Shown here: piece by piece, positions 1 to 64,000 of the stretch
Layout of the letters: each line of letters begins with the position of its first letter
Position numbering within the stretch: position 1 is the first letter of the stretch
Origin: Imbricaverruca yamaguchii
Lineage: Eukaryota; Arthropoda; Thecostraca; Neoverrucidae
Reading direction: 5' to 3'
NCBI GenBank assembly: GCA_034440575.1
Contig: JAOTOL010001397.1
Span: 434,001 to 498,000, forward strand
DNA: 64,000 bases
Translations under genes and position numbers: made by a program
The notes under the pieces: model-generated
Databases searched by the model: none
Seen by the model: the letters and a program-made list of their open reading frames with translations, nothing else
What the model was told of the DNA's origin: nothing

Positions 1-866
1 TATCTTAGATTCTGACTCATGTTTCATAAAAACCTACCTCTTTGTTAATCATCCCCCACCACGATGCAATGTAGGAAAGGCTAGGTGTGTTTAGGTGGAG
101 TTAAATTATTTTAGATTGGAAGAATATCTTATGGTATTTAATGAAGTGAGCTAAAATGATCATGCTTTATATAAAATAGACATATTCCGAAACAGCCATT
201 CATTCTTGGATCATGATACGGAGCAAAATGCAGTTGTTATGACTAGCCATTTATCGGCCTTTGGTCTATTCTTCCTTATAAACTGCCACTTTAATTAATG
301 CAACTTATTTTCCACCAAGGATAATCAAGTGAGGAAAGCTTATTTATTTAAGTAGGTAACCTTTTGCAGGTAGACCACTAACGGTTAGTCAAGGCCATGA
401 ATGGTGTCACTTGGGGCACTCATACTGTCGGCATGTCTGTTTAGGATACCACGATCCTCATAGGTTATACCATGTTGTCTTATTTTGTTTCTTAGCACGA
501 TTGCATAAAATGGCTGGCTTAACGCGAATACTGGCTTGATAGCACAGCTTAAAAGAAAAGTACGCTACTTATATTAGCATTAAACATGGAGACTGGATCA
601 TTCATAAGTAAGAACCTATATTTTTCATGGAGTCTTCCGCGCAGTGGCGGAGCATATGGAAACTGCCGCTACGACTATTTCCTCTATCGGCAGCTGCGCG
701 TCGTCAAAAGCTTTCCCCTCTCATTCAAAGTTCGTCCCCATCTTTCCCTGAACGTAAAAACGTCAGCTGTTTCTTTGGAAATTGCTAATTTCCTGTCCAC
801 GCCCCAATTCCAGGAGCGCATTGACCATTCAGCTTTCCCCGAAGCCCTTCGTATCGAGACAACTGA
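1..866. other. No gene recognised
   Basis: AT-rich sequence without a long open frame or a motif I recognise. Short frames around 590-880 overlap one another on both strands and have no recognisable protein character. I see no repeat or RNA gene here. Confidence 0.5.
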
Positions 867-1000
867 CAACACGTGTCGCTGAGCTACTGAACGCACGTGG
901 CATCAACAGCACGTGGCGAGAATTGTGCCCTTGCGCTGACACGTGTCATCCTATGACCGACCCCCGGCACGTTTCATCACTAAACGCTGGCACGTGTGTA
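867..1000. promoter_or_regulatory. Cluster of five CACGTG E-boxes
   Basis: The palindromic hexamer CACGTG occurs at 870-875, 894-899, 910-915, 940-945 and 991-996, with a near match (GCACGTTT) at 967. By chance one copy per about 4 kb is expected, so five in 127 bp is a strong local enrichment. CACGTG is the core site of bHLH and bHLH-ZIP factors (Myc/Max, USF, MITF, CLOCK/CYCLE families). The flanks differ between sites, so this is not a simple tandem repeat, although a very old one cannot be excluded. No transcript start or downstream gene is recognised, so a regulatory role is inference. Confidence 0.4.
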
Positions 1001-1689
1001 TGCCACGCGTCTATTGTTCCCGACGAACCGCTAAAAATTGAGGTTTTGTGGCATGCTGCTAATCCATCGCTGTCATGGACGAGTAAAAAATGCCGGATAA
1101 AGACGCAACTTCCTTATACCGTGATACTGCCCAATATGGAAAAACAGATCACGGTCACTGTTTCAATCAGACTCATCAATTCAAACAGAGTCAATGTTCA
1201 CTGTTTCGGCCCGAGACCATCACATTACGAGACCCAGACGCTTTTAGTACACTCCCGGTATGTGAAATTATCAGTGTTTTTAGTTAGTTAGTTCGCTAGT
1301 TAGTCAGTTTCAGTTGGATAGTTCAGTCGGTTCAGTTCCATGCTAGGCTGTTGTTGGAAGAGATGAATTGCGAATTCCCGGGCAATGCGGAACTTCCCGA
1401 ACAATGGTTCGTAGTAGCCGTTAAAAAAGAACGATAGCCAGAAATCAAACCACATGCCAAAACGGTGCAAACGGAACCAACGATCACTAGCCCCTATATT
1501 ATGGACATTGTCCCCTTATTATGAAAACACTACTCGAGCATAACAACGCTTCGCAATTCCTGGTCCACAACATTTTCTTGCATTCTCGGATATCCTTGAT
1601 AACTGAGCATGTGCGCGGCGTTCTCACAAGCGACGCGGTCCCATCCCTGACAATCCAACCGGTTTCACTCGTGTTTGATGCAGCACATG

Positions 1690-2010
1690 ATGTGAGAAGT
1701 CGTCGAGTGTACGCCGCCCCCGACGGCGGTGTTGGACATGCCGTCGGGGTCGATTGGCAGCAGCAGTGTGGAGCCGGCCTGGCCGCCGGCGGCGGATGGG
1801 GCGCGCCGAGCGCGGCTCTGGCCCGCGGCTGGTTTGTGAGCGGCGGCGGGCGGCGGCGGTCGGCGGCGGCCGGCGGCGGGAGCGGGGGCGACCGGCATCT
1901 GCCGCTGCCGCAGACACCTGTCTGCGCGCCACACAATGGCGCGGGGGCAGGTGTCTGTCGGCCATTGTGCCGGCACCAGGCGCCGACCGGTGCGGCATGA
2001 ATGGTGTGGC
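1690..2010. other. GC-rich CGG/GCC island
   Basis: Very GC-rich block dominated by GGC/GCC triplets (densest 1,780-1,900) between AT-rich flanks. Open frames on both strands follow from the composition and lack stops for that reason. It could be a CpG-rich promoter or first exon, or low-complexity repeat; no splice-consistent exon or known domain is visible. Confidence 0.45.
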
Positions 2011-2490
2011 AGGCCAGGGGAGGTAATGTGCCGTACACTCGGCTCACCAGGTTGCTTAATTGGCTTATTGAGGTAATAACCAGGAGAAAAACGAAATATT
2101 TTCACACAAAAAACTTGCTGAGTAGAGCATTCTAGCAATTGACAGACCACAATCTGCACGCCTACCAGCCAAATGCTTATTCATTCCCCATCTATTCACG
2201 GTGTACAATTATAAGGAGATGTGAAGTGAGTAAGAGAAGTGCGCTGAACACACTTGTTTTGCTGCTGGGTCAAGGATGGAACACTACACCTTGGGTACTT
2301 AGCACCAGGTCCTGGCTGAGCGCCACCGATGAATACTGGCACCACTAAACTGTAGCACAGCCAACTGTTAATCATCCTCAATGCTAATTTGTGGCTTTTA
2401 ACCGCATTGAACCTCAGTCTAACTGACTATGAATCAGATCTGACAGAGGTCTCTCCAGCTTATCAAATTTAGATAAATTACCAAATGTAT

Positions 2491-2534
2491 AATCTAGATT
2501 ACCCCCCCCCCTCCTAGGGGGGGTAATCTAGATT
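2491..2534. repeat. Perfect inverted repeat (hairpin)
   Basis: An 18-nt arm at 2491-2508 (AATCTAGATTA followed by a C run) is matched by its exact complement at 2517-2534 across an 8-nt loop. It is the strongest small hairpin in the first 5 kb. It lies in otherwise featureless DNA and there is no terminator context. Confidence 0.7.
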
Positions 2535-3087
2535 CATCGGATCAGTCATCATCATCATCAATCTAGACATCAATGTGCCTACCAAGTTCCAAGACATCCG
2601 AGGTATGTCAGTGGATGTTGCCGATTTGCACTCACGGTCATCTTATTAGCTATCCATTGCAGGCTGATTTTGCATAAAGATTAACCAACTGGGTCCTGAC
2701 ATAACCAAAGGATGCAAAAATGCTACCGGATTCGCGGATAGCCGAATCGCCGCGAGTCGGCCAGCGCTTGATTAATTGCGGTGTCAAGATGAGAAGCGAT
2801 GGAGGCACACCAGGAATGTCAAGCAGTGTCAAGATCACAGTCTATTATTTCTTGTTGTGTCAAAATCAAGAGCTTACTTCACCGTCTTCATTTCAATATG
2901 GTTTCTTAAATTGGTGGAGTTGCGTTGCAGTATTTGCAGTCGCAATCTGACCGTGTCGCGCTGAGACCGGTCTTAGTTTTGGCGCAGCAGCAAAGTCGCG
3001 CTGTTCTCAGTAATTGAGTGACAGTTCTGCGGTGACACCTGTGGGAAGATGGAAGTGCGACCGACCGCACCGCTCACTTTTGGACTC

Positions 3088-4030
3088 AGCGCGCAGCGTC
3101 TGACGGACGGCAGCCTGTGTGGCGCAGGGTCTGACGGACGGCAGCGTGTGTGGCGCATTGTCTGACGGACGGCAGCGTGTGTGGCGCAGGGTCTGACGGA
3201 CGGCAGCTGTGTGGCGCAGGGCCTGACGGCGGTTGGCGGGTCTGACGAGGCAGCGTGTGTGGCGCAGGGTCTGACGGACGACAGCGTGTGTGGCGCATTG
3301 TCTGACGGACGGCAGCGTGTGTGGCGCAGGGCCTGACGGACGGCAGCGTGTGTGGCGCAGGGTCTGACGGACGGCAGCGTGTGTGGCGCAGGGTCTGACG
3401 GACGGCAGCGTGTGTGGCGCAGGGTCTGACGGACGGCAGCGTGTGTGGCGCATTGTCTGACGGACGGCAGCCTGTGTGGCGCAGGGCCTGACGGACGGCA
3501 GCGTGTGTGGAGCAGGGTCTGACGGACGGCAGCGTGTGTGGCGCAGGGTCTGACGGACGGCAGCGTGTGTGGGGCACGGTTTGACGGACGGCAGCCTGTG
3601 TGGCGCAGGGTCTGATGGACGGCAGCGTGTGTGGCGCAGGGTCTGACGAACGGCAGCGTGAGTGGCGCAGGGTCTGACGGACGACAACGTGTGTGGCGCA
3701 TTGTCTGACGGACGGCAGCGTGTGTGGCGCAGGGCCTGACGGACGGCAGCGTGTGTGGCGCAGGGTCTGACGGACGGCAGCGTGTGTGGCGCAGGGTCTG
3801 ACGGACGGCAGCGTGTGTGGGGCACGGTTTGACGGACGGCAGCCTGTGTGGCGCAGGGTCTGACGGACAGCAGCGTGTGTGACGCAGGGTCTGACGGGCG
3901 GCAGCCTGTGTGGCGCGGGGTCTGACGGACGGCAGCGTGTGTGGCGCAGGGTCTGACGGACGGCAGCGTGTGTGGGGCAGGGTTTGACGGACGGCAGCCT
4001 GTGTGGCGCAGGGTTTGACGGACGGCAGCA
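3088..4030. repeat. 31-bp minisatellite, about 30 copies
   Basis: Tandem array with a 31-bp unit containing CTGACGGACGGCAGCGTGTG followed by TGGCGCAGGGT. Most copies differ at only a few positions (GTGTGTGG/CCTGTGTGG, GCAGGG/GCATTG). Because 31 is not a multiple of 3, long open frames of repeating H-T-R-C-R-P-S peptide on the minus strand cycle through all frames and are not taken as coding. One shortened stretch (3,200-3,250) marks internal deletions. Confidence 0.9.
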
Positions 4031-4067
4031 TATGTGATGCCGGTTCAGCCTGGAAACCGTCAGCGCA

Positions 4068-4212
4068 CTTGTCGCGACTTGTCGCCATGCCCTTATCACC
4101 TCGCGACTTGTCACCATGCCCTTATCATCTCGGGACTTGTCACCATGCCCTTTTCACCTCGCGACTTGTCACCATGCCCTTATCACCTCGCGACTTGTCA
4201 CCATGCCCTTTG
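4068..4212. repeat. 29-bp minisatellite, about 5 copies
   Basis: Adjoining the 31-bp array is a second, unrelated array. Its unit of about 29 bp contains CGCGACTTGTCACCATGCCC followed by TTATCACCT. Confidence 0.85.
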
Positions 4213-4392
4213 CGTCTCCGTTGAACAGTATGTTCCAATTTCTTCTGTAGGAGCGGTGCAAACAGCTGTTGTTACCGCGCCACCAAGCCGGCGGAACTGT
4301 GAGCTGAAGGGCAGTAGGGCGTCAGAGGAGCATTCGAAGGCTTTACTTTCACTTTAACACGCAGTTTGGAACAGCCGTTTGGAGGCGCGTTC

Positions 4393-4436
4393 GATCACGG
4401 GGTGATCGGACGATCACGAGGTGATCAAGCGTGATC
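4393..4436. repeat. Paired GATCAC/GTGATC palindromes
   Basis: Two 15-bp interrupted palindromes, GATCACGGGGTGATC (4393-4407) and GATCACGAGGTGATC (4412-4426), are followed by a third half-site GTGATC (4431-4436). The centre-to-centre distance is 19 bp. It looks operator-like but could equally be a short tandem duplication. Confidence 0.5.
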
Positions 4437-4439
4437 TAT

Positions 4440-4585
4440 GTCTAGATGATTTTGAATTGACTCTTGTTTATTGACATGAGAAATAGGATTATGTATGTAG
4501 TTTTATAGAAATGTATTGACGAGAGGGCTGAAAAGCCACATTATTGTGGAGACCTTAATAAATCTGACTATGACTATGACTACCT
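4440..4585 (+). mobile_element. 3' end of a retroelement (LINE/SINE tail)
   Basis: A short AT-rich segment ends in TTAATAAATCTGACTATGAC and a (TGACTA)n hexamer tail. Short microsatellite tails of this kind typify the 3' ends of CR1/Jockey-like LINEs and dependent SINEs; the LINE at 38.8-40.2 kb ends in a comparable (TATGTC)n/(TATG)n run. No coding part remains. Confidence 0.45.
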
Positions 4586-5279
4586 ATATTTATATATTTA
4601 AAGTGTTCCGACTTGCACTCGCGATGACATATGAAGTCACATCCCTGTATCCGCCTACAAGTACGAATTATTACTACGATATACCTCCCTAAGCACAGCG
4701 TACAGACTTCGGAGCACATTTCGCTCTTCTGTCTCCTTCTCCTCACGACATTGCCAAGACCATTACATTCACAGACAGGCGTACTTGCAGTCACCGCCCT
4801 GCCGGCGATCGCAATGGCTTCTTCCCGTTACCATGGTGACGCCGTTCTGATTGGCGGTCGATGCGGCAAGGATTGCGCAGGTGGCAGAGCGCTAATAGTC
4901 GATGCGCTTTGGCTGGAAGCCGGGCCGCAGCGTCACCACCGCCTTGCCGCGTGTCTATGGGTGCTTTCAAGGAGCCAGTGGTCAAAGCTTGGACCTGTCA
5001 ACTGGTAAGTCGGCTTACTGCAGGACGCATACGCCAAGACTAAGCGTGCCTCGGTCTGTGCTTCAGTGCACAAATCCGCAGTGGTGTGCACCCGGCGGCC
5101 GCCCGTCGGCTTTACTCCCGGCCCACAAGGTAACAGATGGCTGGGGAGTAGGGGACGGCCGGGCCTTTAAAGTGCGGACAAACTATTAATGTGCTCCTAA
5201 TAGACTCAGGAGAATCGTAATAGATTTGTCGGGCGTAATGAGGGGCGCAGGATTTTGTACAGTAACAGATAGAGGGGTG

Positions 5280-5596
5280 TTGAAAGCGCATCAGCCGGGG
5301 GCGTGTCCCGGGGGGTCCGGACGAGGGGCGGCGCGGCCAGAGGTGTCGTCGGATGGGGCGCTAATCCGGGGTCTCGTTGCCGGAAGAATGGAGCGATGAG
5401 TGGCGCCATTGTCGGCACGCGTCGCCGACAACGGCCGACATGTGCGCGCGGCGGGGCGTCGGAGGCGACAGGCGGGTCCGGGCCGGGCAGGGCCGGCACG
5501 GCCTACCCACCAGTCCACGCACAAACATGTATTATTCATCAACGAGCGACTGTTTGCCGAGATGTCCTGGTGTGTGTGTGTGTGTGTGTGTGTGTC
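5280..5596. other. GC-rich island followed by a (TG)n run
   Basis: 5,280-5,530 is GC-rich with many CG dinucleotides and ends in a short (TG)n microsatellite (about 5,570-5,596). No exon or known motif is recognised. The surrounding 4,585-5,280 and 5,600-5,895 stretches hold nothing I can identify. Confidence 0.4.
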
Positions 5597-5895
5597 GGGG
5601 TACGTGTATCGGTGCATGCTTGTGGTCGAGGTGGCAGTAATTCCGTAGTCAAATTGACAGTGATGAATACCAATGATAAGCCGCTGATTTATATCGCAAA
5701 CAATAATTATAGGCGTGAGATGAAGGTTGGGGCATGGCCATAGCTTTGAAAGAAAACAGTATTAAAAGTACTGATAAAGTTAAAGTTGATTAAAAGGAGT
5801 CTAACCCCGGGGCTTAGAGTATGTTAATATTCAATGACATTGGAGGAGCTTTGGGTGACCGCATTCGAATAGCTAGAGCATTTTCAGAAGCGATA

Positions 5896-6129
<234 letters not shown>

Positions 6130-6399
6130 AGAAATCAATGCAGAGTACGACGATAGGAGCAGAGACTGGGCAATAGTATCTTTCGCGACAGTGCAGTTCA
6201 TGTAAATGGCTCAATTATAAAAGCAATATTAGTACTCTGACATTGGATTACATTTTGCATGCAGTTTGTTGTTAGCAATGTTGGAAGAAGGATGCACTAA
6301 ATTGAAGAGTCATTCTTCCATATAATTCATGATTCTGGCGAGACATTTAATGGCGTGGCATTCCAATTGTTTTAACGTATGACCTTGGCGGTTTTCTGT

Positions 6400-7830
6400 T
6401 GCCGTCAGCAGACCAGGGAAATATTGCACTGCTGCATGAGCAAGATATGACAAGACCGGAGTGCATCAATGTTTGTGGAGCCGTTATATACTGGGATGCA
6501 CACACAGACATGGATCGAGAATAGCATGGGGCAGATATGGTTATGGAGCTGGTTCGGGCAAAAGCGGAGGGTTCCCGGTGCTACGTAAATGGTCTCTAAG
6601 ACCATTGAAAGGCCTCGAGCTGTTAACAAGTATTGGCGTGTCCGACGGGTGGGGGGGAGACCACCCCTGGTGAGTCCGATGGAGCCCTCCAGGCGATCGC
6701 CTTCAGGGCCCCACAAGGAACCCTCAGGGCATAGGGGCAGATATTTAACTGATGAAAAATTAAAGGGAATATACCAGTTTGTGCGGAAAGAGCCCTTGAA
6801 CCATGAACATGTCCACCCTGAGGATTGACGAGAGCCGTGAAGACAAGAAAGAGCCCGCCCGAGAGCTTCAGCTGGAACGCCCAAGTGAGATGGAAAGAAC
6901 AGTATCGGCTGGAATTGAACCTTAACAGTTGAGGAACAAACAAGGCACTGAGAGCCCTGAGGAATAAACAGGGTACCTAGGAGCCAGATATAGCTGGGGT
7001 TATCTGAGGTTTGAAAGGGTCCCTGGTTGTTAACCAGAACCCCTAGGAGCTGACGATTGCTTGTGAAGGCCTATCTCAGAGCTGAAATTTCCCCGAGATG
7101 AGAGATAGACAGGGCTATCGAGGACTCTGATGGCCCTTAAAAGCAGGAGAGGGCCCTGAAGGGTTTACGTCTCTGAGAGTCAGAGAAGACTGAACTAGGA
7201 ATCTCTTGAGGTTGAGAGCGGACCCTAATGTGTTTCTAGCCCTTGGAGCTAGAAACACTGTCAAGCACTGGGAATGGCCCATAACAGCTGGAGAGGGTGG
7301 GCCCAAAATGGTCGCTGATCGCTATAGTGTATTTGGCTGTACTTGGATGCCCAGGTTTGAAAGGGGTCCCGATGAGAAGAACAGGGCCCGTTAGATGTAA
7401 AGAGAGCCCCCAAGGGCTAGCGTTGTTTGTGAGGAATACCGAGGGCTAGTTTCAGAGCTAGCCTTGAAAATGCGGTGGTCTGTCGAGAGCCGCTAGAAAT
7501 TGCGAGACATGTCTCGGTGCCGCAGGAGGACCCTGGAATCTAGGCAGGTATGTCGAGGACCGGGAACGAACCATGAAAGTTGGAGATTGCTCTTGGCAAA
7601 TGAGTAGGGTCTCCGAGAGCCCGATGGCACTGGACTGGGATGTCTCTGAGCTTTAGAGTGGGCACCTGACGGATCAGGGCCTTTGCGAGCTACTGGAGTC
7701 CATGAGAACTGGCAATGGGCGCCAGGAATACCGGAGACCATCCTCAGAGCTGAGATGCCCTTCAGAGTCTTGCATGGTGCCAAGGACTGAAAAGGTCAGG
7801 GTGTGATGAGGGCGGAGAGGGCCCGAGCGC
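6400..7830. repeat. Ancient degenerate GGGCCC-rich repeat tract
   Basis: The text repeats loose variants of GAG-AGGGCCC and AAGGGTCCC every few tens of bases, as in an old, heavily mutated minisatellite. A clean 10-bp hairpin (GTGTTTCTAG / CTAGAAACAC, 7230-7258) lies inside. No unit length can be fixed by eye. Confidence 0.35.
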
Positions 7831-8039
7831 CAGAGAGGTCTGCCTGTAGGTGGAAAACCCTTAATAAAGAGGAACAAAATAGGCTTACTATGATTAATAT
7901 GCAAAACAATACTAACAATTGAACCATATTTTCCGATATATATAATATGTAATGACCATTTGAAAACAACGGTGCCAGAAATTCGAAGAGTTTCAGCAAA
8001 GTGGCGGGGGCTCTAAGTAGGTAGCGGCACTCCCCAGAT

Positions 8040-8420
8040 GTTCCCGCCCCACACACACCCCCTCCATTTGCCAAGTCGCCTGAAGCGCCTGTGGTCCGGA
8101 GACATCGACGGCGACGTCAGGGGCACATGCGGCGGGCATCGGGAGGCGACGGCGGCCACGCTGTACGGGCAGCCGTCCGGCGGGCATCGGGAGGCGACGT
8201 CGGCCACGCTGTGCGGGCAGCCGTCCGGCGCTGACATGCCACCTGTGCCACTGTGCCTGATGCTGATAATGAGCAGGCGCACCATGGCCTCACACTAGCG
8301 GATCTTCTCGACGGTTCAGCCGTGCACAGGCGGCGCGTCCAGGATGCGCGGCAGCGTCGGCGTGGGCGATGGCTCCACGGTACGCCCGCCCCAGTGAGAG
8401 CCGGTGACCGGTACAGGGTT
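8040..8420. repeat. GC-rich block with a 48-bp duplication
   Basis: A unit beginning CGGGCATCGGGAGGCGAC and ending GGGCAGCCGTCCGG occurs twice in tandem (about 8,129-8,224), two mismatches apart. The surrounding block is GC-rich. 8,430-9,576 shows no gene I can recognise. Confidence 0.55.
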
Positions 8421-9576
8421 CCCTCTGCCTCTGAACGGTAGAACTTCTGGACGAGCCCTCTCTTAGTGTATATTTGCGAGTCCGGGAGCCGATCGAGCCT
8501 CGCTTTCTTGGCTAGATATGGCCACTGTTGGGCGGGGATTGTACACGCATTTCCTGCACTGCTGGTGCTGATGGTCAGTCTGTCGTTCACCGTGTCGTTT
8601 GCCGTACTCATGCCGTGCGCTGATTTGATACTGTTGCAATGTGATACTGCTCGCTCGGTAACAGTGCTGTGCGGTGTGATGAATGTGAAGTGTGAATGAT
8701 GACCTCACGGTGTGTGAAGGATGACGGTAGCCGCTTCAGCACGTCTGTAGCCGTGTAATGCATCACCAACAACTTTTCAATTTCCTTTTCATGTTCACGC
8801 TTAGAGAGCTTGATGGCAGGCCACTGGCCACACTCTTCACTGGCGAACTGAGCCACAATGACCCCGTCAAACAGACAGCTAAGGGGTCATGGCCACTGGA
8901 CCCACCAGTACAACTGGATATCAGCCATTGTTCCAAGTCACTTCCAGTTGTGTGCACCTGGTGTCGCCTTGGGGAGAAATACCTAGCAACATGTCACCAT
9001 GTCACATACCTTGCCTTTTATAAAGGCATCTGTCTAGGGCCTGTATTCATATGTCTATTCATTTTAGCATTATTAAAGACAAACTGCATATGAATAGCTA
9101 GCTCTCGTCACTCGTACCATGCGGCCTTGTTCGGGTCGCCCCGCTTCTGTGTTGTAAGTAAATGTCTAGAAAAGTAATGCTATTTGTGTGATACTGCTGC
9201 TAATAGACTCAATTACTGGATTTGTAGCACTTTTTTCTTCATAGAAACATGTCACCTTTGGGCTTTCCTCGTCGCTTTGATCTAAGTATAAGCGTTGCCA
9301 ACTAGCCACCGTTTTCTTTTCTTGGAAGCACATACCATTCCAAGGAAAAAAGTACTTCCGCTCCCAGAAATGTAATACTGTTTGTCTTGGTTGCTTTCTC
9401 CATTGAGTCTCCGTTTGATTAGGTGTGATTTTTCGCTCCACTAGGTGGGATTTCAACCATTATATGTGATGCATCCCACATAGCTAACATGTTAGAGACG
9501 GTCCTGCTATGGTGTCCTCATTTTGTTGTCTCCCTTTCATCACATTTACATAGATATCTGTATGAATCAGATTATA

Positions 9577-9890
9577 GCCACCCCGCTAGTTCAGTTGGGT
9601 AGGGCGCCGGTCTGCGCTCGTCTCCCCTGTACTGGCAACACAGGGTTCGAGTCGCTTCGCGCACTCGAATGTGGCCCCCTGCTGGAAGGGTCAGTTGGCA
9701 ACTAGTTGGATAAGGCCGGAGACGAGCTACCGGGTGGCCGTGTCGGTGCATCGACGGAATGCTAAACTTTCTGTCAAAATTCTGCAGTCCGACTGGAATC
9801 AATGGATCGGGTGGTGGGGGCAGGGTTCACGCAATAAGCTCTTCTTATCAATAGGACCCTGTTTAATAAAGTCACCCCAGCAAGAACTCG
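9577..9890 (+). mobile_element. tRNA-derived SINE, copy 1
   Basis: The 5' end has a tRNA-like head: an A-box-like TAGTTCAGTTGGGTAGGGCG near 9,587 and a B box GGGTTCGAGTC near 9,643. A shared body follows (CCGGGTGGCCGTGTCGGTGC, then ATCGGGTGGTGGGG) and a 3' end CACCCCAGCAAGAAC. The same body occurs at 23.65 kb (minus), 29.15/30.56 kb (split) and 56.75 kb (fragment), which defines a family of about 310 bp. The head retains an internal Pol III promoter, but extra bases between the boxes and the long body rule out a functional tRNA gene. Confidence 0.85.
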
Positions 9891-11597
9891 AATTAAATAT
9901 ATTTATAATAAACAAAAATATTCAGGAAATTCTCCTCAGTATGATGTCAACACAAATAGCATGTCCGTCTGTACCAGGTTTCATGTCACACGTCTCAATA
10001 TAATGCAGGGATTAATTCCGCTCCTACCTGACAACCTGAGGGGGGGGGGGAGCAAAAGGGACATTCATTCGGCTTTAACGAAGAACCTCCATGTTGTTAG
10101 AACCATCCAAACCAAATATCCACTACCTGATTTATTAACCGATCAATTTTGCACATTCTGACATCGAAACTACTTCCGTGTTAGCTCAAGTCATGGAGAT
10201 ATCACACCATAAGTAAACCCAACGAACAGAAGTGAAAATAACTATTTGCCCTGACCTGGCTTGACCATGCTCCGATACAGAGCAGACAACGTATATTTGA
10301 TTACGATGAGATGTTATATCAGTTCTGTGCTTGACTCGACTCAGAATAGCAGGAAGTAATTATTGTTCTTCGGCAGGAAGAACAACGCAGCCTTATTTGC
10401 CGTGACCTATATTGCAATACCTTAACAGGATGCAAAATAGGTAACGCAAGACTGCTAATCAGGATATTTTACTTCAGCTCTCTTTTTGTGGCATAGGTCA
10501 GAAGGGATTGAGGGTTGGATCCTGAGATAACATTTCGTGTCTTTTTTACCAGCCCCCAGGGCTGTCGTGGGTATGAAACATACCAGGAGATGCCGGGTTA
10601 ATTATTTCGCTCGCCATGTCCGAATCGTTTCACCTACGAAGCTGAAACGTGTTGATTTTTCCCAACGATGTTTTGTTCATATGTGCCTAGTCTGAACAAA
10701 GGTGACATTTTCAGGAAAACATCCGGATGATATCGTAGAGAAGTAGATTCGATTTTCATCCATTTTCTGGCTTGCATTAGGTTTCGAGCTGTTAGTTATC
10801 ACAGTGGATGGAATTGGGTTGGAGCTAGGTAGTGTTGCTCCATAAGTTCAGGAAACCGCCAGCACTGGTCTTGTAGGTGGACCGCTGTACTCCACTTCAT
10901 GCCCGGCGGCAATTGCTCACCGTTCCACAAGGCGTCGCGTTGAGAATTCATCGGTGTGCACTATGCATCACCTTGCATACAAAGGTAATATGTGGTAGCT
11001 ACAGCAAGTGGTTTGCTTCTGATACTATTCACATTTCATTATGCAGTACTTCCGGAATTCTGGTATTAATTATGCATGAGTTCGAGTGTATAACATCACA
11101 AGTAAGTTAAGGATGGGGACTACGAAAACGTGCGATTAATGGACGCCAGCTTCTGGATGAACCTTGATGGTGCTTTGTAAAAAGAATGATGGTTCATGGT
11201 GTCCATATGTGGAGACCCCGGGGTATAGTAACCGACCCTCCCCCTACTCGGAGCAAGCTTAATATTAGGCATATCACTTATGCGAAAAATTCCAGATGCA
11301 GAATTATTGTACCCACCATACCCTCCCCAAGTTTGAGAAGAAGCTTCGACCACCGGCATCACATACGGTGTGTAGCAGTAATGTTCCTTCGGCGGTGATG
11401 TGAACGTAGTGATGTCTGGAGCAGTAAGTAATTTGAAGATAACATCGCATGAAAGTAGTGTCAGGAGAAGCATTGATACGAATAAACGAATACGAATCCA
11501 GCATTGTGGATTGAATTAGAAGTGATATCTGGAGAAGTGAGGTATGTAGCAGCGATGTAGCGTGCCAGTAATGCCCGAGCAATTGTGACGGTAGCAG
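9891..11597. other. No gene recognised
   Basis: Mixed-composition DNA with only short open frames, a G run near 10,040 and no motif I can name. Confidence 0.45.
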
Positions 11598-12580
11598 TAA
11601 CTGACAGTATTGACGGTACACTGGCAGTATTGACGGTACACTGGCATTATTGACGGTACACTGGCAGTATTGACGGTACACTGGCAGTATTGACGGTACA
11701 CTGGCAGTATTGACGGTACACTGGCAGTATTGACGGTACACTGGCATTGTTGACGGTACACTGGCAGTATTGACGGTACACTGGCAGTATTGACGGTACA
11801 CTGGCAGTATTGACGGTACACTGGCATTATTGACGGTACACTGGCGGTATTGACGGTACACTGGCATTATTGACGGTACACTGACATTATTGACGGTACA
11901 CTGGCAGTATTGACGGTACACTGGCAGTATTGACGGTACACTGGCAGTATTGACGGTACACTGGCAGTATTGACGGTACACTGGCGGTATTGACGGTACA
12001 CTGGCATTATTGACGGTACACTGACATTATTGACGGTACACTGGCAGTATTGACGGTACACTGGCAGTATTGACGGTACACTGGCAGTATTGACGGTACA
12101 CTGGCGGTATTGACGGTACACTGGCAGTATTGACGGTACACTGGCAGTATTGACGGTACACTGGCAGTACTGACGGTACACTGGCATTATTGACGGTACA
12201 CTGGCAGTATTGACGGTACACTGGCAGTATTGACGGTACACTGGCGGTATTGACGGTACACTGGCAGTATTGACGGTGCACTGGCAGTATTGACGGTGCA
12301 CTGGCAGTATTGACGGTACACTGGCAGTATTGACGGTACACTGGCAGTGTTGACGGTACACTGGCATTGTTGACGGTACACTGGCAGTATTGACGGTACA
12401 CTGGCAGTATTGACGGTACACTGGCAGTATTGACGGTACACTGGCAGTATTGACGGTACACTGGCAGTATTGACGGTACACTGGCAGTATTGACGGTACA
12501 CTGGCAGTATTGACGGTACACTGGCGGTATTGACGGTACACTGGCGGTATTGACGGTACACTGACAGTATTGACGGTATA
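11598..12580. repeat. 20-bp minisatellite, about 49 copies
   Basis: Very regular array with an exact 20-bp period, unit TTGACGGTACACTGGCAGTA. Variation is concentrated at a few positions (CAGTAT, CATTAT, CGGTAT, CATTGT; CTGG/CTGA). The order of variants shows a block of six to seven units repeated around 11,840-12,120, so segments of the array were themselves duplicated. Repeating peptides in all frames follow from the repeat and are not called as genes. Confidence 0.95.
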
Positions 12581-14371
12581 GTTTTATCGGGTCGGTATAG
12601 TTTCTTTTTGCAACGTCTTCTTGCTTTACAGCAGAATCCCTTCATAATATATAGGCGCTCTCAGTATACTCTGGCGGTTTAGAGTAATGGCTGTCATTTT
12701 CAGCGGTGTTGATTTCAATATTCGAAAAATCGTGCCGTGCTTCAGAGATAGTACATGGATCCATCGGCATGTCGTTGTAAAATTGTTGAGAAATCAGACA
12801 ATATGGATGGATGTAGAATGGCTGCTGCATTTTGCATTCAAATGTTGCTATATAAGTATCAACGTTTTGGTGTGACACCTTTCTGAAGGGCAAATCGAAG
12901 ATCAAAGTAGACAATCAGGTCTCACTCCTGGCCGACAGCTCGCCCGGGATTACAAACTGAGTATCTACTTTAATCGCCTGTTTCCTCTTGAGAAAGGTGC
13001 ACTATCAAAGTGTTCCACATTTAGCAAGTAACATTTGTGATGCCACATATAATGACCGTCCTATGTGTATTATTACATTATTACATGCAGAAAATGGCAT
13101 TGGCTATTGTCTTGCATGTGAGCTCGCATTTTTTGTACTCGTATGACATCCGAGGTAGTTCGATGTTTCCCTTCAAAGATTTATCAATTATCCTACAACG
13201 TCCACTTGTTCGTTAGTTGTTCTGCGTTTACTGTGACTCAGTACATTGATACGTGCAATACATTGTATTGCCTTTTCCTTGTAATGTGTGTTGATGCAGT
13301 AGAGAAAATCATTACACCGCTGTAATGTAGTTGTGTAATGCAGTGCACGGGCGATAACATGTGTTTTTTTTACCAAGAGACGAAACCGGATGGGATACAA
13401 AAACATAAGAGTGGTTCCATGCACACACACAAAGACATATATGCACATGCACAGTTGGTGTATATATGCCATTTGATCTGGTAAACTATCCCGGCTCGTC
13501 CAAATTAGCTGGCCATTGTTCCCGACAGTTCTTAGAAGTATAGCATTGAAGTCGGTTCAACTTTGGCGCAACATGTATTCCCGGAATGCCGGTCGCACTG
13601 GTCTATCGACACTGTCGACTTCGTGGGGCAAAATATCACACAATAATCCAGGGGAGATATTTTTAGAGCCATGTCGGACCATAAGGATCATTTGCGCTGC
13701 CTTTAAAGAGAATGTGTTTCGCAAGTAAAATGTAGGCAAGTGGACATTTGCATTAAGGAAGTTTTGTGATATTGTGTGTGATGTTTTAGGTGCTGATTGT
13801 CTTTGAGTGTATTCCACTGACCCCATGTGGCGTTATTTATGCTGCCCATGCTGCAATCCAGCATACAATATATTGCATGAAATGCTGCCCCATCTTCAAA
13901 TCATGAATAGTGGTTGCACACAAGGAATAATGGATGAGGTTGTTGCAGCAATATGTAGCAAAAGCATCCGATTGTGAAATCACTTGGATAGTATCCGTTT
14001 ATAGAAATATCTTAGGCCCACAGAAATTGGAATATCTCGCTTTCCACGCAGTGCACAATATATGCAATAATATAATATTGCGTCACTGCAGTGCCGTACC
14101 CCGATATTTGCTTCAAAATGGTGATGGGGCAAACGTATCTGGAGGGCTCACCTAACTGCAGCAAAAAAATTGCCTGAATTTCGACCACTATAATTTCAAA
14201 GGGACCTCCCTTTTTTGTCCAAAATAATTAGTGGCCACCTTAATTGCACTGTGGGGTTGCAATATACCCCCAACGTTTCTAGGTCACCGGATTTCAACCA
14301 AACTCTCCCACCCTGTTCGAACGTTTCTCTTTTTGATCCCTTGATAAGTCATCTCGCACTGTTGAAATTAC
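12581..14371. other. No gene recognised
   Basis: AT-rich sequence with scattered short frames. I see no domain, RNA gene or transposon terminus here. Confidence 0.45.
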
Positions 14372-14925
14372 ACCTGTACAAATCACTTTAAAATGTAAAA
14401 TGTTCCAATCGCAGGCTTACAGTTCACAACACCTGGTCGCCGCCACGCCAACGTCCGTACACGTGTACACCCGTCTTGCGCATTAGGTGCATTCGTCACA
14501 CTTCGTGCGGGTCTAAGGTTTCTGCCAGACCTCTTGTGTTTCGATAATTGCTGTCAAATAATATACTTGCGCTATATATGGCGTCTTGGAATGCTTCGTA
14601 TAGGGTTACTGTGAAATTTTTTATACTTCAATTCGATGATCTTATACCTGTACAAATTATTTTAAAAATGTAAAATTTTCAAATTTCAGGCGTTCCAGTT
14701 CATAACGACAGGTCACCACAACGCCAACGTTCGTGCATCTGTACACCCGCCTTACGCTTTTGGCGCGTTCGCCACACGTCGTGCGGTTCTACGGTTTCTG
14801 CCAGGAATTCTACTCTTTGCAAATTGCTGGCAAATGATAGACTTAGGCTACATTTGACGTGATGGAATGCTTCTTATGGGGGGTGCGCTGGGAAAATGTT
14901 TTCAACCCAATTCAATAGTTAGTTC
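14372..14925. repeat. Tandem duplication of a ~275-bp unit
   Basis: Two diverged direct copies (about 14,372-14,642 and 14,643-14,925) share ACCTGTACAAAT, ACGCCAACGT, GTACACCCG, GTTTCTGCCAG and GGAATGCTTC in the same order. The unit has no recognised identity. Confidence 0.7.
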
Positions 14926-14969
14926 TCTTCTTCCCATATCTTTCAGTGGTTAAGAAATGCTGATGCCCG

Positions 14970-16990
14970 CTAAGCATTGATGCACCTCATATTTCGTTCA
15001 ATATGCTCCCAGATTTGCTACCGAACCGAGACCCTGGCTCGATATTTTTGCCCCTTGCGTTTTTCTTCGTCGGCTGATGTGTTTATGGATTCTAGACAAA
15101 TTCGTGTTGGGGACCCAGCACATTTTTGTGTCCCAGGCTCTTTTCATGGCTTGTTTTCTTTGTGCACAGACGTTTTTAAGTTACCGAGACGTTTTAGAAG
15201 ACCATGGTATGTTAACTTAGTACCCTGTATTTTTCTGTTTTAGGACTATGCCACCTTTTTTAGCCCAACCAGTTTTTTAGTCCCTCATGCAGTCTCATGG
15301 CGCCGGTGTGCTTTGTGAAACTCCAATGTATTTTTATAAAGCTCTCGGTGCATTTATTTATGGCTGCAGCGCATGGTTTAAGGCCCTGCCGCTTTTTGTG
15401 AGACTGGGTACGCTTTGAAGGGCCCAGTAAATTTTCGGCCTCCCGTTGTGCTCTTTTAGTCCCGCTGTTTTATTTTTAGACTTCTGATGCACATTATGGC
15501 GCCCAGTGGGATTTTTGGGGCTTCGGTAGGATTTCTTGGGTCCCGGCGTGATTTTTTTTTGTCTGGCCCAAGCGAGTGATTCCGGGGACCCGACACCAGT
15601 TCCCTGGGGTCGACGCGATTCTTGAGGATCCCGTCTGATATATCTTGAAGTTAGAATCCCGGCTGGATTTTTGTGTCCCCCCGGCGTCATATGTCTGTGT
15701 TCTATCGCGATTTTGCGAACTCGGGTACGCATTTTCTGGATCACATTTCCTGTGCTAGTGCCTATTCGATTGAGTCTCGGTGTGATTTTGGGGGAGTCGA
15801 GTTTTATTTAAGCCCCCTGCGCGATGTTTTTGGGCACCGAAAACATCGCGCAGGGTACATCGTACGATTCTATGTGCTCTTTGTGCGGTTTTTGTCGGTG
15901 CCCTGACACGACTCTCTTCCGGGCTCGACGTTTTTTTTCCTAGGGGGTATTTGAGACGATCTTGGAAGCCGCAGAGGACATTCTGGTTAATAATTTATTT
16001 TTGTGGATGAAGCTGTGACTTTTGGAGCATCGGTGCGACATTTTGGCCCACAATATGATTTTCAAGGGTTGTGAAACGTCTTTACGTGTCCCAGTTAGAT
16101 TTTTCGGGGCTCCGCTGCCATTTGTTGGAATCTCTGGCGCGAGTCTTTAGTGGCCACGACATTTTTGAGGAGGCCCAACAAGTTTTGGAAGCTTTCGGCG
16201 CGCTTGTTGGAGCCCGTGGGTGATTTTCCATATCCGGATTGTAATTTTTTTTGTTGCGCTGCCTTAATTTATTTTGGGTCCCGATTAGACAGGCCCCGTT
16301 GCGACCTGTGGAGCCCCTAGCGTGATTTTCAGCAGCCAGGGCGGGAACTTTTGAGGCCTATAGCACGACTTTCAGGGGCCTAGACATGTCTTTTTGAGCC
16401 CCAGCGTAATATTCAGGGGACCGTCTTTTTGGCCCCACCATGATTTTCAAGGTCCCCGGTACGACATTTTTAGGCCCCAACAGAATTTGCAGGTGCCCCT
16501 GCCCGACCTTTGAGCCCAGCGGACTTTGCAGGGTATAACACGTTCTTAGGATCCTCCAGCATCATTTTCAGGGGCCCCTGTGATACTTCTTGGGCCTCCA
16601 GCGTGATTTTCAGGGGCCCCGGCGCGACATTCTCTGGGCCAGCAGTATTGTTTAGGGGTCCGGTTCCATTGTTTGGAGTCCCCAGTGTCATATTTAGGGG
16701 CCAAGAAACACATTTCGTTGTGCATAATATTTTTAGGCGCGATTTTGTTAGCCCACGTCAACATTTGTATGGTCCTTTGCGCGACTTATTGGAGGCCTCA
16801 ATGCTAGTTTCACGTGCCCGATGCGATTTTGTTGGGCCCGGAAGGATTTTTGTGTGGCCCAGCGTAATTTTTCCCAACCCCGGCGCGATTCTTTTGAGCC
16901 ACACGACCTCCCAGGGAGCTTCCCCCTTTGCCTCCTCTCTTGGTACACCACTGGTGCGATTTCTGAGTTATAAAACTTCTTGAGGATTTC
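14970..16990. repeat. 2-kb ancient degenerate array (~30-bp unit)
   Basis: The sequence cycles through variants of GGGGCCCCGGCGCGATTTTC roughly every 30 bases, clearest at 16,300-16,700. Divergence is high and the period drifts, so this is an old minisatellite. It contains one young-looking feature, a perfect 16-bp stem (15,815-15,830 with 15,840-15,855). Confidence 0.5.
15815..15855. repeat. Perfect 16-bp stem hairpin
   Basis: CCCTGCGCGATGTTTT (15815-15830) is followed, after a 9-nt loop, by its exact reverse complement (15840-15855). The perfect arms contrast with the strongly decayed repeats around them. Confidence 0.7.
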
Positions 16991-16999
16991 AAGGAGACA

Positions 17000-18830
17000 T
17001 TTTGACTCACGAACACACCGAAGTAGAGAGTAATTTAAAATGATCCGTATTTTACCGTATCGATTGCAAGGCGTCTAAACTCAAAAAGACGGCATAGCAC
17101 ATAGCACGTTTTCTCTGCTGTTGCTTGCGGCATGCGCCTTTGTTTCTGGCAACTGCTGCAGCTGACTGCGGTGGAAAAAAAGAAGGAAAGGCATTGAGCC
17201 ATTTCGTTTTTCCTGTTTGTGGGTAGGAGCCGAGAATTGGGATCGTCTTTAAATCAATGAACAAATTGTTCATCGCGTCATATCTTGTTGATGTTGAAAT
17301 ATCCTCCCAAGATAAATTTATTTCTAGCTCGTTACTGAAAAATCCAGCTCTCCTGAACATTGAAGAAGTTTAATATGTGCCTTTGCCTTCGGACGACAGT
17401 CGCCAGCACTACCTTCTGTACCTTCTGTACCTTCTGTACCCGTACATCTTGTAGATCTGCAAACCGAACCAACATCCCGAGGCCGTCCCATTTCAGGCAC
17501 GACGAAATAAATAGATGGCCTGCCTTCTGGCAATTGAGCACATTTTGTGTTAGAAAATTAACTTCAAGTCTGATTTTTTGTCAGAATCACGGCAGGTCAA
17601 AGTTAGGTCACGATCCCGTTTAAATGAGGTTTTATAATGTACTTTGAGACCATCTGTACATCATACAAACCATATGTCAAGAACAAAATGTAAAATATAC
17701 AGCCAAAAGTGCAAGATGGGGACATAGACAACGATCAACTAAAAATGACAAATGCAAAGAAGTGATCTCAGGTTATGTCACGAGTTCAAACCAAAATGTA
17801 AACTGGAGGAAAGATTTCGTGTGCATTGCTTTGTAACTAAGGTATGCTTTTCAAGCATTTTAAAATGTTTCAGGAACAATAATGCTCTCGAAAAGCGTGC
17901 AAGGTATCAATTCGATATCAGGTCAGGCCACTGAGATATCACGCAAGACGTTCCAGGGGTATACGTATCCAATGAATCCTGAAGGCTAAAATGTCGACTA
18001 CTACGAAGTACAAATGGCTCACGGTGGGTAATGTTGCACGTCAGTTTCAGTATTCACGTGGCTAGCGTCACGTCTGCCCGCTGTGCTCGGTGGTGATCCG
18101 TCATACCCTTCACACCCAACCTGAATCTGTTTGTCTTCAGAGCCGATTAAATACCGGGCTTATGCGGTCGTGAGTAGGCGAGTGTGTTGCGGACATTTTC
18201 CTTCTGTCCAGGTCTTGGACGGTCTCGTTTGACATACGCTAAGCTTACCTTATGCTAAGTTCACCACGAATTACATGTGACACGCACGCAAGAAATAATG
18301 TTGAAACCACAAGTGTCTGGCATTAATCGAATTAAACCACTTCATGTTCCCAATCTCAGCCTTCCAGATACGGTTGCATAATACATTAGTCGATGTCTGC
18401 ATTTCCTGCATAGCTACTAGTGAATTGTGTCAATACATAATTGTTTGGGCCGGGTGATCATGCCGGGTGGCCGAACATAAATTTGGTATAGGTGACATGC
18501 ATGAAGCATATTTTCGTGGGTACTTTATCTTTTTTGTCTTGAAATGATCTTGACCAGTCATCTCACTAGGCTTAGCCTGTCGTTGTCGATAGCCATATCT
18601 CCAGCCCATAAAGGGGAGCGGCGTCGGTGTAAAGGCGTGAACAGGCAAATCATGAGTGGTTGCCGGTGTCTACGCGCTTAATTAATTTGATTTGAGCAAC
18701 ACCACTAAGGAAACGAAAAATGTTCTTTAAACTATTGTCGGAATGACATTCACTTGTTCCTCCTCGTTTATAAGTACCACAATTTCACATTTGTTCGCTG
18801 TGCCTTGCTGGTGGGCCTGCGAGACATTGG
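17000..18830. other. No gene recognised
   Basis: Only short open frames. A minor 10-bp repeat (TACCTTCTG, about four copies) lies at about 17,401-17,440. Confidence 0.4.
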
Positions 18831-19230
18831 AGCAAATTTCGGCTTTTGACGCGGCCAGTTCCCAATGCTCCACCTGGCTCGCTGTTTATATTTCCCCCTG
18901 TCCAGGCCAGACAGTCGGAGACGGCCCTGTCAGCTCGTGGCATCCCCTCAGGAGGTAGACGCCGAGGACGGATGTGCCGGCGGGCCAGTGCAGCCGCAGC
19001 CACTGTCTGTCACGTGGTGGCCCCCGGGACTGCGCTCGCTGTCTCGGCCGCGGCGCAGTTGTCGCGCGAGCTGTCTGTCCCCCTGCTCCCGGAGGCGCCC
19101 ATCGCAGTCAGCGGCCGACCATTTCTTCCGCCTGGCAGCTTTCTCGGAGGCGGCTCCTCGATCAATACGGCGGCCGGCGGTGGTCGGTCGGGGAGGCTCG
19201 GGCCGCTACCGTTCTGCCAGCTGCCAGCAC
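18830..19230. other. GC-rich island
   Basis: About 400 bp of GC-rich, CG-containing DNA, open in several frames on both strands because of its composition. A promoter or first exon is possible; I see no domain or clear splice partner. Confidence 0.35.
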
Positions 19231-19620
19231 GGGCATAGCATGGGAATGGAAACATGACTGGGAAAATCAGGCCGACGTAGAGTGAGAATCGCAGACCACG
19301 TGCATGGAGCTTTGTCATGCAAAGATAAAAAATAGTCACAAGTAGACTGGATGTAATATTAGCTTGACACAGACCTCAGCTGCTTAAGCCAATTTCAGTC
19401 CCACCTGCTCCACCCCACCCCAATGTTCAGCACGGACGAGAAAATGCGCGACTGGCCATGCGATCTGAGCGGATGCTGTTCCGACAGCAATCAGCATGCC
19501 TACCTGACTGGGTGCTCTGCGAGGGGCCAGGGTGGAGTTTTCTATGTGTTTGAGGGCGAGCTTGACACCCCTCCCGAATCATTTTCACCTTGACCGTTAT
19601 GCCTGTGGCCTATGCTAGAC

Positions 19621-19860
19621 TAAATTAAGCTTGAATCCGTTGTTGATGTGAAGGTAGAATCGCTAGAGGCTGCATTACATATTTTGGACGGACATTTATT
19701 GCCCAAGCGAAGCGCTACGCATGTCAGACGCGTACTCCGCAAGGAGTCTCAGCGTCTAGGTGACACTGCTGACGATTTTGCTACCAGACTGGTAAAACTT
19801 GTCAAATCTTGTGAATACGGCACATTAAAACACGAATATTATTCGGGATTAATGCATTGA
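19621..19860 (+). pseudogene. Ty3/Gypsy-like gag remnant
   Basis: A frame of about 75 residues ending at 19,860 reads like the capsid part of Ty3/Gypsy gag. It has a leucine-rich stretch with AALHILDGHLLPK, then VLRKESQRLGDTADDFATRL and a VKLVKSCEYG motif. The latter two match the familiar gag pattern of a glutamine-rich turn, [DE]-x-[FV]-x-x-R-L-R-x-L and C-x-[FY]-G. The frame has no good ATG and stops soon afterwards. No zinc knuckle, protease or LTR is visible nearby; the 26-bp array follows at 20.0 kb. Assignment rests on motif resemblance only. Confidence 0.5.
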
Positions 19861-20044
19861 CAAATGGCTGAGCCATCAACTGCCTTGTAATCCCCTCAGG
19901 GAAGGCCGCTGGTGCTGCAGTCAGCTTTCCCGGGAAGATCGAGGACTCCGATCGTCGAAGTCGAGCGGCGAGTATTGAGGAGCATTGAAGAGTATTGAGG
20001 AATCGGCGGCCGCGCCAGCTGGCTGTCCTCCAGTTGAGCCGGCT

Positions 20045-20636
20045 GAGGACGGACTATAGACCCACCGACTGGGGACGGGCTGCAGACCCACCGGCTAGGG
20101 ACGGGCTACAGACCCCCCAGTTGGGGACGGACTACAGACCCACCGGCTGGGGACTGGCTACAAACCCGCCAGCTGGGGACGGGCTACAGACCCACCGGCA
20201 AGGGACGGCTACAGACCCACCGGCTGGGGACGGGCTACAGACCCGCCAGCTGGGGACGGGCTACAGACCCACCGGCTAGGGACGGGCTACAGACCCACCG
20301 GCTGGGGACGGGCTAGACCCACCAGTTGGGGACGGACTACAGACACCCCCTGGCTGTGGACGGACTGCAGACCGGCCAGCTGGGGACGGGCTACAGACCC
20401 ACCGGCTGGGGACGGGCTACAGACCCGCCGGCTGGGGACGGGCTACAGACCCGCCAGCTGGGGACGGACTACAGACCCGCCGGCTGGGGACGTGCTACAG
20501 ACCCACCGGCTGGGGACGGGCTACAGACCCCCCAGTTGGGGACGGACTACAGACCCGCCAGTGGGGACGGACTACAGACGTTCGGCTGGGGACGTGCTAA
20601 ACCCACCGGTGCGGCTACAGGACCCCCAGTTGGGAC
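20045..20636. repeat. 26-bp minisatellite, about 22 copies
   Basis: Unit CTGGGGACGGGCTACAGACC followed by CACCGG, with variants GACTAC/GGCTAC and CACCGG/CGCCAG. Several units are shortened near the end. The array directly adjoins the 18-bp array. Confidence 0.9.
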
Positions 20637-20637
20637 G

Positions 20638-21093
20638 GACTCAGGTGTCCACAGTCGCTCAGGTGTCCACAGTCGCTCAGGTGTCCACAGTCGCTCAGGT
20701 GTCCACAGTCGCTCAGGTGTCCACAGTCGCTCAGGTGTCCACAGTCGCTCAGGTGTCCACAGTCGCTCAGGTGTCCACAGTCGCTCAGGTGTCCACAGTC
20801 GCTCAGGTGTCCACAGTCGCTCAGGTGTTCACAGTCGCTCAGGTGTTCACAGTCGCTCAGGTGTCCACAGTCGCTCAGGTGTCCACAGTCGCTCAGGTGT
20901 CCACAGTCGCTCAGGTGTCCACAGTCGCTCAGGTGTCCACAGTCGCTCAGGTGTCCACAGTCGCTCAGGTGTCCACAGTCGCTCAGGTGTCCACAGTCGC
21001 TCAGGTGTCCACAGTCGCTCAGGTTTCCACAGTCGCTCAGGTGTCCACAGTCGCTCAGGTGTCCACAGTCGCTCAGGTGTCCACAGTCGCTCG
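20638..21093. repeat. 18-bp minisatellite, about 25 copies
   Basis: Unit TCAGGTGTCCACAGTCGC, almost invariant (a few TTCACAG or TTTCCAC variants). Since 18 is a multiple of 3, several frames stay open throughout (repeating VSTVAQ or GVHSRS on +, CGHLSD or PERLWT on -). Four competing open frames argue against coding. 21,100-21,735 downstream holds no recognised gene. Confidence 0.95.
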
Positions 21094-21861
21094 GGACATC
21101 GCCCTGACGACCGTTTCGAGTTCGGCCGTGGATGTGTTCGCTGCAGGAGGCCGGCCACTTACAGGCAGTGTGCCGGAGAAGCTGCGGCACCAGCCGGTAA
21201 CCAGTTCAGACAGTGACGTCATAGGACAATGGAGAAATACAGGGCCATGTGTTCGGCGTAGAATCTGGCTCGAAACATGACAACTTCCCTTCCGGCAGCG
21301 ACGGTATTCAGGGGTTTGCAAGGTAAGCATTGTTTACCCATGCGTGGGAGCAGTGCCATGTTCCATGAACATTTTGTAATGAAGACGCCTTCAAATATAT
21401 CCTAAATCTACAAATTCCTTCAGAAATTTGCGTGCGGAGTCTAACTGTTCAATATCGGGTTTGCTCTAGAGATTCTGAGGATTATCTTCAGAAAGTTAAT
21501 CAGCCCGTCTTCGCCAGGGCAGTCCTCACAGCTGTGCATCATGCAATCACGGGTTTCCGTGTCTCATATAGCGTGATCGGGGAGGTTACGGTATTTAAGA
21601 CCGGGAAGGCCGAGAGCGGATATGAGCAGTTTTGGGTTTTGGTGATAAGTGCACATGGTGGTGGTGGTGGTGGATTTGTGCCTGAGGGCGCGTCGACTGC
21701 ATTGGTAATTTTTCGCTCATGCATATGGACACCGAGTGCGGACTAAGAACAACAAAAGTTAAGAAGCTGGTGCGAGGGTTTTCAGAATTATACTCGCATA
21801 GATTATATATCTACATAATTTTGACCCACAGAAGCTCACTTCGGACTAAAAGCAACAAAGG

Positions 21862-23231
21862 TTAACACAAAGGTTAACAAAGGTCAGGCGCCCTGGAGGG
21901 CCTCTGAAAATTACGCGCACTGGAGGGGGCGGATTCCGCCCCCCCCCCTAATTCTCGGCTCCCATTAAGGCTAGAGCAACGAAATTCGTAGGATGGATGG
22001 GCACGATAGTAAACTCTATTGTGTTCAAATTTCGTGACCACAGGTCAACATCTTCAAGGTCAAATGAGGTAGAAATAGCAACCTTTTCTGGTTTTGCGTG
22101 GCTTGGCTTGTCATTGGTATGGATCGCTGTGATTGTGTTTAAATGTTCCAAAATTGGCATCAATGATGTTTTGGACATTACTAATTATGTAATGCATGTG
22201 CCAGATCCGCCATTTGACCTCAGGTCACCCATATAGGAGCACTTTATCAGGTCATTACCTGCTCCAGTTATCGGAACCGGGCTCCCATCCCGACTGCTCC
22301 GTTGGGCGGCTCGGCACAATCGGCTTCGCAAAGAAAGGAGTGAAATACATGAATAAAGTATGGAAACGCTTAGGCACACAATGACAAACAGTAGATTTCG
22401 GAATGTATAGGGAGTAACATGTAATGTGACATCAATCGCATGACGGTCATTTGCATTTATGACACATCCCAGCTGACCAAGTTTGGTTCCATTAGCCTAT
22501 CATGAACTTGACCTGACTTGACCTCGGCGACCTAACATTACTTTTAAATTATATAGCATAACAATATGCATCAAACAAGTCGCTAGCGTTGTCAAGAACA
22601 CTTCCCTATTGGCAATATACGGGTTGCGCATCACCGCCGATTTTTGTGGTCTGGCGCTGTGAATTGTTTTTACTTTAACGGCCCCTAACTTGAAAACTTC
22701 TCGGCCGATTTACATCTGTCTTGCTTCAAACAATGCGCCGGTCATTTCTAAGCAGGTATGCGAAAACTTTTGCGTATATCTGCCGGTACAATATGGAGTT
22801 ATGTACGAAAAATCGGAAGGATTGGCGGAATTCGCCATACCCCCTCTAGGGCGTGTGTTAACCTGTTATGAACTTGACCTGACTTGACCTCGGTGACTTG
22901 ACATGACTGGAACAATGTACCATGACAATGTACATCAAACAAGTCGCTAGTTTTGCCAAGAACACTTCCTTTTTGCTAATATACGGGAAGCGCATCAGCG
23001 CCGATATTTGTGATCTGGCGCTGAGAAAATATTTTGACTTTAGCGACCCCTAAGTCGAAATATTTTCGGTCGATTTTCATTTTTCTTACTTCAAACAACG
23101 TGCCGGCCATTTATTGGCAGGTACACAAACAATGGCGTAAATCGGCCGGTAAAATCTGGAGTTATCTACGAAAAACTGGAGGGGTGGGCGGATTTCCCCC
23201 CCCCTCCAGTGGGCGAGTTAAGAAGCCGGTA
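21862..23231. mobile_element. TTAA-flanked DNA element, degenerate dimeric copy
   Basis: This is homologous in order and content to the well-preserved element at 49.8-50.6 kb: GAAAATTACGCGCACTG, then a GGCTCC/ACGAAATTC block, AACTTGACCTGACTTGACCT, TCAAACAAGTCGCTA and GGCGTGTGTTAA. The first monomer ends near 22,860 at GTGTGTTAA. A second, 5'-incomplete monomer repeats the last third (22,861-23,220) and ends at GGGCGAGTTAA. The 5' end is disturbed by a short local duplication of TTAACA. No coding capacity is seen, so it is non-autonomous. Confidence 0.6.
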
Positions 23232-23650
23232 CGAGGCTTTTCAGAATTCTGCTCGCATAGATCATTTATCTCACATAAATTTCCCAAGCAATCCTTTTCT
23301 GAACTCTACTTTTGGTTCCATCAGCCTGTCGCACCGTGATACAGCCGGTCTTGCCGAGACACATCCGGCCGATCTGGTCCGATTCATAAAATAACTTTAC
23401 TTTCACGTTGACTGCGTCCGACACCCTCAGAAATGTCCTCGCTTCACAGGTAGTGCGTTCAGCGACAGTGAGCAGTGAGCACTGGACACCGAAACACGGC
23501 GCCGCCTGCGGTTCGTGCCCTTCCTGATATTTCACTACATTCGCAGTTTTTATATATATTTTCGCGAGGCAACAAATGGTTGTGGGAATATTTTCTGTTA
23601 TCGTGCGATTAAATAATAAAAAAAAATTATTTTAAAATTGTTTAATCCGA

Positions 23651-23959
23651 GTTGTTCTTGGGGTGGCTTGAGGAACCAGGGTTCTATTGCTAAGCAGAGC
23701 TTGTTGCGTGAACCCTGGCCCCACCACCCGATCCATGAACTCCAGTTCAACGGCATAATTTAGACCGAAAGTTTAACGTGTCGCCAATGCACCGACACGG
23801 CCGCCCGGTAGCTTGTCCCCGGCCTTATCGGGCCAGCTGCCAACTGACACTCCCGGCCGGGGGCTAAATGCGAGCGCGCGAAGCGACTCGAACCCTGTGT
23901 TGCCAGGACAGGGGAGACCAGTGCAGGCCACCGCTCTAACCAACTGAGCTACCGGAGCG
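23651..23959 (-). mobile_element. tRNA-derived SINE, copy 2
   Basis: Reverse-oriented full-length copy. On the minus strand it starts CGCTCCGGTAGCTCAGTTGG with the A box, continues to a B box GGGTTCGAGTC and ends GCCACCCCAAGAAC. Of the four copies its head is closest to a tRNA. It also gives the undisturbed sequence around the point where copy 3 is interrupted (CACTGGTCTCCCCTGTCCTG). Confidence 0.85.
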
Positions 23960-26395
23960 TATTAGTATGCTATCACAAAATGCTATCTTGTGGATGCTTG
24001 TCTTTCCCTGTAATTCATAGTAAGGTATTCATAAATCATCTACAGCCACAATTTGAAGTCATTTCTGCCATTTGTTTAATCATTGCCCTCACGAGTTAGA
24101 ACACTTGTGCAACACAATATTCGAGATCAGATTACTAACAGTATCATCCCATCACGTGCCTCGAACGGCAAAAGCCTTGTATTTTAGTAATATGCCGTAA
24201 TAAATACATATTCGTACAGGTCACGATAAACTAGCGCAATGCGACATCGAAAGCTGATTTGAAGACGTTTAGAGCTGACGGGAATCTTGAGAACGACACG
24301 GAAAAGCTCTAGTGTCGTCGAAAATTGTCCAGACCAGAGAACGCACGCTGCGATTATCAAGGCACATTTTAAAAATTAATTCCCATGTATTACAAGTAAA
24401 AAGGTGTTTCAGCTGTGCACCCAGGAGGAGATGGGGCACCGGCCCACACGAAGCTGATGAGATTGGCCCGGCCCCCACTGCTCACGCATGACAGCATGTG
24501 ACGCCGCTGGGGCTACAAGCATCAGTTGTGTGGGCCCATAAGGAACCGTGCTAAATGACCAAATTTGAGGCCCTTCACTCGATCTACTATGGGGTTAAAC
24601 AGAGATTCACCCGGGGACATCAGGAGTTGGCAGCGCGAATGTAGTTAATACCTCTTCTATACAGCATACAATGCCTGTTGCATACTTTGCTTAAATCGCA
24701 GAACATCAGTGACATAAAACGGATGGGGTCTTCCTGATTAGCGTCTGACGCACAGCACAGGCCGTCAGCCCCGACGTCAGCACGCGGCCGTCGTCCATCC
24801 TCGATATGGCAACCCGATCACCAACATCCGGCAATGTAATGGAGATTGACACCAGCAGCGGCAACGTGTAGCCTGTGGAGGACAGGTAGGGAGATCATAT
24901 GCTGCTGGCCGAATGGAAATGACGAAATGATCCGGAAATGGTCCGAAAATAACTCAGGCCACCCCGACGGAATATTTAGCGACTGTAATTTAGCCCCTAG
25001 CTACGCACGCATATTACGCCCCTCGCCTAGTTTTTATACCTATATTATACTTGCACATATACGCGAAGGTGTGACTTGTCGGTATTTGCAGCTATTCGTT
25101 CTCGCTGTCGAGCATATTACCCTTCACGTCTTTTGAGAGGTAACCAAAAGCATCCCACTAGTCAGCACGCCACTGTAGAACCCTGAGAAGACTTGCTCGT
25201 GTACACAAACGACAATCATTGGTAAGAACATTTGAATGCCAGGCGAGGGGGAGAAACATCCCATGGTTTTCCTGAATAACTCAGGAACTAGTACAAAAGG
25301 GAGGCTGAAACATTGAACACCTCTACCTGAAGTTGGAGGATACCTGAGCACAAAATTAACTTCCGATCATTTATGGTTATGACTGTGACATCGTCAATGC
25401 AATTTCAGATGGCGATTCATCATGTGAGGTATATCTTAGAAATTTACACGCACTTTCAATCACTTGGGACGTTCCGAGCTGATATGCATGATATCTGACC
25501 ATTCATAGTTCATCTTTAAAATACAAAGGTAATTATATCATGATAAGCGCTAATTAATAATAAACTGTACCATGTGAGTGACATATGATTTCACCTATGA
25601 CGACACTGTGACGTATCAAGTACGAACGGAGGTAAGCTTCTTGCATCAAGGTAAACTTGCTAATTATGTAGAAGTGTGCAAATTTCTGTCATTTACCTCA
25701 ACTCCCGATATTAGAGGAAACCAAAAAGGCAGGGAGGGACATAAAAGCCTCCGCACACTAATGTTGCTCGGAGAACTGGAATTCCCCAGTTAGCAAATAT
25801 TGAGGAAATGGACTCTAGTCTTCGGTCCTTGGCTCAAACGCTAAAGTCAGTCCAGGACTCACATGGGTGATGTCCAGGTGCGACGAGTCAGTGAACAGAG
25901 CCCATGTTATCCTCCTGGAGAGACACTGGCCACAGCATCCGAATTCGACTCAGCAGGAAGCTGCAAATAACTGGCTGAAGCCGACATCAGCGACACCAGA
26001 TCTTGCTCAGAGTTCTATTGCCATCTCAAGCAGACTATAAAATCGAGGCTTAGAGAGCGCAACCACCAAGTTCTCGAAGCGAGAAATAAGGGTGATCTAA
26101 CTTGATAGTACATGGCATTACTATGCTCCATTATACATATAATTCCACATGGATTCTACATATTTGTATGGAAGAACGACAAAAACCGCAACTGCACTTG
26201 CATAAAAACAGTATGACGCCGCAATACTAAAGCAGCACTGCCTGAAATGCTTCTAAATGACATCATGTTTAAGCCACTGCAGTATTTTGGTGCACTGAGG
26301 ACAACGAAAGTAAATTTATATACCATAAACCAATCAGTTATTGATGGCCAATGACATGATAAACCAGATTCATGAGATCAGTGGATGACGTGAAG
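23960..26395. other. No gene recognised
   Basis: About 2.4 kb of mixed sequence with only short open frames. No domain, repeat array or RNA gene is recognised. Confidence 0.45.
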
Positions 26396-26526
<131 letters not shown>

Positions 26527-27532
26527 GTATATATATATAACCGATGCTAACTCGCTGGACGTCAGTAATTCATAATACTGACATTGGCGGCAACCGCACC
26601 AACAACTCCGCCATTTATCGTCTATATAGCACAATGTGTGCATGAAAAAGGTAATTCGAAGCGCTGAGTATCCACCCGTGAAGCTACTTCGTCTGCCCTT
26701 CGCATAACAAGGATAACCAGGGTCAAATACGGACTATGAGTTCTTGATGCCATAGTGCTTTGAAGTGATGCGTAGCATTTTTGCGAACAGAAAGGCAAAA
26801 TAATAAATAAAGCTGGTTGGTTATCAATGCTATTGAAGTTGAAAGGCGCCGCCTCGCCGGGTCACAGATCCGCTGGCTATTAGCGGCGTTTCCAGTAGAC
26901 TCGCATCGCTTAGGGCTTAATCGATGCCCATAATATTGGTGAGCAGCTACTAAATGTCGCACGCCCCTACATCGCGCGGTTCCGCAGTGAGCTCCAAAGG
27001 CCGCCCGTACCTTTTGAATAATCTTTGCGTCCCCTCTTGTAACCAAGGCGTGGCTTATGCCTCGAATGCAGTACACCAGTTGTGCGGGAAATAGGTGGAA
27101 AATATTACCTATTGAGACGTGATGCAACGCTCGTTCCGGTCGTGTAGCTACATATCGACTCGAAACTTATTTGCGTGCTTATCTTCTCCCTACGAAAAAT
27201 ATCATCTCATGCAAGCGAAGTCACAATCGAGTATCACTAATCACAAGGATTCCCCTCACAGAAAGTCCGTCGATCTTCGGCCGGGAGCCATGCACCTTCG
27301 ACTGATCGCCTGGCACCTGCTGCGCTACCAGCTACGCCGCCGGACCCGTGATGAGTTCCAGTTAAGTTAAATAGGGTCTATGGATATGACGTGTAAATAA
27401 CACCATTTTACACAATCACTAGCACCTTCGTGTAAAGGTTTGGCAAGGTTATCGAAATGCCATGAAGCAAGCTTTCACATGACGCAAAATGTATGCATGC
27501 CACCTATACTGGCTACTGAGAAATACTCGGAA

Positions 27533-27706
27533 GGGGCGGGGATGGTCAGGTGGTTAAGGTACTAAGCTCTGGGTACCAAAGGTCCCGGGTTTAAAACTCG
27601 CACCACTCAGGACATTTCCAAATCCCGTGGCCAACCGGCGAAAACGTGTGGGTGGCGCCATTAGCTGTGATGGTGCATAAAGTGCACCGTGAATCACCCA
27701 ATAAAG
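27533..27706 (+). mobile_element. Second tRNA-like SINE family
   Basis: A tRNA-like head has an A-box-like TGGTCAGGTGGTTAAGG (27,543) and a B-box-like GGTCCCGGGTTTAAAACTC (27,581). A short body follows, ending in CCCAATAAAGAAC. It has no similarity to the 310-bp SINE. Only one copy is in the window, so a decayed tRNA pseudogene with flanking sequence is an alternative. Confidence 0.5.
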
Positions 27707-28453
27707 AACAATATACTAGGAAAAATACAATTTCTTCCAGTAGTGATCATCGACTAAACCGTAGGTGTTGCTTTATGAAAATTATTGGTGGGGGAGGGAA
27801 AAGAGTTGCAGGATCAATGTAGGTGTAAGGACCGAAGGAAGGGGCGGGGACGGGGCGCAATCCGCCCACTTATCCTGCTTTTCTCAACTTATGTAATTTA
27901 TTACCCCATAAACAGGCGATATTGTAATGCAACCTTGTGACCGTGAAAAATCGATAAGCGCATCCTATGCAACACAAAATCAAAATCCACTTGTAAACTT
28001 AGGAATTACGGGGGCGCCAAATCGACCGACCTGTCGGCGGTCGGCGAGTATTACAGGTCGCAAAGGCCTCTTCGGTGTGGCGGAGCGACGGAGCGATGAG
28101 GCATCCGATCACGACCTTATTTGACCTTAAAGTCTTTCATGGTCTTAAAGGTCATGACATTTTTAGTTCACTGCATACGTAATCTACGCTCCAGATTGTC
28201 TGCTTATAGCTTCAGTAGCCTTCGAAATTCTAGGGACAGGGGCCGAATCCCCCTCCCGTGAGTGTTATGTGAGAGGCCCTCCGGTGCTCGTGTTAATCGA
28301 CCCTGTCCCCAATTATGTTTGTATGCTAGACTTAGGCCACTCAATCTGCTGATATAATACATTTGCAATTGATGTGATGCTCAAGATGAAGAAGAAAATA
28401 CAATCACACGTATAGAAGACCAGGTTATCACTTAAAGGGTGTACAATCTTCGT

Positions 28454-28456
<3 letters not shown>

Positions 28457-28525
<69 letters not shown>
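28457..28525. repeat. (TA)n microsatellite
   Basis: Pure TA dinucleotide run of about 68 bp. Flanks 27,710-28,456 and 28,526-29,144 contain no recognised gene. Confidence 0.95.
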
Positions 28526-28530
<5 letters not shown>

Positions 28531-29144
28531 GGCAAAACAAACGGAAACGCGCCCACGTCAGCACTCATGGCTCAGACAATACATCACCCAGACTGCGACA
28601 GTGAAGAGGACATTGAATGTAAGATGTAGAGTATGTAAAATATGTCACTTTAATCGATTTTAGGTCACATTTATGCATTCTTTTTCGACAGAGAAAAAAA
28701 TGCCATAATTTCATCCTTATCAAGTACAGTTGCCAGTTAAATAAGTTAAATATACCCAACGCACCGTCTTCGCGTCAATTCATTTCATACCAATGTAACC
28801 TGAAAGGAGGCGGAGTTCAATATGTCCTCCAATTGCAAGCAAGCAGCCAAGTACGTTTTAGCATTTGCATCACTGCGTTCGCCCGGAACGTTTGCTCCCT
28901 CTCCCTGAACAGTCAGTGTAAATTCGCTAGGTGAACGCTGCCTGGGAAACGTCTGTAGACGAACGCGTGCTAAGTATGGCTATATCAGGCAAGCTAAATG
29001 AAATCAGGCAATTTCTAACCTTCACATTCTCGTGACCTGAAATGAAGTCACTTGAAATGTCATTAAAGTTTTTAAGTTTGCTGGCTGTTGCAAAATTCCC
29101 CGATGAAGAAAATACCACATAGTACACAACAAATAATTGCTTTT

Positions 29145-30816
29145 GCCGCCCCGTTAGCTCAGTTGGCTGGAACGCTGGCCTGCACTGGTCTCCCCGATTC
29201 TAGGACAAATGTACGTAAGGACAAATATAGGTATTGCAGATGTACGTAAGCAAATGTATGTAGGCAAATGTACGTAAGCGCAGATGTACGTATGACAATT
29301 GTACGTAAGCGCAGATGTACGTATGGCTAATGTACGTCAGCCCAAAAGTACGTATGGCAAAAGTACGTAAGCGCAGATGTACGTATGCGCAAAAGTACGT
29401 AAGCGCAAATGTACGTAAGCGCAAAAGTATGTATGCGCACATGTACTTAAGCGCAAATGTACGTAAACGCAAATGTACGTATGCGCAAAACTACGTATAC
29501 GCAAATGTACGTAAGCGCAAAAGTACGTATGCGCAAATGTACGTAAGCGCAAATGTACGTATGCACAAAAGTACGTATGCGCAAATGTACGTAAGTGCAA
29601 ATGTACGTATGCGCAAAAGTACGTAAGAGGAAATGTATGTAAGTACAGCTTTACGTAACCCAGGTGTATGAAAGCGCTCGTGCACGTATGTACAAATGTA
29701 CGTAAGGATGCGCAAATGTACGTAAGCGCAAATGTACGTAAATGTAGCGCTTACGTACTTGTTACTTTCGTACATTTGTTCGGTTACCACATGTATGCAT
29801 ACGTACACGTGCAGCTCTCACACACTTCGATTACGTAAAACTGTATTTAGATACATTTGTCCTAACGTACTTTTGCGGTTACGTACATTTGCGTATACGT
29901 ACCTTTGCGCATACGTACATTTGCACTTACGTACATTTGCACATACGTACATTTGCGCTTACGTACATCTGCTCATACGTACATGTGTACATACGTACAC
30001 GAGCGCTTTCATACACCTGGGTTACGTAAAGCTGTACTTACATACATTTGTTCATACGTACATTTGCGCATACGTACATTTGCGCTTACGTACATTTGCG
30101 CATACGTACTTTTGCGCATACGTCCATTTTCGCTTACGTACATTCGCGCATACGTACATTTGCGCATACGTACATTCGCGCATACGTACTTTTGCGCATA
30201 CGTACATTCGCGCATACGTACATTTGCGCATACGTACATTCGCGCATACGTACTTTTGCGCATACGTACATTTGCGCTTACGTACATTTGCGCTTACGTA
30301 CATTTGCGCATACGTACATTTGCGCATACGTACATTTGCGCATACGTACATTTGCGCATACGTACATTTGCGCATACGTACATTTGCCATACGTGCTTTT
30401 GCGCTTACGTACATTAGCCATACGTACAATTGCGCTTACGTACACTTGCCATACGTACATCTGCGCTTACGTATATTTGCTTACATACATTTGCGTACGT
30501 ACATCTGCCATACGTACATTTGCTTTACGTACATTTGTCCGGTTACCGGTCTCCCCTATCCTGGCAACACAGGGTTCGAGCCGCTTCGCGCGCTCGGATT
30601 TAGCTCCCGGCTGGGCGGGTAGGTTAGCAGCTGGCCTGACGAGGCCGGGGTCAAGTTACCGGGCGGTCTTGTCGGTGCATTGACGGCACGTTGAACCTTC
30701 CGTCAAAATTCCGTCGTTGAACTGGATTAATGGATCGGGTGGTAGGACCAGGGCCCAGGCAACAGGCTCTGCTTAACAATAGGATCCTGGCTCATAAGGC
30801 CACCCCAGTAAGAACA
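29145..30816 (+). mobile_element. tRNA-derived SINE, copy 3, split by an insertion
   Basis: The 5' part with the A box (GTTAGCTCAGTTGG) is at 29,145-29,195. The rest, from TATCCTGGCAACAC through the B box GGGTTCGAGCC to CACCCCAGTAAGAAC, is at 30,557-30,816. The two parts join cleanly once the 1.35-kb insertion and one copy of GGTCTCCCC are set aside, as comparison with copy 2 shows. Confidence 0.85.
29196..30547. mobile_element. Foldback-like element made of inverted repeat arrays
   Basis: About 1.35 kb composed of 14-17-bp repeats of the type ACGTAAGCGCAAATGT in the left half (to about 29,750) and its reverse complement ACATTTGCGCTTACGT in the right half. Landmarks mirror each other: the block at 29,645-29,692 (TTACGTAACCCAGGTGTATG) is the near-perfect reverse complement of that at 29,988-30,035. 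Both ends carry GGACAAATGTACGTAA inverted. The element is flanked by a 9-bp direct duplication GGTCTCCCC (29,187-29,195 and 30,548-30,556) of SINE sequence. Long terminal inverted repeats built from internal tandem repeats plus a 9-bp target duplication are the hallmarks of Foldback-type elements; Mutator-like elements also make 9-bp duplications. No transposase is present. A third landmark copy at about 29,805-29,850 makes the right arm longer. Confidence 0.8.
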
Positions 30817-30955
30817 CGACATCCCTGAAATCGTTCATAGTGCACGCTTGTAACCTCAACCCCGTTGCCACTACGAGTGCTTATAGTATGCATGGGGTGG
30901 AATGCAGCTCCGTCGCGACGAAAAAAGGGACACACCTATCTCGTAGTTTCTAAAC

Positions 30956-31310
30956 CAAAAAAAAAAAAAAATCCCCATTTTTTAATTTAATTCTCCCCCC
31001 CCCCCCTAAAAAAAAAAAAAACCCTACCCCCCCTTTTTTTTTTTTTTTATAACACCCCCCCACATTATTTTTTTTAAAAAATTTTTTTTTTTTTGTTCAC
31101 CTCCCCCCCTTTATCTTTTTTTTTTTTTTTTTTTTTAAATTTTTTTTTTTTTTTTCTCCTTTGAATCAAATTTTTTTTTTTATAAAAATTTTTTTTTTTT
31201 TTTTTAATAAAAAATTATTTTTTTAATTTTTGAAAAAAAAAATTTTTAATGTTTTTTAATTTTTTTTTTTTTTTTTTTTTTTAAATTTAAAAAATAAAAA
31301 AAAAAAACCG
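30956..31310. repeat. Homopolymer-run low-complexity region
   Basis: Made almost entirely of long A, T and C runs in succession, unlike ordinary poly(A) tails or microsatellites. It may be real low-complexity DNA or a consensus or base-calling failure. Confidence 0.7.
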
Positions 31311-31847
31311 CCGATTAACGGGTTTCGACCATTAGAGGAAGTAAACTTTGGTAGATTTAAAGTGTTGAACTATTTCATGCTCGGAATCATTGGAAGTTCT
31401 GTACATCCCCGTCTGTAGCCCCCGAAACGCGTCCCGTGCAGTGTTGGCATTCTCCTAATGCAAGGCCGTCTACAAGCATAATGCGTCAAGCAGATGTTTA
31501 CTTAGTGGGAGACCTAGTGACTAGTGCCTCCAAAGGTTTTGGTCGTTGTGGTATGTCGCGCTGCTATAAATAAGATCACTGGTGCGGTGATTTGTCATGA
31601 AAACTATCGACCTAGATGTGGTTGGCGACAGGAGGAAATACCGCAGCCTGCCATGGCATTGCAAGCCATGCAATCACGAAGAGGTAAGGTGCTGCGGCAC
31701 TATGATAGGTGGTAGATTTGGGTAAGTTAGGTTAGGTGAGGCATGTTGTGTTTGAATTGTAAAATATGTTTGGGATAAAAACATGGTGTTTGTCCCTGGT
31801 GGGGGGTTGGCTTATCTTTTATTTTCTGTGTAAATGCTTACTTGTAT

Positions 31848-34069
<2,222 letters not shown>

Positions 34070-34690
34070 GGGGACAAGTAGTCCAGAGGTAAGTTGCCCA
34101 TTTCACAATCAAAGGATTGTGGGTTTGAGTCTTTCCTGTCACTATTCTTTGCCCGCGACCAAGTGACCAATCAGCACCATGTGACTAATCAGCGTGAGAC
34201 AGGGCTAATATAATGGTTTTTCGTTAGGTGTGAGATGCTGAAACGGGCACAGAGGGATGTCAAAATTTGTCATGGAATTAGGGTCAGTTAAAATGCTTTT
34301 GATGCCTTTGGGACTCAAATTTGAGCCAATGGTGTAGGTACTTACAAATGTACATTTGTCATGCTTCATAGTTTAGGAAGAGCTATATTTGGGACAGGGA
34401 GAAAATCATGAATGCTATAAACTGGTACTGTATGCTATACCACATCATAGTTAATCCCTTTATCTGAAATTGATACTGCTAGAAAGTAGACACAAAGACT
34501 TTGAAGATAAGCACACATCATGGAGCAGGTCATTGACACTTCTTGGAGAAAGATGTCAATTGAGTGTTCAGAAAGTGGTATTTTCCACCCTATTTAACGA
34601 ATAATTTATCACTGGCGTGAGAGATTGGCGACGCTACATGACTCGACGGTCGACGTGTCATAAAACCAATAACCACCACTACAACTTGTT
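34070..34690 (+). mobile_element. Possible tRNA-like SINE interrupted by a MITE
   Basis: An A-box-like TAGTCCAGAGGTAAG and a B-box-like TGTGGGTTTGAGTC (34,131) lie at the start. After the hAT-like MITE the sequence resumes with TTGGCGACGCTAC and ends in CATAAAACCAATAACCACC, a common SINE-like tail. Continuity across the MITE is supported by its 8-bp duplication. No second copy in the window confirms the family. Confidence 0.4.
34200..34614 (+). mobile_element. hAT-like MITE, copy 1
   Basis: A 415-bp element with imperfect inverted termini: CAGGGCTAATATAATGG at the left and, read inverted, CAGTGATAAATTATTCG at the right. It is flanked by an exact 8-bp direct repeat GCGTGAGA (34,192-34,199 and 34,615-34,622). 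CAGNG termini with 8-bp duplications are characteristic of the hAT superfamily. The interior (TTTTTCGTTAGGTGTGAGAT, GGAAGAGCTATAT, CAATTGAGTGTTCAGAAAGT) is shared with copies at 45.9 and 48.7 kb. There is no coding capacity. Confidence 0.85.
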
Positions 34691-34797
34691 GAAGCATAAA
34701 CAGGGTGGACACTGTTGTTATCTCGCCACTAGTAAGTGTGCTAGATGACATACTTGCTGCATTCACAGGTGATATCTCCACATCTTCTGTGTGTCAG

Positions 34798-34885
34798 CGA
34801 TTTCCGAATCAAGTTAAACGCGTTTCAAGTTTGGTTCCGCAACTTTGACGATGAGCAAAAGAACATAGTCCTTCAGGAGCTGATG
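34798..34885 (+). CDS. F-box/WD40 gene, first visible exon
   Basis: Encodes DFRIKLNAFQVWFRNFDDEQ and on to LQELM. The 3' splice site TCTGTGTGTCAG ends at 34797; a second possible acceptor (TTCACAG) ends at 34768. The donor is ATG|GTGAGG, phase 0. The W-F-x-x-[FW]-x-D-[ES]-Q-[KR] pattern matches the region just upstream of the F-box in FBXO16-like proteins. An in-frame ATG at 34745 exists, but an upstream start exon is more likely. No minisatellite adjoins this exon; intron 1 (402 bp) is ordinary. Confidence 0.8.
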
Positions 34886-37800
34886 GTGAGGCAAGATATA
34901 TACTGTCCTGATATTATGTCGCGACCTGTCTCCATATGGACATACTCCACAGTTGTCTCCTTCACTTCGCTGGTGCCGGGGATCAGACTGTACCCTGAAT
35001 CTTCTGAGTAACTTGGCTGAATTCTATAAATAGCTGAACTAATCAATGAAATTCCGCCTGATCGTCGTTCCTTCTGTGGCCGTTTCTTCTGTTGGCCCCT
35101 GGCTGAAGCTGGCTGTGCATACTCCTGTGTCCAGTATCTCATCTGGGACTGGCCGTGGACTGTCTTGCGTCTTTGTGATGGCCTTGATTCATCACCATCA
35201 TTGTGTGGTACTGGTAGTGGGGCCGCGTCACCGATGTCAGTCTGACCGGGTCGCTCGGCCACAAACGACACGCCCGGCCGCCCACAGGGCCTGTGCGGGC
35301 CGGCGCAGAACCACCTGCTGTCGGTGCGGCTGCAGGACTCGCTGCACGAGCGGTGTCCGCCCAACTGCCAGGACCTGCTCTCCTGGCTACCGGCCCACGT
35401 AGTGCACGTAGTGCTCGGCTACCTGGACCCCGTCAGTCTAGCACGCTGCAGTGCCGTCTGTCGGTGAGTGGTCACCGGCTCCCCTGGTGACGGACGGCCG
35501 TGGTGTTGACAGACGGTGACGGACGATCGTGATGTTGACAGGCGGCGACGCTCGCTGTCGGTGTCGAGAGCTCGTGAGGAGCAGCTACCTGTGTGACAGA
35601 TGGTGACGGACCACTGTCGTTGACAGACGGTTATGGACAGTTCTCGGTGTTGACAGACGGCTTTGAACGACTGTCAGTGTTGACACATGGTGACGGACTG
35701 CTGTCGATATTAGCAGACAATGACGAAGGGTTGTCGGTGTTGACAGACTGTGACGGACGGCTGTCGTTGTTGACAGCCAATGACGGACGGCTGTCGTTGT
35801 TGACAGACGGTGGCGCAGTATGGCCGGCGGCCGAGTGCTGTGGCAGCGACTATGTCTCCGCCCCGAGTGGCAGGTATCTCCCGATACCCACAGCAAGCAG
35901 CTGGGCGAGCTGACGACCGACGGCCGCGTCGACTGGCGACAGGTAACTCCTGAGTAGGCAGGTGACTAGTCACTGATGTGTAGCTGGTGACAGGTAACTT
36001 CTGAGTAGGCAGGTGACTAGTCACTGATGTGTAGCTGGTGACAGGTAACTTCTGAGTAGGCAGGTGACTAGTCACTGATGTGTAGCTGGTGACAGGCAAC
36101 TTCTGAGTAAGCAGGTGACTAGTCACTGATGTGTAGCTGGTGACAGGTAACTTCTGAGTAAGCAGGTGACTAGTCACTGATGTGTAGCTGGTGACAGGTA
36201 ACTTCTGAGTAGGCAGGTGACTAATCACTGATGTGTAGCTGGTGACAGGTAACTTCTGAGTAGGAAGGTTGCTAGTCACTGATGTCTTGCTGGTGACAGG
36301 TAACTTCTGGGTAGGCAGGTGACTAGTCACTGATGTGTAGCTGGTGACAGGTAACTTCTGAGTAGGCAAGCAACTAGTCAATAATATGTAGCTGGCGACA
36401 CGTAACTTGTGAGTAGGCAGGTGACTAGTCACTGATGTGTAACTTGTGTCAGGTAACTGGTGGCTACAACAGATAACTACCACACATAGGCAGGTAACTA
36501 GTCATTGGTGTGCAACTGGTGACTGATAACAGGTAACTGGTGACTGGCGACAGGCTTGACAGCACAACCGGTGGCTGGCGACAGGTATTAGTGTTTGATA
36601 TCACAACCGGTTACTGGCGACTAGTGGCTTACTGGCTACTGAATATAATGGATTGATACAGTGTGGTGCATAACTTGGGACTGGTGACAGACACAGGCAG
36701 CTGGTCACTGGGGGCTGGCACCTGACCACAGGTAGTTACACATAACTTGGGACTGGTGACAGATATAGGCAGCTGGTCACTGGGGGCTGGCACCTGACCA
36801 TGGGTAGCTACACATAATTTGGGACTGGTGACAAACACAGGCAGCTGGTCGCTGGGGGTTGGCACCTGACTACGGGTACCTACACATAACTTGGGACTAG
36901 TGACAGACACAGGCAGCTGGTCACTGGGGGCTGGCACCTGACCACAGGTAGCTACACATAACTTGGGACTGGTGACAGACACAGGCAGCTGGTCACTGGG
37001 GGCTGGCACCTGACCACGGGTAGCTACACATAACTTGGGACTGGTGACGGACACAGGCAGCTGATCACTGGGGGCTAGCACCTGACCACAGGTAGTTACA
37101 CATAACTTGGGACTGGTGACAGACACAGGCAGCTGGTCACTGGGGGCTGGCACCTGACCACAGGTAGCTACACATAGCTTTGGACTGGTGACAGAAACAG
37201 GCAGATGGTCACTGGGGGCTGGCACCTGACCACAGGTAGCTACACATAGCTTTGGACTGGTGACAGGCATAGGTTGCTGGCAACTGACGGCGGGTAATTG
37301 CACGTGGCTAACATATACTAGCCATGCATTGACCATGACCTTTTGGAGACATCTACTAACAAAGCAATGGGGTATGATTGGTCCTCTCCTGTTTGAGAAT
37401 GGCAGATAACGAGTCCCACAGCTCCAATTCGGCGACGTTCACATTTAGGGTACCTGCAGTACAGCCTTCGACTTCCGACCTGCGACCACCGACCAAGCGC
37501 AACTGTCTGCGAGTCGGTGTTAGGCGCTCCCCGGCCCGACCTTGCCGTTGGCTATCCGGTGTGGAGATGCAACGGCTGGAATGGTCACACAGCTGCCCAG
37601 CTGCATTGGTCGGCTATTCGGTATCAGGATGTAACGACCGCGTTGGTTACACAGCTGTGCAGCTAAGTTGCAGTTGGTTGTTCGGTCTGGGTGTAGCGAC
37701 TGCGTTGGTTACGCAGCTGCCCAGCTGCGTCGCAGTTTCCATGTGGCCTGTATGGGTGTCTTAGCCGAGTACGGCTGTTGTTGTGCTGCAGTGTCATCTT

Positions 37801-40800
37801 GTGTCTCACGTTGTGCAGGTGTTCGTGCAGAGGTATCGTCTGCGACGTAACTGGCTGCTCGGCCACTGTCACGTGCGCACATTTGAGGGTCACGGCCAGG
37901 GCATCTCATGCGTGCAGTTTGACGACACGAGGATTGTCAGCGGCTCACATGATAACAGCATCAAGGTGAGCTGCTCACGGCAACATCATGGTGAGCTGCT
38001 CACAAGAACAGCATAAAGGTGAGCCGCTCACGATAACAGCATCCAGACGAGCTGCTTACGATAACACCATAAATGTGAGCTGCTTACAACAAGGTAAGCT
38101 GCTTAGGGTAGCATCATCAAGATAAGCTGATCACGGTATCATCAAGGTGAGCTGCTCACGGTAACAGCATCAAGGTGAGCTGCTTATGGTAACAGCATCA
38201 AGGTGAGCTGTTAGGGTACCAGCATCAAGGTGAGCTGCTTGGGGTAACTGCATCAAGATGAGCTGTCATGGTAACAGCATCAAGGTGAGCTGCTTATGTT
38301 AACAGGATCAAGGTGAGCTGCTCACGGTAACAGCATCAAGGTGAGCTGCTTATGGTAACAGCATCAAGGTGAGCTGCTCACGATAACGGCATCAAGTTGA
38401 GCTTCTCACGGTAACAGCATCAAGTTGAGCTGCCTATGCCTGGTCGGTTGGCGTCAGCCGCCACAGCCCTGTGCCGCGTTTAGTCGCATTTGATGTGGTT
38501 TTATCAAGTGGTACAATTCTCTCTCCCGCAACGAAACTGGTGGTCACTGTGGCCACGAGTTATGATTGCTGGTTGTTCCGTATCATCATTGTTAAATATA
38601 ATATTTCCGCATATTCATGAGAGCGTTTTTTTTTTGTCAAGTCCAAGCAAAGGCATAGCAAGCAAGCTTGGCAGGGGCAAAGCGTGGTATAAGATCGTCA
38701 CTTTTTATTCGATCTTCCATGCCAGTGATGCCTGTCTCGGTCCGTCTGCCCGACTGTCTTCCTGCCCGTATGTATGAGGGAAAGTTGAAAACTATAGGCC
38801 AGTAAGTCTGACATCCCTAATGTGCAAGGTACTCGAATCAATTGTCAAGGATAGAATGGTTAGTTGTCTGGAAGGAAACCAATTGATTCAAGGTACTCAA
38901 CAGGAAAGGACGATCGTGTCTCACAAATCTTTTGGGCTTTTTGAACTTCGCCACAGAACAATTTGATCATGGAAATCTGGTTGATGTAGCATATCCTGAC
39001 TTTAGTAAGGCCTTTGACAAGGTACCCCATAAATGGTTCATGATGCAGCTTCAGGCCAATGGTATTGCAGGTAGCATCTTAAAATGGATAGAGTTGTGGC
39101 TTTCAGATAGACAGCAAAGAGTGGTGCTAAATGGTACAAAGTCATAGCAAAATGTTCTTAGTGGAGTCCCCCAGGGGTCAGTACTGGGGCCACTACTGTT
39201 CATTATATTTGCAAATAACATTGAAAGTGGCCTGAGCAGTAAGGTTTTGAAATTTGCGGATGATTTGAAGGTCTTTAGGGCAATAACACGTCAAAATGAG
39301 TATATCTCGCTCAAAAAGACTTAGACGAACTTGTGAAGTGGTCCGAAGAATGGCAAATGAAATTTAATTTTGATAAGTGCAAAATCATGCATGTAGGTAA
39401 GCAGCATATGAAGGCTCCATACTTGATAGGTGGCCAAGTACTATCAGTGACTCAACATGAGAAGGATTTAGGTGTTATTCTAAACACAAAATTGGGGGCA
39501 TCAGAACAGATCAAGGAAGCCAGGAAGAAGGCACTGATAATGCTTGGGGCAATAAATAGGAATGTATCATACAGAAGTGAGGAAGTCATCAGGAAGCTTT
39601 ACTGTGCATATGTCAGGCCACATTTGAAATACTGTATCCAAGCTTGGTCTCCTAGCTATGAAAAAGATTGTTGGCTTTTAGAGAGGGTGCAAAAAAGGGC
39701 TACAAAAATGGTTAATGATATAAGCAACCTGGCATATGATGAAAGATTGAAGAAATTGAATATGTTTTCACTTAGATATAGAAGGCTGAGAGGAGATCTC
39801 ATCAAGGTCTTTAAATTTGTCCATTGTCTGGAGAGGGGATATCTTGGGGAAATGTTTGAATTGAACAGAAATGATGCAATTAGAGGTCATCCATTCGAAA
39901 TTAAAGTTAACCACAGCAGAAAAAGGTTAAGACAGTCTTTCTTCACCAACAGTGCAGTAGAACACGAACCAACTGCCAGAAACCATTGTAAATACCAGCA
40001 CATTGAACATCTTTAAAAATAGCATAGACAATCACCATAAGAATAGTGGGGTTGCTTTTCAGTATTCCAGAGAGGGCTGATGGATGGATTTGGTGGGCAA
40101 CTGGTGGAGTGTACAGAGTGCAACCAAGAAGGGCCCTTGTGGCTCATAGTTGCACCAATATTTTATGTCTATGTCTATGTATGTGTGTATGTATGTATGT
40201 ATGCATGTATGTATCTGTCTGTGAGTGACTGTGAGTGTGCCGGTGACTGCGGGTGAAACTGTGACTGACTACGGCCAGGTGTGGAACATCAGAACCAACT
40301 CGCCGTGGTCGGTGATGACTCTGCTGGGCCACTCGGGCACCGTGCGCTGCCTCCATCTGCTGGAGAACAGACTCATATCCGGCTCAACCGACACGACCAT
40401 CAAGGTGAGTGAGCCCTGCATGGAAGCCGAATGGTGCGACAGTCAGCGCTCTGTGCTGTGGTTGAAATGCTGCCAGTTCGAGGCTCAATGTGTGCGTTAC
40501 AAATGTGCTTGTCTCCTCTGAAGTATGTAACATGACCTCCCTGTCACCCACTAATCCAAAGATATGTCAAGGGATCAAGTCCATCCATCGTGGCAGAAGC
40601 GGATCTACACAATTCCTAGTTAAGAGAGTTCTCCCATATCACCCGAACACCTCGGCATACTTTGAGTTCGTTCGCACCACCGTGATCGCTCGCCCGGACA
40701 CAGAGCTGGGTGTAGCTCAGCAGCCGTTCGAAGTGGCATATATCTTTTAACTAGCATATGGTAACAACTAGTTTGGAGACAAGAGGGTGTCCTGTTGGTC

Positions 40801-43800
40801 CACAGGTACCGGTGACCCATCCCCTGGGTTGTACCCACGGACCGCACCTACGTGTGGCCCAGCATCCCATCTCGTCAGCATCTCACCTTTCAGGTGTCAC
40901 ATCTCGCACAAATTATCCCAATGCAACCTGTCGCCGTGACATAATATTCGTTGAAGGCCTGCCTTGTACTTAGAAGCTCCAAAGGTCATGCGACTGATCT
41001 AACATTTCGCTGCGTTGCAAGCTGCATGTGGCCACAACACGGCCGACATTATGCTTTCTGCTGCGATGGCAGTTGCCAATGTCTACGTCTGCGTGCGGTG
41101 GTGGGTGCCTTTACTTCACGGGCAAGTTTAACGTGAAGTCAGTTGTGAAGTCGGTGGTCAGTGGATCATCGGCACATTGTTGAAAGCCGTGTTTTAGCGG
41201 CAATTTTCGATGAAACATTTAATGTTATTATTGTGAAACTCAAAATTTACCTCTACTACAGCATTTCAATTTAGAAACCTGGCGGTCGTTTTATGTTCAG
41301 CTCCCAGGATCGTTACTTCACGCATTACACATGCACCCGCACGGAAGCATGCAAATGCACGCATGTACGCATACGCATGCACTATAGCGATTGGTGACAG
41401 ACGGCTGTTTCAAATCTCCCGCAGTGGGGTCAGCCTCGTTACTTGGCTGGCTGTGGAAATGGTAACCACACATGCCCCGATAGGGGGGGGGGCGATTGGA
41501 AGCATGGAAGCGTTACGGAGGGCTCACGCAGTCCCCGCCGTCTTTCCCTCTATTCCCTTCCTTGGGCCAGCTTCCCCTGGCCTACCCGTCTGCTCAGTTT
41601 TATCGGGGTAGTCGCGCCTCTCCCGGCTCTTCCTCCGGGATTGACGGAGTCCTGGAGCTTGAGGTCCCTCGTCGCACGGTGCTAGTTGTGACGGGGAGCA
41701 AAACGCCTCTTCGGCCCCGATATCCCGGAGGGGTGGGCGGGCCCGTAGGGCTCCATGCGAGCCAAGTGACTGATCGCCTCGGGCCAAGGGCTAGGAGCCT
41801 GGGTTTATTCCAAGTGCCTGCCGGCTCGTCCGGCTGGGGTCAAGTGGAGGGCACCGCTAACGTGCGGTTGGGGTAGTGAGCAAGGTGGTAATTAAGGCAT
41901 TTCTTCAGATATTTTATCTCTGAAAACATTTTTGCACTCGGGTTCATACTGGATATGATGGGTTTCACATGTACTCCGACACAAGTATGGGAACAGAGAT
42001 GTCAATAAAAACAAACAGAACGATAGCCACAAAAATGCTAGTTATTCCACTTATGGTTACCACTCAAGTTAATCACTTTTCTTAGCAGTCACCAGCCAGA
42101 CCACAGTTTCACACACTTCATTCAAGCTCAACCACCGGAAAACCTGCGTTCACGCACTCATATAGTGGGAAAAATTGACAATTTTGTGAGCCATCCACTG
42201 AAGTCGCGCTGAGAGCACCGATCAGAAATAGCTGAACTAGTGCTTTCTGTTTTGAAATCTGTCTGTCCACCAGTCGATGCAATGTATTTGTATATGACGT
42301 CATAACAATTAGCAACTTTGAACACATTGTTAACAGTGTCATGCCGCAAATACAAGACCCTGACTAAGCCTTTGCTTTGTGCACGGCTATCGAAATACAG
42401 TTGGCGTGAGTGATCGCGGATGTGGTTCCGTATCACGTCCGTAATTAGCTTCGTAGGTAGGTATGGGCTCTAAGCTGAGGGTGAAGTCTAAAGTACTGTG
42501 TTTGCTTTTTATATGACATTGTACTGAAACTAGCAGAGCCATTGGAGGGAAAGCGCATTGCTCGTGTGAGTTATGAGATACGCAGTTGTGCTGGTTATCA
42601 CGATTTGCTACCAGGCGGTGTCATCCATTGTTCCCTTTTTCGTATGCTTTGCCATTTGATTTGACCAAAAATGACAATGCATATTGCTTATGCATATTAC
42701 GTACTGACTACATTGGCTTCCCCCGTCGGTTACCGATAAACAGATTTGATACATCAAAAATAATACGCCCACAAAGGTGTACTCCGGCCGGAGTCTGTAT
42801 GCACTCCGACTCTAAACACGGAAAGTAAGGTCCCCACTGGTGGTGAGCCCCTCTCCCGGCCGCGTAAAGGCGCCGCCTGCCCCATATAGCTTCGTGGACG
42901 TTTGGCGTCCTGCTGTTACGGCAGCAGGTGTCCCCCCGTAGGGCCCCTTGTGGTCATACCCTCGCCCTGGTCTTGATTCGGACGATTCGTCGTTCCCTGT
43001 CTTCCCCATCCGAGTCCCACGCCTCCTCGGTGAGGCCCGATCTTGACACTCTCTCGGCTAGCCGAGACGTCGAGACTGACGACTGACGACCTGACGGACC
43101 CGTGCCGTCCGTCGGGACGACGCCACCTGGCATGACACATGAACGTGAAACCGAGGTAGAGCCTGAGTCCGTCAACCTAACTGTCCTGATATTGTCCAAT
43201 TCAGAGCTCAGACTGCCAAACCTCAGCCCGTTGTAACGGTGTGAGTGTCTGAGCGGTTCGGTACAGTGGGACGGTGCGACAGATGGGGCGATTGTGGCAT
43301 CGAAGTGGTATTTTGCGGTTCCGGTGGAAGCTAGGTGTGCATTAAGCCATGATAAACGTAGCTGACTGTCTCAAACCTACAAAGTACGATGGACGAATTT
43401 ACGTTTTTTCGCGGAACTCTGGAATCGACTGTCTGTCCTTTCTTATCACATGGGACCGTACTATCAGAGTTACGTGAATTTGTTTATGAAACGGTCTGCT
43501 AGCCTCACTTCGACTGATCTGACTTTAGCTAGCCTGGCTGTTGGACCTGTCCACCCAGTCGCCCACTGGTGGTCAGCGTGACCCCGGCTGACCTGTGCTG
43601 TGTGCTGCAGCTGTGGGACCTGTCCACCCAGTCGTACACTGGTGGTCAGTGTGACCCCGGCTGACCTGTGCTGTGTGCTCCAGCTGTGGGACCTGTCCAC
43701 CCAGTCGTACACTGGTGGTCAGCGTGACCCCGGCTGACCTGTGCTGTGTGCTCCAGCTGTGGGACCTGTCCACCCAGTACACTGGTGGTCAGCGTGACCC

Positions 43801-46800
43801 CGGGGCTGTGTGTGGCTCAGCTGTGGACCTGTCCCCAGTCGCCCACTGGTGGTCAGCGTGACCCCGGCTGACCTGTGCTGTGTGCTCCAGCTGTGGGACC
43901 TGTCCACCCAGTCGCACACTGGTGGTCAGTGTGACCCTGGCTGACCTGGGCCTTGTGCCGCAGCTGTGGGACCTGTCCACCCAGTCGTACACTGGTGGTC
44001 AGTGTGACCCTGGCTGACCTGGGCCTTGTGCCCAGCTGTGGGACCTGTCCACCCAGTCGCACACTGGTGGTCAGCGTGACCCCGGCTGACCTGTGCTGTG
44101 TGCTCCAGCTGTGGGACCTGTCCACCCAGTCGTACACTGGTGGTCAGTGTGACCCCGGCTGACCTGTGCTGTGTGCTCCAGCTGTGGGACCTGTCCACCC
44201 AGTCGCACACTGGTGGTCAGCGTGACCCCGGCTGACCTGTGCTGTGTGCTCCAGCTGTGGGACCTGTCCACCCAGTCGTACACTGGTGGTCAGCGTGACC
44301 CCGGCTGACCTGTGCTGTGTGCTCCAGCTGTGGGACCTGTCCACCCAGTCGCCCACTGGTGGTCAGCGTGACCCCGGCTGACCTGTGCTGTGTGCTCCAG
44401 CTGTGGGACCTGTCCACCCAGTCGCACACTGGTGGTCAGTGTGACCCCGGCTGACCTGTGCTGTGTGCTCCAGCTGTGGGACCTGTCCACCCAGTCGCCC
44501 ACTGGTGGTCAGTGTGCCCGCTTGACCTGTGCTGTGTGCCCAGCTGTGGGACCTGTCACCCAGTCGTACACTGGGTGGTCTGACCTGTGTGTGTGCCCAG
44601 CTGTGGGACCTGACCAGTGCACTGGTGGTCAGCGTGACCCGGCTGGCTCCAGCTGTGGGACCTGTCCACCCAGTCGTACACTGGTGGTCAGCGTGACCCC
44701 GGCTGACCTGTGCTGTGTGCTCCAGCTGTGGGACCTGTCCACCCAGTCGTACACTGGTGGTCAGTGTGACCCCCGGCTGACCTGTGCTGTGTGCTCCAGC
44801 TGTGGGACCTGTCCACCCAGTCGTACACTGGTGGTCAGTGTGACCCCGGCTGACCTGTGCTGTGTGCTCCAGCTGTGGGACCTGTCCACCCAGTCGCACA
44901 CTGGTGGTCAGCGTGACCCCGGCTGACCTGTGCTGTGTGCTCCAGCTGTGGGACCTGTCCACCCAGTCGTACACTGGTGGTCGGTCAGTGTGACCTCTGT
45001 GGTCAGCGTGACCCGTGACCTTGTGTGCTCCAGCTGTGGGACCTGTCCACCCAGTCGCACACTGGTGGTCAGCGTGACCCCGGCTGACCTGTGCTGTGTG
45101 CTCCAGCTGTGGGACCTGTCCACCCAGTCGTACACTGGTGGTCAGTGTGACCCCGGCTGACCTGTGCTGTGTGCTCCAGCTGTGGGACCTGTCCACCCAG
45201 TCGCACACTGGTGGTCAGTGTGACCCCGGCTGACCTGTGCTGTGTGCTCCAGCTGTGGGACCTGTCCACCCAGTCACCCATCGGTGGCCAACAGTGGTCC
45301 AGCATCGCCTGCAAGGTCACCATGGTGGGACACAGCGACACAGTGCGCTGCGTACAGGCGAGTGGCTCACCTGGTCCTCACCACCACTGATTGGTGGCGC
45401 TCGAAGTGACGTCACAAGTCGGTGTGATCTGATCGCTGGCGTCTGGTCCGTCTGGTCATGTCTGGTCCAACACATGACAGTCCAGCAGGTCATGTCTGAT
45501 GTGCCTGGTCATTACTGGTCGTCGTCATAACAGTCGGTCGACTATTAAGTGTGGCACAGCTCGGTGTGACACTGTTCAGTGTGACACAGCTCAGTGTGAC
45601 ATTGTTAGTAGTCCACGCGCCCTTAAGCCCAAATAATCAGTGTGACATTGTTCAGTGTGACACAGCCCATTGTGACACAGCTCGATGTGACACTGCTGAG
45701 TGTGGCTCAGCTCGGTGTGACACTGTGCATTGTGACAACTCTGTGTGACACAGCTCGGTGTGACACAGTTCGGTGTGACACTGTTCAGTGTGACACAGCT
45801 CAGTGTGACTGTTCGGTGTGACACTGTTGAGTGTCACACAGCTCAGTGTGACGGCTCGGCAGTAATACATTATTCGTCAAATAAGGTGGAAAATACCACT
45901 TTCTGGACACTCAATCGCCATCATTCTCCAAGAAGTATCGACATCTTGCTCCATGATGCGTGCTTATGAAGTCTTCGTGTCTCCTTTCTAGCAGCATCTC
46001 GTTTATACGTAACATGTCAATGCTCCTAATAAGGAATAGTGACACACGGACATTTCGCAACGTAATTTTGGGTAAAGTGATTAACTATGTGATATGGCGT
46101 GCGGTACAAAATTATCGCATAGGTAATTTTCTCCATGTCCTGAATACAGCTCTTCCTAAATTATGAATATCAAAGCAAATGACAAATGTACAGTCATAAG
46201 TACCTACACCATTGGCTCAAATTTGAGTCTGAAAATACACCCAAATCACTTTAATTGACACTATTTCCATGGAAAATTTCAACATCCTTCTGTGCCCATT
46301 TAGACATCTCACCTAACGAAAAAGAAATATTTTAACCCTGCGGCTCGGTGTGACACTGTTAGGTGTGACAGTGTTGAGTGTGACACAGCTTGGTGTGACA
46401 CAGCTCAGTGTGACACTGTTCAGTGTGACACGGCTCAGTGTGACACAGCTCGGTGTGACACAGCTCAGTGTGGCACAGCTCGGTGTGACACAGCTCGGTG
46501 TGACACAGCTCGGTGTGGCACAGCTCGGTGTGACACAGCTCGGTGTGACACAGCTCGGTGTGGCACAGCTCGGTGTGGCACAGCTCGGTGTGAACAGCTC
46601 GGTGTGACAGCTCGGTGTGGCACAGCTCGGTGTGACACAGCTCGGTGTGAGGTGTGACACAGCTCGGTGTGGCACAGCTCGGTGTGGCACAGCTCGGTGT
46701 GACACGGCTCGGTGTGGCACAGCTCGGTGTGGCACAGCTCGGTGTGACACAGCTCGGTGTGGCACAGCTCGGTGTGACACAGCTCGGTGTGACACAGCTC

Positions 46801-49800
46801 GGTGTGGCACAGCTCGGTGTGACACAGCTCGGTGTGACACAGCTCGGTGTGACACAGCTCGGTGTGACACAGCTCGGTGTGGCACAGCTCGGTGTGACAC
46901 AGCTCGGTGTGACACAGCTCGGTGTGACACAGCTCGGTGTGACACAGCTCAGTGTGACACAGCTCGGTGTGGCACAGCTCGGTGTGGCACAGCTCGGTGT
47001 GACACAGCTCGGTGTGACACAGCTCGGTGTGACACAGCTCGGTGTGACACAGCTCGGTGTGACACAGCTCGGTGTGACACAGCTCGGTGTGGCACAGCTC
47101 GGTGTGACACAGCTCGGTGTGACACAGCTCGGTGTGACACAGCTCGGTGTGACACAGCTCGGTGTGGCACAGCTCGGTGTGACACAGCTCGGTGTGACAC
47201 AGCTCGGTGTGACACAGCTCGGTGTGACACAGCTCGGTGTGACACAGCTCGGTGTGACACAGCTCGGTGTGACACAGCTCGGTGTGACACAGCTCGGTGT
47301 GACACAGCTCGGTGTGACACAGCTTGACACAGCTCGGTGTGACACAGCTCGGTGTGACACAGCTCGGTGTGACACAGCTCGGTGTGACACAGCTCGGTGT
47401 GACACAGCTCGGTGTGACACAGCTCGGTGTGACACAGCTCGGTGACACAGCTCGTGTGACACAGCTCGGTGTGGCACAGCGGTGTGGCACAGCTCGGTGT
47501 GACAGCTCGTGTGACACAGCTCGGTGTGACACAGCTCGGTGTGACACAGCTCGGTGTGCACAGCTCGGTGAGTACGCTCGGTGTGACACAGCTCGGTGTG
47601 ACACAGCTCGTGTGGTCAGCTCGGTGTGCAAGCTTGTGCACAGCTCGGTGTGACACAGCTCGGTGTGACACAGCTCGGTGTGACACAGCTCGGTGTGACA
47701 CAGCTCGGTGTGGCACAGCTCGGTGTGCCACAGCTCGGTGTGACACAGCTCGGTGTGACACAGCTCGGTGTGGCACAGCTCGGTGTGACACAGCTCGGTG
47801 TGACGCAGCTCGGTGTGGCACAGCTCGGTGTGACACGGCTCGGTGTGACACGGCTCGGTGTGACACAGCTCGGTGTGACGCAGCTCGGTGTGGCACAGCT
47901 CGGTGTGGCACAGCTCGGTGTGCCACAGCTCGGTGTGGCACAGCTCGGTGTGGCACAGCTCGGTGTGACGCAGTGTGTCCGTCGCCAGATGGACGCCGAC
48001 AAGGTGGTGAGCGGCTCGTACGACCACACGCTGCGTGTGTGGTGTGTGCGCGGCGGCCGCTGTCAGGCCGTGCTGACTGGCCACACGGGCCAGATCCTGT
48101 GTCTGCGCTTCAGCTGCCACCAGCTGGTCAGCGGCGCCGCCGACAACACCATCAAGGTCAGTCGGTGCCGTGTGCCGGCCGATGCCGCCGGCAGTTACGT
48201 ACCAAGACCCCGTCCCTGCCAAAGGGCAGGAGCAAGAACAGCACGCCTCTTCCACCCTCTCTTCTTATTCCGGTATCCGTCCTGTGTCTTAAGTCCTACG
48301 TCCACCCAGCAGCATACTCTTCCAGTCATGAGCAAATTAGCCAGCTTCCTCTGGTCTTTAGTTGTAAAGTTCTGCAGTGTGGTAGGCTTAATAACAGCCA
48401 CAGTGGCCATCTTGGTTATGCCTATCAAGGGAAGATGCGAGAAAAAAGTACACCATAACACCCCAAGCAATACCATATCACAAATTTAAAAGGGACTTCA
48501 TACCCCAGCCTATTTATCCCATTTCACTTCATATTGCATAACACACTCTCCATAACTCACTCATAATACCTACAACCTAGCACTTACTGATAGGGATAAA
48601 CGCCCATGTACTTTTGGTTTTGCTAGTACAACACCAATCAAAAGAATCAGTGTTATGCCACAGCAGTGTTAAAATATTGGTTTTTCATTAGGTGTGAGAT
48701 GTCGAAACGACCTACAGGTACCTAATTGACTTTGTGCGTCATCAGTTGTTTTGAAATTCAAATGTTAGGAAGAGCTATATTCGAGATAGCGATAAAACGT
48801 CATACTTAGCAAACGTGGTAATGTTAGAAAGGAGACTCGAGGACTTCATAAGCACGCAATAAGAAGCAGGATGTCGATACTTCTTGGAGCAGGATGTCAA
48901 TTGAGTGTTCAGAAAGTGGTAAATTCCACCTTATTTTACGAATAATTTAACACTGTGCCACAGCAATATTTTGATTGCCCTCCTAATGGTCACACCACAC
49001 TGGTATCCACCATCGGAATTTGTATTTGCTGTCAAGCTCGTTTGAAGGGAAGATATAAATGTGACTAAATATTTCAGGTTCACTTGTGTTTTAATTCAGA
49101 AGTGGAATTTAAAGAAAATTTGTTACAACAAGCTTCTTAAGATGACTAAGATGATGCGACCACTAATTTCTGGTGCAAATGCATATGTTTCAGCTAGTGA
49201 TAAAAAAGTTATAAAAAGGGAGAGGTGGGAGAATGTATAATGAAGAAAAGGTATGATGGTTTTTATATAGGTTGCTAAATGATCACGTTTTGGTCGAAGC
49301 GCCCTTGAACTAAAATAACTAACTATTATGCTTCATGGCATTTACAAGCCAAGTTTTCCATACATTTACCTCCATGAAGAAGACAATGTACGGTTGGTTA
49401 GGTTAGGTTATGTGAGGTTTTTGTATTTGGAAAACATTTTGACTTTCTAGTTAAATTTTTGTTTTTGGTCAATTTCCCGAAAAACAGGCTCAGCTAGGTT
49501 ATGTTTAGGCCTGGTTTTTAATTTGAAAAATTGTTGGTAAACAGATTTTGTATATTGTTTGACGTTCCTCTATCCTGGAGGATATGCTAGGCTACGTTGG
49601 ATTGGTATATGCTGCATTTTTCCTTTCCTAATTTATTTTATGGTATGTCACCTAATTCTAAGCCCTTCTTGGTGTTATTTCGCCTGCAAACTGAAAAGTA
49701 AACAGGTTGCACAGGAAATTGGCGATCACATGTTTACCGTATTGAAAAGCATTGCATTTGGTAATGAAAGTCCACGGCACCTTATATATTAAGCACCTTA

Positions 49801-52800
49801 ACACGCGCCCTGGAAAGCCTCTGAAAATTACGCGCACTGAAAGGGGGGCCGATTCCACCCCCCCTAAGATCTCGGCTCCTATCAAAGCTGGAGTAACGAA
49901 ATTCACAGGGTGGATGGGTACGGTGGTGAATTCTATCTTGTGCAAATTTCATAACCTTAGCTCAATAACTTCGAGGTCAAACGAGGTAAAAGGAAAAAAG
50001 TGTTTAAAAATGCTCCAAAATGGACATCAATGATGTTTTGGATATTACTAATTATGCAAGACCCGGTATTTGACCTCAGGTCACCTGTATAACCACTTTG
50101 TCAGGTCATTACCTGCTCCAGTTACCGAAACCGGGCCGCCCGCCCGACTACTCCAACAACAATGAGAAACAGTAGTTTTCAGGATGTGTAGGGAGTAATA
50201 TGCAAGATGACATCAATCGCATGACAGTCATTCGCATTTATGACAACATTGCTGTTGGCCAAGTTTGGTTCCATTAACCTTCCATGAACTTGACCTGACT
50301 TGACCTCGGTGACCTAACATGACTTTGAAACTATAAAGCATAACAATATACATCAAACAAGTCGCTATTGTTGCGAAGAACACTTCCCATTTGCCAATAT
50401 ACGGGAAGCGCATCAGCGCCGATTTTCGTGGTCTGGCTCTTATATTTTTTTTTTCTTTAACGACACCTAACTCGACAAATCTTCGGCCGATTTTCGTTTT
50501 TCTTGCTCTAAGCAATGCGCCGACCATTTCTAAGCAGGTACGCAAGCAATGGCGTATATCGCCGGGTAAAATCTGGATTTTGCCCCACCCCTTCCAGGGC
50601 GCGTGTTAAAGCACAAATTTACTGTTTTAAAACTTACCTTAACCTAACTTTTGTCGGAACAAAATTAAATACTTCATTTTCAAACGATTCACAAGTATTT
50701 GTAAGTGAAAATTACAATACAGTAACTAAACCTAACCTAATCTCCTTTGTTTTATGAACGAAAATCATGTGATGGGTTTATCTTGCATTCAAACTAAATT
50801 TAATTAATAACACATTTCAGAGGACGCCTGGGCTCTTCAATTAAATTTGTGTATTTGAATTGACAGGCGCCTATATATTTGGTGCCATCATTTTAACACC
50901 AATAATTGAATGACTTAGCACTTGGTGTGCACAGATCCATGAAAGCAAGGTAGTTGAATCAGATGTTCACGATCAATAATTCCACAAGGCTTGCACATTT
51001 TCATGATGATGTCAGGCGTATGTCGAAATTATGAGGTCGTCAGTGGTTAGAATGGTTTTATTCTAACCATTCTGGTTTTATGCCCTGCTAATGCCAGCTT
51101 GTCATTTCCGTATTATATCTGTACACAGTTCCGCCAATCATACCAATCACTCATCTCTTCACTTTCCTCACCCTGTTTAGGCATAGTAGCAGAGCAATGC
51201 AGTGCCTGAAGCACTGAATGTGCTATGTGTGTACTGACAGATGTGGCCTCTGCCAGCTGACAGGCGTGGTCTGCACGTGCTGACATGTGTGGTCGCTGTG
51301 TGCCGACAGGTGTGGTCGTTGACGGCCGGACGGTGTATCCGCACGCTGTGTGGTCACGAAGGCGCCGTGACGACGCTGACTTTCGATGAGCATCGCATCA
51401 TTTCGGGATCGCTGGATTGTACTATTCGGCTCTGGAGTCTGCATAGTGGTGCCCCCCTGGCCGTGCTTGACTGGATCAAAAGCGAGGGTCACACAGGTCA
51501 GGCACTATCAAGAACGGAGCGTACAGGCGAGACCATGTCATCGCACGCAGCATCACGCGGGTGGTTCTAATCCTTGTATACCTAAAGCCCAAATAACTAG
51601 CCAACTTGTATACTTGCGTTCAAACCTGTGTTACATACAGTATGGAAGCCTTTTGTGTTTGCTAGCTGAAGGAATATGAAAATTCACGCGGCAAAAAAAT
51701 TGTTAAATTGAATCGGTTGCCGATGTGTCATGAGTTCCTGGTGGGTGCCAGCTGTGCGTTCCTAGTGGCTATGTGAGGTGTGTTCCTGGTGGCTATGTGA
51801 GGTGTGTTCCTAGTGGCTATGTGAGGTGTGTTCCTAGTGGCTATGTGTGGTGTGTTGCTGATGCTTTGGTGTGGTGTGTTGCTGATGGCTGTGTGTGGTG
51901 TGTTGCTGATGACTGCGTGGTGTTTCGCTGATGGCTATGTGTGGTGTGTTTCTGTTGATTGGATGTGGTGTGTTGCTGATGGATGTGTGGTGGGTTGCTG
52001 ATGTCTGAATGTGATGTGTTGCTGATGCCTGAATGTGATGTGTTGCTGATGGATGTGTGTGGTGGGTTGCTGATGTCTGCCTTGCTGATGGCTGTGTGTG
52101 GCGTGTTGCTGATGTCTGTCTCAGGTGAGTTCCTGCTGGCTATGCGAGATGTCATGGTGGCAATGTGAGGTGTGTTTCTGGTGGCTATGTCAGGTGCGTT
52201 CCTTGTGACTGTGTGAGGTCTGCTGCTCGTGGCTACCTCAGGTAAGTTTCTGGTGACCATATGGGTTGGACAGCAAGGTGGGAGGGCGGTGACATTCTGG
52301 TCAAACATTTGTGCGAATCCTGTTGGAGAGACGCGCGACCATGTACATGGGCGACCGGATTGAACTTATATTGTCTTGTGCCCCGCTGCACCCGTCTAAC
52401 CCATCAATGCCAGAAGCGGTGACGCGCCCAGACATTCTCGCACCAAGTTGTCTGCGATGATAACAAGCTTTGGCTAGCTCTGACGTGCCAGGAAGGTGGG
52501 CGAGACAGCGCGCAAGGCCACGCAGACTCAGTTACACCTGTAATGGCCACGGAAACTCAGTTACACTTGTAGTGGCCACACAGACTCCATTACACCCGTA
52601 ATGGCCACACAGACTCAGTTGCAACTGTAATGGCTACGTAGACTCCCTTACACCTGTAATGGCTCCGCGGCTCAGTATCCAACGGAAGCAGTAGTTCGTC
52701 TTTCCAGATCTAATAGCGTCACTGAGTGTTTGGCACTGCCATGAGGTATGCGAGGTATTCAGTGTGAAAACGAGCTCAAAGTACGCAGAAAGGCGTAGTC

Positions 52801-55800
52801 ACGTGGACTGCGAATGTCTATATGTGATCGACCTGGTGTCACGCAAATCATGTGCTTCTGAGCTCACAACCGAGGCTCGCTGGCGGGCTATCTTCGACAG
52901 CTTCAATACTTTCGAATATGGCTTAGATCAATGTCTATAGTGAAACCAAACGTATTTCACGAAAAATAGAAGAAAGTTTGTTATGCCAGGTACTCCGGTA
53001 ACTGGCATGACCTACGTGTGTGATTTATCCCAAATATATAATTCCTTGGGATGACTGGATATTCGTCAGCGTTGACCAACAAATTTGTGAGCTGTGAAGT
53101 CCGAAAAGCGCCAGTTATAATTTTCGACGCGGTGTGGTTCCCACTTTCCATCGTTACACATGTCGTTTGGGATAAGTGCACACACTACCATGCACAAAAG
53201 AGTAATAGTGGTGTTTTGGGGCGAATGGAAGGCCGATGGAATAGCAGTGGGGTTGTTTTTATTAACTTTACAGAAGGTCCGCTCCACGCGCTTCAGTTTT
53301 TAACAAATAGACAAGTTTGCCACGGATATTGTAAAATCTGCCTCCTAGCCCCAGTGTCTTGCGGGACACCATTTGCCAAATATAACTTATCAGAAAAGTT
53401 CTGACGACTCGAGGCGCAACAGACACTCCATTGCGGCTCCAGTCTCCCCGCAGTGAGGTAATGTTCAACCCCTCTCAGTGTGGGAACTTTCGACCCCTGG
53501 CAGTGCGGGTGGGAGGGGAGGTAATTTGACATACTCGCCGACTAACTTCTGTCCTAAGCCAGATACAGAGATGTAGTCAACAACATAACTTAGTTCCATC
53601 CGTGAACTTTTGAGTTACCTAAAGCATGTTTATGTAGCTCCTATGGTTATCTTTCTGGTCAGGTCAAGTAGGTCAATGTCGGGGTGCAGTCAGTCTCCAT
53701 GTATTCACCGTAATTTTCGAGCTTTGGTCGTGAAACAAATGCGATTTCGTGTTTCCAAAATCGATCGTATGCAAACTGAAGACTTAGGCTGCATTCTTTG
53801 TCGCGTTCCGTCCACGAATTCCGTGGACTCTGGCGTCATGTGTCGTCCTTTGTCCATTCCTCACGAATTCCATGCCCAGATTTCGTGGATTCCCGGGGAA
53901 AGCGCGGAATGAAAAAAGGTGTCCAGCCCCGTCCTGGTCGGTTTTTTTCCAAGATGGCGACGCACATTGGAAGTGATTTGCGGGCCAAGGAAGATATTGC
54001 AAATTCGTAAGTAATGTTGTGGAGTGGATACGAATGCGCCAGATTGTGCGAAGGTGTCACTAATGAATGTCATGTTCCCACCGACGAGGATTTTCCTTTG
54101 CAGCGTGGTCAAATTATCAACTGTTGAGGTGAAACAGCAGGAAGCTAGACACTACCTTCAGAAGCTTCTTTTCCTAATTATTTGCATTTCCACCCAGTAA
54201 ACATGCCGATGTCGGCCCGTTGTCCCCATGTGTCGGGGCGAGCTCGACATCTCAAAACGGCATGCCGACATCGGGCCGCTCTCGGCCCGACATTGGCATA
54301 CTGATCTGAAATAGGAACATATGTCTGATTGAATTCAGAATATCAATAGCGGCCAGCTGACGTCAGGCCGTTGTCAGACATCCCACTCCACAGCTGACAG
54401 CGGCCACCTAGGATCCCGACGACAGCCTGACAGCGGTCCCACTTTGGCTGGGTGTCAATTGCTCCACTCATCAGCCGACAGCGGGCCACTGTAGTTCATA
54501 TAGCGGAACGACGTCGATCCGCTGTCGGCATGTTCACTGGGCAGTGACCAATGTAAATTTCCTCCCTACCCTTTACATGCCTGTCATAGCTTGCCCTGGA
54601 CATGTCTGACATTCATCTACCTAGAACACGATCCATCTCAAAATGGTTTCGCATTTTAAACTTTGATCGTATATCCATGTGCATTAAATTGCTTTGCATA
54701 ATTACTGGTATTGCCAACAAGCGATTCAACCACATTGCTTTAATGTAACAGCATGCAATTAATGCTAATCATAACAATTAGTAGGAAGGTTTGCGAACAG
54801 CGACACAAATGGCTCACATAAGTAATCCGGCGCGAAATTTCACAGAACGCTCTGCTGCTGCAGTCCACGAAATATGCGACGTCACAATCCACAGAATCCA
54901 TGAAATGAAGGAGACAAAGAACGCACCTTTAGTCCAACGCCATGACACGTACACAGGTCACTAGTTCAGTTTCAGGAAATAAGCCAGGGGCGCTGACTGG
55001 TGACGCGGAAAAGTGCGTCCGGCAGGTGTGGTGCGCTGTCTGGTGGCGGACAGGTGCCTACCACGTCTGTGTGGGTGTGTCCGGCAGGTGTGGTGCGTTG
55101 TCTGGTGGCGGACAGGTGTCTGCCATGTGTGTGGGGGTGTCCGGCAGGTGTGGTGCGCTGTCTGGTGGCGGACAGGTGTCTGTCACGTGTGTGGATGTGT
55201 CCGGCAGGTGTGGTGCGTTGTCTGGTGGCGGACAGGTGTCTGTCACGTGTGTGGATGTGTCCGGCAGGTGTAGTGCGCTGTCTGGTGGCGGACAGGTGTC
55301 TGCCATGTGTGTGGGTGTGGTGCGCTGTCTGGTGGCGGACAGGTGTCTGCCATGTGTGTGGGGGTGGTCGGCAGGTGTGGTGCGCTGTCTGGTGGCGGAC
55401 AGGTGTCTGCCATGTGTGTGGGTGTGGCCGGCAGGTGTAGTGCGCTGTCTGGTGGCGGACAGGTGTCTGCCATGTGTGTGGATGTGTCCGGCAGGTGTAG
55501 TGCGCTGTCTGGTGGCGGACAGGTGTCTGCCATGTGTGTGGGGGTGGTCGGCAGGTGTAGTGCGCTGTCTGGTGGCGGACAGGTGTGTGGGGGTGGTCGG
55601 CAGGTGTAGTGCGCTGTCTGGTGGCGGACAGGTGTCTGCCATGTGTGTGGGGGTGGCCGGCAGGTGTGGTGCGCTGTCTGGTGGCGGACAGGTGTCTGTC
55701 ACGTGTGTGGGCGTGTCCGGCAGGTGTGGTGCGCTGTCTGGTGGCGGACAGCTGGCGGATCGTGTCGGCGTCTGACGACAAGACCCTCAAAGTGTGGTCG

Positions 55801-55935
55801 CTGGAGACTGGCCAGCGCCTGGTTACGCTGCGTCAGCACACGGACGGCGTCACCTGCGTCCAGTTCAACGACTCGGTCATCGTCTCCGGCAGCTACGACA
55901 AGACCGTCAAACTGTGGGACTTCAGCGTCTGCTAG
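34798..55935 (+). CDS. F-box/WD40-repeat protein (SCF-type ubiquitin ligase substrate receptor), nine exons seen
   Basis: The nine exons join in frame (34798-34885, 35288-35463, 35819-35942, 37819-37965, 40279-40404, 45253-45357, 47989-48156, 51310-51496, 55724-55935) into 443 codons plus stop; 5' exon(s) are missing. Order: an N-terminal stretch (FQVWFRNFDDEQKNIVLQEL) like that before the F-box in FBXO16; an F-box (about residues 55-100, DLLSWLP...LDPVSLARCSAVC); a linker with RRNWLLG; then seven WD40 repeats (about 145-443) with GH...SGS.D.T.K.W signatures, forming a full propeller. In this family the F-box binds Skp1 of the SCF complex and the propeller binds substrate, often phosphorylated. 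Overall it resembles the CDC4/Met30/FBXW group. I cannot assign an orthologue, so no symbol is given. Introns total about 20 kb and are packed with minisatellites copied from the gene's own splice junctions. Confidence 0.88.
35288..35463 (+). CDS. F-box/WD40 gene, F-box exon
   Basis: Starts after GCCGCCCACAG in phase 0 (GLCGPAQNHLLSV) and ends CTGTCG|GTGAGT in phase 2. It carries most of the F-box: NCQDLLSWLPAHVVHVVLGY followed by LDPVSLARCSAVC. The LP, LGYLD and VC positions are those that contact Skp1 in known F-boxes. The spacing of the preceding helix (NHLLSVRLQDSL) to the box is as in FBXO16-type proteins. Confidence 0.9.
35464..35818. repeat. Intron 2 minisatellite (~30-bp unit)
   Basis: About ten diverged copies of a unit like GACGGACGGCTGTCGTTGTT followed by GACAGCCAAT fill the intron. 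The donor context CTGTCG|GTG resembles the repeat text CTGTCGGTGTTGACAG, and the acceptor ACAGACGGTGGCGCAG is itself a diverged copy of ACAGACGGTGACGGAC. So the array appears to include both edges of its intron, less clearly than in introns 3-5, 7 and 8. Confidence 0.7.
35819..35942 (+). CDS. F-box/WD40 gene, F-box end and linker exon
   Basis: Acceptor GGTGGCGCAG; phase 2 in, phase 0 out (TGGCGACAG|GTAACT). Encodes MAGGRVLWQRLCLRPEWQVS and a linker ending TDGRVDWRQ. The LW-x-x-LC motif is the usual last helix of an F-box. The W-R-x-x-F/Y sequence continuing into the next exon matches the linker helix that precedes the propeller in Met30/FBXW proteins. Confidence 0.88.
35943..36640. repeat. 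Intron 3 array of the 5' splice site (51-bp unit)
   Basis: Begins at the donor itself. The exon end CTGGCGACAG|GTAACT recurs as CTGGTGACAG|GTAACT every 51 bp, followed by TCTGAGTAGGCAGGTGACTA and GTCACTGATGTGTAG. About ten copies extend to 36,470 and then decay; at least seven keep CAG|GTAAC. The true exon is the outermost (5') copy. Confidence 0.9.
36655..37300. repeat. 72-bp minisatellite in intron 3, about 9 copies
   Basis: Unit begins ACTTGGGACTGGTGACAGAC and continues ACAGGCAGCTGGTCACTGGG with a GGCACCTGACCACAGGTAG segment. The GACTGGTGACAG core resembles the exon-edge sequence amplified in the 51-bp array just upstream, so both may share an origin. Confidence 0.88.
37550..37745. repeat. 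~60-bp repeat near the intron 3 acceptor, about 3 copies
   Basis: Diverged copies contain GTTGGTTACACAGCTG, GCAGTTGG and GTTCGGTCTGG-like text. The array sits 70 bp upstream of the 3' splice site at 37,818. Confidence 0.5.
37819..37965 (+). CDS. F-box/WD40 gene, WD repeat 1 exon
   Basis: Acceptor CACGTTGTGCAG; 49 codons, phase 0 to 0; donor ATCAAG|GTGAGC. Encodes VFVQRYRLRRNWLLGHCHV, then the first WD repeat (TFEGHGQGISCVQFDDTRIV followed by SGSHDNSIK). The RRNW-x-x-G-x-C segment before the first GH is typical of Met30/CDC4-like linkers. The exon ends inside the repeat, so the terminal VW starts the next exon. Confidence 0.92.
37966..38440. repeat. Intron 4 array of the 5' splice site (~28-bp unit)
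   Basis: The exon end CTCACATGATAACAGCATCA-AG and the donor GTGAGCTGCTCAC recur as GGTAACAGCATCAAG|GTGAGCTGCT about 17 times, starting at the donor. At least eight copies keep an intact AAG|GTGAGC site. Copies near the exon are more diverged than those around 38,140-38,370. The true donor is the first copy. Confidence 0.93.
38776..40053 (+). pseudogene. CR1-like reverse transcriptase, decayed
   Basis: Recognisable RT blocks: NYRPVSLTS, DFSKAFDKVPH, LSGVPQGSVLGPLLF and the catalytic FADD near 39,255. They are followed by the CR1-like C-terminal part (PHLKYCIQAWSPSY, LERVQKRATKMV, RRLRGDLIKVFK). The frame is broken by frameshifts near 38,915, 39,320 and 39,960 and a stop at 39,145-39,147, so no active enzyme is made. 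Because it lies within an intron of the F-box gene it is presumably spliced out. Confidence 0.85.
38776..40215 (+). mobile_element. 5'-truncated CR1-like LINE in intron 4
   Basis: A reverse transcriptase fragment without endonuclease. It starts flush at the text for VENYRPVSL and runs through the RT palm, a CR1-type C-terminal region and a 3' UTR to a (TATGTC)n/(TATG)n tail at 40,170-40,215. 5' truncation and a microsatellite tail are typical of CR1-clade insertions. Its first 22 bases are identical to the last 22 of this window, where the endonuclease half of an element of the same kind ends. Confidence 0.88.
40279..40404 (+). CDS. F-box/WD40 gene, WD repeat 2 exon
   Basis: Acceptor CTACGGCCAG, 42 codons, donor ATCAAG|GTGAGT, phase 0 to 0. 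Encodes VWNIRTNSPWSVMTLLGHSG followed by TVRCLHLLENRLISGSTDTT and IK. Clear WD40 repeat with GH dipeptide and SGSTD. Its end duplicates the design of the previous exon (TIK|GTGAG), a conserved intron position between blades. Confidence 0.93.
40405..43534. other. Intron 5, 5' part: no gene recognised
   Basis: Anonymous intronic DNA. Two GC-rich blocks (about 41,490-41,880 and 42,830-43,160) stand out in AT-rich surroundings and may be remnants of transposon UTRs, but I cannot name them. Confidence 0.4.
43535..45293. repeat. Intron 5 array of the 3' splice site (73-bp unit)
   Basis: About 25 copies of a 73-bp unit: CTGACCTGTGCTGTGTGCTC-CAG, then the exon start CTGTGGGACCTGTCCACCCA-GTC and a diverged continuation CACTGGTGGTCAGCGTGACC. 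Every copy carries a polypyrimidine/CAG acceptor followed by the first 23 exonic bases. The authentic exon start at 45,253 is the last copy. Several copies in 43,800-45,010 are shortened. 73 is not a multiple of 3. Confidence 0.95.
45253..45357 (+). CDS. F-box/WD40 gene, WD repeat 2/3 exon
   Basis: Acceptor TGTGTGCTCCAG; 35 codons, phase 0 to 0. Encodes LWDLSTQSPIGGQQWSSIAC, then KVTMVGHSDTVRCVQ, ending the second blade and opening the third. The best donor for continuity is GTACAG|GCGAGT, a non-canonical GC donor; the alternative ACA|GTGCGC breaks the conserved DTVRC sequence. Confidence 0.85.
45549..47976. repeat. Intron 6 array, 15-bp unit, >120 copies
   Basis: Unit CAGCTCGGTGTGACA in a 20-copy diverged part (45,549-45,859) and a highly uniform part of about 108 copies (46,341-47,976), split by a hAT-like MITE. 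The last unit runs into the acceptor: GGTGTGACGCAG TGTGTCCGTCGCCAG|ATG. The unit's GACACAG also occurs in the end of the previous exon (GCGACACAGTGCGCTGC). The frame of the downstream exon is open across about the last 360 bp of the array, as repeating VTQLG. Confidence 0.95.
45860..46340 (-). mobile_element. hAT-like MITE, copy 2, inside a minisatellite
   Basis: A 481-bp reverse-oriented copy. Its termini, read inward from each end, are CAGGGTTAAAATATTTC and CAGTAATACATTATTCG. It is flanked by an exact 8-bp direct repeat CGGCTCGG (45,852-45,859 and 46,341-46,348) that belongs to the 15-bp array unit, so it inserted into an existing array. The interior matches copy 1, including the stretch around GGCTCAAATTTGAG. 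Confidence 0.87.
47989..48156 (+). CDS. F-box/WD40 gene, WD repeats 3/4 exon
   Basis: Acceptor TGTGTCCGTCGCCAG; 56 codons, phase 0 to 0; donor ATCAAG|GTCAGT. Encodes MDADKVVSGSYDHTLRVWCV, then a fourth repeat with VLTGHTGQILCLRFSCHQLV and SGAADNTIK. An acceptor 15 bases upstream (GACGCAG) would add CVRRQ in frame. Confidence 0.92.
48157..48663. other. Intron 7, 5' part: no gene recognised
   Basis: Ordinary intronic sequence after the donor; overlapping short frames on both strands without recognisable domains. Confidence 0.4.
48664..48955 (+). mobile_element. hAT-like MITE, copy 3
   Basis: A 292-bp copy with well-matched termini CAGTGTTAAAATATT and, inverted, CAGTGTTAAATTATT. It is flanked by an exact 8-bp direct repeat TGCCACAG (48,656-48,663 and 48,956-48,963). 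It shares GGTGTGAGATG, GGAAGAGCTATATTC and CAATTGAGTGTTCAGAAAGT with copies 1 and 2 but is internally shorter. Confidence 0.88.
48964..49797. other. Intron 7, AT-rich part
   Basis: AT-rich, with a short TTAGG-like run (GGTTGGTTAGGTTAGGTTA near 49,393). No gene recognised. Confidence 0.4.
49802..50605. mobile_element. TTAA-flanked non-autonomous DNA element
   Basis: An 804-bp element with TTAA on both sides (49,798-49,801 and 50,606-50,609) and matching terminal inverted repeats, CACGCGCCCTGGAAAG at the left and CACGCGCCCTGGAAGG at the right (read inverted). TTAA duplications are made by piggyBac and Kolobok transposases; the termini do not let me decide. There is no transposase frame. A diverged relative is at 21.9-23.2 kb. 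Confidence 0.8.
51234..51325. repeat. Intron 7 short array of the 3' splice site
   Basis: Four degenerate copies lead into the exon: CTGACAGATGTGGCC, CTGACAGGCGTGGTC, CTGACATGTGTGGTC and finally the real CCGACAG|GTGTGGTC. Each contains (A)CAG or its mutated form followed by the first exonic bases. Spacing is about 22-24 bp. Confidence 0.75.
51310..51496 (+). CDS. F-box/WD40 gene, WD repeat 5 exon
   Basis: Acceptor TGTGCCGACAG; 62 codons plus one base; donor ACACAG|GTCAGG, phase 1. Encodes VWSLTAGRCIRTLCGHEGAV, then TTLTFDEHRIISGSLDCTIR and LWSLHSGAPLAVLDWIKSEG ending GHTG. The long DWIKSEGHTG connector precedes the sixth blade. Confidence 0.92.
51729..52310. repeat. ~25-bp diverged minisatellite in intron 8
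   Basis: Around 20 copies of a TGGCTATGTGAGGTGTGTTC / TGATGGCTGTGTGTGGTGTG-type unit, becoming more diverged after 52,100. It is not obviously derived from the flanking donor. Confidence 0.75.
52513..52672. repeat. ~30-bp minisatellite in intron 8, about 5 copies
   Basis: Unit like GGCCACACAGACTCAGTTAC followed by ACCTGTAAT, moderately diverged. 52,680-54,190 downstream has no recognised gene. Confidence 0.8.
54193..54541. mobile_element. Candidate MITE with CCCAGT termini
   Basis: A 349-bp segment with inverted ends: CCCAGTAAACATGCCGA at the left and, read inverted, CCCAGTGAACATGCCGA at the right. The interior is rich in GTCGGC/GCCGAC words that could fold into nested hairpins. The only possible target duplication is a 2-bp CA, so the superfamily is undetermined. 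Confidence 0.6.
55018..55751. repeat. Intron 8 array of the 3' splice site (60-bp unit)
   Basis: Twelve decoy copies plus the real one. Each is GTGTCCGGCAG, then GTGTGGTGCGCTGTCTGGTG-GCGGACAG (the first 28 bases of the last exon), then GTGTCTGCCATGTGTGTGGG. One copy (55,317) lacks the CCGGCAG. The authentic exon at 55,724 is the last copy. The exon-like 28-mer is followed by GT in every decoy. The 60-bp period keeps the frame of the last exon, which stays open across the last two full copies. Confidence 0.96.
55724..55935 (+). CDS. F-box/WD40 gene, last exon (WD repeats 6/7)
   Basis: Acceptor GTGTCCGGCAG, phase 1 in; ends at TAG 55,933-55,935. Encodes VVRCLVADSWRIVSASDDKT, LKVWSLETGQRLVTLRQHTD and a last blade with GVTCVQFNDSVIVSGSYDKT followed by VKLWDFSVC. 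The last WD repeat is complete, so the C-terminus is real. This exon's first 28 bases are the source of the 60-bp array upstream. Confidence 0.95.
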
Positions 55936-56192
55936 TCACAGACGGCGCCGCGCCAGCGTCCCTCGTAGGCTTAAATCTAATCAAGGCTGTCTTCTGTTTT
56001 GCGCGGGTGTCTGTTTTGGTCACCCGCTTAGATTTGCTATGATGCAGCAATAAGTAACTCAGATAGTCGTGGGGCCTTGCTGTTGGGCATGTGCATCCTG
56101 GGTGCCACCCACAGCTGGGAAGTTCCATAATCCTGCCTGTTTCCAGCATCTCATCCCTTGTGCATTCTCTTTCTATATGTATCTATCACGTC

Positions 56193-56394
56193 TCTTTCTC
56201 TCTCTCTCTCTCCCTCCCTCCCTCACTCACTCACTCATTCATTCACATTCACTCACACTCACTCACACTCACTCACTCACTCACTCACTCACTCACTCAC
56301 TCACTCACTCACTCACTCACTCACTCACTCTATCTCTATCTCTATCTCTATCTCTATCTCTATCTCTATCTCTATCTCTATCTCTATCTCTATC

Positions 56395-56440
<46 letters not shown>
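56193..56440. repeat. Pyrimidine-rich microsatellites
   Basis: A (TC)n/(CCCT)n start, then (CTCA)n, (TATCTC)n and a final (TC)n. It lies 260 bp after the stop codon and would be in the 3' UTR if the AATAAA at 56,559 is used. Confidence 0.9.
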
Positions 56441-56444
<4 letters not shown>

Positions 56445-56558
56445 TTTGAATTCAAATGCATCCGAATGGTTACTTCGGGCACTAAACAAGACTGTTGAAA
56501 TATTAGACGTGCTAGATGAACGATTTGACCATATAGGGTTTTTCATGTATTTGCATAC

Positions 56559-56564
56559 AATAAA
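56559..56564 (+). promoter_or_regulatory. Possible polyadenylation signal
   Basis: The first canonical AATAAA after the F-box gene stop codon, 624 bases downstream. An earlier AATAAG (near 56,049) is weaker. Use of either is unproven. Confidence 0.35.
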
Positions 56565-56745
56565 GATAGCCCCAGAGGCGCCAGATGACCAACTAGATGG
56601 CGCACCCTTAAGTACCAAACCACCACCATGACCATTACCGTAAGATAGCCCCGACGTCCGACTTCGTTAGCGCTGCGTGACCATTGCAATCGATGCGTCC
56701 CTAAGCCCCCGACCTCATTAGCGCACCAGCCGTCACTGTTTTTTC

Positions 56746-56885
56746 GTATCCTGGCAATGCAGGGTTCGAGTCGCTTCAAGTGCTCATATTTCGCCCCCGG
56801 CTGAGTGTCAGCTCAAAACTGGCCGGGTAAGGCCGAGGACGCGGCACCGGGCGGCCTTGTCGGTGCATTGGCAGCATGGCAACCT
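56746..56885 (+). mobile_element. tRNA-derived SINE, fragment (copy 4)
   Basis: Lacks the A box but has the B box GGGTTCGAGTC and the body words GGCCGGGTAAGGCCG and GGGCGGCCTTGTCGGTGCAT of the 310-bp family. It is truncated at both ends. Confidence 0.75.
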
Positions 56886-56889
56886 CTCA

Positions 56890-59800
56890 ATCGAAGTCAT
56901 TAACCGCAATGGCGAAAATATGGCAATTGGAATCGGAGTAACAGTTCTGCCGACGTGGTGGCCAGATTTCCTTTTTATTTCGTGGAGTTTACAATTTTTA
57001 TATCTGGGGTGTTCAGACATCACGGAACGTTCACTCCAAATGACTAGTGGTAGGACTTCATTTTGCAGTTGTATGTGTCTTGGCACAACTTCACTCATAT
57101 CGCACCGCTCCGCGTCTGGTCGGGTCGCGATCGGTAGGACGATCAATAGCAAGATTGTTTTTTTCGAACCCTATGACTGGCAGGATTACCAAATCCGCCC
57201 GCGGTCAGTTGGCGTGAGAGTTTGGTGGCCCTATGCGACTTGACTGTTAAATGCGTCGCTAAAAAGGTTTTCCCTCTCCCCGTACTTCAGTGTACGTCAG
57301 TAGTAGGTAGCATTTCTTTCACTACTTTCCGTCTTGCAACACGCAGGTAATTCGGTGTTGTCTGTTTTTTCTCGTACTTTCCGGGTGTTTTGGCATTTCA
57401 TGCCATTTGCTCTGTCAGAACAAGGTGGAGGCCTATTTTCGTCATTTTGTTTCCTCATTTCAAAGGATAATTTAAGAAGCTTTCTTCAGTCTTCGCGATA
57501 GGTTTGAACTCGCAGTAGTAAGTAAATCTTGGTACTCGGATTATAAATAGGACCTTAGCTATGCCAATAGTTCTTGTCACAGCAACATAAGATGTAAGTT
57601 GTGTTGAATTTCCTTGTGCTGTCTATAAATGAAGTGGTACTTTCTGTGCGCAGTCGGCGCCGGTTGTGCTTGCATTGTTTTCTTTTTGCGTCCAAGCGGT
57701 TCCTATGCGAATCGGCATTTACTTTTGAAATGAAATGAAATGAAATGCACCATGAACCGATCATCACCAGTAAGTTCTTTTTTTGTATAGAGGAGTATGC
57801 AAGTTAGCCTGTGTGAGATCAGTAGGACCCAAGCACAAGGGAAAGCGCAAGACTTGCTTGAGAACAGAGAATTGCTTCCCTCTCCAACGGTCGTGATTTA
57901 GCAATTTTCCGATTCTCTGTTCATAGTAGGATGGAGGTAGAAATAGTTAAAGTTCCCGGAATTACGTACGAGCCAATGAAATGCCCACCCGAAGGAAACA
58001 TGGTAGCAAACGAACGCTCGGCGATGGCCAATTTACCCATTCTCACTGTTGCGCCAAGCGTGTGACTCGTCCAAATTAGCTCTGCAGTTGAAACGGGTGT
58101 AGACTGTGGGACGACTACCCACCAATCATTGTCATGCAGGTTCTGCACGAGCCCAATGCAGGCATTTTCGTATGCAAGTCATGTGAGGAACCCCAGCGCT
58201 ATATCTGCCTACCTCACCTTCCATACCTTTACATACAATACCTTTACAATGGTGAGATGCTTTGATTCGGAACACTGTTTTAGCTCCACAAAGGTTAGAT
58301 CATTTAAATCGGCGTTGATCATTCCGACTGATGATTATCGCCGAGACGCCCTGTCAGGAGGAACAGTTGGCCATCGTCGAGCGTGACCTGTCTTGGGACC
58401 ACCATGTTTCTGATCAGGTGGACAATGCAATAGTAAAACAGCGATTCCTAAAACGAAAACTGCTCCAATAAGTTAGTATCCAGTTAAAGCTTGCCATGAA
58501 ACAGACTATCCGATGCTTACAGACAAGCTATTCATTGTATTCGATATCTTGCTAAAGCTCCAAATTGCCAACTAGCTATCCGATAGGCAGGTACATCTTT
58601 GGGCTGCAGCTCATTTATGCCACGTGCCTTTGCATTGCCATCTTAACCAAAGTTACCTCTCTCGTCCTGCCAAAAAAATAGCAATAATTACTTGCTAAAT
58701 TATATTAATTCATGTTGGACATGCGTGCAGGTGTCATGCTCTTAGCATGCGCATCACTATAAGTGCAAATTCGTCATCTGTTAGAGCACCGCAATTATCT
58801 CCGAAGATTTTGAAAAATGTTCCTTTAAAGTGGCACAGAGCACCATAGGAAACTTTCATTCCTCAATATTTTGCAAATGCCACCATTTGCCTAGAATAAC
58901 TAATTTGCTTTAAGAGGTGAGCTTGTGCTATTGGAACTCCAACTTGCGATATATTTTTTGTCTTTACTTTTGGCTGCACGGAACTGCATTGGACCTGGTT
59001 TGTCGCGATATGCGCGATGACTGCCCACATACACACCGTGTATGCGGGTGTTTGACAACATTTAGCCCTTTCTTTGGCGGCCACAAGAGTCTACAACTGG
59101 ATGACAACGATAGCATTCACAAACTATGAACCTGGCTGGCTTACCACTGCCAAAGTCGTATGCAGCTCCCAGCGTAACCCGAGCGCCACCGCACCGGTCG
59201 ATTTGTTGGTCAGTTGGCAGTCGGTGATGACCAGCGCTGCCACGATGGGCGAGTTCACAACAGCCGGCAGCCACTATAATTCCCTCCCCTGCTGGGTGAG
59301 TCCACAGCAGGGCTGCTGTGGTGATAAAGCCCCTTGGCGAACTAGTCCACACAATAGCATGCCGCGCTACTGCTGATCCCCCCCCGGACAGGCGAGCCAA
59401 AATAACAGCTAACAGCGACTGAAGCTTATCCACGATGGGAAGTGTATGCAATTAATCCAATCTGCCGCTTTTTGCGAATTGGTGGTCTGGCCGGACTGGT
59501 TTCTTCCCACATTCGTGGGATATGCGCGATTTGGTGCATGCGGTGTCTCGTCGTCACATAGGCGTGGAGCCATATAGGGCGCCTGTTGCATAGTTCGCAG
59601 GTGGAAAGCTATGCCTGTATCGGTCGATGGGACTCCGGTAGTTACCGTCTGTCACCGAAATTGTCTTCTTTCGGTTGCTAAGTATTGCAATGTAAGCCGT
59701 CCAGTGTTCAATCTCCGTTTCGGGTGTGCTCCATTTTGCGTTGGCCGTTTGTGTTTGTTTGGATTGTCGTGTGGGTGTGGTGGCTGGCCGCTCAGCGCCC

Positions 59801-60244
59801 CCGGAACAGGTGCTTGTGCAGCGTCTTCAGCGCCACCCGTGCGGCCGCTGGTGCTGGCAGCTCGCCGACCGCAGTGCGCCCCGGGGCGGTGGTATCGGCG
59901 TCCACGCCACTGATATTGCTCCTTTGTTGATGATGTGTGACATTGTGTTTCCAGTGTTCACGGTGAAACCAACAGCAGTCTATTTTCTGTACAAATGCCG
60001 CTGGATTGTTTTTAATATTTATATGCATTGATTTATGTGTTTTCGGTTTGCAAGTGATGGTCTGGAAAGCGCATATATGTAACAGCTGAAGTCACACGAC
60101 GTCATCTATTTATGACTATTAAACACGGTATAAGCATATCATATCAATAGATGCTGGTAGCATACATACTATTCTACTTGGACATTGGGACTTCCCCCTA
60201 TGCCGACCTTTGTAGTGTCCATGAGTCGACCCGAGACGAAGCCG
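56890..60244. other. No gene recognised
   Basis: 3.3 kb with short open frames only. There is a brief (TGAAA)n near 57,725-57,750 and a GC-richer patch at 59,770-59,920. No domain or RNA gene seen. Confidence 0.4.
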
Positions 60245-60545
60245 GATATGTCATTGCCGCAGTGTTCTGCAGCCGGGGGTGTCATTGTAGTCGTGGTCTG
60301 ATGCCGGTGGGGTGTCATTGCCGCAGTGGTCTGAAGCCTGGGTTCATTGGCGTGGTCTGCGCCTGGGTTGTCATTGCTGGTCTGAAGCCGGGTTTTCCAG
60401 TGATCTGCATTGCGCAGTGATCTGCAGCCGGGGGTGTCATTGTCGCAGTGGTCTGAAGCCGGGGGTGTCATTGCCGCAGTGGTCTGCAGCCTGTGTTGTC
60501 ATTGCCACAGTGGTCTGAAGTCTTGGATGTCATTTCAGAAGTACT
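60245..60545. repeat. ~31-bp minisatellite, about 9 copies
   Basis: Diverged units of the type GGTGTCATTGCCGCAGTGGT followed by CTGAAGCCGGG, some shortened. Confidence 0.85.
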
Positions 60546-62160
60546 CTGAGGACCGTCAAGATGCCAGCACTATTACTGTAGCCATCGGAAAATTCCCGCT
60601 GCGTATTATTTTGACCTCTCGCCCACGCCGTACTTCGGTCGAAACTGCCCCCAATGCCACTAATATTGTCGTGGTCAGTTCAGGGGACGGTGGCGGTGTG
60701 AACCATGCGAGGTGGTGGCTCTGCCGTCGGTGGGGTGTGGGACGTTGTGGGCTGGTGTGGTGTGTGTCGGCTGTGTTGAAGGTGGGTTGCGAGCATATCT
60801 CAGGTTGTGTGGAAGAGAACCTAAACCAAACCAAACCTAACTTAAACGGACTGAACTAAGACTGGGCTAAATCTCTCTTTTTGCTTTGTGCGCCAGTGTG
60901 TGGTGTGTTGTGTGGTTCCCCACCACCTCCGCTACACATTCACCCAACGCCAGCCGGCTTGGTGTTTGAGCTATCCACTATAACACGTGTATTTATATGT
61001 TGTGCGAAGTCAGTTTTTTTTGTGGAAGGTCATACAGGTGTCGCTCACTAAATTAGAATGAATACATTGTATTAGAATGTTAATGAGCATGACATTCTTC
61101 TGTGGTTTGATTGGCTTGTCCGGAGTCGAGATGTTTTGGATGTAGTGCAATTTTGTGAAATGTATCTCACAACAATGTCAGTAACCATTTTATGGGATGG
61201 GTATTTGCTATGTCCCTATATCTAGTAGAGCAGGTGGGGATAAGTTTCCCGGTCGAGAAATCCGAGAAAACGCATGGATTATGAAAAATTAAAGAGAAGC
61301 CTCCTTCAAACGAACTAAGCACTGCCGTATAGGTCTCCATGTTCGACACATTTATAAAAGTATGATTGAGTTACTGAGATGGGGCATGATGAATCTTTCT
61401 AGACGAACATCAAATATTCCAATGTTTGCTTACCGAATGCCAACGATCTTTCTCATGCACTATGTTTGAATGGATTATGGTCGGAGTAGTGTCCGTGAGG
61501 GCACTTGTCCCCCTCCCCGAGTTGGATGTGTCTTTCCAATAATTTGACTTCTAATATTGGGCTTTAATGTGGTATCCCCAAATCAGTTTTGGCTTGGCCT
61601 TTGGCTTCATGTATTGTCCTCTCCTAATAATTTTCAGAGACCTACACATATGCTAGGCAGCTACCAGGGGCATTGTTCTGTATACCTCAAGAGAGCAACC
61701 ACCCCAGGGAAAGATACATGAGAGCACTGTGGTATGCCCCCATGGAAAGATAGCGCCTGCCTGACCGGAATACCTAGCTGGGCATATAGAGTACAACGAT
61801 CCCCTCGCTCAATTTTCAACCGAAGACGCCGCTCTGAGGGGAAATGCGTCATCCTGAGGGTAAACGGTGCCCTTTTCAATACGGCCGAGTGCACATATCC
61901 CGCTCTCTACATACATTCAGGAACATGCGCACCTCCAGGGACTTCCGCAGCGGCGGCCCTTCGAGGAAATTTCGTTCCCCAGACGAGTGTCGCTAGGAAT
62001 ATTTCTGGATCCGCCTCTGACCTGTTTCGGTGCGCAATGTTCAGATCCCCTGGCCAAAGCTAAGTCTGGAAAACTCACACTGCGTGCACAGTGATGGTAG
62101 TTTGCAATATAAAATTTTATAAATTGGTTGGGAAATTACAAACGGGCAGGACATACTTTT
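60546..62160. other. No gene recognised
   Basis: Mixed sequence with short frames; nothing identified. Confidence 0.4.
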
Positions 62161-62178
62161 CCACATCTGCATTAACTC

Positions 62179-63540
62179 ATGACAAAAACAAGGCAGATGG
62201 CAAGCCGAGAAGGGGGTCCATGTGTTAGGCAAAGTATACGAGCATGCCCTTCAGGGAAACTAGGAAATGGGGTGGGGAGGGATGAAATTGCATTGCCAAC
62301 TCAGGAATATTCCAATAATGACACTAGTGTGCCTTGGCTGACACTAGTGTCAGCCAAGGCAATAGAACCTCAAAGTCTGCAAATATGGACAGCAGCAACT
62401 CAAGGGGACAGAGTTTATAGTTCATCTAGTGATAAAAGAACTCAATATGAAAAAGCCAAAGGTGGTTATGGAGCATTTGTTAAGTGTATGATGTTTAATG
62501 CTCAGAGTATCCGTTCCAAATTTGATGAGTTCAAGTGTTATGGTGCTGAGGAGGAACCGGATTTTGTTTGCATTACGGAGGCATGGGTCAGTGAAGCGTA
62601 TTTTGGAGATAACTTACAGGACTATGAGATCCAGGGATACAATATGTTTTCGTGCAATAGGGGTCCAGCAATGAAAGAGGGTGGTGTAATGCTCTATATG
62701 AATAGCTTCTTCAGTTCTCAAAAAGTAGCAGGTGGGGATAAAAATGTGTCTGTGGAGTCCATCTGGCTTGATGTCACTGTGGGAAAAGGCAACAGCAATA
62801 CTCTTAGGATAGGAGCTTTCTGCCGATCAGGAACCCTGCCACATTCTCTGCAACTGGAGCTTGACAAGGTGATTTGTGAGGAAATCGGTAGAAACTTTAA
62901 GAGGAAGTGCCTTATTCTCGGTGCCTTTAATCTAAAAGGTTATGAAAATGCTGGTGTGGGCTCCCCATCAGTCAAAATGTTTAGGAAATGCCTTGAAGAG
63001 GACCTGTTCTTACACCAGTTTGTATCGGAACCTACCAGGCATGGTTCATTCTTGGACCTTGTATTCTCGGATTTAAGTGACTTGGTTCAAGACTTGACTG
63101 TGGGCCAAACTCTGGGAAAAAGTGACCATAACATAGTTAGATTCAAGGCACACGTAGGGGAAATTATCAAGGATAATTTGGTAAAGGTTCCAAATTTCAA
63201 CAGAGCAGACTTTAACGGCATGAGAGCGGCTTTAAGTGCCATCAGATGGGAAGAAGAATTATCCAATTTAAATGCCTGTGAAATGTGGGAAAAGTTCAAA
63301 TCTTACTTGAAGGAAACTCAGATTAGACATGTCCCCCAAAAGCAAAGACGCAAAAGAAGGGTAGGAAAGCCAGCATGGCTTACACCAGACGGGATAAAAG
63401 CAATTAAGGCTAAGAAAACTGCATTTATAGTTTTTAAAGAAGCCTCAAATGTCGTTAATCTAAAGGCGTATCGAAAAGCTAGACACTGTGAAGCAAAAAA
63501 ACAGAGCAGCAAAGCGAGCAAAAGAACTGGATTTAGCTAG
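62179..63540 (+). pseudogene. CR1-like LINE endonuclease (APE-type) region
   Basis: A 453-codon frame. From about residue 103 it matches apurinic/apyrimidinic-like endonucleases of LINEs: NAQSIRSKFDEF, VCITEAWVS (catalytic Glu), EGGVMLYM, FCRSGTLP, CLILGAFNL, SFLDLVFSD and SDHNIV (catalytic His). The usual GDFN is GAFN here, losing a catalytic Asp. The frame stops at 63,540 shortly after KTAFIVFKEAS, where the reverse transcriptase continues in another frame, which implies a frameshift near 63,490. The N-terminal 100 residues are not recognised. Confidence 0.82.
62331..62360. repeat. Perfect 30-bp palindrome
   Basis: Without a spacer, GCCTTGGCTGACACT is followed by its exact reverse complement AGTGTCAGCCAAGGC. 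ACACTAGTGT also occurs immediately upstream (62,321-62,330), so a short inverted duplication arose here inside the LINE frame. Confidence 0.85.
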
Positions 63541-63991
63541 AAACTGTAATGGGGACAGTAAAAAGTTATTTGGTTTCTACAAGCTGAGTGAAGTTTCTAA
63601 CACAATTGGTCCACTGGAAGTAAACGGGACTACATTGGGTGAGGATAGTGAGATGGTTGAGGAGCTGAGCAAGCAGTTCAAATCAGTGTTTACATTGGAA
63701 GATATGACCAATCTGCCGACCGTACACCATAGTTCAGTGACATGGGATCTGACAAATGATGTTGATTTCATTGATAGTGATGTTGTTTACAATCATATCA
63801 GGAAAATAAAGCCAAATAAGGCAGCAGGACCTGATGAAATGTATGCTAGTGTGTTGCGGGAAACGGAAAAGGAACTGGCATTTCCACTTAGTATAATATT
63901 TTGTAGATCAGTTTCACATAATGAAATTCCAACCGATTGGAAAAGGGCAGATGTAGTTCCCATTTTCAAGAAAGGAGAGAGGGAAAGTTGA
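63488..63991 (+). pseudogene. CR1-like LINE reverse transcriptase, N-terminal part
   Basis: Continues the element one frame over. KSVFTLEDM is followed by the RT entry motif KIKPNKAAGPDEMYASVL, then PTDWKRADVVPIFKKG. The frame hits a stop at 63,989-63,991 just where a shift by one base would give VENY, the same text that opens the truncated copy at 38.8 kb. Confidence 0.82.
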
Positions 63992-64000
63992 AAACTATAG

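Follow-up and report, generated by a model that had tools for sequence, protein, structure and literature searches.

What does it mean that minisatellites in the introns of a single gene resemble the exon-intron boundaries beside which they lie? An earlier note on a 64,000-nucleotide stretch of DNA from the barnacle Imbricaverruca yamaguchii ("the window") claimed that the repeat unit is a copy of the adjacent junction in introns 3, 4, 5, 7, and 8 of an F-box/WD40 gene, with weaker forms in introns 2 and 6. The gene is FBXW7-like, and its closest match in a protein search was from the barnacle Amphibalanus amphitrite (86%). Its exons were assigned by tblastn with the A. amphitrite protein P0001 and the splice consensus (Table 1); the nine exons are colinear with the A. 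amphitrite protein and, when joined, form a single open frame ending in TAG. The introns keep the numbering of the earlier note, 0 to 8, nine in total, and all have GT-AG splice sites except intron 6, which is GC-AG. Homopolymer-rich stretches near 31.0 to 32.1 kb look like poor sequence. Exon E6 contains a 5-residue insertion, SPIGG, that is absent from all 17 aligned homologues (P0058, included in this number, is without the region) and is located within the stretch that the exon shares with the 73-bp unit of intron 5.

Table 1. Exons of the FBXW7-like gene and its intronic arrays, in positions of the window (a slash indicates the exon-intron boundary)
Feature	Position	Strand	Basis
Short weak upstream piece	near 31615-31683		
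Exon E1	34769..34885	+	tblastn with A. amphitrite P0001, splice consensus
Exon E2 (F-box region)	35288..35463	+	tblastn
Exon E3	35807..35942	+	tblastn
Exon E4	37819..37965	+	tblastn
Exon E5	40279..40404	+	tblastn
Exon E6	45253..45357	+	tblastn, homologue alignment
Exon E7	47989..48156	+	tblastn
Exon E8	51310..51496	+	tblastn
Exon E9, ends in TAG	55724..55935	+	tblastn
Intron 2 array, 30-bp unit, degenerate; acceptor junction (ttgacag/ACGGTG...) three times	35486..35812	+	TRF, junction probe
Intron 3 array, 51-bp unit, starts 10 bases within exon E3	35933..36458	+	TRF, junction probe
Intron 4 array, 28-bp unit (AACAGCATCAAG/gtgagctgctca...)	37953..38433	+	TRF, junction probe
Intron 5 array, 73-bp unit, acceptor plus at least 22-23 exonic bases	43537..45275	+	TRF, junction probe
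Intron 6 array, 15-bp unit, no junction copy	46343..47973	+	TRF, junction probe
Intron 7 array, two overlapping TRF rows, 23-bp unit, weak	51234..51336	+	TRF, junction probe
Intron 8 array, 60-bp unit, acceptor plus 28 exonic bases	55013..55751	+	TRF, junction probe

Each junction was represented by a 24-mer probe of 12 exonic and 12 intronic bases, and matches with up to 6 mismatches were counted. This limit was kept because the probe became unspecific at 8 mismatches, with 131 cross-intron matches from 68 probes. A total of 61 junction copies were found in their own introns, in 6 of the 9 introns: 3 copies of the acceptor in intron 2, 10 and 16 of the donors in introns 3 and 4, and 19, 2, and 11 of the acceptors in introns 5, 7, and 8, respectively. 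The six positive probes matched neither the other introns of the gene nor any other part of the window, and single-base shuffles of each own intron (n = 20) yielded 0.00 matches. The junction-array pattern was thereby confirmed for this gene. Junction copying is clear in introns 3, 4, 5, and 8 but weak in introns 2 and 7, the latter with an AG in only one of its two copies. The same probes gave zero copies in introns 0, 1, and 6, so that intron 6, where the array stops 15 bases short of the acceptor, has to be removed from the list. In introns 3, 4, 5, 7, and 8, one end was amplified, with 0 copies of the opposite end, and the donor probe of intron 2 also gave 0 copies. The assignment of donors to introns 3 and 4 and of acceptors to introns 5, 7, and 8 was thus correct, and the acceptor of intron 2 joins the second group. 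Since the arrays differ in their unit and in the side of the junction, they arose separately, as had been proposed.

Nine of the ten donor copies of intron 3 were inside the 51-bp array and the tenth was at position 36532. The GT was present in 11 of the 16 copies in intron 4, 9 of them with an identical 9-base core, and the AG was present in all 19 copies of intron 5, 15 of them with an identical core. All 11 copies of intron 8 contained the AG, followed each time by 28 exonic bases and then AG/GT, which results in 11 possible 28-base microexons between an AG and a GT. The GT or AG was kept in 54 of the 61 decoy copies. The core was identical to that of the true site in 32 of the 61 (8/10, 9/16, and 15/19 in introns 3, 4, and 5), with no such decoy in introns 2, 7, and 8. 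Use of 58 of the 61 decoys would lead to a frameshift or a stop, and only 3 keep the frame open; provided that the protein is made, splicing should therefore mostly use the site next to the exon. That the true site is always the outermost copy holds, but this is dictated by anatomy, the array being bounded on its outer side by the intact exon.

A test with exonic sequence only, comparing 30-mers from the exon edges with the unit consensus and using 300 shuffles of the top edge, gave a divided answer. The own edge ranked top for introns 4, 5, and 8 with scores of 19, 24, and 28, respectively (0/300 each), and for intron 7 with a score of 14 (2/300). Among 8 control arrays from outside the gene, a 31-bp unit (3238-4036) likewise scored 14 with an unrelated edge (0/300), so the score of intron 7 is no better than that of the best control. 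The test failed for intron 3, where the own donor (8) scored below the own acceptor (9; 41/300); its unit contains just 10 exonic bases, 9 of which match in register. It also failed for intron 2, with the own acceptor outside the top four and the own donor fourth with a score of 8.

The pattern recurs in other genes of this genome, as a survey suggested by the earlier note revealed. In four CCT genes, chosen by family, junction arrays were found in 4 of 25 introns; within the sample of five genes, CCT4 and CCT8 were without any case. Two copies of CCT6 were assembled separately, and an acceptor array is present in both. The copies are 97.2% alike and could represent two alleles or a recent duplication. 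Array lengths differ between these copies, and a neighboring array with a 30-bp unit contained 7.9 versus 10.6 repeats. When one exon of the FBXW7-like gene was used as a DNA query, its own locus was the only match. Intron 5 of CCT2, with a 96-bp unit in 2.1 copies that are 95% alike and start 51 bases within the exon, looks like an early, two-copy stage. A donor array of HRD1 (56-bp unit, 3.1 copies, about 24 exonic bases), seen with TRF and by eye, was missed by the probe and left out of the counts. Not counted either were the acceptor of the last RINT1 intron, with exonic sequence in 3 units but without an AG and with 8 mismatches, and the MEMO1 intron before the FSIVPV exon, where the likeness was merely loose.

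The stop codon of RINT1 with its 3' flank, a single case, was present in 8 further copies, indicating that a splice site is not required for amplification; the stop codon of the FBXW7-like gene had no further copies. In the FBXW7-like gene, CCT2, CCT7, and CCT4, 10 of 58 junction probes were located in repeats compared to 142 of 562 intron-interior probes and none of 33 mid-exon probes. Repeats thus reach the exon edges, continue a few tens of bases inward, and then stop. The amplified stop codon and a repeat coverage of intron interiors at least as high as that of junctions weaken a splice-specific origin as the sole cause and leave the notion of a process acting on splice junctions as such unsupported. 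Some preference for exon edges is nevertheless possible. In the FBXW7-like gene, 6 of 16 arrays cross a junction, compared to 0.28 expected with random origin (0/200,000 trials reached 6) and 0.40 with random survivable placement (0/20,000). Within-intron permutation in five genes yielded 9 versus 2.8 expected (P = 0.0002, or 0.0096 when a 15-base margin was applied); restricted to the four CCT genes, the test gave P = 0.051 (0.17 with the margin). Blind placement fits poorly, so edges seem to be preferred, perhaps due to their GC-richness: the GC content was 59% in arrays, 61% in exons, and 46% in other intron sequence.

The probable explanation is that these arrays are minisatellites seeded by tandem duplications that happened to extend across a coding-exon edge and are tolerated there. 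Such duplications would emerge throughout this genome, which is rich in minisatellites; in 219 kb sampled along a single contig, 15.4% of the sequence lies in arrays, an ample supply of raw material. A duplication wholly inside an exon would break the protein. When it covers the end of an exon and the start of the intron, or the end of the intron and the start of the exon, the copy beside the intact exon should still splice correctly, and the duplication would therefore be tolerated. Slippage or unequal exchange may then add further units within the intron, with the exonic copy kept in place by purifying selection, and the spliceosome is assumed to choose the exon-adjacent copy via exon definition. 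The RINT1 stop array fits such tolerance at any coding edge, beyond splice sites alone.

Alternatively, a process coupled to transcription or splicing, such as one involving R-loops where the sense strand is rich in G+T, may preferentially duplicate exon edges. The excess of edge-anchored arrays would agree with this, and of the 51 arrays in nine gene regions, 41 were more than one half G+T on the sense strand (0.51 to 0.53 in non-array sequence of these regions), although the HRD1, MEMO1, and RINT1 regions may include arrays outside the gene. Arrays of the FBXW7-like gene had a GC skew of 0.16 and a TA skew of 0.16 compared to 0.01 and 0.03 in other intron sequence. This leaves room for a transcription-linked process, which is doubtful nevertheless: CCT4 arrays were opposite overall (G+T 0.471, 2/4), CCT2 had just 2/5, the RINT1 stop codon is no splice site, and the skew may merely mean that GT-rich units are prone to slippage or that C+T-rich ones were purged as false acceptors.

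It is improbable that the arrays date from the origin of the introns by tandem duplication of AGGT-bearing exon sequence, as proposed for amphioxus globins (PMC3087553). Intron 2 is nearly all array (35486-35806 of 35464-35806), with a unit that by eye looks like both exon ends, and intron 3 is about 70% array. Nevertheless, introns 4, 5, 7, and 8 are 2.3 to 4.8 kb each and mostly non-array, the donor probe of intron 2 found no copy, and the one-sided amplification in introns 3, 4, 5, 7, and 8 does not fit a new intron flanked by both copies of a duplicated exonic segment. Maintenance for a role such as splicing regulation by decoys or microexons, to which the exactly matching cores and the microexons of intron 8 would be suited, is very improbable given the few decoys that keep the frame, the decay of copies (GT lost in 5 of 16 in intron 4), and the unrelated units, sides, and affected introns. 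Assembly of long arrays with nearly identical units is difficult, and the homopolymer-rich region looks poor, but an assembly artifact is scarcely credible in view of individual variants in the copies, the CCT6 array in two separately assembled contigs, and the recurrence across several genes.

With boundary-spanning arrays present in several genes of a crustacean, it becomes possible to test how the spliceosome picks one of several identical adjacent sites, whether the duplication of junctions contributes to intron gain, and at what rate the edges of exons are rewritten. False repeated exons may be present in the gene models of such genomes. A bolder, rather unlikely possibility is a genome-wide mutational process in barnacles, linked to transcription where the sense strand is rich in G+T and of an origin independent of amphioxus, which repeatedly duplicates coding-exon edges (splice junctions and coding ends), leaves about 1 intron in 6 with decoys of its own sites, and can rewrite exon ends, as the E6 insertion hints.

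Ordinary intronic minisatellites have similar unit sizes, degeneracy, and homogenized interior copies, but the barnacle units include part of an exon and are fixed to its edge. In the potato RdRp gene, tandem genomic duplication was likewise proposed as the source of splice-site-bearing sequence, as far as the cited account goes, but there a new intron was gained, whereas existing junctions are amplified in the barnacle (PMC4974935). The earlier note regarded the pattern as undescribed, yet the same arrangement is reported for amphioxus "mirages" (PMC3087553), minisatellite-like duplications of exon-intron boundaries in Adh3, the globins BflGb6 and BflGb9, TnC, and PGBD5 (PMC3087553, PMC3902484). 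In the parts of these reports considered here, mirages are boundary-spanning tandem copies with exonic bases at 5' or 3' boundaries, many with an AG or GT, and their copy number differs between haplotypes. The barnacle units span the boundary with exonic bases clearly in introns 4, 5, and 8, weakly in introns 2 and 7, and with just 10 exonic bases in intron 3; both kinds of boundary occur, and many but not all copies carry the AG or GT. Mirage units measure 10 to 72 bp in Adh3 and 150 to 160 bp in the globins. The same parts mention no stop-codon array, as present in barnacle RINT1, and report undisturbed splicing, whereas the barnacle arrays are known from genomic sequence. Literature searches yielded no arthropod case of boundary-spanning arrays. 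Such arrays, of a kind known from scattered lancelet genes, occur here in several genes of a crustacean genome and are apparently of independent origin. The host, an arthropod instead of a cephalochordate, is the place where the arrays were found and not a structural requirement.

Each exon-intron junction of the FBXW7-like gene was turned into a 24-base probe, and with up to 6 mismatches accepted, 61 copies were found in the junctions' own introns. The six matching probes had no match in other introns of the gene or in the window beyond it, and shuffled introns yielded no copies. The claim of the earlier note that these introns repeat their own junctions held clearly for introns 3, 4, 5, and 8 and weakly for introns 2 and 7, but not for intron 6, named there as a weaker form, which carries a large 15-bp array without any junction copy. 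With exonic bases only, introns 4, 5, and 8 scored above 300 of 300 shuffles and intron 7 above all but 2 of 300; one of eight control arrays from outside the gene equalled the exonic score of intron 7, likewise at 0/300 shuffles. The claimed likeness of unit to exon edge was thus borne out in introns 4, 5, and 8, intron 7 being level with the best control, and it failed in introns 2 and 3 because the exonic share is short or degenerate there.

Features and their positions (window coordinates unless another locus is named)
Feature	Position	Junction copies (24-base probe)	Observation
Pair of 16-bp-unit arrays	29206-30537		Mutually inverted
CCT4, locus L034	7780-7918, reverse complement		16-bp unit similar to that of the pair
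A and T homopolymers	31000-32080		Long runs, looking like poor consensus sequence
FBXW7-like gene	~31.6-55.9 kb
First coding piece	near 31615-31683		Short and weak
Intron 2	35464-35806	3 acceptor	30-bp array nearly throughout, unit by eye like both donor and acceptor sides; the gene's one candidate for an intron made of repeats
Intron 3		10 donor
Intron 4		16 donor
Open frame in intron 4	39300-40016		Retroelement-like, by eye putatively reverse-transcriptase-like
Intron 5		19 acceptor
Exon E6	45253-45357
GC donor, intron 6	45358-45359		GC-AG intron
Intron 7		2 acceptor
Intron 8		11 acceptor
Second array, intron 8	51766-52257		Degenerate array of a 24-bp unit that likewise resembles the first bases of E9, with an exonic score of 13 (6/300 shuffles); perhaps an older junction array
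Open frame downstream of gene	62176-63991		Retroelement-like, endonuclease-like; Pfam match under curated cut-off
RINT1 stop copies, loci L018+L028	~15820-16510, reverse complement
COX1 match, contig C996	270910-272247		12 in-frame TGA; the assembly thus includes mitochondrial-code sequence, perhaps copied into the nucleus

The gene encodes an FBXW7-like F-box/WD40 protein. Its best match, at 86% along the full query, was a protein of Amphibalanus amphitrite, a barnacle (the remainder of the 120 listed among 5155 matched proteins reached 68% or less), so the host is a barnacle. This protein mapped back onto the window as ten coding pieces, and nine joined pieces form a single open frame ending in TAG.

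Six of the 16 minisatellite arrays in the gene cross a junction, compared to 0.28 expected from random origins (six reached in 0 of 200,000 trials) and 0.40 from random survivable placement (0 of 20,000). A stricter permutation inside introns, limited to arrays scoring 80 or more and so losing that of intron 7, gave 5 observed versus 1.3 expected for this gene (P 0.001), 4 versus 1.46 for four CCT chaperonin genes (P 0.051), and 9 versus 2.8 together (P 0.0002); a 15-base margin changed P to 0.007, 0.17, and 0.0096, respectively. The excess looks real, with a magnitude that varies with the null chosen.

The chaperonin exons were located by genome search in the assembly (767 Mb, 1430 contigs), and the four regions were picked for compactness before reading, although this search had already shown long open frames in some of them. 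Junction copies occurred in 4 of 25 introns (two of which, CCT4 intron 2 and CCT8 intron 4, conceal an unplaced exon): 2/6 in CCT2, 2/7 in CCT7, 0/7 in CCT4, and 0/5 in CCT8. The 68 probes over the five genes gave a single cross-intron match in total. CCT2 intron 5, with 2.1 copies of a 96-bp unit, looks like an early stage of a junction array. A CCT6 intron, selected for its presence on two contigs, shows such overlap of array and junction too: both assembled copies contain an acceptor array of a 76-bp unit with two exact acceptor-like decoys each, and the 24 readable exonic bases are identical in the nearest unit copy, the exonic share likely reaching further. SYVN1/HRD1 has a donor array (TRF and by eye). 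Minisatellites are abundant in this genome: across 22 stretches of the window's contig, 219 kb together, 52 arrays take up 15.4% of the sequence; the FBXW7-like gene exceeds this with 29%.

Dozens of usable-looking decoy sites had been predicted. GT or AG is retained in 54 of the 61, and 32, in introns 3, 4, and 5, share the full core of the true site; splicing at 58 of the 61 would disrupt the reading frame or introduce a stop. In these three introns the letters of the site itself do not distinguish the true copy from its decoys, which makes exon context the probable guide. Exon E6 contains an in-frame insertion of five residues, SPIGG, present in 0/17 aligned homologues (one of them, P0058, is without the region). 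The insertion falls within the sequence that E6 has in common with the 73-bp unit of intron 5, and the array may therefore have changed the protein.

A process acting on splice junctions as such, as the earlier note proposed, is not supported in view of RINT1 (Pfam RINT1_TIP1 matched through to the profile end), where the stop codon and 3' flank are repeated 8 more times beyond the gene end; of the two stops probed, that of the FBXW7-like gene had none. Over four genes, repeats covered 142/562 intron-interior points (25%), 14/58 points 40 bases from a junction (24%), 10/58 junctions (17%), and 0/33 mid-exon points. Together with the RINT1 copies, this indicates that the pattern seems to belong to coding edges, not solely to splice sites. 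In the simplest account, edge-spanning duplications would be tolerated because the copy beside the exon still functions. The arrays of the FBXW7-like gene are GC-rich, as are its exons. Alternatively, and with lower probability, a transcription-linked process may make the arrays, since the sense strand is G+T-rich in 41 of 51 arrays from nine gene regions; CCT2 (2/5) and CCT4 (2/4) depart from this trend.

Searches for barnacle or crustacean cases, boundary-spanning repeats, and duplicated splice sites found no arthropod report in the open-licence literature, and the accessible portions of barnacle genome papers make no mention of boundary-spanning repeats. The pattern had been thought undescribed, but amphioxus mirages, minisatellite-like duplications of exon-intron boundaries (PMC3087553), are of this kind; a further paper adds PGBD5 to the cases and cites troponin C (PMC3902484). 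The barnacle arrays are of the mirage type, in a new phylum and at notable density.
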